Origin: Melastoma dodecandrum
Taxonomy: Eukaryota; Streptophyta; Magnoliopsida; Myrtales; Melastomataceae
Reading direction: 5' to 3'
DNA length: 64,000 bases
NCBI GenBank assembly: GCA_029817715.1
Contig: JARUPY010000434.1
Coordinates: 2,232,001-2,296,000, forward strand
Of the stretch, positions 1 to 64,000 are shown in pieces. The position numbers and the translations under genes are program-made. The notes beneath the pieces were generated by a model, which was not told the origin of the DNA, made no database searches, and worked only from the letters and a program-made list of their open reading frames with translations. The first letter of the stretch is position 1. The number at the start of each line of letters is the position of its first letter.

Positions 1-710
1 ACTGTGGGTTGTGGGTATTGTGCGAGCATTGGGCAGTTGTACTTAGTTTTATACTAACGTTTTTATGTGCATTTGACAGGACATTAGGAGGCTTTCAGGT
101 TCCTTAATCATGTGTTTTAGACTAGACATTTCAACATAAGCTTGTTAACATTTGGTTTGTAAACAACCTTGTGAACGGCTTTCGAATATTAATTAAATTT
201 ACGTTATTTTCTTTAATTTTAAAACTCTGAGACCTTACAAAAGTCGCAGTGGGTTGCTCTGTAGATCAATACATTGTCGAAGAGAAAGAATTCACAGCTT
301 GTTGTTGAGCAAGCAAAGGCACCATCAGACAATCGAATATTATTGTTAGTCACGTTAACACGTGCAATCAGTCAATTTTGATGCAGAACCTTCTGGTCTG
401 TGTTGTAGAAGGTTGATCACGCATTATCTTATGTATTTGATAATATGTTTCGTTTTAGTGATAACCATCTAAATTCTAATTGACATACGATATAGGCGAA
501 GTTTGTCGAACTAGTATAAATATCCTTGTGTCCTACAAATTATTTCAGGATCCATTTCGTACATTATGTCTTAAATAAATCTATTTCAAAGCTTCTATAT
601 TATAGAAGCTATCTTCGATGTAGGGTCAAAAAGGAGTTAAAAATCCTCAATTGTTTGGATTCGGTCTCTTTTAAGATTAGTCATAGTATTCATGTTTTGT
701 CTTACAAGGG
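1..710 (+). mobile_element. Decayed Copia-type LTR, first part
   Basis: No coding sequence is recognisable. The stretch around 505-535 (GTCGAACTAGTATAAAT then CCTTGTGTCC) has the same layout as the 3' part of the SIRE-like LTRs later in this window (GTCGAACCACTATAAAA then ATTGTGTTC). The sequence appears to resume after the Tat/Ogre-like LTR at 3595-3760, which ends TACTAATTCACCCCC...CCAACA like those LTRs. I infer one old Copia LTR split by an insertion. The left boundary is outside or near the window edge and cannot be fixed. Confidence 0.4.
590..610. repeat. Perfect 10-bp inverted repeat
   Basis: AGCTTCTATA and TATAGAAGCT are separated by a single T, so the stretch can fold into a hairpin. 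It lies inside the decayed Copia LTR. No function is claimed. Confidence 0.6.
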
Positions 711-3594
711 TGTTGATACCCCAATTTTTTCAACAAAATCAGAAAAATGATAAAAATCGAAAAAATGACAAAAATTAACAAAAATTCATAAGATCAAATA
801 AAAGCAAACAAAAATATTTTGTTCCCTTAAAAATTGTGACAATCAATAAAAAAGAATCATGAAAAGAGGAACAAATAAAACCTTAACAAAAAAGGTCAAC
901 AAAAATATTCACATAAGGGGACACGGACCCCCAAGCTTGAGGGGGGACGCATCGTAGAAAAAGAAATACAAAGAAAAAGGTAGATTTGCTTTTCTTTTTA
1001 CGTTTGGCTCGACATCGTGTTGCATTTACGGCCAACCGAGCAAATTATCCTTATCATCCGCTCCTCACCAACGCGAAGACGCTGTGTTTCTTAACAACTC
1101 GCGCCACTCGATAATCCGGTAACCCCCTTCCTTTACTTCTATTTTAATTTTTGGTGAATCTGTCAGCTTTTAATTTCCTTCAATTATATACACTGGAGAC
1201 AAAAAAAGAGACGCTTGGGGATTTTTTAGAAGAGACGGAGTGAAAGCTTGAAGGTAACCTTCCGGGTAAGCAAGAAGGAAAGGAAACACAGACAAGCAAA
1301 ACATCACTCGTCGTCACTCTTTTGTCACGAGTTAATCAAGGTCTCAACGTTTTGTGAAAACTAACCCCCTACCAAACCGAGTCGTCCTCGCAGTTTGTTT
1401 TAGCTAGCAACACCAAAATCAAACCAAGCCAAGCCGAAACCACACAATTCTGTCACTGTTGCAATACCAGTAGAAACGAACAAAGGGTAATTGTGTTTCA
1501 GGCCTCTTTATTCATTATTACAATAGGATGTTTGGTGTTCTTTCTTCCTTTTTCATTTGTTGTTTGGCAGCAATAAAGAAACATTGACTCAACCAAACGA
1601 TCCAAACGTCGGGATTCACTCATCTCCTAGGTGTTGTCTTTCGTTGTAACTCGGTTCCTGATATCCCACGGTAAGGGCCCGGTCACCAGCCAACACACTC
1701 CCAGGACATCTCTGGATCTGATCAGCCAGGTGACGAGATGCTGACGACGAGTGGGTTGCGGTCCCCTCTCCCAGCACCGTATCTGTCTTCGCCCGCTTAG
1801 ACCCCGCCTTCAGAAGTACTCTTTCGTTCATTCGACTGCGATATCTCCGGGCAAGCGACACCAACTTGCTCCAGATGACCTTCCTTTTCATTGGACGAAA
1901 CAATCAGTCCCCGTCATCACAGCCCCATGCTCAGCACCTTCAATTTCTACACCAGCCTGCAGTAGCCACTCGACAGCGCCCTAATTCGACGTCCCCATGA
2001 TTCGGACCTTGGAGGAGCCATGGCAACCAACAATCGTCGTCATCAACGACATCTCCGATTCCCGCATTGGTTCCTCAAACGTCATTCCACTGCATTGGCA
2101 AGCGATTAATTAATATGCATCGTCCCAACTGCGACAACGACAACGATGCGGGATGTCCCTGTAGCCTCCTACCGCCGGACAAGCTTCCAGGACATCCTTA
2201 GTCTGTCCCAACACCAAGTCCCCGGTTGTCCCCCGAACAGTCCTCCTCATCGTGACAAGTTCATCCCAGCTAACCCACAGATTCAACTTCCCGGTTCTCC
2301 CGTCCAAGCGTGATCGTTTCGAGTTACAGATCTGAACCTCTGGGGCCATCCTTCATTCCTGCCTCAAGCCCAGGTGAGTTCCTGCTCCTGGCGCCGCCAC
2401 CTTCAACTCATCTTTCCCCGCCCACTGCACCTGAAGAAATGTCGTCGGAACCGCGTGAGTCGTTAAAGAGGTTAACGATGCAAGCTGCTTCTTCCTCCCG
2501 ACCAGATCTGGGTAAGTTTTTTATTATTATTAGTTTTATTTAAAATTTTAATGATGTTTTTGTGGGATGCTTTGTCGGCATTCATTTTATGGTGCCTTCT
2601 TATTTTTCAAATGATTGATTGTATTCTGTGAAGTGCGTCCCGTGTTCATTTTAATGGTGGTGGCCAATGTGTTTCGGCATATTAAGATATGTGCATTGAT
2701 GAAATCTTAATTTTTTTTTTAATTCCTTACATGGTTTCAAATTGTTAATCCACATGGCATGACTATTCGAACATGATGCATGCGATTTCGTTTTTTTAGA
2801 ATCATTTATTGATTATGCATTTTTATGAAAAATTACATTCCTTTGGAGTTTTCGATATTGACATGCCTCGAACAATTTACTTCGTTATTTTGATTTTTAT
2901 GCAGATATCCCGGGGCGTGCCTTGCGGACAACCAATGCACACACCCCGTTCGACGCTTTCGAAACAAAGACAAAGTATATTATATTCGAGAGTTATCTGA
3001 ATTCACGAAGATCAAGATCCTCTCAAGACCGTTTCGCACTCGTCAACGTACAGCATCAATGGCTCGCCAGATTTGCTGTAAACCTACTATAAAACAGCAC
3101 CGGAAGATACAGCGTTAACGAGCACATTCTAAGGGAGCCGAGAAATGGTATTAATCTCGCTCGTCCCACCCCCAGTTCTCCCTTGAAATTATTTCGACTT
3201 AGAAATTGTCAAGGACATTAATCAATCTATGTTTCTTGCATTTTGCCCAAAATAATTTTTAACGAATAATTCTTTCTTCTAAAAAATGATTCACATAGAC
3301 ATTTTAAGCAATAATGAGCTTGAGATCATTTTTAATGTCAAACAATTCCTTTTCTTAACTGAGCTTTAATGAATTCAGGTATTTAGAAAGACACAATTTT
3401 AACGCCTCCCTTTTCATGCGTTCGATTTAGTAATAATCCCTTATTCCCGAACCTAAACGAATCACTATAGTTTTTCTAACTTGAATTTAAAATAAGTTAG
3501 TGGCGACTCCTTTACGTTTTCAAAATCTGAAGCCATATCGTCAAGGGATGATATCCATTTTAGATGGAACCAGAAACGTGATCCACCCGCGACA
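711..3594 (+). mobile_element. Tat/Ogre-like solo LTR (candidate)
   Basis: The block starts TGTTGATACCCCAATTTTT and ends ...CCACCCGCGACA, with the TGGCGACTCC motif at 3501-3510. These are hallmarks I associate with long LTRs of the Ty3/gypsy Tat/Ogre group. A TATATACA box lies at 1185-1192. No gag or pol homology is seen inside, and no second LTR is in the window, hence a solo LTR. The 6-mer ACAAGG abuts both ends (704-709 and 3592-3597) and may mark the target duplication, so the exact termini are uncertain by a few bases. Short reading frames within it look like chance. Confidence 0.55.
1185..1192 (+). promoter_or_regulatory. TATA box of the Tat/Ogre-like LTR
   Basis: TATATACA is followed by a purine-rich stretch, in the U3/R position expected for a retrotransposon LTR promoter. 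Inferred from position only. Confidence 0.3.
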
Positions 3595-3760
3595 AGGTTC
3601 TGTTAAATTTGGAGACAATCCCAAAGTCATATCTTTGATATAGAACGTATTGAAAGTCCTGACTCCATGGTTATAGACGAGGTTTTATTGATTACAGAAA
3701 AATCCTTAATTGAACTTTAATACTAATTCACCCCCTTGAAGTGTAACCAAATGACCAACA
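3595..3760 (+). mobile_element. Decayed Copia-type LTR, second part (3' end)
   Basis: The sequence ACTAATTCACCCCCTT followed by ...GACCAACA at 3760 matches the terminal layout of the SIRE-like LTRs at 24241 and 28500 in this window (CTAATTC...GGCCAACA). It is read as the continuation of the LTR seen at 1-710, split by the insertion at 711-3594. Confidence 0.4.
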
Positions 3761-4323
3761 CTTCAATCATGATGTTATCAATTGTCAAAAGTCAGGGATT
3801 TAGTATTTGAAAGGTTGTGGCAGATTATTGTACATATCCAACACTTAGGACATGAGAACACTGAGAAAGCAACCGTTTGGTAAAACAACCCAGGAGCAGA
3901 AGACACTTGTATCGCTTGATGAGACATTAAAAGAAATGGAAGACGATATTTGGGTGTTAGCCGAGGTCGTGTGATGCGACTGGGATTGGCCTTAGTGTGG
4001 TCCTATTAGAATAAAAGGATCTAGTTACGTTTTTAAGCGAGGAACTTAGAAATGCAAGATGTAAGTAGACTTCATACAATAAGAATTTCTACACAATTGT
4101 GACGGAACTAAAATATGGGAGCATTCCTTAATTGGGAAAGTGTTCGTGTTGAAGGGATGTTTTGAATGGACATCAGAGTATCGTTCCACTATAGTATGGT
4201 AAGAAAGTTATACATTGTTATGTTGTATACTTTTTTACGCTTATTTTGAATCACATCAGAAGAAAGTTGTATGTTGATATGTTCTCATTGAAATGTAGAA
4301 CAATGTTTTTATCTATATCACCG
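3761..4323. other. Unassigned intergenic DNA
   Basis: No open frame, repeat or RNA gene is recognised. It lies between the Copia LTR end and the PMD pseudogene and may be decayed 5' sequence of that gene. Confidence 0.3.
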
Positions 4324-4972
4324 ATAGGAGAAATCCATGAGGATAGTATAGAGTGATCAATGCAAGAACATTTAGTTATGTCAGGCGGGTTTCTACAGAG
4401 TAATAGAGGTCATTATATTCAGTTGGATTGGGCATTGATCACGACGTTAGTTGAGAGACGGAGATCAAACACACATGCCTTTCACATGGTTCATGACAAA
4501 ATATCAATAATTATGGAGGATGTTCAATTTCAGTTAGGGCTAACAGTGGATGGCTATGTGATTATTGTCAATTCTTGCAGTCCAGCAGAGGCTATGTGTG
4601 AAGATTTACTTGGAATTGTTCCTGACATGAATGCTATGAAGCATGACCGAGTGAGATGACATGGTTAACTAAAAAGTTTGATATCTTACCTAACTGAGTG
4701 ATGGAGGAACAAATTCAAAGGCATTCTCAGATTTACATTTTACAACACATTAGAGGGATGCTTTATGTAGATAAGTTCGATAATTTGGTTCATTTGAGAT
4801 GGTTTCCTTTCCTGGCTAACTTTGTGCATGCTAGGACAGATAGTTGAGGCAGTGCTTGCTTAGCGTGATTGTATCGTATCTCTGTAAGGTGAAAGATCAT
4901 AGGGCATCATAGGTTTCTAGCGTGTTTATATTTCTACAGATTTGGACATGGGATCGATTCCCATGTACTGCC
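4324..4972 (+). pseudogene. Plant mobile domain (PMD) protein, decayed
   Basis: An open stretch at 4360-4656 reads LVERRRSNTHAFHMVHDKIS then IIMEDVQFQLGLTVDG. This is the pattern of the plant mobile domain (the family of MAIL1/MAIN and long-form PP7 proteins: LVERW..ETHTFH...TLEDV..QLGL.VDG). The domain continues in another frame from 4658 with QIQRHSQIYILQHIRGML, DKFDNLVHLRWFPFL and a GSA.LA.LYR motif, interrupted by in-frame stops near 4698 and 4845. PMD proteins occur both as host genes in gene silencing and as passengers of Mutator-like and gypsy elements; nothing here tells which this was. The copy is dead by frameshift and stops, and it ends where the chromovirus LTR begins. Confidence 0.7.
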
Positions 4973-5238
4973 TGTAACGATCCGACTTTTCATAAATTAG
5001 AAATGTGTGTATGAGTTGTGAAGGAAGATCAAATGAGTATGACGAGTGAAATTTCCGCGTATGAACAATGTTTGAGTAGGGGTATGCGTGGTGTGTTAAG
5101 GGACGGACCAAGTGTCGGGCTTAGGACAATCAAAGTCGGAGGTTCTCGAATCGACGTGGAGCGTGCATGGGGTGGTAGAGAATGCAAAATGAAGGCTTGA
5201 AGTGGGTGTCAGAATTTGGAGATCGGCCGTATATCGGG
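4973..5238 (+). repeat. 5' LTR of the chromovirus (truncated)
   Basis: Aligns base for base with 8617-8883 with scattered substitutions. Homology stops after GATCGGCCGTATATCGGGT. The following sequence already belongs to the gag/protease junction, so the rest of the LTR, the primer-binding site and gag are missing. Confidence 0.85.
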
Positions 5239-5957
5239 TCGCCCCTCAGGCTTCTGGGTGTCAGGATCCGTGAGAGGACCGGCGGACCGCGAGGCTGAAT
5301 GCACTCACCGAGGAGGAAGCGAACGCCTTCCGCGGAGTGATCTCAGGTACAGTTTAAATCCGAGACACGATTGTGCATGCGTTATTCGATACAGGAGCGA
5401 CACATTCGTTTGTGTCTCAAAGATGCGTGGAGATGTATGAGTGGCCGGTTGACAAGTTAGAGGGATGCATGCGGGTGAAACTACCTACGAGGGAGGAGCT
5501 TTGAGTGGTTGATGTGTGCCATGCATGTGAGTTGAAAGTGGCAGGGCTAAGCTTTGTGGTGGATCTTATCGTGTTGCAGATAAGTGACTTCAACGTGGTC
5601 TTGGGCATGGATTGGTTGGCTTCGAGCCATGCCCAAGTAGATTGCGAAGCGAAGCGCCTTTTGGTGAGGAGCGCGGATGGGGAAGCCCACGAGTACATAG
5701 GCCATGGTGGATTCGGCCGGCTTTTGATGGTCTCCGCCATGCAAGCGCCCAAGCTTTTGAGGATGGGAGACGAGGTATATCTTGCGATGGTGCTGAATAA
5801 AGGAACGGACATCCCAGCCTTGGAGCGAATCGAGGTGGTGCGAGACTTCGCGGACGTCTTTCCGGAAGAGCTACCAGGGTTGCCGCCGGAACGAGATGTA
5901 CAGTTTGAAATCGATCTCCTTCCCGGGACAACCCCCTTCTCTTGCGCCCCCTATTAG
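5239..5957 (+). pseudogene. Chromovirus protease and start of RT (broken)
   Basis: Retroviral-type aspartic protease of a Ty3/gypsy element. The catalytic motif FDTGAT is encoded at 5385-5402, followed by HSFVS and, further on, the conserved VLGMDWL. A TGA near 5503 interrupts the frame. The region then runs into the RT amino-terminal linker (FADVFPEELPGLPPER) and is stopped by TAG at 5955. Upstream only a short scrap resembling the gag/protease linker remains. In a working element this would be cleaved from a gag-pol polyprotein. Confidence 0.8.
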
Positions 5958-7184
5958 ATGAGCTTGGCCGAGCTTAAAGAGTTGAAGGCACAATTGCAAG
6001 AGCTCGTGGATAAAAACTTTGTGCGTCCTAGTGTAAGTCCGTGGGGAGCCCCCGTACTATTTGTAAGAAAGAAGGATGGAAGCATGCGATTATGTATAGA
6101 TTATCGATTGCTTAATCAAAGAACGATTAAGAATCGTTATCCTCTCCCTCACATTGATGACCTATTCGATCAATTACAAGGGTCGGTGGTGTACTCAGAG
6201 ATAGACCTACGGTTCGGTTATTATCAAATTGGGGTTCGGGAAGAAGACATTCCCAAGATCGCCTTTCGGACGCGCTATGGGCATTACGAGTTTAGGGTGA
6301 TGCCCTTCGGATTAACAAATGCACCCGCCGTCTTCATGGGGTTAATTAACCATGTTTTTCGACCATACCTAGATCGCTTCGTGGTTTTATTGACGACATC
6401 CTCGTGTATTCTAAAAGCCATAGAGGTGGATCCGTCCAAGATCGAAGCCGTTAAGAGTTGGCCGAGACTGACGAATGTTTCGGAAGTGCGAAGCTTCCTA
6501 TGCTTGGCCGGATATTATAGAAGATTCGTAGAAGGATTCTCGAAACTAGTTGCTCCGATGACTAAACTATTGAGGAAAGATGTCCGTTTTGTGTGGACGG
6601 ATAAGTGTGAGGCGAGCTTCGAGGAGTTGAAGACACGATGGACGAGCGCCCCAATCCTAACCATACCGAGTGGATCGGGCGGCTTTGTAGTATATTGTGA
6701 TGCGTCAGCCCAAGGTCTCGGGGGAGTGTTAATGCAAAACGAGAAGGTGGTCGCGTACGCCTCGTGGCAATTGCGGAAGCACGAGGAGAATTATCCCATG
6801 CATGATTTAGAATTTGCGGCCGTGATTTTTGTGCTAAAGCTATGGCGGCACTACTTATACGGGGAAAGGTTTGAGGTGTACACGGTTCACAAAAGCTTGA
6901 AATGCCTCTTCACCCAACAACAGCTCAATATGAGACAGCGTCGTTGGATGGAATTGTTGAAGGACTACGATTGCACCATAATGTACCATCCGGGAAAGGC
7001 CAATGTCGTGGCGGATGCGCTAAGCCGAAAGCACGTAGCCCTCATGAGCCTACTTGTGGAAGAGTCTCGAATGGTGGAGCGAATGAATAATCTGGACATC
7101 CGGTTGGAGGAATCTACGGGAATGTTATGTGTGGCTCGGGGACAAGTTGAGCCGGAGATCATTGGAATGATAAGAGAGGCCTAG
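5958..7184 (+). pseudogene. Chromovirus reverse transcriptase and RNase H (broken)
   Basis: The region encodes the RT fingers and palm ([18 protein letters not shown], then [11 protein letters not shown]) and the RNase H domain ([27 protein letters not shown]). Two defects are visible. At about 6384-6389 a base is missing, so the catalytic IDD of [10 protein letters not shown] is out of frame. Just after it, at about 6420, roughly 50 residues of thumb sequence have been lost, rejoining at [10 protein letters not shown]. The RNase H motif normally read TDHKSL is TVHKSL here (GTT at 6885-6887), removing a catalytic aspartate. The open frame survives only because the two lesions compensate. It ends with TAG at 7182. 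Confidence 0.88.
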
Positions 7185-8198
7185 GGGCGCGATGAGTATT
7201 TAGGGATAGTGCGCGAAGGTCTCAGGACGGAACTGTATGCAAGATTCGAACGCGCGACGGATGGATCGTTAAAGTTCCAAGGGCGGACGTGCGTTCCGAA
7301 TGCAAAGGATGTGAAGAGAAGACTTTTGGATTAGGCGCATAAATCTACATATAGTATCCATCCGGGGATTACGAAGATGTATCGGAACCTACGAAAATTG
7401 GTGGCCGAAAATGAAGAGGGAAATTACGAGGTATGTAAGCTGGTGTACCGTGTGCCAAATGGTGAAGATAGAGCACCAAAGACCCGGAGGGTTACTCTAA
7501 CCGCTCTCGGTGCCCGAATGGAAATGGGAGGATATCTCTATGGATTTCGTAACGAACATGCCCAAGGGTGGTCGCAACGTCGACACGGTTTGGGTAATAG
7601 TAGATCGATTGACCAAGTCGGCTCATTTAGTACCGATCAAATTGAATTGGTCCTTGGATGCATTGGCTAAGATCTACATTCGAGAGGTGGTAAGATACCA
7701 TGGGGTACCGCACACTATCACGTCGGATAGAGATCTGAGGTTCACATCGAAGTTATGGAGGAGCCTTTAGGGGGCCTTGGATACAAAGCTTCAAATAAGC
7801 ACGTCTTTCCATCCTCAAACGGACAAACAACCAGAGCGCACGATACAAACGTTAGAAGATATGTTAAGGGCATGCGCACTTGAGTGGAAAGGGAGCTGGG
7901 TAGATCACCTTCCGTTGGTGGAATTTACTTATAACAATAGTTATCACTCGAGCATCGGAATGGCCCCGTTCGAAGCCCTCTATGGCAGGAGTTATCGATC
8001 GCCCTTGTGTTGGATGGAACTGTGGAGAAAGTGTTCGATGGGCCGGAACTCATAAAGGAAACCTCAGAAGTAATTGGGATAGTTCGAGAAAGAATGATGA
8101 CGGCGCAAAGTAGACAAAAGTGCTACGCGGACCGAAGGAGAAGGCCTTTTGAGTTCGAAGTCGGAAATAAGGTATTCCTAAAGCTTTCTCCTATGTAG
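7185..8198 (+). pseudogene. Chromovirus integrase (broken)
   Basis: Integrase follows the RNase H stop. The zinc-binding region is traceable ([15 protein letters not shown], then [12 protein letters not shown] in a shifted frame). The catalytic core reads WEDISMDFVTNMPKGG and ITSDRD, with QPERTIQTLEDML carrying the glutamate, so the three DDE residues are present. Stops at 7335, 7498, 7768 and 8053 and a frameshift near 8035 split it into four pieces. The C-terminal GPY/F-like linker (GNKVFLKLSPM) follows. Confidence 0.85.
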
Positions 8199-8546
8199 TC
8201 GATGTTCTGAACGGGTAAGACTCACAAGTTGAGCCCGACATATATCGGACCATATGAGATCACGGAACGCGTGGGCAAGGTGGCGTACCGAGTAGCCATA
8301 CCTCCGGAGTTGTCTCACTGCCACGACGTCTTCCATGTGTCTATGTTAAGGAAGCACGAGCCTGATCCGAAAGCCAGAGTTGAAGCGGCTACCACGAGTG
8401 TAAACGAGAACATGAGCGTGACCATAGAGCCGGTACGAGTGATAGGACGAAAGGATCGCACCACGCGCGGGAGGCAGACGCCTATGGTGCATGTACTGTG
8501 GAGAAGGGACGGAGTCGAGGAGCAAACTTGGGAGCTTGAGGGTTGA
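8199..8546 (+). pseudogene. Chromovirus integrase C-terminus and chromodomain
   Basis: Reads LSPTYIGPYEITERVG, then ELSHCHDVFHVSMLRKH, the usual end of gypsy integrase. A chromodomain-like tail follows (PVRVIGRKDRTTRGRQTP, then VLWRRDGVEEQTWELEG). The terminal chromodomain places the element in the chromovirus clade, closest in layout to Tekay/Del. It is separated from the integrase core by a stop at 8196. Confidence 0.8.
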
Positions 8547-8603
8547 ATGAAAGAATTGTATTCGTCTCTTTTCGAGTAGAAACTTTCGGGGACGAAATTC
8601 CCT

Positions 8604-8615
8604 AAGAGGGGAAGG
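8604..8615 (+). other. Polypurine tract of the chromovirus
   Basis: AAGAGGGGAAGG lies one base before the TG that starts the 3' LTR, the position required for priming plus-strand DNA. Confidence 0.8.
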
Positions 8616-8616
8616 T

Positions 8617-9250
8617 TGTAACGACCCGACTTTTCATAAATTAGAAATGTGTATATGAGTTGTGAAGGAAGATCAAATGAGTATGACGAGTGAAATTTCC
8701 ACGTATGAACAATGTTTGAGTTGGGGTATGCGCAGTGTGTTAAGCGACGGACCAAGTGTGGGGCTTAGGACGATCAAAATCGGAGGTTCTCGGATCGACG
8801 TGGAACGTGCATGGGGTGGTAGAGAATGTAAAATGAAGCCTTGAAGTGGGAGTCCGAATTCAGAGATCGGCCGTAGATCGGGTAGCTCGAGGATGTGGGT
8901 GACGGCCGCTGGCCCAGGGGTCGATGGAGGGGCGATGGCTACTGCCCCTGGCACGCCAGACGCGCTACCGTGAAGAGAGAGAGAAACCCGAAGCCCGCTC
9001 CCCTATCGATTCATCCCCTCTGGGCCCGACTTGAAGCCTGCTCCCCTGTGGGTTCAATTTCAGTTGAAGCCCAAAAGCCTAGCAGGTGGGCGGCTCTTGG
9101 GCTTTATTTGCCATCACCCAAGAGACCAATCGTAAAGCCAAGTGGAGTGTGCATGGTGGGGTTCGAACCAGGAATCATGACAAGGTTCCAAATACCCACC
9201 ACCCACTATATGCCACTCGAATGTCCTCGGAAGGATCAGAAGAAAATTTA
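8617..9250 (+). repeat. 3' LTR of the chromovirus
   Basis: Starts TGTAACGACCCGAC directly after the polypurine tract and repeats the 5' LTR over its first 265 bases. The remainder includes a GC-rich stretch and a GGTTCGAACC motif at about 9159-9168. The right end is set only approximately, at the switch to AT-rich sequence. Confidence 0.7.
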
Positions 9251-9600
9251 ATGAAAGAAGATTAGGAAATTTAATTATACACAAGGATCAACGGGGATGG
9301 ACTACCAAGAAGAGACGATGATGATATCTCAGATTGCATAACTCACTACTATAGATCTAGCATATCATTATTTCACACCCTAAATTAATCAACCATGTTC
9401 ATCAACTCCCCAAGCACCATGGCTCCAACTAACGCATTTCATTGCAGGGAGTTCATCACAGCAAGAAGTGATCCATGGGCGAGAATTTTCATCACTTCGG
9501 CGTTATTCAAGAAGGAGCAGAGCTCGTGGATTGGGACGTCACTAAAATGACAATCAATTCCACATGGGCCAATAGCACCATCCTATAGACGAAATTATGG
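9251..9600. other. Unassigned DNA between two retroelements
   Basis: I see no coding sequence, RNA gene or repeat that I recognise. It should be the pre-insertion host sequence, or an older repeat, into which the outer Athila element integrated. Confidence 0.3.
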
Positions 9601-9605
9601 TTAAC
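9601..9605. other. Target-site duplication of the outer Athila element, left
   Basis: TTAAC directly precedes the LTR start TGATAACTC. The same five bases directly follow the far LTR end at 54059-54063. Confidence 0.8.
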
Positions 9606-10999
9606 TGATAACTCTCTATAAGTAGAGTTATTTCATATTCTAAATAATTTTTTATATGGTTAGTCATGCGAGTTTTGATGGGATTTTAATAGGTTCTAGG
9701 TGATTTCAATATTTTTTTTTTTAGTTTTAAGTCGGTATTTGTTATCTTTATCATTTTTAAGTATATTTCGTGGTGAAGAGCGTGTTCTTGTTGATGCCTC
9801 TTGGTAAGTGTTGATTTGGCGTAGGAGAACAAGTTTAAACTCAAAGTTTGGGTAAACCGAAACAAAATGGTCGAAATTAGACAGAGTACAAAAAGATGTG
9901 TCCTTGGTTAATCTGATGAACAAAAGATGCATGCGTCTCGAAAGACGTGACCTCTAGCGATTGATCTAAAAGAAAATATCATCAATTAGTTACTCGTTTT
10001 AGTCCTTTATGTGATTTTATTTTATTTTATTTATTTTATTATTTTATATCATATTAGATTTAGAGAATATCATGTATTCTTTTTCGAAAACAATATATCT
10101 TTTAAGTGTAACCCTAGGTAGCTAGTTTTTTGGGAAGACAATTGATCAAGAGACGGAGAAGGAGGTGACAGCTAGGGTTCAAAAGAAGATCCAGACGAGG
10201 CTACTGGTTCCCAAAACAGAAGATCAGGAGGGCATTTCTCTTCTTCTTGTCCCTTCCTTTCTATTGTCGTTGTCATTTTCTCTTAACTTGGATTGATAGT
10301 TATATTTATATATGAACTAATTTTATTTTCTAGGCCTTTAATGAAACCCAACATTTTAGTTTAATGAGTGAATTCCGTTTTTCGTTTTAATCGAATTCGT
10401 GTATTTATTTATTCATATCTTGATCATAATGCGGCTAACTGATTGGCTACCGAATGATTTGATTTGGAAACTTATTCAAGCTTGGAAAAGTTATTTACGT
10501 TAAGCCGTGGATTGGATAATACAAGTTAGCGTCATGTTGGAAAACGGAGCTAATCCGTGAGAAGGATAAGAATATATCGGATCACCTTAAGTAGTCATTT
10601 AGGTTGACACATAATGGGTTCCTACTAGTAAATTGCTTAGGAATAGATTGAGTAGCTCAATACATGGAATACGTCCTTAGAGCACTCGATAGAGTTGTAA
10701 GGAGATAATCAGACCCTAGGTTAATAATTGAGAATTCAATGTCCGGAGAGAGAATGAACGAGTTGATTAATTCGTTAGGGGAATTATCGTTGATTGAATT
10801 ATCATTTTATCTTTAGGTTTTATTTTCTATTTCATCCTCATTCCATCGTTGTTGACTTGATCTCGCTTTAGTTAGTCACGTGACTATTAGGAAAATTTCT
10901 CTACTAATTCTATGTGGGAACGACTTCACTTGCCCTATCATCAAGTTAGTTAGGTTTTTTAAAATATTTTATGTTTATCACATTCGACAAGCATGATAA
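9606..10999 (+). repeat. 5' LTR of the outer Athila element
   Basis: Starts TGATAACTCTCTATAAGTAGAG and ends ...TTCGACAAGCATGATAA. It is homologous along its length to the reverse complements of 29776-31235 and 39365-40809, and to the + strand pieces at 48985-49640 and 53955-54058. It is more diverged from the - strand LTRs than those are from each other. No primer-binding site follows; LTR sequence joins gag directly, so the leader is deleted. Confidence 0.85.
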
Positions 11000-11974
11000 T
11001 ATTTTTCAACCTCGAAGTACGGAAAATCTACCTTTTGACCCTAAGATCAAAAGGACTTTTCATAGACTGGTTCGTGAACAACAAGCTAATATAAACGAAA
11101 ATCTCATTCAGGGGCAACAAAATGAGGTGCAGCTAAATATTGATAACAAACCGATGGTAAATTCACTTCTGCAAAACTACAATTCAACCAGTCATGTATT
11201 GTCACACCTGCAATCTAAACTGAGGACCATGAGATAAAAACATCGGTTCAAAATTCAGTGATTTTCGAGGGTCGCCAAGTTAGTACCCACATGAGAACTT
11301 GAGCAAGTTCTTGAGTATTTGTGAAAGCCTCGAGAAGAATGGAGTGCCCCGTGATGCGGTCCAATTGAAGTTATTCCCCTTCTCTTTGAAGGAAAGAGCA
11401 TAGAATTGGTTGAATTCTTTGTCGACGGGATCGATTACAACTTGCTAGTAGATGAAAGAAACATTCTTAGACCAACACTTTCCACAGTCAATGATAATGC
11501 ATATGAGAAATGAAATCACTACCTTCAAGCAACATGAGCCGGTGACTTTCGTGGAGGCTTGGGCATGTTTCAAAAATTTGATAATCCAAGCGCAGATATT
11601 AGCGTTATCCAAGAAGTTCGAGACGATGAATGATCATTATATTCAATGTACATCAAGGGGTTGTAATATTTGCGGCAGTGGACACTTAATAGATCAATTT
11701 CCTGCCCGTACGGAGGAAGCCAACTTTCTAAGATATCAAATGAAAAACCCCTACTCCAACACCTATAATCCGGGGTAGAGGAACCATCCAAACTTCTCAT
11801 GGAAAGGGCAACACACGGTGGACACTAGAGCCACACAACCTCCGAGATTTCAGCAACCCAAACCGCCAGAACCAGAAATGACGTCGAGTTTTGAGGAGCT
11901 AAAAATGAAATACATTGCAAATAAGGACATCTTGATTAAGAATTAGGACGCCATGATTAAGAATCAAGCCATTT
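11000..11974 (+). pseudogene. Athila gag, N-terminal part (broken)
   Basis: Capsid-type gag of the Athila family, homologous to the - strand gag at 38111-39235: TENLPFDPKIKRTFHRLVRE near the start, then NGVPRDAVQLKLFPFSLKE and MRNEITTFKQHEPVTFVEAW. About 85 residues are deleted after FKNLIIQ compared with the - strand copy. The zinc knuckle reads CNICGSGHLIDQF, so its last cysteine is lost. Stops interrupt the frame. The 3' end (NPYSNTYNPG, NHPNFSWKG, KMKYIANKD, IKNQ) is the segment amplified in the downstream array. Confidence 0.85.
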
Positions 11975-14900
11975 TGTTGATATGGTTTTGATAATGAGTC
12001 GTAGATTAGGTTGACCTGTTATGACCATACAGAAGATGAGTTGATCGTTACACAAGCTTGCTAGCAATTACATTCTGTAACTAAGATATATTTTTTAAAA
12101 AACAAAAATATCACAAAAATATTTTTCTCCATCCTCTAATGATCATTGAGATCAAATTATGTGATTAGAAAAAAATTCATAATTAGATATATTAATAATT
12201 AATTAATCAATAAATTAAAATTTTCTTAATTATCTTATTAATTGAAATGAAGAATATTTCTTGGAATATTATTTGAACTAATATAAATTTATTTTCTCGA
12301 AAGACAAATCATAAAAAGTTCAAAATATGAAAATTTCCTATTAACCCTCTGTGAGGAGATAATGTTAATAAGGAATGTCCCACGATCATACAAATTTGAA
12401 TTACATCCAGATTCATTGATTAACTTGTGTGAGATGAATAAATTTAATTTGGAAATAAGCTATTGATTATTTCAATTAATATGAGACCAATGATATGACT
12501 AGACTGGTCGATGAATAAATAAAAGGAGCAACCCCTACTCCAGAACCTATAATCCGGGGTGGAGGAACCATCCAAACTTCTCCTGGAAAGGGCAACAAGA
12601 AGTGGACACTCGAGCCACACAACCTCCAAGATTTCAACTTCCCAAACAAGTGGAATAGGAAAGGAAGTCGAGTTTTGATAAGCTAATGATGAAATACGTG
12701 GCAAATAAGGATACCATGATTAAGAATTAGGACGACATGACAAAGAATCAAGTTGCTTTGTTGATGTGGTTTTGATAATGATCGTAGAGCATGTTGACAT
12801 GTTATGACCTTAAAAAAGCTAAGCTGACTACCTAACATTCAGCAACTAAGATATACCTCCTAAAATAGAAAAATACTACATATTTTCTACATCTTCTAAT
12901 AATCATTTGATATCAAATTATATAACTAAAAAATAATTCCACAATTAGATATTTTAATAATCAATTATCTATAATTAATCATTAATTATCTTATTAATAC
13001 AAATGAAGAATATTCCTTTGACAATAATTTGAAGTAATATAAACTTATTGTCTGGTAAGACAAACCATAAACAGTAGAAAATGATATATTTCAACTATTT
13101 ACAGATATTATTTTGTTAAATATTGAAACTTCCTCTTAACCCTTCGTAAGGAGATAATGTTAATAAGAAATGTCCCACAATCATACAAATTTGAATTACA
13201 TCCGGATTCATTTATTAACTTGTGTTAGATGAATAAATTTGATTTGGAAATACATCATTGATTATTTGCATCAATATGAGGTCAATGATATGACTAGACT
13301 GAATTTTTTCTAATGCTCTATCTTAGGATTAAAATAGCCAATTGACATGAAATCTATGTTGGATAGTCCCTAACGGATATATGCACTATTTCAAGACATG
13401 AAGGAACCCAACTTTCTAAGAAAAAACGGAACTACCCCTAATCCAACACCTATAATCCGAGGTGGAGGAACCATCCAAATTTCTCTTGAAAAAGACTACA
13501 AGTAGTGGACACTCGAGCCGGACAACCTCCGAGATTTCAACAACCCAAATCACTTGAATAGAAAAAGTGGTTGAGTTTTGAGAAGCTAATGATGAAAAAT
13601 GTGGCAAATAAGGACATCATGATTAAGAATTAGGACGACATAAGAATCATGTTGGTTTGTAGATATGGTTTTGATGATGAGTCGTAGAGCATGTTGACAT
13701 GCTATGACCTTACAAAAGCTGAGCTGACTGCTATAGAATCCTACTAGCAGTAACATTCTGTAATTAAGATGTACTACATGACTAGAAAAATATCACAAAA
13801 ATATTTTTTACATCCTCCAATGATCATTTTAGATCAAATTATATAACTAAAAAATATTTTCATAATTAGATATTTTAATAATCAATTATCTATCAATTAG
13901 TTATTAATTATCTTATTAATTCAAATGAAGAATATTCCTTTGACAATAATTTGAATTAATATAAACTTATTATTTGGTAATACAAACTATAAAAAGTAGA
14001 AAATAATATATTTTACCTATTTACGGAAATTATGTTGTTAAATATTGAAATTTCCAATTAACCCTCCGTAACGAGATAATGCTAATAAGAAATGTCCCAC
14101 AATCATACAAATTTGAATTACATCCAGATTCATTTATTAACTTGTGTGAGATGAATAAATTTGATTTGGAAATACATCATTTATTATTTGCATCAATATG
14201 AGGTCAATGTTATGACTAGACTGAATTTTTTATAGTGTTCTATCTTAGGATTAAAATAGCCAATTGACATGAAATCTATGTTGGATTGTCCCTAACGGAT
14301 ATACGTACTATTTCAAGACATGGAGGACGCCAACGTTCTAAGAAATAAAAGGAACAACCCCTACTCCAACACCTATAATCCGAGATGGAGGAACCATCTA
14401 AACTTCTCTTGAAAAGGGCAACAAGCAGTGGACACTCGAGCCGCACAATTTCCGAGATTTTAAAAACCCAAACCACTGGAATAGGAAAAGGGGTCGAGTT
14501 TTGAGAACCTAATGATGAAATACATGACAAATAAGGACATCATGATTCAGAATTAGGACGACATGATTTATAATCAAGTTGCTTCGTTGATATGATTTTG
14601 GTGATGAGTTATAGAGCATCTTGACATGCTATGACTTAACAAAAGCTAAGCTGACTGTTATAGAATCCTGATAGCAGTAACATTTAGTAACTAAGATATA
14701 CTACCTAACATAGAAAAATATCACCAAAATATTTTCTACATCCTCTAATGATCATTTGAGATTAAATTATATAATAAAAAAATATTTCCATACGGAGATA
14801 TTTTAATAATCAATTACCTATCAATTGATTATTAATTATATCATTAATTCAAATGAAGAATATTCCTTTGACAATAATTTGAAGTAATATAATCTTATTG

Positions 14901-15572
14901 TCTGGTAAGACAAACCATAAAAAGTAGAAAATGATATATTTTATCTATTTACGGAAATTATATCGTTAAATATTGAAATTTCCTATTAACCCTTCGTAAG
15001 GAGATAATGTTAATAAGAAATGTACCACAATCATACGAATTTGAATTACATCTGGATTCATTTATTAGCTTGTGTGAGATTATTTGCTTTAATATGAGGT
15101 CGATGATATGACTAGACTGAATTTTTTGTATTGCTATATCTTAGGATTAAAAAATCCAATTGATATGAAATCTATTTTGGATAGTCCCTAACGGGTATAT
15201 GCAAAGACCTGGAGGATGCCAACTTTCTAAGAAATAAAAGGAATAACCCCTACTCCAACGCCTATAATTTGGGGTGGAGGAACCATCCAAACTTCTCTTG
15301 GAAAGGGCAACAAGCAGTGGACACTCGAGTCGCACAACCTCCGAGATTTCAGCAACCCAAACCACTGGAATAGGAAAAGAGGTCGAGTTTTGAGATGCTA
15401 ATGATAAAATACGTGGCAAATAAGGACATCATGATTAAGAATTACGACGACATTATTAAGAATCAAATTGCTTTGTTGATATGGTCTTGATGATGAGTCG
15501 TAGAGCATTTTGACATGCTTTGACCTTACAAAAGCTAAAGTGACTGTTATGGAATCCTGACATCAATAACAT

Positions 15573-15577
15573 TCAAC
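15573..15577. other. Target-site duplication of the 740-bp insertion, left
   Basis: TCAAC directly precedes the TG at 15578 and recurs exactly at 16318-16322 on the far side. Confidence 0.65.
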
Positions 15578-16317
15578 TGTCACGAGGACGAGACATGCCT
15601 CGATATTTTCTTGGCCCTGGCGCTGTCGTAACTTCCCCAGAGGTACTACCAGCCATCACGCTCGGATACCCCTTAGTCACGCCCGTACTCGCTCACAGTG
15701 TTTGATTTCGTACTCTCGTGTATCGCTCACGCTCACACTCAAGGATCCTTGTAAGGACAAGGGACACAAAGAACGCAAGGATTTTTTCCAAGGCACAGAT
15801 TGTATTTCCACTCAATCTTACAATGTGTCTTGCTAACGCTCCTTTACATCTCTTATTTATAGGCGACATGAGGCATGCATGCTACTTGCAAATGTACATC
15901 ATGCAACCAACTCCGACCTACAAGAGCATACCAAGGGTTGCCTGCACCCAGCTAATTCGTCAGAGGAAGAAGCTCCAGGGTCGCCTGCCGCAGCGTCAGA
16001 GGAAGCTCTAGGGTCGCCTACCGCAGCATCTTGCTGATCATGTCAGACCTGCCCCAACATATATCTATCCCAAGTAGGCGAATATCTAGCTTCCTTTGTC
16101 ACCGATGACCAGCTTGCTCGTGACTCTCTCACGAGCTCTACCTAGGGAACCGTCCTGGGCGTGCCTTGCCTAGCACTCATCCACGTGTGCTCACAAACCT
16201 CCCCAACCAGAGGAAGTCGACGCCCTCGTCGGTGCCTTGCTGAGGTGCTCTTGCACCTCATCCTCGAACTGCCACAGGGTGTTCGCTTTCTCCCAAGCGG
16301 CATCTGCCGCCTCCTTC
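15578..16317 (-). mobile_element. Solo LTR inserted in the array (candidate)
   Basis: A GC-richer 740-bp block interrupts the fifth array unit and is bounded by the exact direct repeat TCAAC. On the - strand it ends ...TCTCGTGACA, a proper CA terminus. It carries a TATA-like CCTATAAATAAGAG (near 15851-15864) followed by transcript-start-like sequence, which suggests - strand orientation. The other terminus does not show a clean TG. No coding homology is seen; the small + strand frame at 15718-16011 has no recognisable product. Superfamily unknown. Confidence 0.55.
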
Positions 16318-16322
16318 TCAAC
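16318..16322. other. Target-site duplication of the 740-bp insertion, right
   Basis: TCAAC, identical to 15573-15577. Array sequence resumes immediately (TAAGATACAC). Confidence 0.65.
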
Positions 16323-19300
16323 TAAGATACACTAACAAAAATAGAAAAACATCACGACAATATTTTCTACATCCTCTAATGATCATATGAGATCAAATTA
16401 TATAATTAAGAAATATTTTCATAATTGGATATTTTAATAATCAATGATCTATTAATTAATTATTAATTATCCTCTTAATTCAAATGAAGAATATTCCTAT
16501 GACAATAATCTGAATTAATATTATTATTTAGTAAGTCAAACCATAAAAAGTAGAAAATAATATACTTAACCTATTTACGGAAATTATATTGTTAAATAAT
16601 GAAATTTCCTATTAACTCCCGGTAAGGAGAAAATGTTAATAAGAAATCTCCCACAATCATACAAATTTGAATTACATCCAGATTCATTTATTAACTTGTG
16701 TAAGATGAATAAATTTTATTTGGGAAATAACTCATTGATTATTTCCATTAATATGAGATCATTGATATGATAAGACTGAATCGTTTGTAGTGATCTATCT
16801 TAGGCTTAAAATATCCAATTGAAATGAAATCTATTTTGGATAGTCCACAGCGGATGTAAGGAGCTAATGATGAAATACGCGACAAATAAGGACATCATGA
16901 TTAGGAATTAGGACGACATGATTAAGAATCAAGTTGCAGCGTTGATATGGTTCTAAAGATGTGTCGTAGAGCATGTTGACAACCTATGACCTTACAAAAG
17001 CTAAGCTGACTGTTATAGAGTCCCGACGGCAGTAACATTGTGTAACTAAGATATACTACCTAAAATAGAAAAATGTCAGGCAAATATATTCTACGCCCTC
17101 TAATGATCATTTGAGATCAAATTATATAATTAAAAAATATTTCCATAATTAGATATTTTAATAATCAATTATATATCAATTAATTATTAATTATCTTATT
17201 AATTCAAAAAATAGAATATTCATTTGCCAATAATTTTAATTAATATAAACTTATTATCTGGTAAGACAAACCATAAAAGTAGAAACTAATATATTTTACA
17301 TATTGATGGAAATTATATTGTTGAATATTGAAATTTCCTATTAACCCTCCACAAGGAGATAATATTAATAAGAAATGTCCCACAATCACACAAATTTGAA
17401 TTACATCTAGATTCATTTATTAACTTGTATGAGATGAGTAAATTTAATTTGGAAATAAATCATTGAATATTTCCATTAATATGAGGTTGTTGATATGATT
17501 AGACTGAATTTTTTGTAGTGCTCTATCTTTGGATTAAAATATCGAATTGACATGAAATCTATTTTGGATAGTCCCTAACAGGTATATGCACTATTTCAAG
17601 ATATGGAGGACGCCGACTTTCTATGAAATAAAAGGAACAACCCCTACTCCAGCACTTATAATCCGGGGTGGAGGAACCATCCAAACATCTCTTAAAAAGG
17701 GCAACAAGTAGTGGACACTCGAGCGGCACAAGCTCCGAGATTTTAGCAACCCAAACCAACGGAATAAGAAAAGAGGTCGAGTCTTGAGAAGCTAATGATG
17801 AAATATATGGCAAATAAGGATATCATGATTAAGAATTAGGACGACATAATTAAGAATCAAGTTGCTTCATTGACATGGTTTTACTGATGAGTTGTAGAGC
17901 ATGTTGACATGCTATGACCTTACAAAAGTTGCGCTAACTTTTATAGAATCCTGAGAGCAGAAATATTCTATAACTGAGATATATTTGCTAAAATAGAAAA
18001 ACATTACGAACATATTTTCTACATCCTCTAATGGTCATTTGAGATCAAATTGTACTATTTAAAAATATTTTCATAATTAGATATTTTAATAATCAATTAT
18101 CTATCAATTAATTATTAAATATCTTATTAATTCAAATGAAGAATATTCCAGTGACAATAATTTGAATTAATACAAACTTATTATTGGGTACGGAAATTAT
18201 ATTGTTTAATATTGAAATTTCCTATTAACCCTCCTTAAGGAGATAATGTCAATAAGAAATGTCACACAATCACACAATTTTTATGAATTATTTAGAGATT
18301 CAATTATTCACTTGTGTGAAATGAAAAAATTTAATTTAGAAATAAATCATAGATTATTTCCATTAATATGAGGTCGATGGCCTGAAGAGGATAAATCTTT
18401 TGTAGTGCTCTATCTTATGTTTAAAATATCTAATGGACATGAAATCTATTTTGGATAGTCCCTGATGGATGTATGCTCCATTTCAAGACATGGAGGATGC
18501 CAAATTTCTAAGAATTAAAAGCAACAACCCCTACTCCAACATCTATAATTCGGGGTGGAGGGACCATCCACACTTCTTTTGAAAAGGGTAACAAGAAGGG
18601 GACACTCGAGCCTCACAACCTCCGAGATTTCGACAACCCAAACCACTGGAACAGGAAAAGACGTCGAGTTTTGAGAAGTTAATGATGAAATACGTGGCAA
18701 ATAAGTACATCATGATTAAGAATTAGGACGACATGATTAAGAATCAAGTTGATTTGTTGATATGATTTTAATGATGAGTCGTAGAGCATGTTGATATGCT
18801 ATGACCTTCAAAAGTTGAGTTGACGGTTATAGAATCCTGACTGTAGTAACATTCAGTAACTAAGATATACTACCTAAAATAGATGAATATCACGAAAATA
18901 TTTTCTACATCCTCTTATGATCATTTGTGATCAAATTATATAATTAAAAAATACTTTCATAATTAGATATTTTAATAATCAATTATCTTATAATTATTTA
19001 TTAATTATCTTATTATTTCAAATGAAGATTTTTCCTTCGACAATAATTTGAATTATTATAAACTTATTATCTGATAAGACAAATCATAAAAAGTAGAAAA
19101 TAATATATTTTACCTATTTACAGAAATTATAATGTTTAATATTGAAATTTCCTATTAACCCTCTGTAAGGTGATAATGTTAATAAGAATTGTCACACAAT
19201 CACTCAAATTGTATGAATTATGTAGAGATTCAATTACTAACTTGTGTGAGATAAATAAATTTAATTTGCAAATAAATCATTAATTATTTCCATTAATATG

Positions 19301-20605
19301 AGGTCGATGATCTTACTAGACTAAATCTTTTGTAGTGGTCTATCTTAGGATTAAAATATCCAATTGACATTAAATCTATTTTGGATAGTCCCTAACAGAT
19401 GTATGCACTATTAAAAGACATGGAGGAAGCCGACTTTCTAAGACATAAAATGAACAACCCCTACACCAGCACCTATAATCCGAGGTGGAGGAACCATCCA
19501 AACTTCTCTTGAAAAGGGAAATAAGCAATGGACACTCGAGCCACACAACCTCCGTGGTTTCAGCAACCCAAACCACTAGAATAGGAAAAGAGGTCGAGTT
19601 TTGAGAAGCTAATGATGAAATAGTGGCAAATAAGGACATCTTGATTAAGAATTAGGATAACATGATTAAGAATCGAGTTGCCTCGTTGATATGGCTTTGA
19701 TGATAAGTTGTAGAGCGGGTTGACATGCTATGACCTTACAAAAGTTGAGCCGACTGTTATAGAATCTTGATAGCAGTAACATTTTGTAACTAAGGTATAC
19801 TACCTAAAATAGAAAATTTTCACGAAAATATTTTCTACATCTTCTAATGATTATTTGAGATCAAATTATATAATTAAACGTATTTTCATAATTACATATT
19901 TTAATAATCAATTATCTATAAATTAAGTATTTGTTATCTTATTAATTTAAATGAAGAATATTCCTTTCACAATAATTTGAATTAATATAAACTTATTATA
20001 TGTTAAGACGAGCCATAAATAGTAGAAAATAATATATTTTACCTATTTACGGAAATTATCTTGTTAAATATTGAAATTTCCTGTTAACCCTCCTCAAGGA
20101 GATAACGTTTATAAAAAATGTGCCACAATCATACAAATTTTAATTATATCGAGATTCATTTATTAACTTGTGTGAGATGAGTAAATTTAATTTGAAAATA
20201 AATCATCGATTATTTGCATTAATATGAGGTCGATGATCTTACTAGACTGAATCTTTTGTACTGCTCCATCTTAAGATTAACATATCCAATTGACATGAAA
20301 TATATTTTGGATAGTCCATAACGGATATAAACACTATTTCAATACATGGAGGAAGCCAACTTTCTAAGAAATCAAAGGAACAACCCCTACTCCAACACTT
20401 ATAATCCAGTGTGGAAGAACCATCCAAACTTCTCTTGAAAAGGGTAACAAGTAGTTGACACTCGAGCCGCACAACCTCCGAGATTTTAGCAACCCAAACC
20501 ACTGGAATAGGAAAAGAGGTCGAGTTTTGAGAAGCTAATGATGAAATGCGTAGCAAATAAGGACATCATGATTAGGAATTAGGACGACATGATTAAGAGT
20601 CAAGT

Positions 20606-20610
20606 TGCTT
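20606..20610. other. Target-site duplication of the SIRE-like element, left
   Basis: TGCTT in Athila gag precedes the LTR start. The partner at 28501-28505 is TGTTT (4 of 5 identical). Gag reading continues across the element (IKNQ... to SIRNFENQ), which supports this as the insertion point. Confidence 0.6.
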
Positions 20611-21529
20611 TGTTGATATGATTTTAATGATAACTCGTAGAGCATGTTCACATGCTATGACCTTATAAAAGCTGAGCTGACTATTATAGAATCATCACAG
20701 TAGTAACATTTTGTAACTAAGATATGCTACCTAAACTAGAAAAATATCAAGAAATATTTTTCTACATCCTCTAATGATCATGTGAAATCAAATTATATAA
20801 TTAAAAAGTGTTGCTACAAATTGTATGAATTATATAGAGATTTAATTATTAACTTGTCTGAAATGAATAAAATATCAAAATAACATTAAATCAATTTTGG
20901 ATTGTCCCTAACGGATATATACGCTATTTTATGAAAAGATTTCTCAAGTTTGAAATTAAATGTCATTATTTTCCAACTATGAAAGGTCATTGATCTAATC
21001 TGTTCCCAACCTTCAATAATGTGTTATGTTGGGATTGGAGAATCAGATTGATACGAAATCAATCGGAGATTTTTTCCAATTTATTCATGAAATAAGAATG
21101 CATCTGGTTGCATTTTTTTTAAGTAAAATAAAATTCCTTAATAAGAGTAGTAAAAGCTATTATAAAAATGAAAACATAAAATAGTGAAGTGTCGGTTGGT
21201 AAGGGTGTTATTGCTGATGTTATTGTTGTTAGGTGTTTAGGTGGTAACATGTGTGTTGAGTGTGCAACAAAGGTGACTATAATAGGTTCTCGCGTCGATG
21301 AAGCCGCTACGTAACCGCTGGAGATTACGGATCCGAGGGACTCTACCGAAACATTGTCTATATACTCGGACTACGTGCAAGAGGGCCTAAGGAGAAGGTT
21401 GTTGATTGGCGAGTCGACGTACGGATTTGGTCAGAGAGGAGAAGTCTGTAGCAAGCGTAAGCTGTCAGAGATTGACAACCTTATGTAGTTATTGTGTTTG
21501 CAGTAGGTGTGCCATGGTGAAGGTACTCC

Positions 21530-22024
21530 CGTTTACACCAAATAATTTTGGGCCGTCGATTGTGATTTGAGTAGAGCTCAATCGACGAATAAAATCCAAT
21601 TTAGTCGATGATCGATTAAGAGAATCTACGACTAAAATCTAATTTTGTCAATGATCGACTGAGACAATCTAACTCAATCGATGGTGGATTCTCCCCGTCG
21701 ATGGAAAAAATATGATTTTATAGATAATCTTGTAGATAAGATTTACAAGTGAAGATCAGAACGAAAATGTGAACCGTCATTGAAGATTCTCTATAAGTAG
21801 AAGACAGACGAGAAGATCATCAACACACGGTCAGACACTTTTGTCTTTATCTTAGTTTTAGAATAGAATCTCTAGGCATCTTTAGGACATCCCATGTAAT
21901 ATATTCAGCATTCATCAATGGAGTTCTTTTCTTTCCCCGCTTTCTCTTCTTTTTCTTTTTCTTTTTGAACCCAATGGGTTAGCCACGATTTGATCGCGAC
22001 CTGTGGTGGTTTAATTCGCAAACA
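21530..22024 (+). repeat. 5' LTR of the TRIM-like element
   Basis: 495 bp. It pairs with 22904-23521 and contains CTCTATAAGTAGAAGACAG as the likely promoter region. Its first base is C where the partner has T (TGTTTACACC). Confidence 0.7.
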
Positions 22025-22903
22025 CGTTTTTGGTGCCTTGAACTTGAAATGAACTACAGCGCGAATGAAAAATTCGTTGAGAAATTTGTTTGATAGCCTG
22101 ACCAAGAATCGGCCGAGGCTTTGAAAATTGCCCACTGTGAGTCGGATGTGCGAATATCTATAAAGACTGTCCTTCGACATATAACGGAGTGCCTGGATAA
22201 ATTGCCTCGGGACTTAGAAAATTTGCGTCACATTCAGATGCATATTCATACAAGATCCTTACAAATGGTCGTGAATGATCAACAAGTGCATGATGCTATA
22301 AGAATCAAGTCAACAGAAAGTAATCCAAAATTATAGTCAAGTGAATTCGTCATGTCATTCAAAAGTGTAAAAACGCATGTTTCCGGTAAAATCCCAGAAA
22401 TGATTGTTAAGGGTGATCGAGTAGTGTGCGACGCTCCGAAAATACTATTGACTAAAACCGTTACACTATTCAGAAATATTGATTATGAATTGACGTATGA
22501 CAATTTGGTTTATTGACAAGGAACAATAATTTCCTTGAAAGGTAGTGGTTTTGGACCACCTACATTAGTTTTTAAGTTATCATCGTCATTGTTTTTTTGA
22601 ATGCTATCGTAATAAAAGAGAATCGATTGATTGATATTTGAAGATTCTAAGTCGATTATTTTCTTATATTTATAAAATGTTCTCTGTGTGACTCGACGGG
22701 AGAACAAATCTTTCTAGTCGATTGACTAGGGGAGAAAATCTTTCCAATGAGAGAAAAATCTACTGTCTTCCAAGAAATCTGATGGTCGCATGTTCGATCA
22801 ACCTGGCAAAATCGAACATAAAAAATGTTCGTCGATTGAGATTTTTGACCGTAAGATTTTGATTAATTAAGAGAATCTCATCATTAATTGTCGTGCGGGC
22901 AAA

Positions 22904-23521
22904 TGTTTACACCAAATAATTTTGGACCGTCGATTGTGATTTCAGTAGAGCACAATCAACGAATAAAGTTTGATTCAGTCGATGATCGATTGGGAGAATC
23001 TATGAATAAAATCTGATTTTGTCAGACAGAGAGAATCTAACTCAAGGATTCTCCCATGGAAAAAATCTAACCGTCGATGGAGGATTCTCTCCGTCGATGG
23101 AAAAAATCTAATCCAGTCTCGGATTCTCCGATGGAGAAAATCTAATAGAGGATTCCCCTAGTAGATGGAGAAAATCTGATGACGGGGAAAATCCAAGTCT
23201 CGATGGAGGATTCGCCAAGTCGATGGAGGGAATTGATGGAGGATTCTCTCCGAAGATGGAAAAAATCTGATTTTGTGGATAATCTTGTAGATAAGATTTT
23301 ACAGGTGAAGATCAGAATGAAAAACGTGAACCATCGTTGAAGATTCTCTATAAATAGAAGACAGACGAGAAGATCATCAACACATAGTCAGACACATAGT
23401 TTCAGATTTCATCAATGGAAATCTTTTCTTTCCCCTCTTTCTCTAATTTTTCTTTTTCTTTTTGAATCCAATGGGTTCGCCATGATTTGATGGCGACTTG
23501 TGGTGGTTTAATTTGCAAACA
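22904..23521 (+). repeat. 3' LTR of the TRIM-like element, with minisatellite
   Basis: 618 bp, longer than its partner because of extra degenerate copies of a GTCGATGGAGGATTCTC / GATGGAGAAAATCT motif at about 23040-23275. The 5' LTR carries this motif essentially once, near 21680. Confidence 0.7.
23040..23275 (+). repeat. Minisatellite with GATGGA(A/G)AAAATCT core
   Basis: Seven or so imperfect copies of GTCGATGGA...GGATTCTC / GGAAAAAATCT follow each other at irregular 25-40-bp spacing within one LTR of the TRIM-like element. Confidence 0.65.
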
Positions 23522-24241
23522 TCTCTGTAGGCGTCGGTGGCTACGGATCTGAAGGACTTGGCCGGGAACTAGTCCGTAACGTGGAGATGCGTGTAGTAGG
23601 ACCTGGGGAGAAAGTTGCCGGCTGGCTAGTCGACGTACAGCAAGTCCAAAAGAAGGAGTTCGTAGCAGGCATAAGTGGTGAAGGACTGGTAACCTCCTGT
23701 GGACTTTTATCTTTTCGTTTTGCAGGTTATATAGAAAATACAAAAAGAGAACCCTCATTAGACAATGTCCGACATGTGGAGGATAGCACCAATGAGCTTG
23801 ACCCCCGATCCATAGAAAGGACACTCCGCTTCGTAGTCATAGAAGGTCGAAACTTCCAGTCATGGTTTTGTACTCACTTTGTCTGGTTGATTTCCTTGTG
23901 ATTCGACCTAGACAAAACCAAATCTCAGTAGGAGAGTTTCTTATATTGGTTAATTTAATCTTACCGATCCGTGGTTAAATAAATTAGTTTCTTACATCAC
24001 AAAAGGTTTTACCTTCTACAGTGTAACCACTATTTCCAAGTATTAGTGTAAACGGGTGAAAGTGGATGTAGGCGTATTTGTCGAACCACTATAAAACATT
24101 GTGTTCTGATTTATTTTTATGCTCCTGTAAATCACGGAAGTTAAGTTTTCCGCTGTGAGGATTATGTGAGTTTGACGCGAAAGTTCTATTTAAACAGAAA
24201 GACTAATTCACTCTCTCTTAGTCACAATCAAAGGGCCAACA

Positions 24242-26554
24242 TGTTTCAATTGTGTCCATCTTAGAAGCTTTAGCTGAATAGTAGGAGGAACCCCTATTTC
24301 GGAGGAACCCCTTACACAAAAGGAGATTCCGGAGGAAGCTGCTACTGATGATGATGCGGCCATTGATCATGTGCTGGAGGATGATAAGGTGGGTGATCAG
24401 GTTCTGGAGGACGAAAACCCTCTAGCTGCTGATGAGGAAGAGGTGCTGAAGGGCGACCCCGTCACTTTCGTCCCACAACCTTCTGTCTCACCTGACCCCA
24501 AGTTGAAAGGAAGGGCTGCTACACGAACTACATCTACAGAAATCAATCCTCTTATGGCTTCTAGGAGTGTATCCACAAGGACACACCTGAAAAGAAAAAG
24601 CCCTAAGATGTTGGCAAGTCCATGGAGCAAGAGGTCATGAAAAAAACTAAAGCTTCCAATGATAGCACTGCTCAGGTAACGTCTGCTACATCCTGCGTGG
24701 AGATAGAGCGAGTTGTGAATCCGTAAATTGTGCTTCCCAGTGATGTTGTTAGTTGGCAAATCGCCGCAAGTAAGCGCATAGATTTTGGTTGGTTTACTGC
24801 TCGTGATATAGATATCACACCCATATATGAGACGCTGGACTTGAAAGAGTTTTGTGAGGCTTATATTCAGGTTGTTGTAGTCAGGATCTATGAGTTCTAC
24901 GAGAACCTCACCAGTTATAGGGTTAAACACTTTGTTAAGCATGTCAAGACTATGGTTGATGGTATAACTCTGGTATACTCCGTCAACAAGGTCAACACGA
25001 TGTTTGCTTGCAAGGAGCATGCTCCATTTACTATGCCTGACAAGAACAGGTCCTACAGCGTGATACTTGGATCCAAAGTGAAGCTGCCACAGTACTTTGA
25101 GTCTGCTACTCTTGACTTACGGAAGCAGATCCTTCATCTTTTAGTGATCTCTTGCTTTCTTCCACAAACCGGGAACCTGGACACGGTCACTCCAAGGGAT
25201 GCTCAAATCATAGAGCACCTCCTGACAGGAACATTGTTCAATCTGGAAGCATTGATTTTTGGCCATATGGAAGCTTGCGTGAAAGCCAAGGATAAAGCTT
25301 TTTCACATCATGGAGCACCTCCTGACAGGAACATTGTTCAATCGTGAAATTGATGCAATCCCTCTAATGCGCCTAAAAAGTGGGATATTGGTACATTAGG
25401 AGTTAGATCATATCCAACATGCAATATGTGAGGAGTTCGAGTGGCTAGGTGCTGAAGTCAAAGGCCAAGGAGGCTCGCCAGAAGGAAGTTCCCGCTCCTT
25501 CTGAGATGAAAGGGAAAGTTGTTGTAACAGCACCTGCTGTTAAAGCAACTGCTATGAAAGCATATGTTGTTAAAGCAACTGTGTGAAGACACCTGTTGTT
25601 CCAATACCTACTGCCTCAGATCGCCCTCAAGAATGTTCTACCTCCTCGTCCCTGCCCTCACTCAGCAAGGACCTTGTTGTTAAAGCAACTGTTGTGAAAG
25701 CACCTACTGTTCAAGTCTCTCCTGCGTCTGATCGCCCTTGAGAAGGTTCTACCTCCTCGTCTCTGCCTTCACTCATCAAGGACCTGCAACGGCAAGTTGC
25801 TACACAAATTGAAGAGATTCAGGTCCTTAAAAAGATGGTCACGGGGTTGGTTCACACTGTTGCACGCCAGGAGAAGCTCCAGCGTGACAATCTTGAGGCG
25901 CCTCCTATGGAGTAATGCCTTCTATTTTTTCGTTTATCAGTACCTACGACTAGATCCTGTAGGAGTTTAATGGTCTTGCTATGGTTTTGATGTAATAAGT
26001 GTCATATAAACATGCAGTCCCCATTTTTGGATGACCTATTTCAACTTTCAACAGTTTTGATTTATCCTCTACTTGCTATTTGTGTATTACTTCTATAGAA
26101 TGCTACTTCTTTGTTTCTATCTCCTACTCATTTTGATATGACAAAAAGGGGAAGATATTATGGAAATATTATGAGAAATATGAAGTAACGATTAAGGGGG
26201 AGATTTAAAGAGATATAGCCCAAGTTGATTCTCAAAAATCTCAAGAATTCTTGAATATTTAGTGGGATAGAAGGTTCATCCACTATGTGGTGTATCAACC
26301 TTCTAATAGAGAACGCAAAATTTGAGTACAACTCGTTTTTGTTACGAGTGCAAAAGTACATGCTACTGTCGAGCTAAATATACAGGTGCCTTGTCCATGT
26401 AATCTGTTCAAGCTATATGTTTATACAGAAGTTTTTGCATTCTGCGAAAGTACAAACTCTTTCCTTCCCTACCTTAGGGGAGCTTGGTTTATCATCTTTG
26501 CATTAACATATCTCGTATGGATAATTATTTTGTCATTACCAAAAATGGGGAAAT
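24242..26554 (+). pseudogene. Host-like ORF of the SIRE-like element (broken), putative plant transposon protein domain
   Basis: An acidic region (24290-24637: EEPLTQKEIPEEAATDDDA onward) is followed, after a frameshift and a TAA at 24724, by an open frame at 24730-25344. Its layout is SKRIDFGWFTARDIDITPIY, then VVVVRIYEFYENL, then LHLLVISCFLPQTGNLDTVT. This resembles the 'putative plant transposon protein' domain (Pfam Transposase_32 type) found in non-autonomous LTR elements and in the 3' ORF of Athila. Downstream are Val-Lys-Ala-rich repeats (25500-25720) and a short coiled coil (DLQRQVATQIEEIQVLKKMV) ending at 25914. A 31-bp exact repeat (25213-25243 and 25313-25343) precedes the stop. 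No pol genes are present. The family call is by pattern only. Confidence 0.5.
26541..26554 (+). other. Polypurine tract of the SIRE-like element (candidate)
   Basis: AAAAATGGGGAAAT directly precedes the first base homologous to the LTR start, as expected for plus-strand priming. Confidence 0.55.
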
Positions 26555-28500
26555 TTTTAATATGATTTTGATGATGAGTCGTAGAGAAGGTTGACCTGCT
26601 AAGACGTTACATATGCTAAGTTCACCGATACAGAGGCCTGACAGCAGTAACCTCCAATAACTAAGATCTACTTCCTAAAATTGGAGAAATAACAAGAAAA
26701 TATTTTCTACATCTTCTAATGAACGTTTGAGATCAAATTATGTGATTAGAAAATATTTACATAATTAGATATTTTAATAATTATTATTAGTTATCTTATG
26801 AAGAATATTCATATGAATATTTATTATCTAGATAAGAAAAACCATAAAAAGTCGAAAATAATATGTTTGTTCTATTTACGAAAATTATATTGTTAAATAT
26901 GAAAATTTCCTATCAACCCTCTGTGAGAAGATAATATTAATATGAAACATCCTACATTCATACAAATTGTATGAATTACATCGAGATTCAATTATTAAGT
27001 TGTCTAAGAAGAATAAATTTAATTTGGAAATAAATCATTGATTATTTCCATTAATAAGAGGTTGATCATCCGATTAGGTCGAACCTCCAATAGTGCTCTA
27101 TCTTGACATTAAAATATGCAATTGACAATAAATAAATTTTGGGTAGTCCCTCACAGATATATGTGCTATTTCATGATAAGATTTCTCAAGTTGAAAATTA
27201 AATATCATTTCTTTCCAACTACAGATAGTCATTGATCTAATCGCTCCCTAACCTTCTATATTGTGTTATCCTGGAATTGGAGAATCTAATTGATATGAAA
27301 TCAATTAGAGATCATCACCGATTGATTCATGCATTATGAGAATGCATCTGGTCACATTTGTTTTTTAGTAAAATAAAATTCCTTAATAAGAGTAGGTGAA
27401 AGCTAGTATAAAAATGAAAACGTAAAACAATTAAGAGTCGGATTCTAAGGGTGTTGTTGTTGTTAGGTGTTGAGGTGATAAGGTGTGCGTTGAGTGTGCT
27501 GGACGGAGTCTCCCAGCAAGCGTTCTCGCAGGATGTGACTACAACATGTTTTGCATCGGTGAAGCCGCTCCGTAGACGTTGGTGGTTACAGATCTGAGGG
27601 ACTTGACTGGAACAATATCCGTGACGTTGGATTGCGTGCAACCAGGCCTGGGGAGAAGAGTTGTTGGTCCGCGAGTCGGCATACAGAGTTGGTCGGAGAG
27701 AAAGAGTCCTTAGCAGGCGTAAGCGATCAGGGACTAACAACTTTCTGTAGTCATTTAACTTGTTGTTTGTGCAGTGTGTCTGTCTTGGTGAAGTCACTCC
27801 ATAGGCGTGGGTGACTATGGATCTGAAGGACTTGGCAAGGAAGTTATCCGTAATGCCGAGTTGCATGCATCAGGACTAAGGGAGAAGGTTGCTGACTGGC
27901 GATTCGATGTACAACAGGGTTAAGAGAAAGAGTCCGTAGCAAGCACAAGTGATAAGGCATTGGTACCTGTAGACGTTTATCTTTTTGTTTTGCAGGTTAT
28001 ATAGAAAATACAAAAAGCGAAGCCCATTTGACGACGTCTAATCACAAGGATGATAGCACCGCTGAGCCTGATCCCACATCCATTAAAAGGATAACGCACT
28101 ATTGAGTCACAAAAAGCTGAACCTTCTAGCAAGTGTTCTATACTCATTTTGTCTGGCCGATTTCCTTGTGATTCGACCTGGACGTGACCAAATCTCAGCA
28201 AGAGAGTTTCTGGTACTGGTTAAGTTAATCTTACTGCTTTGTGGTTAAAAAAATTGTTTTCTTATACTACACAAGGTTCTACCTTCTATACAATGATCAC
28301 TATTTTCAAGTATTAGTGAAAACGGGTGAAAGTGGATGGAGGCGTATTTTGCCCAACCACTATAAAAACATTGTGTTCCGATTTATCTTTAAGCTCTTGT
28401 AAATCACAGAATTGTGAGGTTTCTGTGAGTTTGTCATGAAAATTCTATTTGAACAAAAAGACTAATTCGCCCCCTCTTTGTCACAATCAAAGGGCCAACA
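26555..28500 (+). repeat. 3' LTR of the SIRE-like element
   Basis: 1946 bp. Its first bases are TTTTAATATG instead of TGTTGATATG. It contains an imperfect tandem duplication of about 228 bp (copies starting near 27558 and 27786: GGTGAAG(C/T)C(G/A)CTCC.TAG.CGT). It ends GGGCCAACA and is followed directly by Athila gag (ATTAGAAACTTCGAGAATCA). Confidence 0.8.
27558..27970 (+). repeat. Tandem duplication of about 228 bp in the SIRE-like LTR
   Basis: Two diverged copies contain GGTGAAG, GGATCTGA.GGACTTG, ATCCGT.A.G, GGGAGAAG and GTCCGTAGCA(A/G)GC landmarks in the same order. The same pair is present in the 5' LTR (from about 21290 and 21513), so the duplication predates or accompanied the element. 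Confidence 0.65.
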
Positions 28501-28505
28501 TGTTT
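28501..28505. other. Target-site duplication of the SIRE-like element, right
   Basis: TGTTT, partner of TGCTT at 20606-20610 with one substitution. Confidence 0.55.
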
Positions 28506-29775
28506 CAATTAGAAACTTCGAGAATCAATTCAGTCAGCTCGCTCATGCATTGAACTTGCAACAACATGGAGGGTTTCTGAGTGATACTGAGATTAATCCA
28601 CGAGAGCATGTGAAGGCCATAACCTTCAAGAGCAATAGGGCGCTTGTAGAAGTGCCATCAAAGAGCCATTTGAGTGACACAACCAAGACGAAGGGGATCA
28701 ATCGTCATCGAGAAGAACTGAACAATGAAGGGATGAAAACATCCATGCCAGACGGAGGAATTGACCATGAAATTCAAAAATCTCACATAACTGCAGAGGC
28801 GTATCCTCTAAATTTGAAGGATACAAGCTTCTACATTTTGTGGATGAAATAGCGTACAATGACACATCCGACATTTCTGAAGGACATGTCCTTCCCACGA
28901 CAAACCAATCTACCATTCATTCAAGTAAAACCTTTAATTCATTGAAGCAATCTAAGGTGAGTCTAGGATCTAACATGGAGAAACAAGACCGACCACCACA
29001 TCCATTCCCTCAAAGAGCTCGGAAGCACGATGAAGCCCAATTCCGTAAGTTTCTTGATGTGTTTAAAAACCTTCGTATTAACATTCCCTTTGTTGAGGCT
29101 CTTGAGCATATACCGAACTACTTCAAGTTCATGAAAGATGCATTGTCGAGGAACTGAAGTCTAGGTGAGTTTAAAACCATTGCACTGACGGAGGAGTGTA
29201 GTGTCATATTGCAACAAAACATTAAAGCTAAAGGATCTAAGTCGCTTCACTATCCCATGCACTAATAGGTCTCAATTCAATGGTAAGGCATTATGTCATC
29301 TTGGTGCAAGTATCAATCTCATGCCCTTATCCATATACAAGGACTTAGGTCTAGGGGAGGTTAAACCTACATTTGCAACATTAAAGTAAGCTAACAGATC
29401 AATAACTTATCCTAGGGCTATTATTGAAGATGTTCATGCTAAAGTGGATAAGTTTATTTTTTTTTCGCAGATTTTGTATTTTTAGACTTTGAGGAAGATG
29501 ATGATTTCCATATCACTATAGGGAGGCCATTATTGGCTATAGGTAGAGCCCTCAATGGTGTTAAAAAAGGTGAATTAACCATTGGGGTTAACGATTAGGA
29601 GGTAACATTTAACGATTTTAAGTCGATGAAATGACCAAGTGAACCTGTTGAATGACTTTTTATTGATGTTTTAAATAAGTACTCTATCAAAACGCTCTCT
29701 TATGATCCACTCAAAGCTCCATTGAAATTGGCATCATTTGATGATGAAGAATCACAAGAAGCGATAAATTGGTTG
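28506..29775 (+). pseudogene. Outer Athila gag C-terminus and protease (broken)
   Basis: Continues the outer gag after the SIRE-like element: SIRNFENQFSQLAHALNLQQ, SDTEINPREHVKAITF, then FPQRARKHDEAQFRKFLDVF and KALCHLGASINLMPLS. It is homologous to the - strand region 36748-37960. The protease motif that should read CDLGAS is CHLGAS, so the catalytic aspartate is gone. Frameshifts (after 28850 and near 29157) and stops break it. The sequence ends in DDEESQEAINWL just before the nested Athila LTR and resumes at 40810. Confidence 0.85.
28879..28894. repeat. 16-bp perfect palindrome GAAGGACATGTCCTTC
   Basis: Lies in the gag/protease linker of the outer Athila. It belongs to the GGACGCGTCC motif family that recurs in the LTRs, linker and 3' non-coding DNA of the - strand Athila. 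Confidence 0.7.
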
Positions 29776-31235
29776 TGATCACACTTGTCGAAGGCGGCAA
29801 ATTAAATACTCTAACAAACCTAACTAACTTGTAGATATGGTAAGTAGAGGTCGTTCCCACAGAGAATCAATAGAGAAAAATTCCTAACGGTTGCACGTTT
29901 AACGATATCCAGGTCAAGTCGAACAAGATGGAATGAGAGCAGAAAATAGAATGCAAATAAACGATAATTCAATCAAATAGTAAAAGCCTAGGACAATCAA
30001 CTTCTCCTAACGAATTATCTAACTCGTTCGTTCCTTTCTCCAGTTATCTAATTCTCAAGTTACTAACCTAGGGTTCGATTATCTCCTTACGCCTCTCCCG
30101 AGTGCTTTAAGAACGTATTCCCTATATTGAGCTATTCACTCTATTCCTAGGCAATTAACTAGTGGGACTCCATTATGCAACAGCCCTAAATGGTTACCTA
30201 AGGCGATTTGGTATCCTCATATCCTTCTCGCGAATTAGCTTCGTTTTCCAACGTGATGCTAACTTAGGCTATTCAATCAACGACTTAACCCAAACAACCT
30301 TTCCAAGCCCGAATAGGTTTCCAGATCAAATTAATTGGTGATCAGTCAATTAATTGCATTAAGATCAAGATATGAATAAGTAACCACACGAATTCAAATA
30401 ACACGGAGAAAAGGAATTCATTCGTTAAATAAAGTCGTTAAGTTCCATTGAAATCCTAGAAAACGGAATTAGTTCATAACGTAAACGAAATTCAACCCAA
30501 GTTAAAAAAAAAATGATAACGACATAGCAATCAAGGGGCAAGAAAAGAGAAACGCCCTCTCGATCTTCCGATCTGAGAAATAGTAGCCACGTCCCGATCT
30601 CCGCTTCAACCCTAGCCATCACCTCTTTCTCCGTTCCCGAGTCGACTGTCTCCTCCCTCTTCCTTCAAAGAAAAAGACTCCCTAGGGTTGCCTCTAAAAA
30701 CTGAATATGTAGTTCCCCTCTAAAAAGATTTCTTAAGATTCTCCAAATCTAAATAAGATTTCTTGGGAGAATAAAATAAAATAACCTAAAAGTACCAAAT
30801 AAGTGACTAGTTGATCCTCTATTTCTTCATAATGCAGTCTCAGGAAGACTTGAAGAATTCCTCAAGCGATTTGAACATAGTTTCGCAGGAGCATCCCTTC
30901 ACTCCACAGAACTCCCAAGGACGCGTCCCTGAGAACAGAGGGACGCGTCCTTCTGCACTCTGTCCAATTTTCGCTCATCTTCACGTTACTTCATCCAAGC
31001 TTCAAGATCTCCTTCATTTTCCTGCATTAAAACACGACAAACCATGAGACATCAACAAGATAAACGATTCAAATCAAAATAGATTCAAAAACTAAGAAAA
31101 TAACAAAGATCGACTTAAAATCGAATTAAACAAAAAATCACTCAAATCCTACCAAATTCCTATCAATACTCGAACGACTAACCACATAAAGCATCATTAG
31201 GGATACGAAATAACCCTACTTTTGTAGAGTTATCA
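29776..31235 (-). repeat. 3' LTR of the nested Athila
   Basis: 1460 bp. On the - strand it starts TGATAACTCTACAAAAGTAG and ends ...CGACAAGTGTGATCA. It contains two exact GGACGCGTCC palindromes (30919-30928 and 30941-30950). Confidence 0.9.
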
Positions 31236-31249
31236 CACCCCCAAACCTA
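31236..31249 (-). other. Polypurine tract of the nested Athila
   Basis: On the - strand TAGGTTTGGGGGTG sits directly before the LTR start TGATAACTC. The identical 14-mer recurs at 32227-32240. Confidence 0.85.
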
Positions 31250-32310
31250 CAATTTGCCAATCCTTGAGCAAATGGAAAGAGACAAACACAAAGATAACTC
31301 TTCAGCAATACCCAACTCAATCCAATCTGAGTAAGCCTCTCTCTATTCTCAGCAATGCACATGCTCACTACCGTGGGTCGAGTCAATTGTCAAGAAAAAC
31401 AATTCAATTTGATCAAACTTCACGTAAATGTTCAAAACGATCATCTCTGTATGTCATGTAGTGAAATCAACAATTAAAGACTTATAATAAAACATATTAG
31501 ATCGGCACTTTGTAGAAAACTAACCAAACACTAACCATCCACTCGTCCTCAGGATTTTCAACAATTTTCTTCACACAACCTTTATTTCAGCTATACGACT
31601 CAAAATGTTTCATCACATTCTAGTGTACCCATGTAACAAGTATTTGATCAATGACACCCACTCCAGTTAGACCAAGGCATTAGGCAATGAACCACCCCTG
31701 GGATCTCATTCTCGAGTACACCAAAAGGACTCACACCACAAGTACATATTTAGGTGCCAATCACATTTCATTCACTTTTTTTTTACTTTTCTTTTCACAC
31801 GCCTAAACATTGGTACTCAGAGCCTTGGTAACTTTTTTTTTTTAAACGTGCTTCAAATCAATGTCTAGCCAGCCCCACTCAGCACCAACTACTATGCGTT
31901 ATTAGATTTCTAGAATTGTTTTCACTCACTACCAATCCATACCGAGAAATCATTGCCCAATAAAAAAAACAACAGTTTAATCACCCAATTATGTTCAATT
32001 TTCACTTTTCCATAAGTCGTAAGCATGTGCATAATAATTCATCATCGAACAAGGATCAGCTCATCAAAGATATCGTCAAGTTCACTGAAGAGTTTGACAT
32101 GCCTAGACTTACCCTGAAAATTACCTAAAAATCAAAACACCACTAGCAAGCGTGTTCCAAGCTCAAATCAAGAGACAAAATAGAAATGACAATCAACCCA
32201 AACAACGTAAATCAGCATAATTGCAGCACCCCCAAACCTAGACTAAACATCGCCCCGATGTAAATATGAATAGTAAGAGATGAAGGGAAAGAAACACTCC
32301 CTTGGGGCGA
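31250..32310 (-). other. 3' non-coding region of the nested Athila
   Basis: About 1 kb lies between the 3' ORF and the polypurine tract, with no coding sequence seen. A second copy of the polypurine 14-mer lies at its upstream end (32227-32240), within the motif CGATGTTTAGTCTAGG also seen, diverged, in the outer Athila near 48710. Confidence 0.7.
32227..32240 (-). other. Second polypurine-tract copy
   Basis: TAGGTTTGGGGGTG on the - strand, identical to the tract next to the LTR. It could act as an internal priming site; that role is inference. Confidence 0.55.
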
Positions 32311-32313
32311 GCT

Positions 32314-33430
32314 AGTCGTTGCTGTCATCATCATCATTTTCCTCCTCAAAGTCTGGGGGGTTGTCATTTTCCGAACCAAGCTCCTCCTCCTTCTGGAAGT
32401 CAGCTAGTGAAGGGATACTTGGATGACCCGTCATGTCGATCCCAGGCGTTGCGTCGTGGAACCGAAACATTTCCCCCACCCTTCGGAAGCACAGCTCCAT
32501 ATATGACGTTCGGATTTCGTCGTTTAGTTCTAATTGAAGCATCTGCTCCTCTATGCTTGATCCAACTCCTCTAGAACTCGATGATGTGGCCTGTCTAGCC
32601 TTCACAACTTTTGAACGTCGTTTACGTCTTTCCTCCGTTGATTGCACAAGACCATTAATATAACTCTCATTCATTAACGTGCCTGGTAGAACGAGTTCCT
32701 CATGCGCAGCCTTTGGGATGCCAAATTGTTGACAGAGTATGGTAATCAAGTATGGAAACCAAAATCCCCATTTGGTGCTGCTAGCTGATTGCAGAATAGC
32801 TCTGTGAATGAGTTTGCCAACATTGATCCTTTTCCTTTTAGAATCGAATAAATCAAGATGGCTCAGTTCTTTCTGCACATATTGACATTAGTATCCGGCA
32901 ACATTGTATGGGAGACAAAGTAAAACCAAGCCTTGGCCACATTCATTAAAGCTCTTCGTGGAATCGCCATGAATTCATTTTGAGCCATAATCCATGATCC
33001 CTCCGTGTTCGTCAAAGCCTGACTTACCGCCGCAGCTTGTGTTGCCGTAAATTCACCGGTCATTAACTCTTCGTAGTCGTCTACCTCAGGAATAGGTATA
33101 TGGAAGCAATCGTTTATGGTTCTTCCATCAAAGGGCACTTGCTTTCCCCTCACCTGCACCATATAATTCTTGTGGTCGGGGGCATAAGAATAAAATTCAC
33201 TGACTATAGTATTAATGGCCAGGTTACGTAGTGCGAGCAATTGCCCCCAACCCTTTGTGGTAACAGAAATTAATACCCAATGCACAAATTGTGGTCAACT
33301 TCCTAATTGCATCCCACGCTCCGCAATAAATCCCTTGTTTTTTGTCATAGCTTCGGTGAATCGGCTTTTTGCTACCTCAGAGACAAATTTCGCGTCCATG
33401 CCTTGTCGCGGCCTCTTCGATCCCATTTCT
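32314..33430 (-). pseudogene. Athila 3' ORF with putative plant transposon protein domain (broken)
   Basis: Reads from MGSKRPRQGMDAKFVSE at 33425 (- strand) through a TGA near 33297. It then continues TTKGWGQLLALRNLAINTIV, VQVRGKQVPFDGRTINDCF and AKAWFYFVSHTMLPDTNVN. A frameshift near 32870 leads to INVGKLIHRAILQSASS, WGFWFPYLITILCQQFG and an acidic C-terminus ending at 32314. This is the ORF Athila elements carry downstream of integrase, in the 'putative plant transposon protein' family; its function is not established. Glu/Asp-rich tail, no membrane segment seen. One stop and one frameshift make it non-functional as it stands. Confidence 0.7.
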
Positions 33431-33624
33431 TACTCCTCCAATCCAAAACTAGGAGAACGCAAGGAGTTCACGAGAGCTTACCCGAAATGGCTGAGGAGGT
33501 GTTATTGGCGTTGACAACGTCGGATACTAACAATGGGCGACGTGGGTGGCTTGATTTGAGCCCCGATTTTCGGATAGGTAGTGTTCCTCCAACTCCAACG
33601 ACGGTAACCGCAGACGGGGAGTGA

Positions 33625-33955
33625 GGCGGCTGCACAAAAGAAAAAAAGGTTAGGGTTGTCACTTAAAAACTTATAACTACTTTATATTTATTTTTATTTT
33701 TATTTTTGAAGGACGCGTCCTTCAGATTGGAGGACGTGTCCTCCATGGGTCTGTAGGATTGCAGAATGCCCGAGGTCGCGTCCTTGGCTTTGAGGGACGC
33801 GTCCCTAAACTTTCTGTAAAATAAAAAATGTCAATAAAAAGCAAAATAAAAAGACGAACTTATGCAAAAATAACAATGAAATTGAAAATAAAAATAAACT
33901 CGGGTTGCCACCCGAGAAGCGCTTGATTTATAGTCATCGGCTTGACTTTCTTGTC
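33625..33955 (-). other. Non-coding spacer between integrase and 3' ORF, with GGACGCGTCC motifs
   Basis: No ORF. Contains GGACGCGTCC at 33711-33720 and 33795-33804, plus variants GGACGTGTCC (33732-33741) and GGTCGCGTCC (33774-33783). Confidence 0.65.
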
Positions 33956-33959
33956 GTTT

Positions 33960-35014
33960 TCAAGCCTCTTTCAAGTGAATCGAGGATGTTTCACGGTCAA
34001 AACTTACCCGATAATGTTTTAGCCGTTGTCCATTTATTTTGAATATCCTTCCGGAACTCTCTTCTAATACTTCAATTGCTCCATATGGGAATACTTCAAC
34101 AACTCGGAAAGGGTACAATTTGAGTCGAGAGTTGAATAACGATACCAATTGGCCTGTCTCGAAGTGTCTGGGCATGATCTTACCGTCATGCCAATTCTTT
34201 TTCTTATCCTTGTACACTCTCGTACTGTCATATGCCTGCAACCGAAGTTCATCGAGCTCATTCAATTGAAGTAATCGTCTTTCACCAACTTCTTCAAGAT
34301 TTAGGTTCAACTTTTTCAGAGCCCAATACGCTTTGTGCTCGAGTTCCACGAGAAGATGACATGCCTTGCCAAAAACCATTCTGTATGGTGACATCCCAAT
34401 TGGATTTTTATATGCTGTCCTGTATGCCCAAAATGCATCGTCTAGCTTCGTTGACCAATCCTTCCTCGTTGGACATACCGTTTTCTCTAAAATGCGCTTG
34501 ATTTCCCGATTAGAGTCTTCGACTTGCCCGCTCGTCTGTGGGTGATACGCTGTAGCTATCTTGTGCTTGATACCATACTTCTTCAGGAGTTGATCAAAAA
34601 CTTGCACACGACTTTAGAATCATTAGAAGACAAAGCTACTGCTTCCACCCACTTTGAAACATAATCAACAGCCATAAGGATGTACTTATTATTGAAAGAT
34701 GAAATAAAGGCATCTCATGTCTCCTGGTGTTGTTTCCCACGTGTTGACACCTGTCACAAGATGAATCGTGATTGTAAAACTTTATATGAATCCTTGAAAA
34801 GAGTCGGCCAATAGAATCGTGATTGTAAAACTTTATCCTCTGTTCGGTCTCCTCCAAAGTGTCCACCATAGGGTGATGAGTGGCAATGTTCGAGGATACC
34901 TTTGATTTCCTCCACTGGCACACATCTCCTGATAACTTGATCAGCACAATGCTTAAAGAGAAACGATTCATCCCACATGTAATAGCGTACATCATGCAAA
35001 AATTTCTTCTTTTG
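33960..35014 (-). pseudogene. Athila integrase (deleted core)
   Basis: The zinc-binding part reads HCHSSPYGGHFGGDRTEDK and later CDRCQHVGN, split by a stop and by a 23-bp duplication (34763-34785 and 34814-34836). The core starts [16 protein letters not shown], which holds the first catalytic Asp. About 30 residues with the second Asp are deleted at about 34605. The frame resumes [19 protein letters not shown], then [18 protein letters not shown] with the Glu region, and runs open to 33960. The C-terminal part ([30 protein letters not shown]) is intact. The enzyme cannot be active as encoded. Confidence 0.88.
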
Positions 35015-36600
35015 TTAAGGAGTAAAGTCGGAGGGAACATGGTCTGAAACAATATAATTCACAAAGTCGGCATACCAAGGGCACAACAAATCGGTCGTAG
35101 CAAACAATTGTTCATCAGGGAATGACTCATTAATTACCGTATAGTCATGCGATGAAGTCTCATTTTCTAACATTAATAAATGATCAGCAACTTGGTTCTC
35201 GGATCCCTTTCTGCCCCTAATTTCAAGGTCAAACTCTTGCAAAAGAAGAACCCACCTGATAAGTCGCGGTTTTGCCTCCTTCTTTGAGATTAAGTGCTTG
35301 ATGGCAGAATGGTCAGTGAACACAATAACTTTCGTACCGACAAGATAACTCCAAAATTTATCAAAGGCATAGACAATCGCAAGCAATTCTTTTTCTGTGA
35401 TAGTGTAATTTACCTGAGCATCATCAAGAGTTCGACTCGCATAGTAAATGACATGAAATACCTTATTCACTCGTTGTCCTAGAACGGCTCTAACTGCGTT
35501 ATCGCTTGCGTCACACATTAATTCAAATGGTAAATTCCAATCAGGTGCAATAACTATAGGGGCAGAAATCAACCTTTGTTTGAGCTTGTTGAAGGCACTA
35601 AGACAATCATCATCAAAAATAAAGGATCTATCCTTTTCTAAGAGATTGCAAAGTGGCTTGGAAATTTTGGAAAAATCCTTGTTAAATCTTCTGTAAAATC
35701 CTACGTGTCCAAGAAAACTCCGGATTGATTTGACTGATGTTGGTGGCGGCAACTTTTCGATCATTTCTATCTTTGCTCAATCCACTTCAATCCCCTTGTT
35801 TGATATCCTGTGTCCAAGAACAATACCCTCTCGAACCATAAAATTACATTTTTCCCAATTTAAAATAAGGTTTGTTTCTTCACAACGTTTCAGCACACGA
35901 GCTAAATTTGTCAAGCAATCATCAAAAGACATTCAAAAGATGGAAAAATCATCCATAAAAACTTCAGGGCACTGCTCAACCATATTAGTGAAAATAGCCA
36001 TCACGCATCTCTGAAATGTAGCTGGGGCAATACATAACCCAAAGGCATTCGACGAAAAGCAAAAGTACTATACGGGCATGTAAAAGTAGATTTTCTTGAT
36101 CTTCTGTGGCTATGGCAATTTGGTTTTATCCAGAATAACCATCTAAAAAATAATAAAATCCTTTACCCGCTAGACGATCCAACATTTGATCTATAAAAGG
36201 AAGTGGGAAGTGATCCTTTCTAGTGGCTTTATTCAACTTCCTATAATCCATGCAAACTCGCCAACCAGTCACCGTTCGCATGGGAATGAGCTCACTCTTT
36301 TCGTTGGAGACAACGGTCATCCCACCTTTCTTAGGTACACACTGCACAGGACTCACCCACAAACTGTCAGAAATCGGATATATTATACCTGCATCAAGCC
36401 ATTTGATGATTTCCTTCTTGACTATTTCCTTCATGTTTAGGTTGAGTCGTCGTTGATTCTCCACTGAAACCTTATGGTTTTCTTCCAACAGAATCTGGTG
36501 CATCCAAATTGATGGACTGATACCTCGAATATCAGCAATTGTCCACTCCAATGCTCGTTTATATTCCCTCAAGTCTCGAAGTAATTTTTCTTCCTATGTC
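35015..36600 (-). pseudogene. Athila reverse transcriptase and RNase H (broken)
   Basis: Starts with LEWTIADIRGISPSIWMHQI and VSPVQCVPKKGGMTVV, then GWRVCMDYRKLNKATRKDHF. A stop after FLDGYSG (36126) is followed by FRRMPFGLCIAPATFQRC and the catalytic FMDD (codons at 35948-35959). A TGA at 35933-35935 follows five codons later, where a Gly is usual. The remainder, open to 35015, carries [20 protein letters not shown] and RNase H motifs ([49 protein letters not shown]). Two stops break an otherwise well-kept enzyme. Confidence 0.9.
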
Positions 36601-37960
36601 ACTGTTCATGCCGATGAAATAATAATGGGTAGAGTTTCATTACTTCCAAGATATGCATACCTCAGGTGTTCAGGTAATGGTTTTAGCTCTAATTGGAGTG
36701 GTTCTTCAATCGATGGTTTCATCGAATTATGCGGCATCTCCAAAGCTTCAAAATGTGCTCCCCTTAACATTTGCATCCATTGATTTTATCACTTCTTGTA
36801 CTTCTTCATTGTCGGATGACATTGAATTCATTGCAATTTCAAGTGGATCATGATAGGGCATCTCGGTAGAGTACCTATTCAAAACATCAATCAAAAAGCA
36901 TTCATCAGGTTCACTCGGGTATTTCATCAATTTTAAAACATTAAAGGTTACCTCCTGATCATTAACTCGAATAGTCAATTCACCCTTTTGAATATCAATG
37001 AGGGCTCTACCTGTTGCCAAGAATGGCCTCCCTAAAATGATGGGAATATTCTTATCTTCCTCAAAATCCAAAACTACGAAATCCGCTGGGACGATAAGCT
37101 TATCCACCTTAACAAGCACATCTTCAACAATACCCCTAGGATATGTTATTGATCTATCAGCTACCTACAACGTCACAGACGTAGGTTTCACTTCCCCCAA
37201 ACCTAACTCATGGTATACAGATAAAGGCAAAAGATTGATACTCGCGCTAAGATCACACAAAGCCTTACCATGGAATTGTGAGCCGATAGTACAAGGGATA
37301 GTGAAACTACTTGGATCTTTTAGTTTATGAGGAAGTTTTTGTTGCAATATGGCACTGCATTCTTCCGTTAGTGCAACGGTTTCAAACTCACCTAACCTTC
37401 TTTTCTTCGATAGAATGTCCTTCATGAACTTGACGTAGCTCAGCATCTGCTCAAGAGCTTCTGCAAAAGGAATGTTAATACGGAGTTTCTTAAACATGTC
37501 GAGAAACTTACGGAATTGGGCTTCATCATGCTTCTTAGCTCTTTGAGGGAATGCAAGTGGTGGTCGTTCTAGCTTCCCCATGTTGAGTATTATCCAAGTG
37601 GGACGATGTGGTTGTTCAGTTGGGGGAAGGACACATCCTTCAAATGACAGGGTTGCGTCCTTCTGTGCTACTTCTTCCACAGAATGTTCAGAGACGCATC
37701 CTTCAGATCCAGAGGACACATCCTTCACGGTTATGTGAAAATTCAGAAATTCATGATCTCGTCCTTTGTTCAGCCTGGATGTGTTCGCCCCCTCATTGAT
37801 TGGTTCTTGTGGAAGATCACTGATCTCACTTGACTTTTTATTGTCACTCGACCGAATCTTTGGTGGTACTTCTTCAAGTGCCCGGCCGTTTCTCAAAGTT
37901 ACTGCTTTAACATATTCTCGTGGATTAACCTCAGTATCACTTGGCAACCCTCCTTGTTGA
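36601..37960 (-). pseudogene. Athila protease and gag-pol linker (broken)
   Basis: The linker (DTEVNPREYVKAVTLRNGRA, then AFPQRAKKHDEAQFRKFLDM) leads to the protease region: FTIPCTIGSQFHGKALCDL, SASINLLPLS, then PRGIVEDMLVKVDKLIVPAD and NIPIILGRPFLATGRALID. The active-site motif is CDLSAS where CDLGAS is usual. Stops near 37165 and 36748 separate it from RT. Degenerate copies of the palindromic motif (GGACACATCC) lie within the linker at 37629-37638 and 37714-37723. Confidence 0.82.
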
Positions 37961-39235
37961 CCGTGTTCAAGGCTTGAGCGTGCTGACTGACTTGATTCTC
38001 CAAGTTCCTGATTGATGCTGTTTGATTTTTTATTATGGCATCTTGATTCGCCATGTACTTCATCATCAAATCCTCAAAATTCATCTTCTGTTTTGTTCTG
38101 GGGCTTTGGGTTACTGAAACCCCGGAGGTTGTGTTGCTAGATGATCCACTGTTTGTCGCTTTTTCCAAGAAAAGTTAGGATGGTTCCTCCAGCCTGGATT
38201 ATACGTGTTGGAATAGGGATTATTCCTTTCATTTCCTATAAAATTGACCTCCTCCATGCTAGCAGAACATTGATCTGTTATATGTCCACCACCGCAAATA
38301 TCACATCCTCTAGTTGTACTTTGGATGGACTGTACATTCACCGACTCAAACTTCTTGGCCAACGCCGATATCTGTGTTTGAATAGACGTGAGTGCATCGA
38401 GTTCATAAACACCTGAAATTTTTTTACCATTTATTCGGTCAATTGATTGACTCGGTACACAAGTCCTCCTCATAATTTCCAGAAGCTCTCTTCCTTCCAC
38501 ATATGATTTTCGTAGGAATGATCCGTTCGACGCTAAGTTGAGGTCCTTGCGCGATGATTCCGGCAACCCATTGTAAAAAGCTTCCAATTGTCGCCATCCC
38601 GGTAAATCATGGTACGGGCATTGAATTAATAAATTTTTGAAGCGCTCCCAAGCCTCCATGAAAGTTTGTGTCTCATGTTGCTTGAATGTGCTGATTTCAT
38701 TCCTCATCTAGGATATCTTGGATTGCTGGAAATATTGGTATAAGAATGCTTCTTCCATCTGTTCCCAGGTACTAATTGATCCCGCCGGTAACGAGTTCAG
38801 CCAACTCCATGCTCTATCCTTCAAGGAGAAGGGAAATAACTTCAATCGAACTGCATCCCGTGGCACTCCGTTTTGCCTGAAATTATCGCAGATGCTTAAG
38901 AACTTGCTCAAATGCTCATGTGGATCCTCGATCGGTGATCCACGAAACATCACTGAATTCCGAGTCATCTGAATAATTGTTGTCTTTATCTCAAAGTCCC
39001 GAGCTTGAATCGCAGGCGCAACGATACAGAACCGGTTAATGTGAGGCTTTGCTGAAGTGAATTCCACCATCGGCCTGTTATCAATGTTCCGCTGACTCTC
39101 GTTCTGTTGAGTTGGAATTAGGTTTCCGTCCATGTTGCTTTGTTGTGCACTAGCTTTCTCACAAACCAGTCTATGGAAAGTCCTTTCGATTTCAGGAACA
39201 AAAGGAAGAATTTCTGTACTTCGAGTTCGTCGCAT
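37899..39235 (-). pseudogene. Athila gag (two stops)
   Basis: First part 39235-38708: MRRTRSTEILPFVPEIERTF, VMFRGSPIEDPHEHLSKFLS, LKLFPFSLKDRAWSWLNSLP. A TAG at 38708-38710 then interrupts, with MRNEISTFKQHETQTFMEAW directly after. The second part carries the zinc knuckle CDICGGGHITDQC (about 38267-38305) and ends at a TAA (CAA to TAA type, 38111-38113). A third piece (MNFEDLMMKYMANQDAIIKN, IRNLENQVSQHAQALN) leads into the linker after a frameshift. The structure is complete compared with the outer copy. Confidence 0.88.
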
Positions 39236-39336
39236 ACACCTAATATTAAAATATCAAAAGAACAGAGTAAAAAAAATAAAACAAATTGAACGTCAAATAG
39301 ATATACGTGATGACAGTAGAAAAAAATTTCTCAAAA

Positions 39337-39359
39337 TTGATTCCCCCGCAACGGCGCCA
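39337..39359 (-). other. Primer-binding site, tRNA-Asp type
   Basis: On the - strand TGGCGCCGTTGCGGGGG lies five bases inside the 5' LTR end. It differs at one position from the complement of the plant tRNA-Asp(GTC) 3' end (…CCCCGGCAACGGCGCCA), the usual Athila primer. Confidence 0.85.
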
Positions 39360-39364
39360 AAATT

Positions 39365-40809
39365 TGAACACGCTTGTCGAAGGCGGCAAATTAAATACTC
39401 TAACAAACCTAACTAACTTGCAGATATGGTAAGTAGATGTCGTTTCCACGGAGAATCAACAGAGAAAAATTCCTAACGGTTGAACGTTTAACGATATCGA
39501 GGTCAAGTCGAACAAGATGGAATGAGAGTAAAACAGAAAATAGAATGCAAATAAACGATAATTCAATCAAATAGTAAAAGCTTAGGACTATCAACTTCTC
39601 CTAACGAATTATCTAACTCGTTCATTCCTTTCTCCAATTATCAAATTCTCAAGTTACTAACCTAGGGTTCGATTATCTCCTTATCTCCTGAGTGCTCTAA
39701 GAGCGTATTCCCTGTATCGAGCAAATCACTCTATTCCGAGGCAATTAACTAGTGGGAACCCATTATGCAACAACTCTAAGTGGCTACCTAAAGCGATCCG
39801 GTATACTCCTATCCTTCTCGCGAATTAGCTCCATTTTTCAACGTGACGCTAACTTAGGCTATTCAATCAACGGCTTAACCTAAACAACTTTTCCAAGCCC
39901 AAATAGGTTTCCAGACCAAATTAATTGGTGATCAGTCAATTAATTGCATTAAGATCAAGATACGAATAAGTAACAACACAAATTCGAATAACACGGAGAA
40001 AATGAATTCACTCGTTAAATAAAGTCGTTAAGTTCCATTGAAGTCCTAGAAAACGGAATTAGTTCATAACGTAAACGAAATTCAACCCAAGTTCAAAAGA
40101 AAATGATAACGACATAGCAATCAAGGGGCAAGAAAAGAGATACGCCCTCTTGATCTTCCGATCCGAGAAGTAGTAGCCTTCAACCCTAGCCGTCACCTCC
40201 TTCTCCGTTCCCGAGTCGATTGTCTCCTCCCTCTTCCTTCAAGAAAAAGACTCCCTAGGTTTGCCTGTAAAAACAGAATATGTAGTTCCCCTCTAAAAAG
40301 ATTTCCTAAGATTCTCCAAATCTAAATAAGATTTCTAGGGAGAATAAAATAAAATAACCTAAAAGTACCAAATAAGTGACTAGTTCATCCTCTATTTCTT
40401 CATAATGCAGTCTTAGGAAGACTTGAAGAACTCCTCAAGCAATTTGAACATAGTTTCGCAGGGTGCGTCCCTTCACTCCACAGAACTCCCAAGGACTTGT
40501 CCCTGAGAACAGAGGGACGCGTCCTTCTACTCTCTGTCCAATTTTCGCTCATCTTCACTTTACTTCATCCAAGCTTCAAGATCTCCTTCATTTTCCTGCA
40601 TTAAAACACGACAAACCAAGAGACATCAACAAGATAAACTATTCAAATCAAAATAAATTCAAAAACTAAGAAAATAGCAAAGATCGACTTAAAATAGAAC
40701 TAAACTAAAAATCACTCAAATCCTACCAAATTCCTATGAATACTCGTACGACTAACCACATAAAGCATCATTAGGGATACGAAATAACCCTACTTTTATG
40801 GAGTTATCA
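39365..40809 (-). repeat. 5' LTR of the nested Athila
   Basis: 1445 bp. - strand start TGATAACTC, end GCGTGTTCA. Very similar to 29776-31235. It has one exact GGACGCGTCC (40515-40524) and a decayed one, GGACTTGTCC (40493-40502). Confidence 0.9.
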
Positions 40810-41760
40810 AGTAGGAAGCCACACCATGGATGTCGAAGTTTACACACCGTGAACCCTTGGAATGCCACATAATCCAGTGAAGCTGTCAATTGAAAAGCCA
40901 CCGCAGTTAAAGCTAAAGTCGTTACTTGGACACTTGAGATATTCATATCTTGGAAGTGCTAAAACTTTACCCGTTATTATTTCTTCGACACTAACAATTG
41001 TGCAGGAAGAATTGGGGTGCTAAGGGAACACAAGCAAGCCTTGGGATGAATAATTGTCAACATTCGAGAAATAATCTTATAGAAAATCATCAAATGGACT
41101 GATGAAGCACTCAGGAAGTACAGTATCAAGACATGAGAGCCAAGACAAGTGAACAAGTCAAAGTCTCTAATGAATAAATCAACCAAATCTTAGAGAAAAC
41201 AGTTTGCCCAACGAGAAAAGATTGGTAAGCAAAGTTGGGTGATGCAGTGTGGGCATGTGTAATACCATATAAAAATTCAATAGGAATGTCGCCATATAGG
41301 CTGTTGTTTGATAAGGAATGTCACTTTCCTGCAAAACTTAAGCACAAGGCGTACTGGGCTTTGAAAAAATTGAACTTTAATTTAGAGACAGCCGGTGAAA
41401 GACGGCTCCTTCAATTGAGCAAACTTGAGGAATTTTATTTGCAAGCATATGAAAGTGCACGAATGTATAAGGATAGGACAAAGAAATGACATGATGGCAT
41501 GATCCTTCCTTGGCAGTTCGAGCAAGGTTAATCGATTTTGTTATTCGACTCCCGACTCAAATTACTCTCTGGGAAGTTAAAATCGCGATGGTCGAGGCCA
41601 TTTCGAGTTGTTGAGGTATCACATGGTTCGATTGAGGTATTATAAGAGAGTTTGAGGAGAATTTTCAAAGTGAATAGGGAACGATTAAAGCATTATCGAA
41701 GAAGCTTCGAGAGGTAGCCTTGATTTATCTGAAGGAGGAGTAAAGAAACAAGAAAGTCAA
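40810..41760 (+). pseudogene. Outer Athila pol remnant (RT start fused to integrase end)
   Basis: First HLRYSYLGSAKTLPVIISS and VLREHKQALG, matching the region just before RT in the nested Athila. After about 41090 it jumps to the middle of integrase ([23 protein letters not shown]). It then follows integrase to its end ([57 protein letters not shown]). RT core, RNase H and the integrase catalytic core are therefore deleted. Several stops are present. Confidence 0.85.
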
Positions 41761-41829
41761 ATCGATAACTATAAATCAAGCACTTCTAAGAAGGCTACCA
41801 GAGTCTATTTTTTGTTTATTTTACTATTC

Positions 41830-42048
41830 TTCTTTTTTTTGTTGGTTTTATATTGGAGAGGTCGACGTGTGCTTAAATTTTGGAGGACGCAGCCTTGACG
41901 AAGGTAGGAAGCATAGATTGATGAAGGACGCCACCATTTTTTTTTGTTGGTTTTGTATTGGAGAGGTTGACGTGTGCTTGAATTTTGGAGAACGCAACCT
42001 TGACGAAGGTAGGAAGCATAGATTGACGAAGGACGCAACCTTGCCATA
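41830..42048 (+). repeat. Tandem duplication of about 107 bp
   Basis: Two copies of TTTTTTGTTGGTTTT(A/G)TATTGG with GAGAGGT(C/T)GACGTGTGCTT and GACGAAGGTAGGAAGCATAG follow each other in the outer Athila spacer after integrase. They contain GGACGC motif relics. Confidence 0.8.
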
Positions 42049-42172
42049 TCAGCTCATCATATAACCGTGGAGGACGTGTACTCCAACTCCAAGATTAATA
42101 TGATGTGCATTCCAATATCCCATCGTGGGGAAAATTCCATCAAATTGAGGAGCAAGTTTCAAGTGAAGGTAT

Positions 42173-43618
42173 TGTTGAGACAATGGCCACACTAAGAGGG
42201 GGTGAATTAGTGTCTTTCGTTCATATTGATTTTTCTGGATAACAAAAACACTTTTTCTGATTTGTCAAAGCGATCGTGTATATTGTACGAAATCGTACTC
42301 AAACGTACTTCTGAAACAGGTAGTCTTGATAACAGAAGGTTAGTAATACAGAATAAACAACACGATAAATTAAATTATGGTTTAGCCAACTCGACCTATT
42401 TCTACAAAGGCACGTATAAAAATGGCATTATTAGAAAATGGCATGTATAAAACTGGGTAATTTCTATTATTAGAAAATGGCATGTATAAAAAGTTCTATA
42501 TAGAGGTATAGCTTCTCATATACAAAGGCACGGTTTTTCCCGTGCTGAGACACATTTAACCCCCTTTGCTAAGGATAGAATTTCCCGACGGCGGCTCCAC
42601 AACTTGCACGATCTCCTGAGACAGCGACTATATTGCGAGCCCCACGCGAGTAGCTAGTGAATCTGCAAGTAGACGGCGACCCTTGTCCAAGGTTGGAGTT
42701 GCTCGATGGCAGTTTCCATAACCTACACGATCTCATCGAGATAGCGATAATGTTTCTCGATGGCAGGCTCCACAACCTAGCGAGCCCCATACGAGCGAGC
42801 TCCCCCTGTTTCGGCTCACATGCAGGAGTTTACCATGACTAACTACACGGCGACCCCCAAGGTAAACCTGCAAACAAGTAATCTGTAGGCATAAAAATAA
42901 ATTTTGACAGTACGTTTACCCTTTTTTTCAGCCCAATGTTCTCCTCTATTTTTGTCTTACACTAAAGCTTTTTTTTCTTACAGCACACTAGTATTTACAG
43001 GCTTATAGGGGAATGATAAGAATGCAACATATTATTTTAAATATTAAAAACTTAAGTCAAATCAACTAATTGATTTAATTATGAATCAAAGATATAAACA
43101 ATCGTATGATTAGATTCTTTTGTTGGAAATTATTTTAAACGTATTCCAAAGTTATTAGGATATTTTCCAAACCATTCCCGAATCAATTTCATTTTTTTAA
43201 ATTGATTTTTTATTATTTAAAAATATCTCCTTTCATTTTGTAAAATCAAATCAATCTGGCGCTTAATTTTCAATCAATCAAAATTGATTAATGTAAGGAT
43301 GATAAGCCTTTGTAGAAGTAGAAATCCATTTCCAAATTAGTTTTGAATAAATTACATATAGTATATTAATTGATTTGCAACAAAAATCATTTTGTTAAAT
43401 TACTTTCATTCATTGTACGTAGGCATAATCTTATGGTATTATATATTGTGATATTTGAAAATTAGAATATTAAAATAACATTAGCCAAAATAATTTGCCT
43501 TAAATTTTATGTAAGTATTTGCTTCCCTCGTTCACTCAATAGAAGTGAGCTAATACATGATTTAAAAATCAAAACCATATCAATAATGTCCCGCTTTTTG
43601 ATTAAGACAAAATCGTCA
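42173..43618 (-). repeat. 3' LTR of the Copia element
   Basis: On the - strand it starts TGACGATTTTGTC and ends near ...GTCTCAACA, next to CTAATTCACCCCCTCTTAG. It includes an imperfect duplication of about 118 bp (42570-42790) with CGATGGCAG..TCCA.AACCT landmarks. It pairs with 47262-48648. Confidence 0.65.
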
Positions 43619-44383
43619 TTAAAATAGGGGAAATTTATTTTTGTATTACTCCCCCTCAGTTTAAGCATTAGATAATTCAAAGGATTTAATCCTTATACTT
43701 TTGAGTATTGCTAAATCTTTAAAATAGAAATACAAGTTTCTGTATTTTTGCCGAATAGATACAAAATTATATTTTGTATTCCCAATAGAATTTGTGTCTA
43801 TCTTCTACATACCAAACATAATTTTCCTGTATACCCAACAATGCTAAAATTTATTTTCTGAATTCTTCTCCCCCTTTTTGTCGTATCAAAAGGCATATTG
43901 TATTATTGAAATGATTCGTTGTTTATCTTAACAAAATAAGTTGTCTTCTCCAGTTTATAATCAAAACCATAAAATATTGGTTGAACATTATGTAGCCAAT
44001 GATGGCATAGTGCTAAGTGAAAATGATGTTTTCAAATAAAGTAATACTTCTATTGTATGAATATTTAAAAGGGATGATATATTCCCAAATAAATTGCTCT
44101 TATCCAAGGGTTTTGTAAATATATCAGCGAGTTGATTCTCTTTATTAACATAGTCAACAATGATATAACCACTTTGAATGTTGTCGCGAATAAAGTGATG
44201 TCAAATCTCAATGTGCTTTGATCATGAATGGCACGTTAATTGTGCTAATGTTATCGCACTTAATTGGAATACTTTTAAGTTTAAATTCATATTCTTCAAG
44301 TTGTTGTCACATTCAAAGATGTTGTGCATAGCAGATTGCTGCTGCAATGTATTCAGCTTTTGCTGTTGATAGTACAACATAAT
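43619..44383 (-). other. Copia 3' region with purine-rich tracts
   Basis: AT-rich decayed end of Copia pol and non-coding DNA. On the - strand it has the tracts GACAAAAAGGGGGAGAAG (43865-43882) and CTGAGGGGGAGTAATA (43645-43660), of which one may be the polypurine tract. The block around 44090-44380 still shows decayed RNase H-type sequence. Confidence 0.5.
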
Positions 44384-44790
44384 TTATTTCTTCGAGAACC
44401 ATGATATCATCATGTTTTCCATAAGTTGACATATTCCAGAAGTACTCTTCCAATGTGTTTTACAGCCAGCGAAGTTTGAATCATAATATCTAATGAGATC
44501 AAACGAAGAGCCTTTATGATACCATAATCCCAAGTTTATTGATCCATAAAGATATCTGAAAATTCTTTTAACTGCTGTCATGTGAGATTCTTTTGGTAAA
44601 GATTGAAATCTTACACACATAAACACACTGTACGTCCGGTTTGGAAGCTGTAAGATGCAATAGTGTTCCAATCATGCTTCTATAAATTTTTAGATATACG
44701 TCTTCGCCTAAACCATCTTTATCTACCTTACTATTAACAATTATAAAGTAGATAAAGACTTTTCTTGTTACTATTAACAATTATTAACAA
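44384..44790 (-). pseudogene. Copia RNase H region (broken)
   Basis: Reads YRSMIGTLLHLTASKPD, then AVKRIFRYLYGSINLGLWYH and SNFAGCKTHWKSTSGICQ, the standard end of Copia pol. Split by stops and frameshifts. Confidence 0.85.
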
Positions 44791-44829
44791 ATTTTGTTAA
44801 TAATTGTTGCGTATACTTTTCTTGAAAAA

Positions 44830-45440
44830 TAAAGGTACCTTCAGCATTTTGATGAATTTGTAAGCCACGGAAGAAAGTAAGTTCTCCCATCATACTCATC
44901 ACAAATTCATTTGTCATGAGTTGAGAAAATTCTTTATACAACTCTTGATTTGTTGAGTCAAAGATGAGGATATTTACATAGATTTAGACATCTAGTAGAT
45001 CTTTATTTTTCTTTATGAGGAATAAAATAGTGTTTTCCTTTCCTCTATTATAGCCTTTCTCTATGAGAAAAGAACTTAAGAGTTTAAATACGTGGTTTCG
45101 AAACTTATGATCCTCAAATCCTAGAGGTTATTCTACATAAATCTCTTCCTTAGTATCACCGTTAAGGAAAGCATTTTTCACATCCATCTGGATCAACTTA
45201 AAGTTATTGTAACAAGCATAAACTAACAAAAATTGTATCACTTCAAGAAGTGCTACAAGAACAAATGTTTTGTCATAATCAATACCTTTTTCATGGGAAT
45301 ATCCCTTTGCAACAAGTCAAGCCTTGTTTACATAACCCGACTCGTCAAGTATATTTCGAAATATCCATTTTGTTACAACTACTGAGCGATCATCTGGTCA
45401 TGGTACTAGTGTCCACACTTTATTTCATTCAAATTGATTA
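44830..45440 (-). pseudogene. Copia reverse transcriptase (broken)
   Basis: VWTLVPxPDDRSVV.TKWIFRN, then GIDYDKTFVLVALLEVIQFL and LIQMDVKNAFLNGDTKEEIY are clear RVT_2-type signatures. The catalytic YVDD box reads YVNI (about 44963-44983, - strand), so both aspartates are lost. Stops occur before and after. Confidence 0.85.
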
Positions 45441-46590
45441 AGTTCTTCTTGCATCGCAAGGATCCAGTTTGAATCATTTAAATCTTCATCAATACCTTTT
45501 AGTTCTTTTTGAGAAAGATCTGCATAATGTTCACAAAAGTGACTTGTAGAATGTCGAGTTTGTATTCCTTTGGAAATGTCCCCTATCATCTTATCAATAG
45601 GAAGACATTTTTTATATAAGGATGGTACTTTATATTGAAGAATGTGCTCTAAAGAGTGACTTTCCTCTGTATTGTTAATAGTTTGTCGAGTTTCCTCAAT
45701 GTTTGAAACTTCTTTGTGATGTTCTTCGTAATCTGTAGAAGAAATATCTTTTTATATAATATAGAAACTCCATCTCATGTTGTTACCTTAATAATTTCAC
45801 ATGAATCATTAACTCGAACGTTGATCGTTTCTTCCACAATAAAAGTTCTCATATTGAAAACTCTGTAGACTTTGCTTGTCATGGAATATCCTAAGAAAAT
45901 TTCTTCATCTGGTCTAGCATCATATTTTCTTATATTATCCTTTGTATGTCTCAAAATAAAACATTTCCTTCCGAATGAATGGAAGTATGAAATGTTTGGT
46001 TTTCTTCCTGTATATAGTTCATAGGGAGTTTTGTCGAGTTTAGTCCTAATAAGGACTCGATTTGATACATAGCAAAGTATTGTTTGCTACTTATGCCCAT
46101 ATATTATGTGGAATTTTACTTTCGTATAGCATAGTTCTTGCCATATCTTGTAAAGTTATGTTCTTTCTATCTACTACTCCATTTTGTTGAGAAGTATATA
46201 GAGCGGAAAAATTGTTTGTTATACCACATTGTTCACATAAGGCAGCAAAATTACAATTTTCGAATTATGTTTCATGATTTATTCTCAAACTCCGAAGATA
46301 ATGACCACTCTCAATTCGAAGTTATTTTATGAGATTTTCAAAAAACTTCAAATGCTTCATTCTAATGAGCTAGAAATCTAACCTATGTGAACCTGGAATA
46401 GTTGTCAACTACTACAACCCCATCTCACTTTCTCCTATACTTTGGGTTCTTGCAGGACCAAACAAGTCCATGTGTAGTAGATCCAAAGTCCTAATGATTG
46501 AAACTTCACCTTTCGACTTGAATGAAGTTTTTGTTTGCTTTTCAAGTGAGCATGTTTCGCAAAAGCTCTCTTGTTCAAATTTGATATTTC
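45441..46590 (-). pseudogene. Copia integrase (broken)
   Basis: Begins CETCSLEKQTKTSFKSKG and LDLLHMDLFGPARTQSIG with the first catalytic Asp. It continues in other frames with YSRFT.VRFLAH.NEAFEVF and a decayed C-terminal half. Many stops and at least two frameshifts. Confidence 0.75.
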
Positions 46591-46599
46591 GAAGTCCTC

Positions 46600-47118
46600 T
46601 TACCAAATTCTTACTAGCTTAGACAATAGTTGATAGTTAGTATATCCCAACCATCTATGCCATAAGGAACTTTCGTTCTTTACAGATAAAAGACATTTTT
46701 CTGTAAAAGAAAAATTCTCCTGAGATAAAGTAGATATGTTCTTTCTACGTTTTCCCATAAAACATATTTTATTGTTAATCTTTTCAGAACAATAATTCTG
46801 ATCAAAGGGGATTATATATTCCTTATCACAAAATTGGCTAATACTTAGCAAAGTATGTTTTAGTTTTGTAATAAGCACAACATTATCAATGATCATGGTG
46901 TCAGAACTTCCAACAATTTCAACTCCAATAATACTACCTTTATTATCGTCATCAAAGGTAACAAGACTCCCATATTGTTGAGTTGGACTTGAGAACTTGG
47001 TGGGATCACTGGTCATGTGTCTTAAACAACTAATGTCCAAGTACCAGTCATTTCTCTTCATTTCTATTTTCATCCAAATATGACTATCTATGTCATATTT
47101 AGATTCATATCGAGTCAT
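46600..47118 (-). pseudogene. Copia protease end and GAG-pre-integrase
   Basis: A 172-codon open stretch reads WYLDISCLRHMTSDPTKF where protease normally has WYLDSGCSRHMTG; the catalytic Asp stays but its Ser/Gly neighbours are changed. It is followed by GAG-pre-integrase (SISQFCDKEYIIPFDQNYC, LWHRWLGYTNYQLLSKLV). The longest surviving frame of this element. Confidence 0.82.
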
Positions 47119-47261
47119 GAAATAAACATTTGCTTGTTCAATTTCATTATCCGATTATTCACTATCAGTCCAAGAGGCAATCATGCCTCTCTTATTTTTC
47201 TAAGATGTAGATGCTTTCTCCTTTGAGAAAACGCATTCATTTTTGTGATGTACGAGTCTCT

Positions 47262-48648
47262 TACATTCATATTGAACTTTCTGGACAACCAAATCACTTT
47301 TCTTGATTTGCGGAACCGACAGTCTATGTCGTATAAATCGTACTCAAGCAAACATTTTAAACAACTAGTCATGATAACCAACTAAGTAGCTGTAAATATT
47401 TTTTGATTATTAGATACAATCATCGTCTGTGTAAATGTACCTGTCTAGTCACACAAACACAAAAGAGGTTAGTAGCGCAAAAATAGACAATAAGATAAAT
47501 TTAAAAGTGGTTTGGCCAACTCAGCCTATGTCCACTCCACCCAACTTGGTAATTTCCACTAGAAAATAGCACGTACAACAACTCCTATACAGATATATAT
47601 ATAGCGGCATGACTCCTCCCATACTTAGACCCATGTTGTAAGGATGAAATTTCTCGACGACAGTTCCATAACATGCACGGTCTCCACGAGACATTGACTA
47701 TGTGGCGAGCCTCATGAGAGCACCTAGCGAGTTCTATGGAAGCAGGCATCGACCCCTGTCCAAGGTTGGAATTTCTCAACGGCGGTCTTTACAATCTGCA
47801 CGATTTCCTCGAGATAGCGACAATGTGGCGAGCCTCACATGAGCGAACAACTCTCCCTATTCCGGATCACATGCACGGCTTCTCCGTGACTAACTATAGG
47901 ACGACCCGCGTGTTAAGGTAAACATGCAAACAAATGTAAACACAAAAAATTTGTCAGCACGAAATAAATTTTTACAGTACATGTACCTTTTTTTCCAACC
48001 AACGTTCTCCTCTTTTTTTGTCTTATACTAATGTTTTTTTTCTTGCAACACAATAGTATCTATAGGCTTTTGGGAGAATGATAAGAGTAAAATCATAGTA
48101 TTTAATTATTAAAAAGTTAAATTAAATCAACTAATTGATTTTATTACGAATCAAAGATATAAACAATCGAATCATAGATTGTCTTGTTGGATTTATTTTA
48201 AAACATTTCCAAAGTTATTTGGATATTTTCCAAACTCTTCTCCAATCAATTCCATTTTTCTAAAATTGATTGTTTTTGTTATCTAAAATTATTTCTTACA
48301 TTTTGTATAACAATCTTATGTTTAATTTTTAATCAATCAAAATTGATTGATGTATGGATGATAAGCATATGTGTTAATAGAAAATTATTCCCCATTAGTT
48401 TTGAATATATTTCAAATAGTGTATTAATTGATTTGGCAATAAAAATCATTCTACTAAATGATTTACATTCATTGCACGTAGATAATATCTTATGATAATT
48501 TCTATTATGATATTTCAAAAATAGAAAAAAAATAGTTTGCCTTATCTATGGAAGTATTTGTCTCCCTCGTTCACTCATAGAAGTGAGCTACAATAGGTTA
48601 TATAAAAAACCATATTAACAGATATATAAGATTCTGATGACAAAATCA
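47262..48648 (-). repeat. 5' LTR of the Copia element
   Basis: Parallel to 42173-43618: TTCATATTGA...TTTCTGGA, AAATCGTACTCAA, TTTGTCTTA.ACTAA and the end GACAAAATCA. It carries the same pair of roughly 118-bp imperfect repeats at 47640-47860. Its low-coordinate end is cut by the deletion that removed gag. Confidence 0.65.
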
Positions 48649-49640
48649 TTGACTAAGCCCAGGGAGTACTTCGTTCCTTTCATTTTTTTATGTTTATCAA
48701 TTACATTGGGACGATACTTAGTCTAAGTATGGGGCTGCTGCAACTTTGTTGCTCTATTTCGCTTGCGTGATGATCTGGTTATTGTGTCTGTCGCTTTGAG
48801 TTTGGATGATCCGTTCAAGTTGTGTTTTGATTTTTTTATATCGATTTTAGATTGGGTCGAGGTATGTCAAATCCCTCGGTGAGACTTGACGATATCTTTA
48901 ATGAGCTAACACTCATTCGAGGATGACTGTCGATGCTTGTGTTCACGACCTATGGAAGAGTCAAAATAGAGCTTAATAAGTTCTGGATCATTTCTAGTTA
49001 AGTTTAGTTTTAAGTCGGTATTTGTTATCTTTATCAGCTTTAATCTATTTCGGGATTAAAAGCGTGTTCTTATTAATGCACTTAGATTGATTGCGATATT
49101 TACTATGAACTATTTTTATTTTCTAGGACTAAAATGGAACCAAGCGTTTTAGTTTAACGAGTCAATTCCTTTTTTGTGTTAATTGAATTCTTGTGGATAT
49201 TTACTTATATCTTGATCTTAATGCGATTAATTAACTAACAATGAATTAATTTGATCGGGAAACCTATTTGGGCGTGGAAAAATTGTTTAGGTTAGGCCGT
49301 TGGTTGAATAGCCCAAGTTAGCGTCATGTTAGAAAACAGAGCTAATTTGTGAGAATGATAGGAATATGTTGGATCACATTAGGTAACCATTTAGGGTTGA
49401 CCCATAATGGGTTCCCACTGGTTAATTGCCTAGGAATAGAGTGATTAGCTTGATAGAGGAAGTACGTCCTTATAGTACTCAGGAGAGTCTTAGTGAGATA
49501 ATCAAACCCTTAGTTAATAACTTAAGAATAATAAATAGAGAAGCGAAGGATTGAGTTGACTAATTCGTTAGGAGAAGTTCTCCATTGATTGAATTATCGT
49601 TTTATCTTTCCGTTTTATTTTCTATTTCATCCTTGTTGGA
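48649..49640 (+). repeat. Outer Athila 3' non-coding DNA and first part of 3' LTR
   Basis: ACATTGGGACGATACTTAGTCTAAG then TATGGGGCTGCTGC matches the nested Athila motif near 32227-32265. LTR homology to 9720-10840 starts at about 48985 (AGTTTTAAGTCGGTATTTGT) and runs to about 49640. The first 110 or so LTR bases, including TGATAACTC, are missing. Confidence 0.8.
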
Positions 49641-49729
49641 TCGTATCGCTTACAATGAGCAGATCTCATCATCTTTGTTGTCCACTGACACTAAGAAAGA
49701 GCGAAAAAGTGACAATTACTAATTCAAAC

Positions 49730-50036
49730 CCCAATTACGAAATCCCTTCTCTCTCCCTTCTCACCTTGGAACGCAACGTTATTATAGAGATAAAGGCGCT
49801 TTCACATCTTCTTAACCTGAAAGGCTGGGGAGAGGAAAGGTTCCTTTTTTTAGGGTACTCCCGAGAACAGATCCAACGGAGACGAGCCGGGGCCTGTAGC
49901 TCAGAGGATTAGAGCACGTGGCTACGAACCACGGTGTCGGGGGTTTGAATCCACCCTCGCCCACAACCGGCCAAAAAGGGGAAGGACCTACTCCTATAGG
50001 GGTAGGAAAATCATGATCGAGATAGCGGACCAAGGC
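49730..50036 (+). other. Plastid DNA insertion (NUPT), rrn5-trnN spacer region
   Basis: Contains a recognisable chloroplast trnR-ACG with its natural plastid flanks. Upstream is ACCTTGGAACGCAACGTTAT; downstream is ACAACCGGCC, then GTAGGAAAATCATGATCG and GATAGCGGACC. This is the inverted-repeat segment between rrn5 and trnN. Substitutions relative to the usual plastid sequence show it is an old transfer. It lies inside the outer Athila 3' LTR, so it arrived after that element inserted. Boundaries are approximate. Confidence 0.85.
49890..49963 (+). pseudogene. trnR-ACG: Plastid-derived trnR-ACG copy
   Basis: 74 bases, starting GGGCCTGTAGCTCAGAGG. The anticodon stem-loop CGTGG-CTACGAA-CCACG is intact, with anticodon ACG at 49924-49926. 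In the T arm the usual GTTCGAATC reads GTTTGAATC and the 3' strand reads CCACC, weakening the stem. A nuclear copy of a plastid tRNA gene is not expected to function in the chloroplast, so it is called a pseudogene. Confidence 0.88.
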
Positions 50037-50690
50037 TTATCAAAGTACAAAGACAATGTTAAAGTTAGAGTAATATAAATCCTCACAAAATGATCCTTAC
50101 AGTGACAAAATGACTTCTCAATGAGTAGCCCATTTCTGATTTACAACAGAGAAATGCTTCAACACTTAATAGCTCAATAGATGATTTCCATATAGCTTTT
50201 GTCTCTTCTAAAGATGAGCCTGTGAGCACACAAGAGACTACCACACAGAGTCACTTAGAACAGAGAGAAGAAAACGAAGGGGTGGTTCCTCACACTACGA
50301 AGTCGGGGTATCCGTCCTACACATAGTTCGGACGTGCACGGTTACCACAATCATGACTCACTACACTGCACACCAGTGCCTAAGGTGAAATTTTCAACTC
50401 TGACGGCTCCCACGCAACCTGTTCAATTGTCCCTCTAAATCAAAAGGTTGAGACTTCTGCACAGCACCCGTGTGCTCCAGATGACCTTTTTCCTCTCCAG
50501 CGGCGTTCCCAACTCCTGCTCTACCATGCAGACATGAGACTTCTGGCGCGCACCCTCAAGTGCGTGTCTAATTATACAAACTCCGTAGGTTCGTGACTTC
50601 CTTGCAAAATGACACAACAGGATCGGCTTCATGCTGATGGATTAGCAACTGGTTACTGTAATCAGAATAGGTATTCACTTAGCTTCCCTT
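50037..50690. other. Unassigned DNA after the plastid insertion
   Basis: No plastid, transposon-protein or RNA signature is recognised. It may be a decayed LTR or host DNA. Confidence 0.3.
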
Positions 50691-51177
50691 AGATGAGTCG
50701 CCAGCCATTCGTTGAATGCACCAAGGACACACACTCCCTCGCAAGATGATCAAGGTAGATCACATGAATCGAAATCGCTACCAACTCTAGATACTTCGAC
50801 TCGAGGCAAATTGAGGAGGAGTTACCTTCTTCACAACCGTCTGATTGATCGAGTTCATAAACCAATAGGCTACCAGCATCCCTCAAATGAATGTAAAGCG
50901 AGTTGGCCATGTCGAGATCGAATCAATAGGAGCGATCGAGATGTGGACTATCTTGACGGTATTGAAGAGGTCGAGTTGAATCTTCAACTCGAGAAGACAG
51001 GAATTCACCTCGAGATCAAGAAGACATCGTCAACTCGAGAAGAAAACAGATCATCTCGAGATCTAGAGTACAAGGACCATCTCGAGAATAGGAGGATAAT
51101 GTATGTCCCGAGGTCAGCTTCCATTCGCTGAAAGGAAGTCGAGTTCCAAGAACTCGAGAGCGCTCAAAGTCGAGATA
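50691..51177. repeat. CTCGAG-rich stretch
   Basis: Six exact CTCGAG sites fall within about 170 bases (about 50986-51155), with many TCGAGA/TCGAGT variants around them. A 139-codon open frame (50712-51128) rich in Glu, Arg and Leu covers it, but I recognise no domain. Similar CTCGAG-rich DNA occurs in the adjacent gypsy gag and at 63120-63450. Confidence 0.45.
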
Positions 51178-51640
51178 TGTTGGCGGACGGCCTAACCGAC
51201 GTCAGGCCCAGTTTCTTTAGTTTATATCTTTTTGGACTTTGTTTTAATTATTGTTTGGTTTTTCTATTTGTGATGGGGAGTTAGGGTTAGCCCACTTTTG
51301 GTCCTCTATAAACAGGACTCTTGTGTTTTAGAACCTTTAGAACCTTTTGATTATTTTATCCAATTTTGGCAGCCGTTAAGTTCTTGCATGAACTTTCCGC
51401 AACTTCTCTTATTGTTTGGTGGATTCCAGGTGTGGCGAGACTTTATTTGGGTGTGCACATAACCGATGGTGTTTCTGTATCCAGTTGTGTGGCATTCAAC
51501 CCTCGTGGCAGTTCCTGTGGTGCTTGGGATGTATCCGTGGCAGTCCGAGTCCTATCCCTTTCATTAATTTCGGTTTGTTCGTTCGTTCCTTTTTATCGTT
51601 GTCGTTGTCATTCTCGTTTCCACGGCTGGTAGCGCATCAT
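51178..51640 (+). repeat. LTR of the truncated gypsy element
   Basis: TG start, TATA-like TCTATAAAC at about 51303-51311, and an end near GGTAGCGCATCA. Boundaries are inferred without a second copy. Confidence 0.5.
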
Positions 51641-51712
51641 CACATCCCTTGACACTCTCACACACAGATGTGAGAGGTAGAAACCAAAAGATCACTAAGC
51701 ACGGTTGATGTA

Positions 51713-53360
51713 ATGGCGAATACATTCCGGCGTGGGATGACTTTGGAGGAGAAAATTGTGGATTTGAAGTATGTGTTGCGCGTCGCTCAACTTGAACAGC
51801 GTAATGAGGATGTTCGATGTCAACTTCAAGATTTGAGGACCGATGGAGTGTCACCATTAAGCAAATGTCGATACTTTTATGGAAGCCAAACGTCCCTACC
51901 AGTCGATTCTGCATTCAAGTGTTTCGAGAACCTCTGTTTAACTATCCAATCGAAGAAGATGCAGACCTCCTTTGACAGAACACTCATTATGTTGACAGGC
52001 GCCTAGATGGTATGTTTTTCAATCCTCTTTTCACTTTCGAGAGTGACGAAAAAGAGTGACCCTGGAGTGGAAAGGTTCGAGAAGAGTTATCATCCATCCT
52101 AGAATATCTTTGCCAAGAAGAGATAGCTCAAGAAGTGACTATTCATAATCAAGAAGTTGAGGCTTATCACGATAACGGAGAAAACTTCAAAGATTATACA
52201 GGTTCGAATTGGTACTCTGAAGATATTGAGGAGTCAGAGGAAGTGACTCGAGAAGAACTAATACTTGAATTTCCAGTAGAATGTCACCGACAGGTTAAGT
52301 GTCCGACGATAGTGTCTTTCGCTGAACAAGCTAATTTCGAGTTGTTGCAGATTGGTGAAAACCCCTTTATCGAGTTTCCCAATTTCATCAGAGCATTGGA
52401 GGTTAGAAGGAATTGGAGTACACTTGCTGAAGGGAGACCTTAGTACAATTGTAAAGTCGTTTATAGTCGAGAGGCGAGCGGAGTCACTTGAGTCGACCTA
52501 TGTCGATTCATCTCGAGATGGCTGTTTAATATTAAACCTCAAGCTGGGAAGGATTGGTTCTACCTACGAACGAGAGGAGTTAAACTCGAGAAATTTGTTG
52601 ATCGAGGCAAATGTCACATTGCTTACAAACGATTGAAAGAACGAGAAGGAAGTTGGTCGACGATACGTACTAGAGTAGGGATACAAAATCGAGCGCAAAC
52701 TCAGTCAAGTAGAGTCTTTCATCACGCGATGTTGTCCAACAGTAGACTGGATAGCGAAGAAGAGGATAATGTGATCATGGAATGATTTGAGGGAGAAGAA
52801 AATCCTTTTGTGGAAGGATATGGCGACGAGGAGATTCCTAGAAGGAAAACTCGAGAACGTCACCCTGCACGTCCGTTAATCTGGTAGTGGACATTCTTGA
52901 ATTCGAGGGGGAATTAGATCCCGAGGAGTTTCTCTATTGGTTGTATGCCATCGAGAGAGTATTCGAGTATGGGGAGATTCCGAAGTATCGAAAAGTCAAG
53001 ATGGTAACCACTCGACTACGCTAGTACGCGGGTTTATGGTGGGAGAACCTAAACCAACAGCGTTATCGAGAAGGAAAGGAGAAGATTCGCTCATGGGATA
53101 AATGAAAAGCGAGATGAAGAAACGATTCCTACCCGAGCTTTATCGACAAGATTTATTTCTTCGATTGAACACTCTGCATCAGCAGTCCTCGAGTGTTTCT
53201 GAGTATACTCGAGAGTTCGAGCAGTTGAAGCTACATTGTGATATCACCGAGCCCTTGGAGGAGACGATCGCTTGATATATCAGGGGACTAAAGGAGGTCG
53301 AGTTACAATATTACTAGAGTTTTGAATTCGGGTGTAATCTCGCACATGATGTCGAGAAGC
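51713..53360 (+). pseudogene. Ty3/gypsy gag (broken)
   Basis: An initial open frame (MANTFRRGMTLEEKIVDLKY) is followed by frameshifted pieces. From about 52880 the capsid domain is clear: DILEFEGELDPEEFLYWLYA, ERVFEYGEIPKYRKVKMVT, YAGLWWENLNQQRYREGKEK, then further frames to about 53340. This is the retrotransposon gag (PF03732-type) signature of Ty3 elements. At least four frameshifts or stops are present. Confidence 0.78.
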
Positions 53361-53954
53361 GTAACAAGACAAAATATAACATAAATAGAATTATATTATT
53401 TAGACATCTCGAATTATATTATGAATTAATTCAAAATATAACATAAATAGAAAATATTTATTTGCATATATTCAGTGGACAAGCGTAACAAGACAGTAGT
53501 AGCTTAGTGTAAAGTAGCAACGAATAGCTCACACTAGTTATGGCTCAGCAACACTTTGTTCAAGATTATTACTAAAGATTTCCTCTTTTTAATGAATGAA
53601 ACTAATCAAAAGGGTTTTGATTAATTTCCATAATTAGAAGCTTTATTAGCAGAATTATGGTAAAATATATTCTAAATTAAATTATAGTATTTAGGACATC
53701 GAGATAATGACTAAAGCTTCAAATTAATATGGTCAATTCAAAATATGAATTAATTTCAATATTTTATTCTGGAAAATTAATTATTTCTACGTTTATAAAA
53801 GGCAGACAAAGTATTACATGGACACCTTACTGTAACGCATTATCACATTTCTCAAGCTCATCATCAAAGACAAGCGAAGTGTTATAGCTAACACAGTGCT
53901 ATGATTTTATAATAAAGCTTATCAAGCTCATTATTAAAAACAAAGTTAACAATC
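53361..53954. other. AT-rich unassigned DNA with short direct repeats
   Basis: AAAATATAACATAAATAGAA occurs twice (about 53372 and 53432), and AAGCGTAACAAGACA occurs twice (about 53356 and 53483). No coding content. It may be a decayed LTR. Confidence 0.4.
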
Positions 53955-54058
53955 TCATTTCATCTTTGTTGACTTGACCACGCTTAAGTTAATCATGTAA
54001 CCGGTAGGAAAAAATCTCTAGCGATCCTTTATTTTGCCGCATTCGACAAACGTGATCA
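53955..54058 (+). repeat. Outer Athila 3' LTR, terminal piece
   Basis: TTCATCTTTGTTGACTTGACC through ATTCGACAAACGTGATCA matches the last part of the 5' LTR (10845-10999). It completes the LTR interrupted at about 49640, with about 20 bases overlapping between the two pieces. Confidence 0.8.
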
Positions 54059-54063
54059 TTAAC
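54059..54063. other. Target-site duplication of the outer Athila element, right
   Basis: TTAAC directly follows the LTR end GTGATCA and is identical to 9601-9605. Confidence 0.8.
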
Positions 54064-54116
54064 AATATATATAAGATAATCTGGTTGATCAATATATATA
54101 AGATAACTCGGTTGAT
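54063..54116 (+). repeat. 27-bp tandem repeat, two copies
   Basis: CAATATATATAAGATAA then (TCT/CTC)GGTTGAT, directly repeated, starting at the outer Athila target duplication and about 0.5 kb upstream of RPC5. Confidence 0.75.
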
Positions 54117-54365
54117 GTTTTAAGTGTATTTTTCCTGTTTTTTTTTTCTTATATGAATTGTATTGTTGGAAAATAAGATATTTATTGGTATACCGTACAG
54201 TTTCAAAAGACGACTTAGCTTAAAACTCATAAGAAGATGCAGGTTAAAACGACGATTTAAGGTGATTTAGTAAAATGTTTTTTCAAAGAATGGAAATAAT
54301 GTTGAAGTTTGAGATAACTACTTTAATTAAAAATCATGGTCTCAAACAACTATAGTCATCGGAAC

Positions 54366-54597
54366 AACCCTAAATCGCATTACAATTGACGTCTTTGGCT
54401 AAACCGATGTCCGACACAAGGATTTATTTGTTATTTTAATTTCGTAAGAAAATTTTTTAAATTGAAACCACATTTCTTAAAATCACGCGCATATATATTC
54501 AGAGAGAGAGTATAGGACGACACTCAATTGGTTGCCAGCGGCAAAACCCTCCTTTCCCTTCTCTCAAAATCTCTGCAGCACCGTCCGGTGAACGCAA
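54366..54597 (+). promoter_or_regulatory. Likely RPC5 promoter and 5' leader
   Basis: A TATA-like ATATATATTC (54491-54500) followed by a GA repeat (54501-54510) lies about 100 bases before the start codon. Telo-box-like AACCCTAAA (54366-54374) and AAACCCT (54544-54550) are present. Telo boxes are known upstream of plant ribosome and translation genes. Their role here is inference. Confidence 0.4.
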
Positions 54598-57500
54598 ATG
54601 GACTTGGACGACCTCGAGGACCTCGCCCCCGCCCCTCGTCCACCGCCTCATTCCCGTCCCAGCAAGTTCGCCCCAAAGTCTGCCCTCAAGAACCTTCCGA
54701 AACCTAAAACCCAACCTCTTCCCGAACTTTCCGAACCCGAACCCCCACCACATCTGGAAGCATCCGGAGCCGACGACGGTTCTAGAGCGGCGAAGCGAGA
54801 AAACGGTCTTGACGATAGTCCGACAACGTCGATGTTGGTGCTTGATTCCTTGACGAAGGTCGAGCCTGCCATTGGTGAGGTGGAGATGGAGTTGGATTGC
54901 CGAATCGACGAGACAAAGGCAGATGTAATGGAGGAAGAGCAAGCAGGAGCATATGGCGGCCGTCAAGATGAGGTTGTTCGAGAAATTGACGTGTTCTTTA
55001 ATCCTTCCCTTGACGATTGCGGAAAAACTCAGGTGCGGAGGGGTTTGATGTTTGCTTTTGGTAGTCGGAGTAGATTTCCGTGCTTGTTTTGGTCAATAAT
55101 TGGGTACTCTGATATGGTTTCTGTTGTAGCGGTTGATTTCTTTACGTTCTTTTTAATGCGAGGTGTTTCAATGTTCTGATTTCAGTTGTACGTTATGCAA
55201 TATCCGCTCAGGCCATGGTGGCGTCCTTATGACATGGACGAGCGCTGTCAGGAGGTCAGTAATTAGGAATTGCGGTTGATCTTTCAAATAATGTTAAGAT
55301 CTTTTCCTTCATTTGCTATTTTCAGTTCATGCTTTACTCATCCATTAGAATGCTACGAATGGAAAATTTGTAATAACGGCAAGGTACCTAGTGGGACAAT
55401 GGCCTGAGTGATGTTGTCTTGATCTTGAGTTTGGTTGTTTGGATTTTTGTAGGTTAGAGTGAAACCTTCAAGTTCAGAAGTTGAGATTGATTTGTCCATT
55501 GACACAGACTCGAAGAATTACAACAATGAATGTGAAGGAAAGCTGATGATGGTGAAGCAGGTTCGGATCTTATCAATGGTTTCTTGGATTTGGCACTAAG
55601 TTTATAAGCTTGTTGTGCAATATATCTTAAAGCTGGGCATTCGACTGTTATTTTATCTGGATGTAGAGTGTTATACTTTCACTTGTCCCTTTGGGAGATT
55701 ACTTGCCCTTTTCTATGATAGCATCCATACTTTGTATGGTTCTATTTTTGGATTTGTTTAACACTTTATCTCTTCATTTTGGAATTTATGCTGGTTGTCT
55801 ATGTTTTGTTTGGACTTGATTTATGGCATGACACTTGGATTCTTCTAGACCCTGTCGTCTTCCTGGAAGCCACCACTTGCCACTGGATATGCAGTTGGCA
55901 TTCTTATGGAGAATAAGGTATTTGCTGATTATTATAAGTACCTTTATCATGCCTTTTTTTACCTTCATTTGATGCAAATTACGGTTAAAACAATATGAAT
56001 CACTACACAGTGATTCAGATTATTAGAAGACAGAGAGATGCACTAGGAAAGCACAACAGTTATGTGATGTCCCATTTCGTTGGTAGGGTAGGGTAGTTAG
56101 TATTACGTTGGACACTAATGTACGGTTTCATTTCCGTGAGAAGATGTTTTTCCTTAGAATAATGCAGTTCACAACATCCGCTTGAAAAGGGATTTTGACA
56201 GATTTTAAATCGTCCTTTTACATTTGGGGCAGCTGGGTTCTGGGATTCAAATTTAAATGAATAATACAATAAATATCAGATGACTTGTTGATATCTACCA
56301 GAAACAAAAATGTTGAATCAATTTGATGGGCAATTTATTGGAATAACTCCTATCTAAAATTTTAGATGTCTTATTTCATTTTCTAAAATTATCTGCTTGC
56401 TTTTGCATCTTATAAGCTTCTACAATACAAGAAAATCTTATTGCTGCTGCTTCAGTTGCTGCTGTTGCTTTTTAATCTGGAAAGTTTGTTTCTGTCTTGG
56501 AAACTGGTGCGCAATCATATGCTTTCATGTTGCAGCTCTATTTGAACCCGCTAGATGCAGTGGTGCAGCTTCGACCATCAATGGGACACTTGAACCTGGA
56601 TGGATCAAATAGGAAAAACAATGTTCTGGCCCACAAAGAGGTAGATATGAGAGTAACAGACTCCATTGAAGAAAAGGTTGGGGGATCATCAAAAAACGAG
56701 GTTGTATTCTTTGTGTCGTATAGAAAGAAAAGTTCCTCTCTCAATCTATAAATTTCTCCATGCATTTGGCGTGTTTCTTGAGATGTATAATCATATAATT
56801 ACTGTAGCATTTCCCTAAATTCGTGCAAAACAATTGGTTTCTCCTGAAAGGTTATTAAGACAATAATACAGGGCGGATGGAATATCGATGCAAGTTTATT
56901 AACTAAGTAATGCTAGTATTATAACTTTGACGAAAGGCATGGACAAAGCCATGCGGAAGCTGTCCCCTATATTTCACACAAGTTGTGATTCTTGTGAAGT
57001 AGGCCATGTCTTCACGAAGTTAGAAGAGTTTTAGATAATTATAAGATTTAAATGCTAATAACCTGATATCGATGTGAATTTTAACTGCTCTAGTCTCCCT
57101 TATCGATAAAATATCACATAAGTGGAAGTGACAGGTTCAATGCACAGAAACGGCCTCTTTGCATTGCAAAATTGTGGTTGCTATCCTTCCTGATCTTACA
57201 TGTCAAGGAGTGTTTTATGTGGTGTTTGCAATGTTTTTTTTCTTGCTCCATTTCTTGATAAAAGCTTAAGTAAACCATTTTGTTTTTTTTTTTATAAGTA
57301 TATAGTTCATTTGAAAGAAAATGGGGTCGGGAAGAAAAATGGTAGATCATATGGGCTTGTGGATTGCGTCGATGGACATTGTTTTGGCCTTTGTGCAATA
57401 CATTGGTAGCGATGTGTTTGCATAAGTTTAGACAGAACATGCATTGAACCAAAGGACGCATCTCTTCTTATTGTGTAGAAGTACCCGTGGGGCAGATCCT

Positions 57501-60500
57501 TAAATATTTCATTCTCGGCATGCTCAGTTCCTTGACTCTGCCTTACCCATATGTACAATTATTTTCTCTACTTCAGACTAAGAAGATGGCGTCATTAGCT
57601 GAAGCAGAGAAGGAAGATGATGATGTATGTTTTGTTTCTCACATTAGGTCTTTAGAGATAAGTTTTACAGGATTTGTATGATATGGACGTCATGTGGCCA
57701 ATGATTTGGTGCAACATTAATAATAATATTTCTTTCTTGAGAATTTCACTGTGGGGCAGTCTTTCTAATGGATTTTCTTCTTTCTTATTGAGTAATTCTT
57801 CTTGGAGAAGAAATCGTTTTGGCCAACAATGTGATGCATCATAGTACTTCAACAGAGTTCTGGATGCATTGTTGCTCCGTTTCTCATTCTGTCTCATTTG
57901 TGCTTCATTTCCAATTTTGTGCAAGGGAATGTTTGCATTCAATCCATGGGTTTTGGCTTACTTAAGGGCAAATATTTACTTTGTGGTGATGGTTATATTG
58001 TATATCGTGTTCACCCTTTTGGCCAATCTGCCGGCAAAGGATTGCTAAATTTGCTCATCTGGTGACCCATTCTCTCAGTGTTGAGTTATAGAAACAACTC
58101 TTTTCTGGCATATTTGCAAAGTCAGTCCTGCATACATCTATGCATACTTCCCTTTGCCTCTGGATTAGGTGTGCACTGTTGGACACGCACATGGACGCCT
58201 ATCATTCATTCATTTCTTCTTTGTTTACCTGGAAACACTTGGTTAGAGAAATAACGAAACATTTGGGTTGCTTACTTGTTTCATTTGATGTCAGCTTCAA
58301 GTCACATTGTTGACCTTCTTTGGTGGGACGTTTTGTTGAAGGGCTGCTTAAATTAGGAAGGGCTTTACTTTTCTACCTAATAACTTCAGTTTATTCGTAT
58401 TAACTACACATTTTCTGAATGAAATGGATACATGACAAGATAATAGGAAGGTTTTCTTGTGTGATAGCTTACCTCTTAAATATTGACTTATATGTCTTTC
58501 TTATTGTTCAAATCCTTGGCATGTTTTCAGCATTGGATTAAATTGGAGTATCATGACTCAAGGAGTGATATCTCTGCCAAATACCTTCAGGGAATGAAGA
58601 CTGAAACTACAACTCCTATTCCATTTACAATGAAACCGTGAGTACTTCTTCTGTTCAGCATATGCTTGAGGCTTTTTCTGACTTTTAAGTACTAATTTTT
58701 GGTTGATGCTCTAAAGGCATGACTATGTGCATTCTTTGTGTCCTGGAGCATCTACTCAGAACGTGAAAACTGAAGGTTCTTCAAAAAGGTGGAGTTTCTG
58801 TGCTTTTTACCTTTTTTTTTATTGATGACGTATTTAGTATTCTAGATTCAAGAATGTCTTTATTCCTTTGCTCAATATCCTTTTCTACTCTTGGATTTGG
58901 CCTTTCCCTTTTCTTGAAATGTTACTTCTGCTGAAGGTTCTTCAAAAAGATGGAGTTTCTTTATTTTTTCCATTTCCTTTTTTTTTTTTGCTTTTTATGA
59001 ACGATCTATTCTTGGTATTCTAGACTTGAGAATGTCTTTATTCCTTTGTTCAATATCCTTTTGAACTTTTGGATATGGTCTGTATGTTTTCTTGAATTGT
59101 TACGTGACATAACAAAATTGACTGCTTGTTCCATGCTAGCTCAGGAAACGTCATTTGTTTAGTGTTACTTATGCTGTTGTTGGTTTTGCTCATCCCATTT
59201 ATGCTGTAGAACTTGTACACTCCTCTAATTGTTTATTCATCTTAATCTATTTACTAGTATACTGTTATGAGTCAAATTGAGGTAAAACAAATCCCTCCGC
59301 AAACCGTGCTTGCATTTTTATGATCTGCCTAACCAGCCCATCTTTCTCCAGAGAAGTCTCTCTTGAAATTTGTCCCTTCGGTTGTGTAACAAGGCAATCC
59401 ACATGAAAGTCAGTATGTGCTGTGGACATGATTTCTAGAACAAGTGCTTCCTTTTGTTTGATTCCTGAAGGATAATGCACATAAGAAACTGTGCTTGTTA
59501 TAGAACATGACACGTTGTCTACTTTTTGAAGGATGCCTTAGGAGCTCTCACGTAAACGTGACCTTAGTACGTACTGGAACATGTAAAAACTACAGTCAAG
59601 TGCGACGACTTGATGTATTCTTGGCTTCTAATGTTCCATATCAATTTAGGGACATATAATTATATTGGCTGTAGCCAGAGTTTACAATGCCATATTTCCC
59701 CGGTTATCTCTCAGTGATAAAAGTAACGTCTTTGTGGTCCTCCTTTTTTTAGTCATCCTATTTATCAATGTTAATCTGAACAAATATGACCAAATACTTA
59801 TGTCTTTCATCTTGTTATGATTACTAACCATTATAAACTAATTTGATTTTATGCGAATAGGTGTGAGTTGTCCTAACTCGTCTTTTTGCTTATTCAGGAT
59901 TCTGTTGTCAATCCCTGTGGATGAACGAATTAAGAAGATACTATGTGAGGTTTGTCACTACTCCTTTAAACAATGGATTTCAGCTGTAACTCCCTTCAAA
60001 AAAGGGCAGTGGAAGCACATATTATTTTCTCCTTTTAGTATAGAAGGATCCAGTATGAGCCAATTTGTGTAACTAAGAATGTTATGGCTTTATCTGTGTA
60101 TTTCTGGTTCCCTAAAAATATCATATTTTGAGTTGTTGGCTAAGTACGTGTCTTCTTCACCTACTGCTGATTGTGGTCATTGCTGCTTTCCTTCTAGGGT
60201 TTTCAAATTCATCGATACAGTGCTCTCAGGCACTATGCCCCTGATGTTTCAGATGATGTATTGTTAGGTGTTCTCCAGCAAAATGCCCTTCTTGTTCAAG
60301 GATGTTGGGTACCAAAGACGAAATTGTTCTTTGAGCTATCCTCTGCTGAATCTATGGCAAGAGATTATACTCTTCTTCTTTATAGCAAAAAAAGAGTGAT
60401 TCATGAGAAGGAAATATCAGCTCATAAGAAACTCTACGATCCTATGAAGAGATATTTAAACATCTTTGGTATTGGGAGGAAAACCTTGCATGATTGGAAA

Positions 60501-62282
60501 TTCAAGCAGGAACTAGATTCGTCTTTTGTAAAAAATTATCCTGACGTTGTTTGTAATCAAGAGAAAATCTGGTTGACCATTGAAACAAAGCTTATGGAAA
60601 GATTGAATCAAATTGGGGTAGGGAATAGGCTGAAAAGAAGTGGGGATGATTCTAGGACTGCTGGAGCTATACCTACTGCACATGGGAGAGCTGGAAGACC
60701 TTCCAGTTTGGATAACCTACCTGTCAGGACTACTAATGGTCCTGCAACAGGCAAGATGACTGCTGAAACTCGTGAAGCTTTGCCGAAGGCCTTGCAGAAG
60801 ATTTTCCAAAATCAGAAGGTTTGCAGGTATGCTGCTTGTGCCTTTGTTTTAGCTGAGAATGATCTAATTATCCATTGATAAGGATATTTTTGTGACTCCT
60901 GCAAGGCCTTTATTTTACCTGAGAACGTTAGGTACTAATTATCCTTTGATAAGGACATTCTTGGGACTCCTGCAAGTTAACCTCAAATTGATTATCATTT
61001 TAGAACAATGATTTTGTTTGAATTCAACCATAAAGTTAAAGCCCTTGCTTTCTTTCATGATGTAACTAGTTGAAATGTGGATATCTACTTAGGGCACGGA
61101 GCTCCAGAAAAATTTGTCTATAGTTGGAGAGTATGTGATTTCACGTCATGTTGGGAATGATTTGGCCCGTTCGACGGCTGTATTGAACTTAAGTTTTGGT
61201 GTGTTTGGTTTTCATGACTTTATCTCACAGATGATGTTTCTACTGTGATCCACGTCTATATATTTGTACTGAAGGTGGAGCCATGTTTGCTTAGTGATGG
61301 GAGGGAATGTGGTGTCTTGTATGCAGCCTTCAGCTTATTTGTGAAAGTTTGCGAGACCTAGCAGTTTCTCAATCAACGCTTCCAAAAGCTGATGCTAGAA
61401 TGGCTATAGCTGCGGCTTATGGTGTTGATGCCCCTCCTACTGAACTAAAAGAAATCATTAATCAAGTTGCAGCTGAAATTCATGGCCTTTATGTTCTGAA
61501 GGCATCCCCGGAACACCCAGAACTTGATCCATTGAGGTAGTTTAGTCTTTTTGTCCCTTGTAGTTGTACTAACAGTTTAAATTTGAATTGTGGATGCATT
61601 TGGCTTGTCAAAGTTTGATTTTACCACCAAAATTACTGTCATAGATTTTGTTGGAATAATGTTTTTGATCTAGACTGGCAAATTGGAAGTTGTTTTAAGC
61701 GTTTTCCCTTTTTCACGTCTTGCACTTAATGCGAAAGAAAAGTTCTGTAAGTTATGGGCATCAGTGACATGGGGATGCTAGACTTTCCATTCGGAACAAT
61801 TTTTCTTTTATTGAAAGGGCCTTCAATCTTGCAGGAAGGTGGTAATAGATCTCTTAAGAGGTAAAGGACCCAATGCGACCCTAAAGAAGGCAGAAATATT
61901 TGAAGCTGCCAGTAAGGTCCTTGGGAGATCAATCGCTAACAATGAATATACAAAGGTTAGTAGTTCTGTGAGGCCAACCGAAATCCTGGGACGAACTTTC
62001 TGACGATTGATACAAGCAAGCACTTTCAAATAATGATTTGTTTTGCAATAATGTGCTAGTCATCTGTGGTATGCAACCTTTACACATGCATTATGTAAAA
62101 TACATACAAGATTCCAAAAGTAAACAAAAACTTGAATCTTCTTGGAGTGGATAAATGCAAATAAACTGACCAAATGGATTCAGCAATTATAACTAAGAAA
62201 TGTGTTTTTGCTGCTTTTGCAGGTGATTAATGATTTATGTGAATCAAGGGGTTCCCTTTGGTATTTGAAAGAATCCAGATGA
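54598..62282 (+). CDS. RPC5: DNA-directed RNA polymerase III subunit RPC5 (SIN-like protein), 13 exons
   Basis: Predicted exons: 54598-55032, 55186-55254, 55453-55560, 55849-55917, 56536-56700, 57577-57624, 58531-58637, 58717-58788, 59898-59949, 60198-60826, 61327-61536, 61835-61955, 62223-62282. All introns are GT-AG and the frame stays open for 714 residues, close to plant RPC5 length (about 690). The acidic, Pro-rich N-terminus (1-145) is followed by the Sin_N/RPC5 domain with LYVMQYPLRPWWRPYDMDER (146-165), WKPPLATGYAVGIL (210-223) and LNPLDAVVQLRPSM (230-243). The C-terminal half has YSALRHYAPDVSDDVLLGVL and the conserved LRDLAVSQSTLPKADARMA in exon 11. RPC5 (yeast Rpc37) pairs with RPC4 in the Pol III initiation and termination subcomplex in the nucleus, serving tRNA and 5S transcription. 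The start is the first ATG after the leader and opens an acidic N-terminus typical of the family. Exon 1 and exon boundaries are by inspection; cDNA was not available. Confidence 0.92.
58770..59100 (+). repeat. Tandem duplication of about 161 bp across the exon 8 donor
   Basis: CTGAAGGTTCTTCAAAAAG occurs at 58770 and again at 58931. The following intron sequence (TGGAGTTTCT, TATTCTAGA.T..AGAATG, TCTTTATTCCTTTG.TCAATA) is repeated in the same order. The first copy has the GT donor (AAAAAG|GT); the second reads AAAAAGAT, so only copy 1 can splice normally. Confidence 0.85.
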
Positions 62283-62987
62283 TGTCTATCTTGTCACACT
62301 GACAAACACAAAAGTGCCAAGGCCTGTAAGGAAGTGGTGGCTCATAGCTGCAGCTTAAGTATGTCTTACTCAGACAGAAGTCGAAATGCTGTGCAGATAG
62401 ACAATTCATTTGCAGAGACCAAAGATTTATCTGTTATCAAACGAATAGCGTGGTGGTTCTTTTATTGTCTTTGTGCTCGACTGTTTAGGAGAAGGGGCTA
62501 ATGTCGACACTTTTGCTCAGCTGATATGCAGAATAGAGTTGCTGATCATGTTGGCAGAGAAGAGCTAGGCGGCCATGACACCCTAATATAGCTCCCTCAC
62601 AGTAGAGGTAGACTCGTTCTGTAGTACCGTGATCACTTGGGCTGGGGATAACAACGGTAGTGGCTTGCTTTGAAATTCAACGAGTTCAATGCTCTTGGTC
62701 CTACAGAGGACCAAGATTGTGTCTAGTGCGTTTACTTCTTGGGCCGTCTTGCCTCATTACTATTTAGACATTCATTGCTGGGGAACTTGGGGGCCCCTAT
62801 ATAAATTTGATTTCTCCACTGTGACAAATTGTTTCTAATTTTTGGGGATCCGTTTCAGACTCGTGGGGATCCCTCGATGTTAGTTACATAGATTGTTACC
62901 CTTGTCATTTCAACTGATGCATTGACACGTTTAATGTCATGTGATAACGTTTGATCTATAAAATAATTTACAAAATAGATGGGTCAA
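62283..62987 (+). other. RPC5 3' untranslated region and downstream DNA
   Basis: No other gene is seen. The transcript end is not determinable; an AT-rich TATAAAATAATTTAC lies at about 62957-62971. Confidence 0.4.
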
Positions 62988-63115
62988 CGATTACACTTAT
63001 CGAAGGATGCAAATTAAATACTCTAGCAAACTTAAATAACTTGTTACCACAGAGAATCAATAGCGAAATTTTTTTTATCAGTCAAACGAGGTAAAGTCAA
63101 CAAAATAAACATGTT
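62988..63115 (-). repeat. Athila LTR terminal fragment
   Basis: CACTTATCGAAGGATGCAAA, then TTAAATACTCTAGCAAACTT and CCACAGAGAATCAATAG, matches the low-coordinate end of the nested Athila LTRs (29781 onward). Only about 130 bases remain, in the - orientation. Confidence 0.75.
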
Positions 63116-63119
63116 GACA

Positions 63120-63450
63120 TACGAATTTAGGACCTTTACTCATGAACTCGAGAAAGAACACATCTTTGAGGAAAAGTTATAAGGTAACATGTATTTCGTG
63201 GTACATCCCCATTGGTGAACTCGATATTACGCTAAGAGGAGGTCTTCATAGAGACGAGTTGGAGGACATCATTGAGATAGTAATGCTCAGGATCTCGAGA
63301 TGGTGGGACAGAGCTACATCTCGAGAGCAAAAGGGCAAGAAGTGATTGTAATGCATCTCGAGACAATGTACGGATCTCGTGATTAATACCCTCAATGATG
63401 GTGATATATCAAATGTCTGGATAATAATTATATATCTCGAGATAGATTAC
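63120..63450. repeat. CTCGAG-rich stretch, second block
   Basis: Five exact CTCGAG sites in about 300 bases (about 63145, 63293, 63317, 63355, 63434), most as ATCTCGAGA. A short open frame at 63142-63342 (ISRWWDRATSREQKGKK near its end) might be a gag scrap like the region at 52900-53100. Not identified further. Confidence 0.4.
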
Positions 63451-64000
63451 TTACCCCTGATACATCAATAAAGCAAGACAAGTGGGAGACTCAGATTAAT
63501 TGTTTAAGACACGATCTCTATGATTCCTACAAAATAGGAATTCAATCGTGTACATAATCTAAGCAAATTAGTTCCCGATTACCCGATTACGCCACTGCAA
63601 AGTAACAGAAGTATAAAAGATAAAGAAAAAGAGAAGAAAGAACGATCAAATCCATAAGTCTAATTTGGCCCGGTTGATCTCCAACTTTTGCTACCTTTCC
63701 TTGCGTACAGAAAGCGTCTAGAAACTACCCCTGCGTCCATATACATTCCGCCTTTACCACCTTCGACCATCTTTCCATCATGGCAGAGTCCATTAAAGGG
63801 GCATGTTGTAGTCGCTGCTCGTCCGACGCCGGTTTGAAGCATCCGTCATCGTTCTCCCAATTCCTTTGCTGTATTTTCTTTTGCAACATGTTTGTAAGTG
63901 ATGTAGAAACCTTGCTCTTGTAATTCAACGTTATTTAATTACATTTCAAGCATTGTGGTCTGTTTATTGTTGTTTCAACACTTTACGACGACCACAATCT
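63451..64000. other. Unassigned DNA to the window end
   Basis: No gene or repeat family is recognised. Small - strand frames at 63660-63928 show no known domain. Confidence 0.3.

Follow-up and report, generated by a model that had tools for sequence, protein, structure and literature searches.

A tandem array over the boundary of a nested retrotransposon insertion in Melastoma dodecandrum

Nested retrotransposons at the locus

The window analysed here is a stretch of 64 kb of Melastoma dodecandrum DNA in which nested insertions are common. The left part of the host element (9606..11974, plus strand) comprises an Athila-like 5' LTR region, to about 11005, and gag (11011-11974), ends at the insertion site and is colinear by BLAST with a related minus-strand element at 29776-40809. 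The related element carries PF03732 (Ty3/Gypsy gag; 38111-39235, minus strand) and PF17917/PF17919 (RT-RNaseH; 35015-35764, minus strand), domains that fit the Athila label given in the first-pass annotation; Athila is thus the putative lineage of the host element. The host resumes at 28508..29768 on the plus strand (BLAST 28505-29768 against query positions 2795-4025). In the coordinates of the related element, the gag matches of the array end at 2764-2785 and the post-insertion DNA restarts at 2795, and this colinearity across the inserted element shows that there is one insertion site.

The inserted element consists of a 5' LTR (20611..24248, plus strand) with an insertion of about 2 kb inside it (about 21530-23522), an internal region (24249..26554, plus strand) and a 3' LTR (26555..28507, plus strand), which is present as a single copy and is not amplified. 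By BLAST, blocks of the 5' LTR on either side of the ~2-kb insertion align with the LTR at 26554-28510. The LTRs start with TGTTGATATG (5' LTR) and TTTTAATATG (3' LTR), and both LTR ends have an exact GGGCCAACATGTTTCAATT, while the 3' end of the 5' LTR is ambiguous (24241 or 24248). No clear target-site duplication of the inserted element was found. An LTR end at CCAACA would give a TGCTT/TGTTT duplication (4/5) but leave the occurrence of the same letters behind the 5' LTR without explanation, and an end at TTTCA would give no duplication. In Sireviruses the intervening sequence between the CA of the LTR and the primer-binding site (PBS) is ATTGG, and this arrangement of CA, intervening sequence and PBS suggests that TTTCA may be the true end.

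The inserted element had been labelled SIRE-like, and this stands in part: the region of the polypurine tract (PPT) and 3' LTR fits by position, in decayed form, but neither gag-pol nor a PBS was found. According to the available part of the source, the Sirevirus octamer AGGGGGAG begins 10 bp upstream of the 3' LTR and is followed by AT/TG (PMC2829016). The terminal PPT of the present element starts at exactly this position (26545) but is decayed to ATGGGGAA (2 mismatches); with the AT that follows, it occupies 26545-26554. A Sirevirus would also carry several PPT copies within about 0.5 kb upstream of the 3' LTR, and two were found, at 26195 (exact) and 26147 (one mismatch), against 0.76 expected for this length at up to one mismatch. 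Moreover, an inverted repeat borders the terminal PPT with 10/13 positions pairing, counted by eye; its left arm touches the PPT and has the reverse complement TTTTGGTAATGAC, against TTTTGATGATGAG in the 3' LTR. A Sirevirus PBS would be TATCAGAGC after the 5' LTR; TGGTATCAGAGC was unmatched near 24250 at up to two mismatches, and the PBS of this element is decayed or deleted. As well, the many palindromic CGG-CCG boxes of Sireviruses were not found, the 3' LTR having one and the 5' LTR region three, two of which (22110 and 23120) lie inside the ~2-kb insertion. Seven of the 23 listed frames, all on the plus strand of the internal region, gave no Copia gag-pol domain and matched only PF20167, in the ORF at 24730-25347, at 40.9 bits and thus below the curated cut-off of 45; the element is therefore called Sirevirus-like and not a member of the Sireviruses. 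A protein search with this ORF returned none of 175 candidates at E <= 0.001, a comparison with solved structures returned none at E <= 0.1, and an Rfam search found one tRNA and nothing else.

Anatomy of the tandem array

The gag|LTR insertion junction is present in ten tandem copies from 11,712 to about 20,940, arranged head-to-tail with common order and orientation in 10/10, and one unit (17,867-18,754) used as a BLAST query matched all ten from 11,712 to 20,807. The array begins in the Athila-like gag on the left and passes into the real Sirevirus-like LTR on the right. The repeat unit crosses the left boundary of a single insertion, so that one insertion junction has indeed become the unit, as first proposed. 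Junctions lie at 11975, 12759, 13658, 14585, 15474, 16940, 17868, 18755, 19684 and 20611, with spacings of 784, 899, 927, 889, 1466, 928, 887, 929 and 927 bp. Seven of the nine spacings (887-929 bp) agree with the earlier description of nine tandem units of mostly 0.89-0.93 kb, and the other two bear a deletion (784 bp) and an insertion of about 745 bp (1,466 bp). The reality of the array is supported mainly by six BLAST alignments between the unit and other copies, which are near-full-length (885-932 columns) and 77-82% identical. Tandem Repeats Finder, limited to periods of up to 500, missed the array for that reason.

All copies lie on the plus strand. The first, C1 (11712..12506, junction 11975), has lost its 3' end and is followed by a short, filler-like deletion scar (12507..12514, plus strand) that matches neither side; the same deletion trimmed the start of C2 (12515..13396, junction 12759). 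C3 (13397..14318, junction 13658) and C4 (14319..15206, junction 14585) follow. C5 (15207..16858, junction 15474) has a deleted 3' end and contains a foreign insertion of about 745 bp (15574..16318, no strand assigned), which is missing from the other copies and flanked by CAACT at 15574-15578 and 16319-16323. The gag part of C6 (16859..17601, junction 16940) is mostly deleted, and C7 (17602..18488, junction 17868), C8 (18489..19418, junction 18755) and C9 (19419..20344, junction 19684) come next. C10 (20345..20940, junction 20611) has an internal deletion in its LTR part and runs on into the real 5' LTR, which bears out the reading that the tenth LTR start, at 20611, is that of the inserted element.

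The claim that every unit keeps the same junction holds in that ten gag|LTR junctions are present, but the quoted 20-mer occurs exactly only once, the ten junctions differing by 0-4 mismatches. Nine further sites in the window lie within six mismatches of this 20-mer, which is therefore weak evidence when taken alone. The second join, from LTR to gag, is kept at six of the nine inter-copy boundaries, trimmed by a small deletion at C4/C5 and erased by later deletions at C1/C2 and C5/C6. At the seven surviving joins, of which six are intact and one is trimmed, the LTR part halts near a common internal point and a common gag segment follows. Units read CTATTTCAAGACATGGAGGA here, in which CTATTTCA(T)GA is attributable to the LTR and CATGGAGGA to gag. 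A shared ATTTC had been put forward as microhomology at this join; the letters exist in both parents, but they are out of register at the six intact joins, and the suggestion fails. The ATTTC of gag lies upstream of the gag-unit match in another register, and a related gag copy has ATGTTC at that position.

Both parts of the unit are homologous to transposable elements. Within the window, BLAST of the unit found its LTR part without gag at 26,562-27,176 and its gag part without LTR at 38,258-38,046 on the minus strand, and no composite unit outside the array. Dispersed units, named earlier as the sign of stacked insertions, were thus not seen in this search, and the composite unit is confined to one locus with ten copies in the 64-kb window, for which the terms "macrosatellite" and "birth of a satellite" claim too much. 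The surviving joins, with their common LTR truncation and host segment, and the colinear host are those of amplification in place and not of separate transposition of the units.

Divergence and mosaic ancestry of the copies

The eight inner copies (C2-C9) differ by pairwise K2P distances of 0.126-0.187. K2P is 0.243 between the two LTRs of the inserted element, 0.220 between C1 and the inner copies and, on average, 0.154 among the inner copies; the last lies below the other two in 500/500 bootstraps, while the first exceeds the second in only 0.866 of them. From these distances we infer the order insertion (0.24), first duplication (about 0.22) and burst (0.15). The maximum-likelihood tree of C2-C9 is near-star with long tips, the internal length being 4.4%. 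In simulations that were recombination-free, recombination in itself making trees star-like, an internal length as low as observed arose in 0/60 with duplications over the whole interval, 1/60 with duplications within 0.06-0.11, 44/60 with duplications within 0.07-0.085 and 60/60 with a perfect star. The observed value nevertheless exceeds the 95th percentile of the star simulations (0.022), so the copies were not all made at once. Such a tree fits a short burst with no homogenisation afterwards, and the near-star shape together with the mean distance is not that of copies under concerted evolution. The array is old and decayed, with copies about 15% different, two joins deleted and one copy carrying foreign DNA.

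The inner copies resemble C10 on the left and C1 further right (p = 0.0012, in a permutation test, designed after the distance tables had been seen, of the spatial segregation of (inner,C10) versus (inner,C1) along the LTR), with the best break near alignment column 499. With the LTR taken as a whole, (inner,C10) is ahead by 9.1 likelihood units. Both (inner,C1) and (C1,C10) are rejected by the left LTR part (AU 0.017 and 0.007), and gag rejects (inner,C1) (AU 0.041) and does not reject (C1,C10) (AU 0.384). Taken alone, the right LTR part rejects neither of the other topologies (AU 0.098 and 0.099) over its 46 comparable columns, the number being limited because C10 has lost most of this part, and by itself it is only suggestive of an affinity of the inner copies to C1. 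Of the 27 polarised shared-derived sites, some of which are based on a majority as low as 3/8, gag and left LTR contain 20 shared with C10 and 4 shared with C1; the corresponding numbers for the right part are 0 and 3 (Fisher p = 0.012). In the right part, a 3-bp gap and columns 758 and 838 are common to C1 and C2-C6; C7 and C8, and C10 where present, retain the 3'-LTR state at these places, and C9 is a fine-scale mosaic. A count of C1 versus the 3' LTR made without C10 gave no significant left-right contrast (Fisher p = 0.15, 0.16 and 1.0 in three groupings). Four columns past the halfway point (587-692) still separate C1, so the switch point is uncertain between 499 and about 700. Similarity was not significantly higher between neighbouring copies (Mantel r = 0.29, p = 0.10). 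As judged from these sequence comparisons, the left-C10/right-C1 mosaic is the pattern that unequal crossing-over would predict.

Origin of the array and its relation to known repeats

The array is probably younger than the insertion: one tandem duplication would have come first, and unequal crossing-over among the copies would then have built up the array; unequal exchange, already proposed in the first-pass annotation, best explains the mosaic pattern beside a colinear host. The course would open with the insertion of one Sirevirus-like element into the Athila-like host, which is directly visible at the locus. Soon afterwards, about 0.26 kb of gag and about 0.65 kb of LTR may have been duplicated in an illegitimate, nearly blunt event, which would have left two copies, the putative ancestors of C1 and C10. 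A misaligned exchange between these ancestors might then have yielded a hybrid founder with gag and left LTR of C10 type and right LTR of C1 type, as the mosaic ancestry suggests, and the near-star tree points to multiplication of this founder in a short burst. The C10-type right parts of C7 and C8 and the mixed C9 imply at least two exchanges, or conversion in addition. Since then the copies have diverged without recent homogenisation, gaining the private deletions and the one foreign insertion now observed. Most simply, the array is a by-product of recombination, and we suggest no function for it in the host.

Gene conversion or repair-template switching, in place of crossing-over, might have enlarged the array; the fine-scale mosaic of C9 is in its favour, and conversion was argued for the CRM-derived tandem repeats of maize in the available text of Sharma et al. 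(2013, PMC3648361). The main signal is, however, one left/right switch and not scattered tracts, with no sign of continuing homogenisation, and we consider this unlikely. Somewhat less probable still is a rolling-circle origin, in which a circle with one hybrid unit, excised by recombination of the first two copies, was replicated and reinserted at the locus. It would yield the same hybrid founder and near-star tree, and a one-step insertion of many copies suits a short burst; yet the right parts are sorted by side (C1-type in C2-C6, C10-type in C7 and C8, mixed in C9), as expected of local exchange, and the C10-type right parts of C7 and C8 mean that the inner copies could not come from one circle without later conversion.

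The remaining explanations are rejected. Independent insertions of truncated elements stacked at one site would suit a window rich in nested insertions, but at the seven surviving joins neither an LTR end nor an internal region follows the LTR part, which gives way to the gag segment; this anatomy, with one site and a host colinear on both sides, upholds the earlier preference for tandem amplification and leaves stacking hardly any credence. Tandem formation during reverse transcription, before insertion, was discussed as possible for rice tandem LTR-retrotransposons in the part of the paper available (PMC11899658). Here the units contain host gag continuous with that of the left flank, which makes it hard to see how the unit could predate the insertion. 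No free element with this gag fragment was seen in the window, and such an origin is wildly improbable. Tandem arrays are often misassembled; the divergence between inner copies, with the private deletions and private insertion, nonetheless makes an assembly artefact very unlikely, to the point of being negligible.

Tandem repeats derived from transposable elements are already known. Closest in form are CRM1TR and CRM4TR of maize (Sharma et al. 2013, PMC3648361), which, as far as the available text goes, share with the present array a similar unit size (CRM1TR averages 696 and 819 nt), a unit that combines a portion of an LTR with the sequence next to it, occurrence in local arrays, later retrotransposon insertions and a growth ascribed to recombination. 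Their units come wholly from one element (LTR and its own UTR), whereas the present unit enters an unrelated host element, and CRM1TR has 187 full-length monomers at two pericentromeric loci, against ten copies here. Tandem LTR-retrotransposons in plants (Morales-Diaz et al. 2025, PMC11899658) likewise form LTR arrays at one insertion site, but with units of LTR plus internal region from one element; in the portion available, their authors are undecided between tandem insertion and later recombination, and the host sequence in each unit indicates the latter here. In the double insertion model (McGurk and Barbash 2018, as relayed in the parts available of PMC12628747 and PMC9659126), an insertion also supplies the first tandem duplicate for unequal exchange, but here there is no second insertion, and the duplicated stretch spans one boundary of one insertion. 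The Sobo satellite of wild potato has a composite monomer too, with LTR similarity and other genomic DNA, and is far larger (4.7-kb monomer, span of about 360 kb; cited in the excerpts of PMC3648361 and PMC9659126). The "transposon graveyards" of a 2025 review (DNA Res., PMC12628747) are similar in that tandemisation at nested, decaying elements gives monomers of several elements; in the part available, theirs is a scenario and the origin of composite monomers an open question, while the present locus, with flanks and both parents, shows a starting step of this kind and no evidence of spread. The literature examined, with subscription papers mostly outside its coverage, showed no junction-spanning unit of two unrelated retrotransposons.

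Many satellites contain pieces of several transposons. How they began can usually not be read, since homogenisation and spread remove the traces of the first steps. In the present case both parents, both edges and the unit persist together in 20 kb, and the host sequence inside each unit makes amplification after insertion likely. There is about an even chance that the locus preserves, at the place of origin, the whole birth of a composite tandem repeat, from boundary duplication through a hybrid founder of the first and last copies and one short burst to a stop, with steps datable against the flanking parents. An arbitrary stretch over an insertion boundary can become a unit, and no special repeat within one element is needed. 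The order of duplication, hybrid founder, burst and stasis is testable with related genomes. Even if only a ten-copy curiosity, the array is a clean example of an abortive start, and it preserves, on a small scale, a legible account of the way in which a composite tandem repeat can begin.

Nested elements and the insertion site

The window consists of retrotransposons nested in one another and piled up. Colinear BLAST matches to a minus-strand relative outline an Athila-like Ty3/Gypsy host element on the plus strand (~9,606-49,579), and Ty3/Gypsy gag and RT-RNaseH domains are present in the element homologous to it. That relative (29,776-40,809, minus strand), the reference for colinearity, is a further Athila-like element that retains its two LTRs and is nested within this older host. 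The host gag is interrupted at ~11,975, where a tandem array of gag/LTR junction copies (C1-C10, left to right) starts; at its far end the array merges with the 5' LTR (20,611-24,248, itself interrupted by ~2 kb) of the element inserted into the host. The 3' LTR of this inserted element lies at 26,555-28,507, and BLAST picks up the host again at 28,505. Since the left gag matches on the related element stop at its positions 2764 (C1) to 2785 (four other copies) and the right-hand match begins at 2795, the inserted element occupies one insertion site. About 30-50 bp beside the junction fall outside the BLAST matches and contain a 21-bp gag duplication. An exact 19-mer is common to both LTR ends (24233-24251 and 28492-28510) and extends beyond one candidate end into the would-be flank; no clear target-site duplication was found. 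The ~2-kb insertion within the 5' LTR (21530-23522) has its own direct repeats (21531-22024 and 22905-23521, 74-81%) and is perhaps a small LTR element.

The inserted element carries a decayed Sirevirus-type PPT exactly where expected, two additional PPT-like sites and an inverted repeat; its CGG-CCG boxes are few, no PBS was found, and the scanned frames held no gag-pol, only PF20167 below the cut-off. It was called Sirevirus-like, non-autonomous or deleted. A second Sirevirus-like copia element is likely at 42451-48618 (minus strand), with an LTR-like pair (42451-43583 and 47543-48618, K2P 0.246) and a Pol_BBD ORF (46600-47118); the octamer AGGGGGAG occurs without mismatch at minus-strand positions 42800, 43649 and 43868. 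Elsewhere, a plus-strand ORF at 60261-60878 with an RPC5 domain (RNA polymerase III subunit; PF04801, E = 1.5e-22) is a host gene or a fragment of one, Rfam places a plus-strand tRNA at 49890-49963 (49 bits, gathering 29), and two-copy tandem repeats lie at 41833-42040 (period 105 bp, 93% match) and 25565-25785 (111 bp, 83%).

The repeat unit and its joins

Each unit joins ~0.26 kb of gag, up to the insertion junction, to ~0.65 kb of LTR from there. The ten junctions are spaced by 784, 899, 927, 889, 1466, 928, 887, 929 and 927 bp; gag is continuous before C1 and LTR after C10, as tandem duplication of one junction-crossing stretch requires. The first-pass proposal that the junction itself became the repeat unit is upheld. 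Its suggestion of ATTTC microhomology at the LTR-to-gag join does not hold, the motif being out of register; the join is nearly blunt. Of the nine boundaries, six retain this join, one has it in trimmed form and two have lost it to deletions. The first junction (11965-11974, CAAGCCATTT) is four adjacent transitions from the commonest form, CAAGTTGCTT. The C1/C2 deletion scar (12507-12514) holds filler-like GTCGATGA, resembling the LTR sequence GGTCGATGA of other copies, a pattern expected from template-copying end joining.

Order of events and a proposed mosaic founder

LTR divergence is K2P 0.267 for the host (562 aligned columns), 0.243 (95% 0.212-0.279) for the inserted element outside the amplified part, and 0.062 for the later element at 29776-40809, an order that agrees with the nesting. 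The inner copies (C2-C9) differ from C1 by 0.220 (0.192-0.250), from C10 by 0.180 and among themselves by 0.154 (0.140-0.169).

The array probably grew after the insertion, through tandem duplication followed by unequal crossing-over between copies. Mispairing and crossover of two tandem copies would yield a middle copy with the last copy's left and the first copy's right. Across gag and left LTR, 20 derived sites unite the inner copies with C10 and 4 unite them with C1; in the right part the corresponding numbers are 0 and 3. AU tests of the left LTR reject both alternatives to (inner,C10) (0.017, 0.007), and that of gag rejects (inner,C1) (0.041) but not (C1,C10) (0.384); in the right LTR (inner,C1) is preferred, the others staying unrejected (0.098, 0.099). 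Maximum-likelihood trees place C1 outside the remaining copies in the left part (support 96) and C10 in the right (support 72). When the two trees predicted by crossing-over are compared site by site, their likelihood differences segregate along the LTR (p = 0.0012, 20,000 permutations, in a test set up after the distance tables and trees had been inspected), summing to about +14 in bins left of column 520 and about -7 in bins from 720 on. Against a mosaic, a site count made against the 3' LTR without C10 shows no significant left-right difference, and four columns at 587-692 still separate C1; where the switch falls along the LTR is uncertain. In a column listing that looked for this split alone, 12 LTR columns divide C1-C6 from C7 and C8, 10 of them at 662-849, with C9 mixed.

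Gene conversion or repair-template switching, enlarging the array in place of crossing-over, is an improbable alternative, and a rolling-circle route, in which an excised hybrid unit circle was copied and returned to the locus, is somewhat less probable again; the routes behind these and the preferred crossing-over overlap.

A probable burst, decay and comparison with known repeats

Internal branches make up 4.4% of the length of the maximum-likelihood tree of the eight inner copies. Values this low arose in 0 of 60 simulations with duplications over the last 0.11, in 1 of 60 within 0.06-0.11, in 44 of 60 within 0.07-0.085 and in all 60 star simulations (5-95% range 0.006-0.022), all run without recombination, itself a source of star-like trees. 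The inner copies therefore arose over a short interval, not all at once. Homogenisation among copies after the burst was not found; the array has since decayed through private deletions and a foreign insertion in C5 (15574-16318, ~745 bp), which is GC-richer, is flanked on both sides by CAACT and has no other copy within the window.

The satellite birth originally proposed is not established. Tandem repeats derived from retrotransposons are well known (PMC3648361, PMC9659126); what distinguishes this locus is a composite, boundary-spanning unit whose two parents survive at the site together with the two edges. The locus is an instance of the scenario put forward in PMC12628747.
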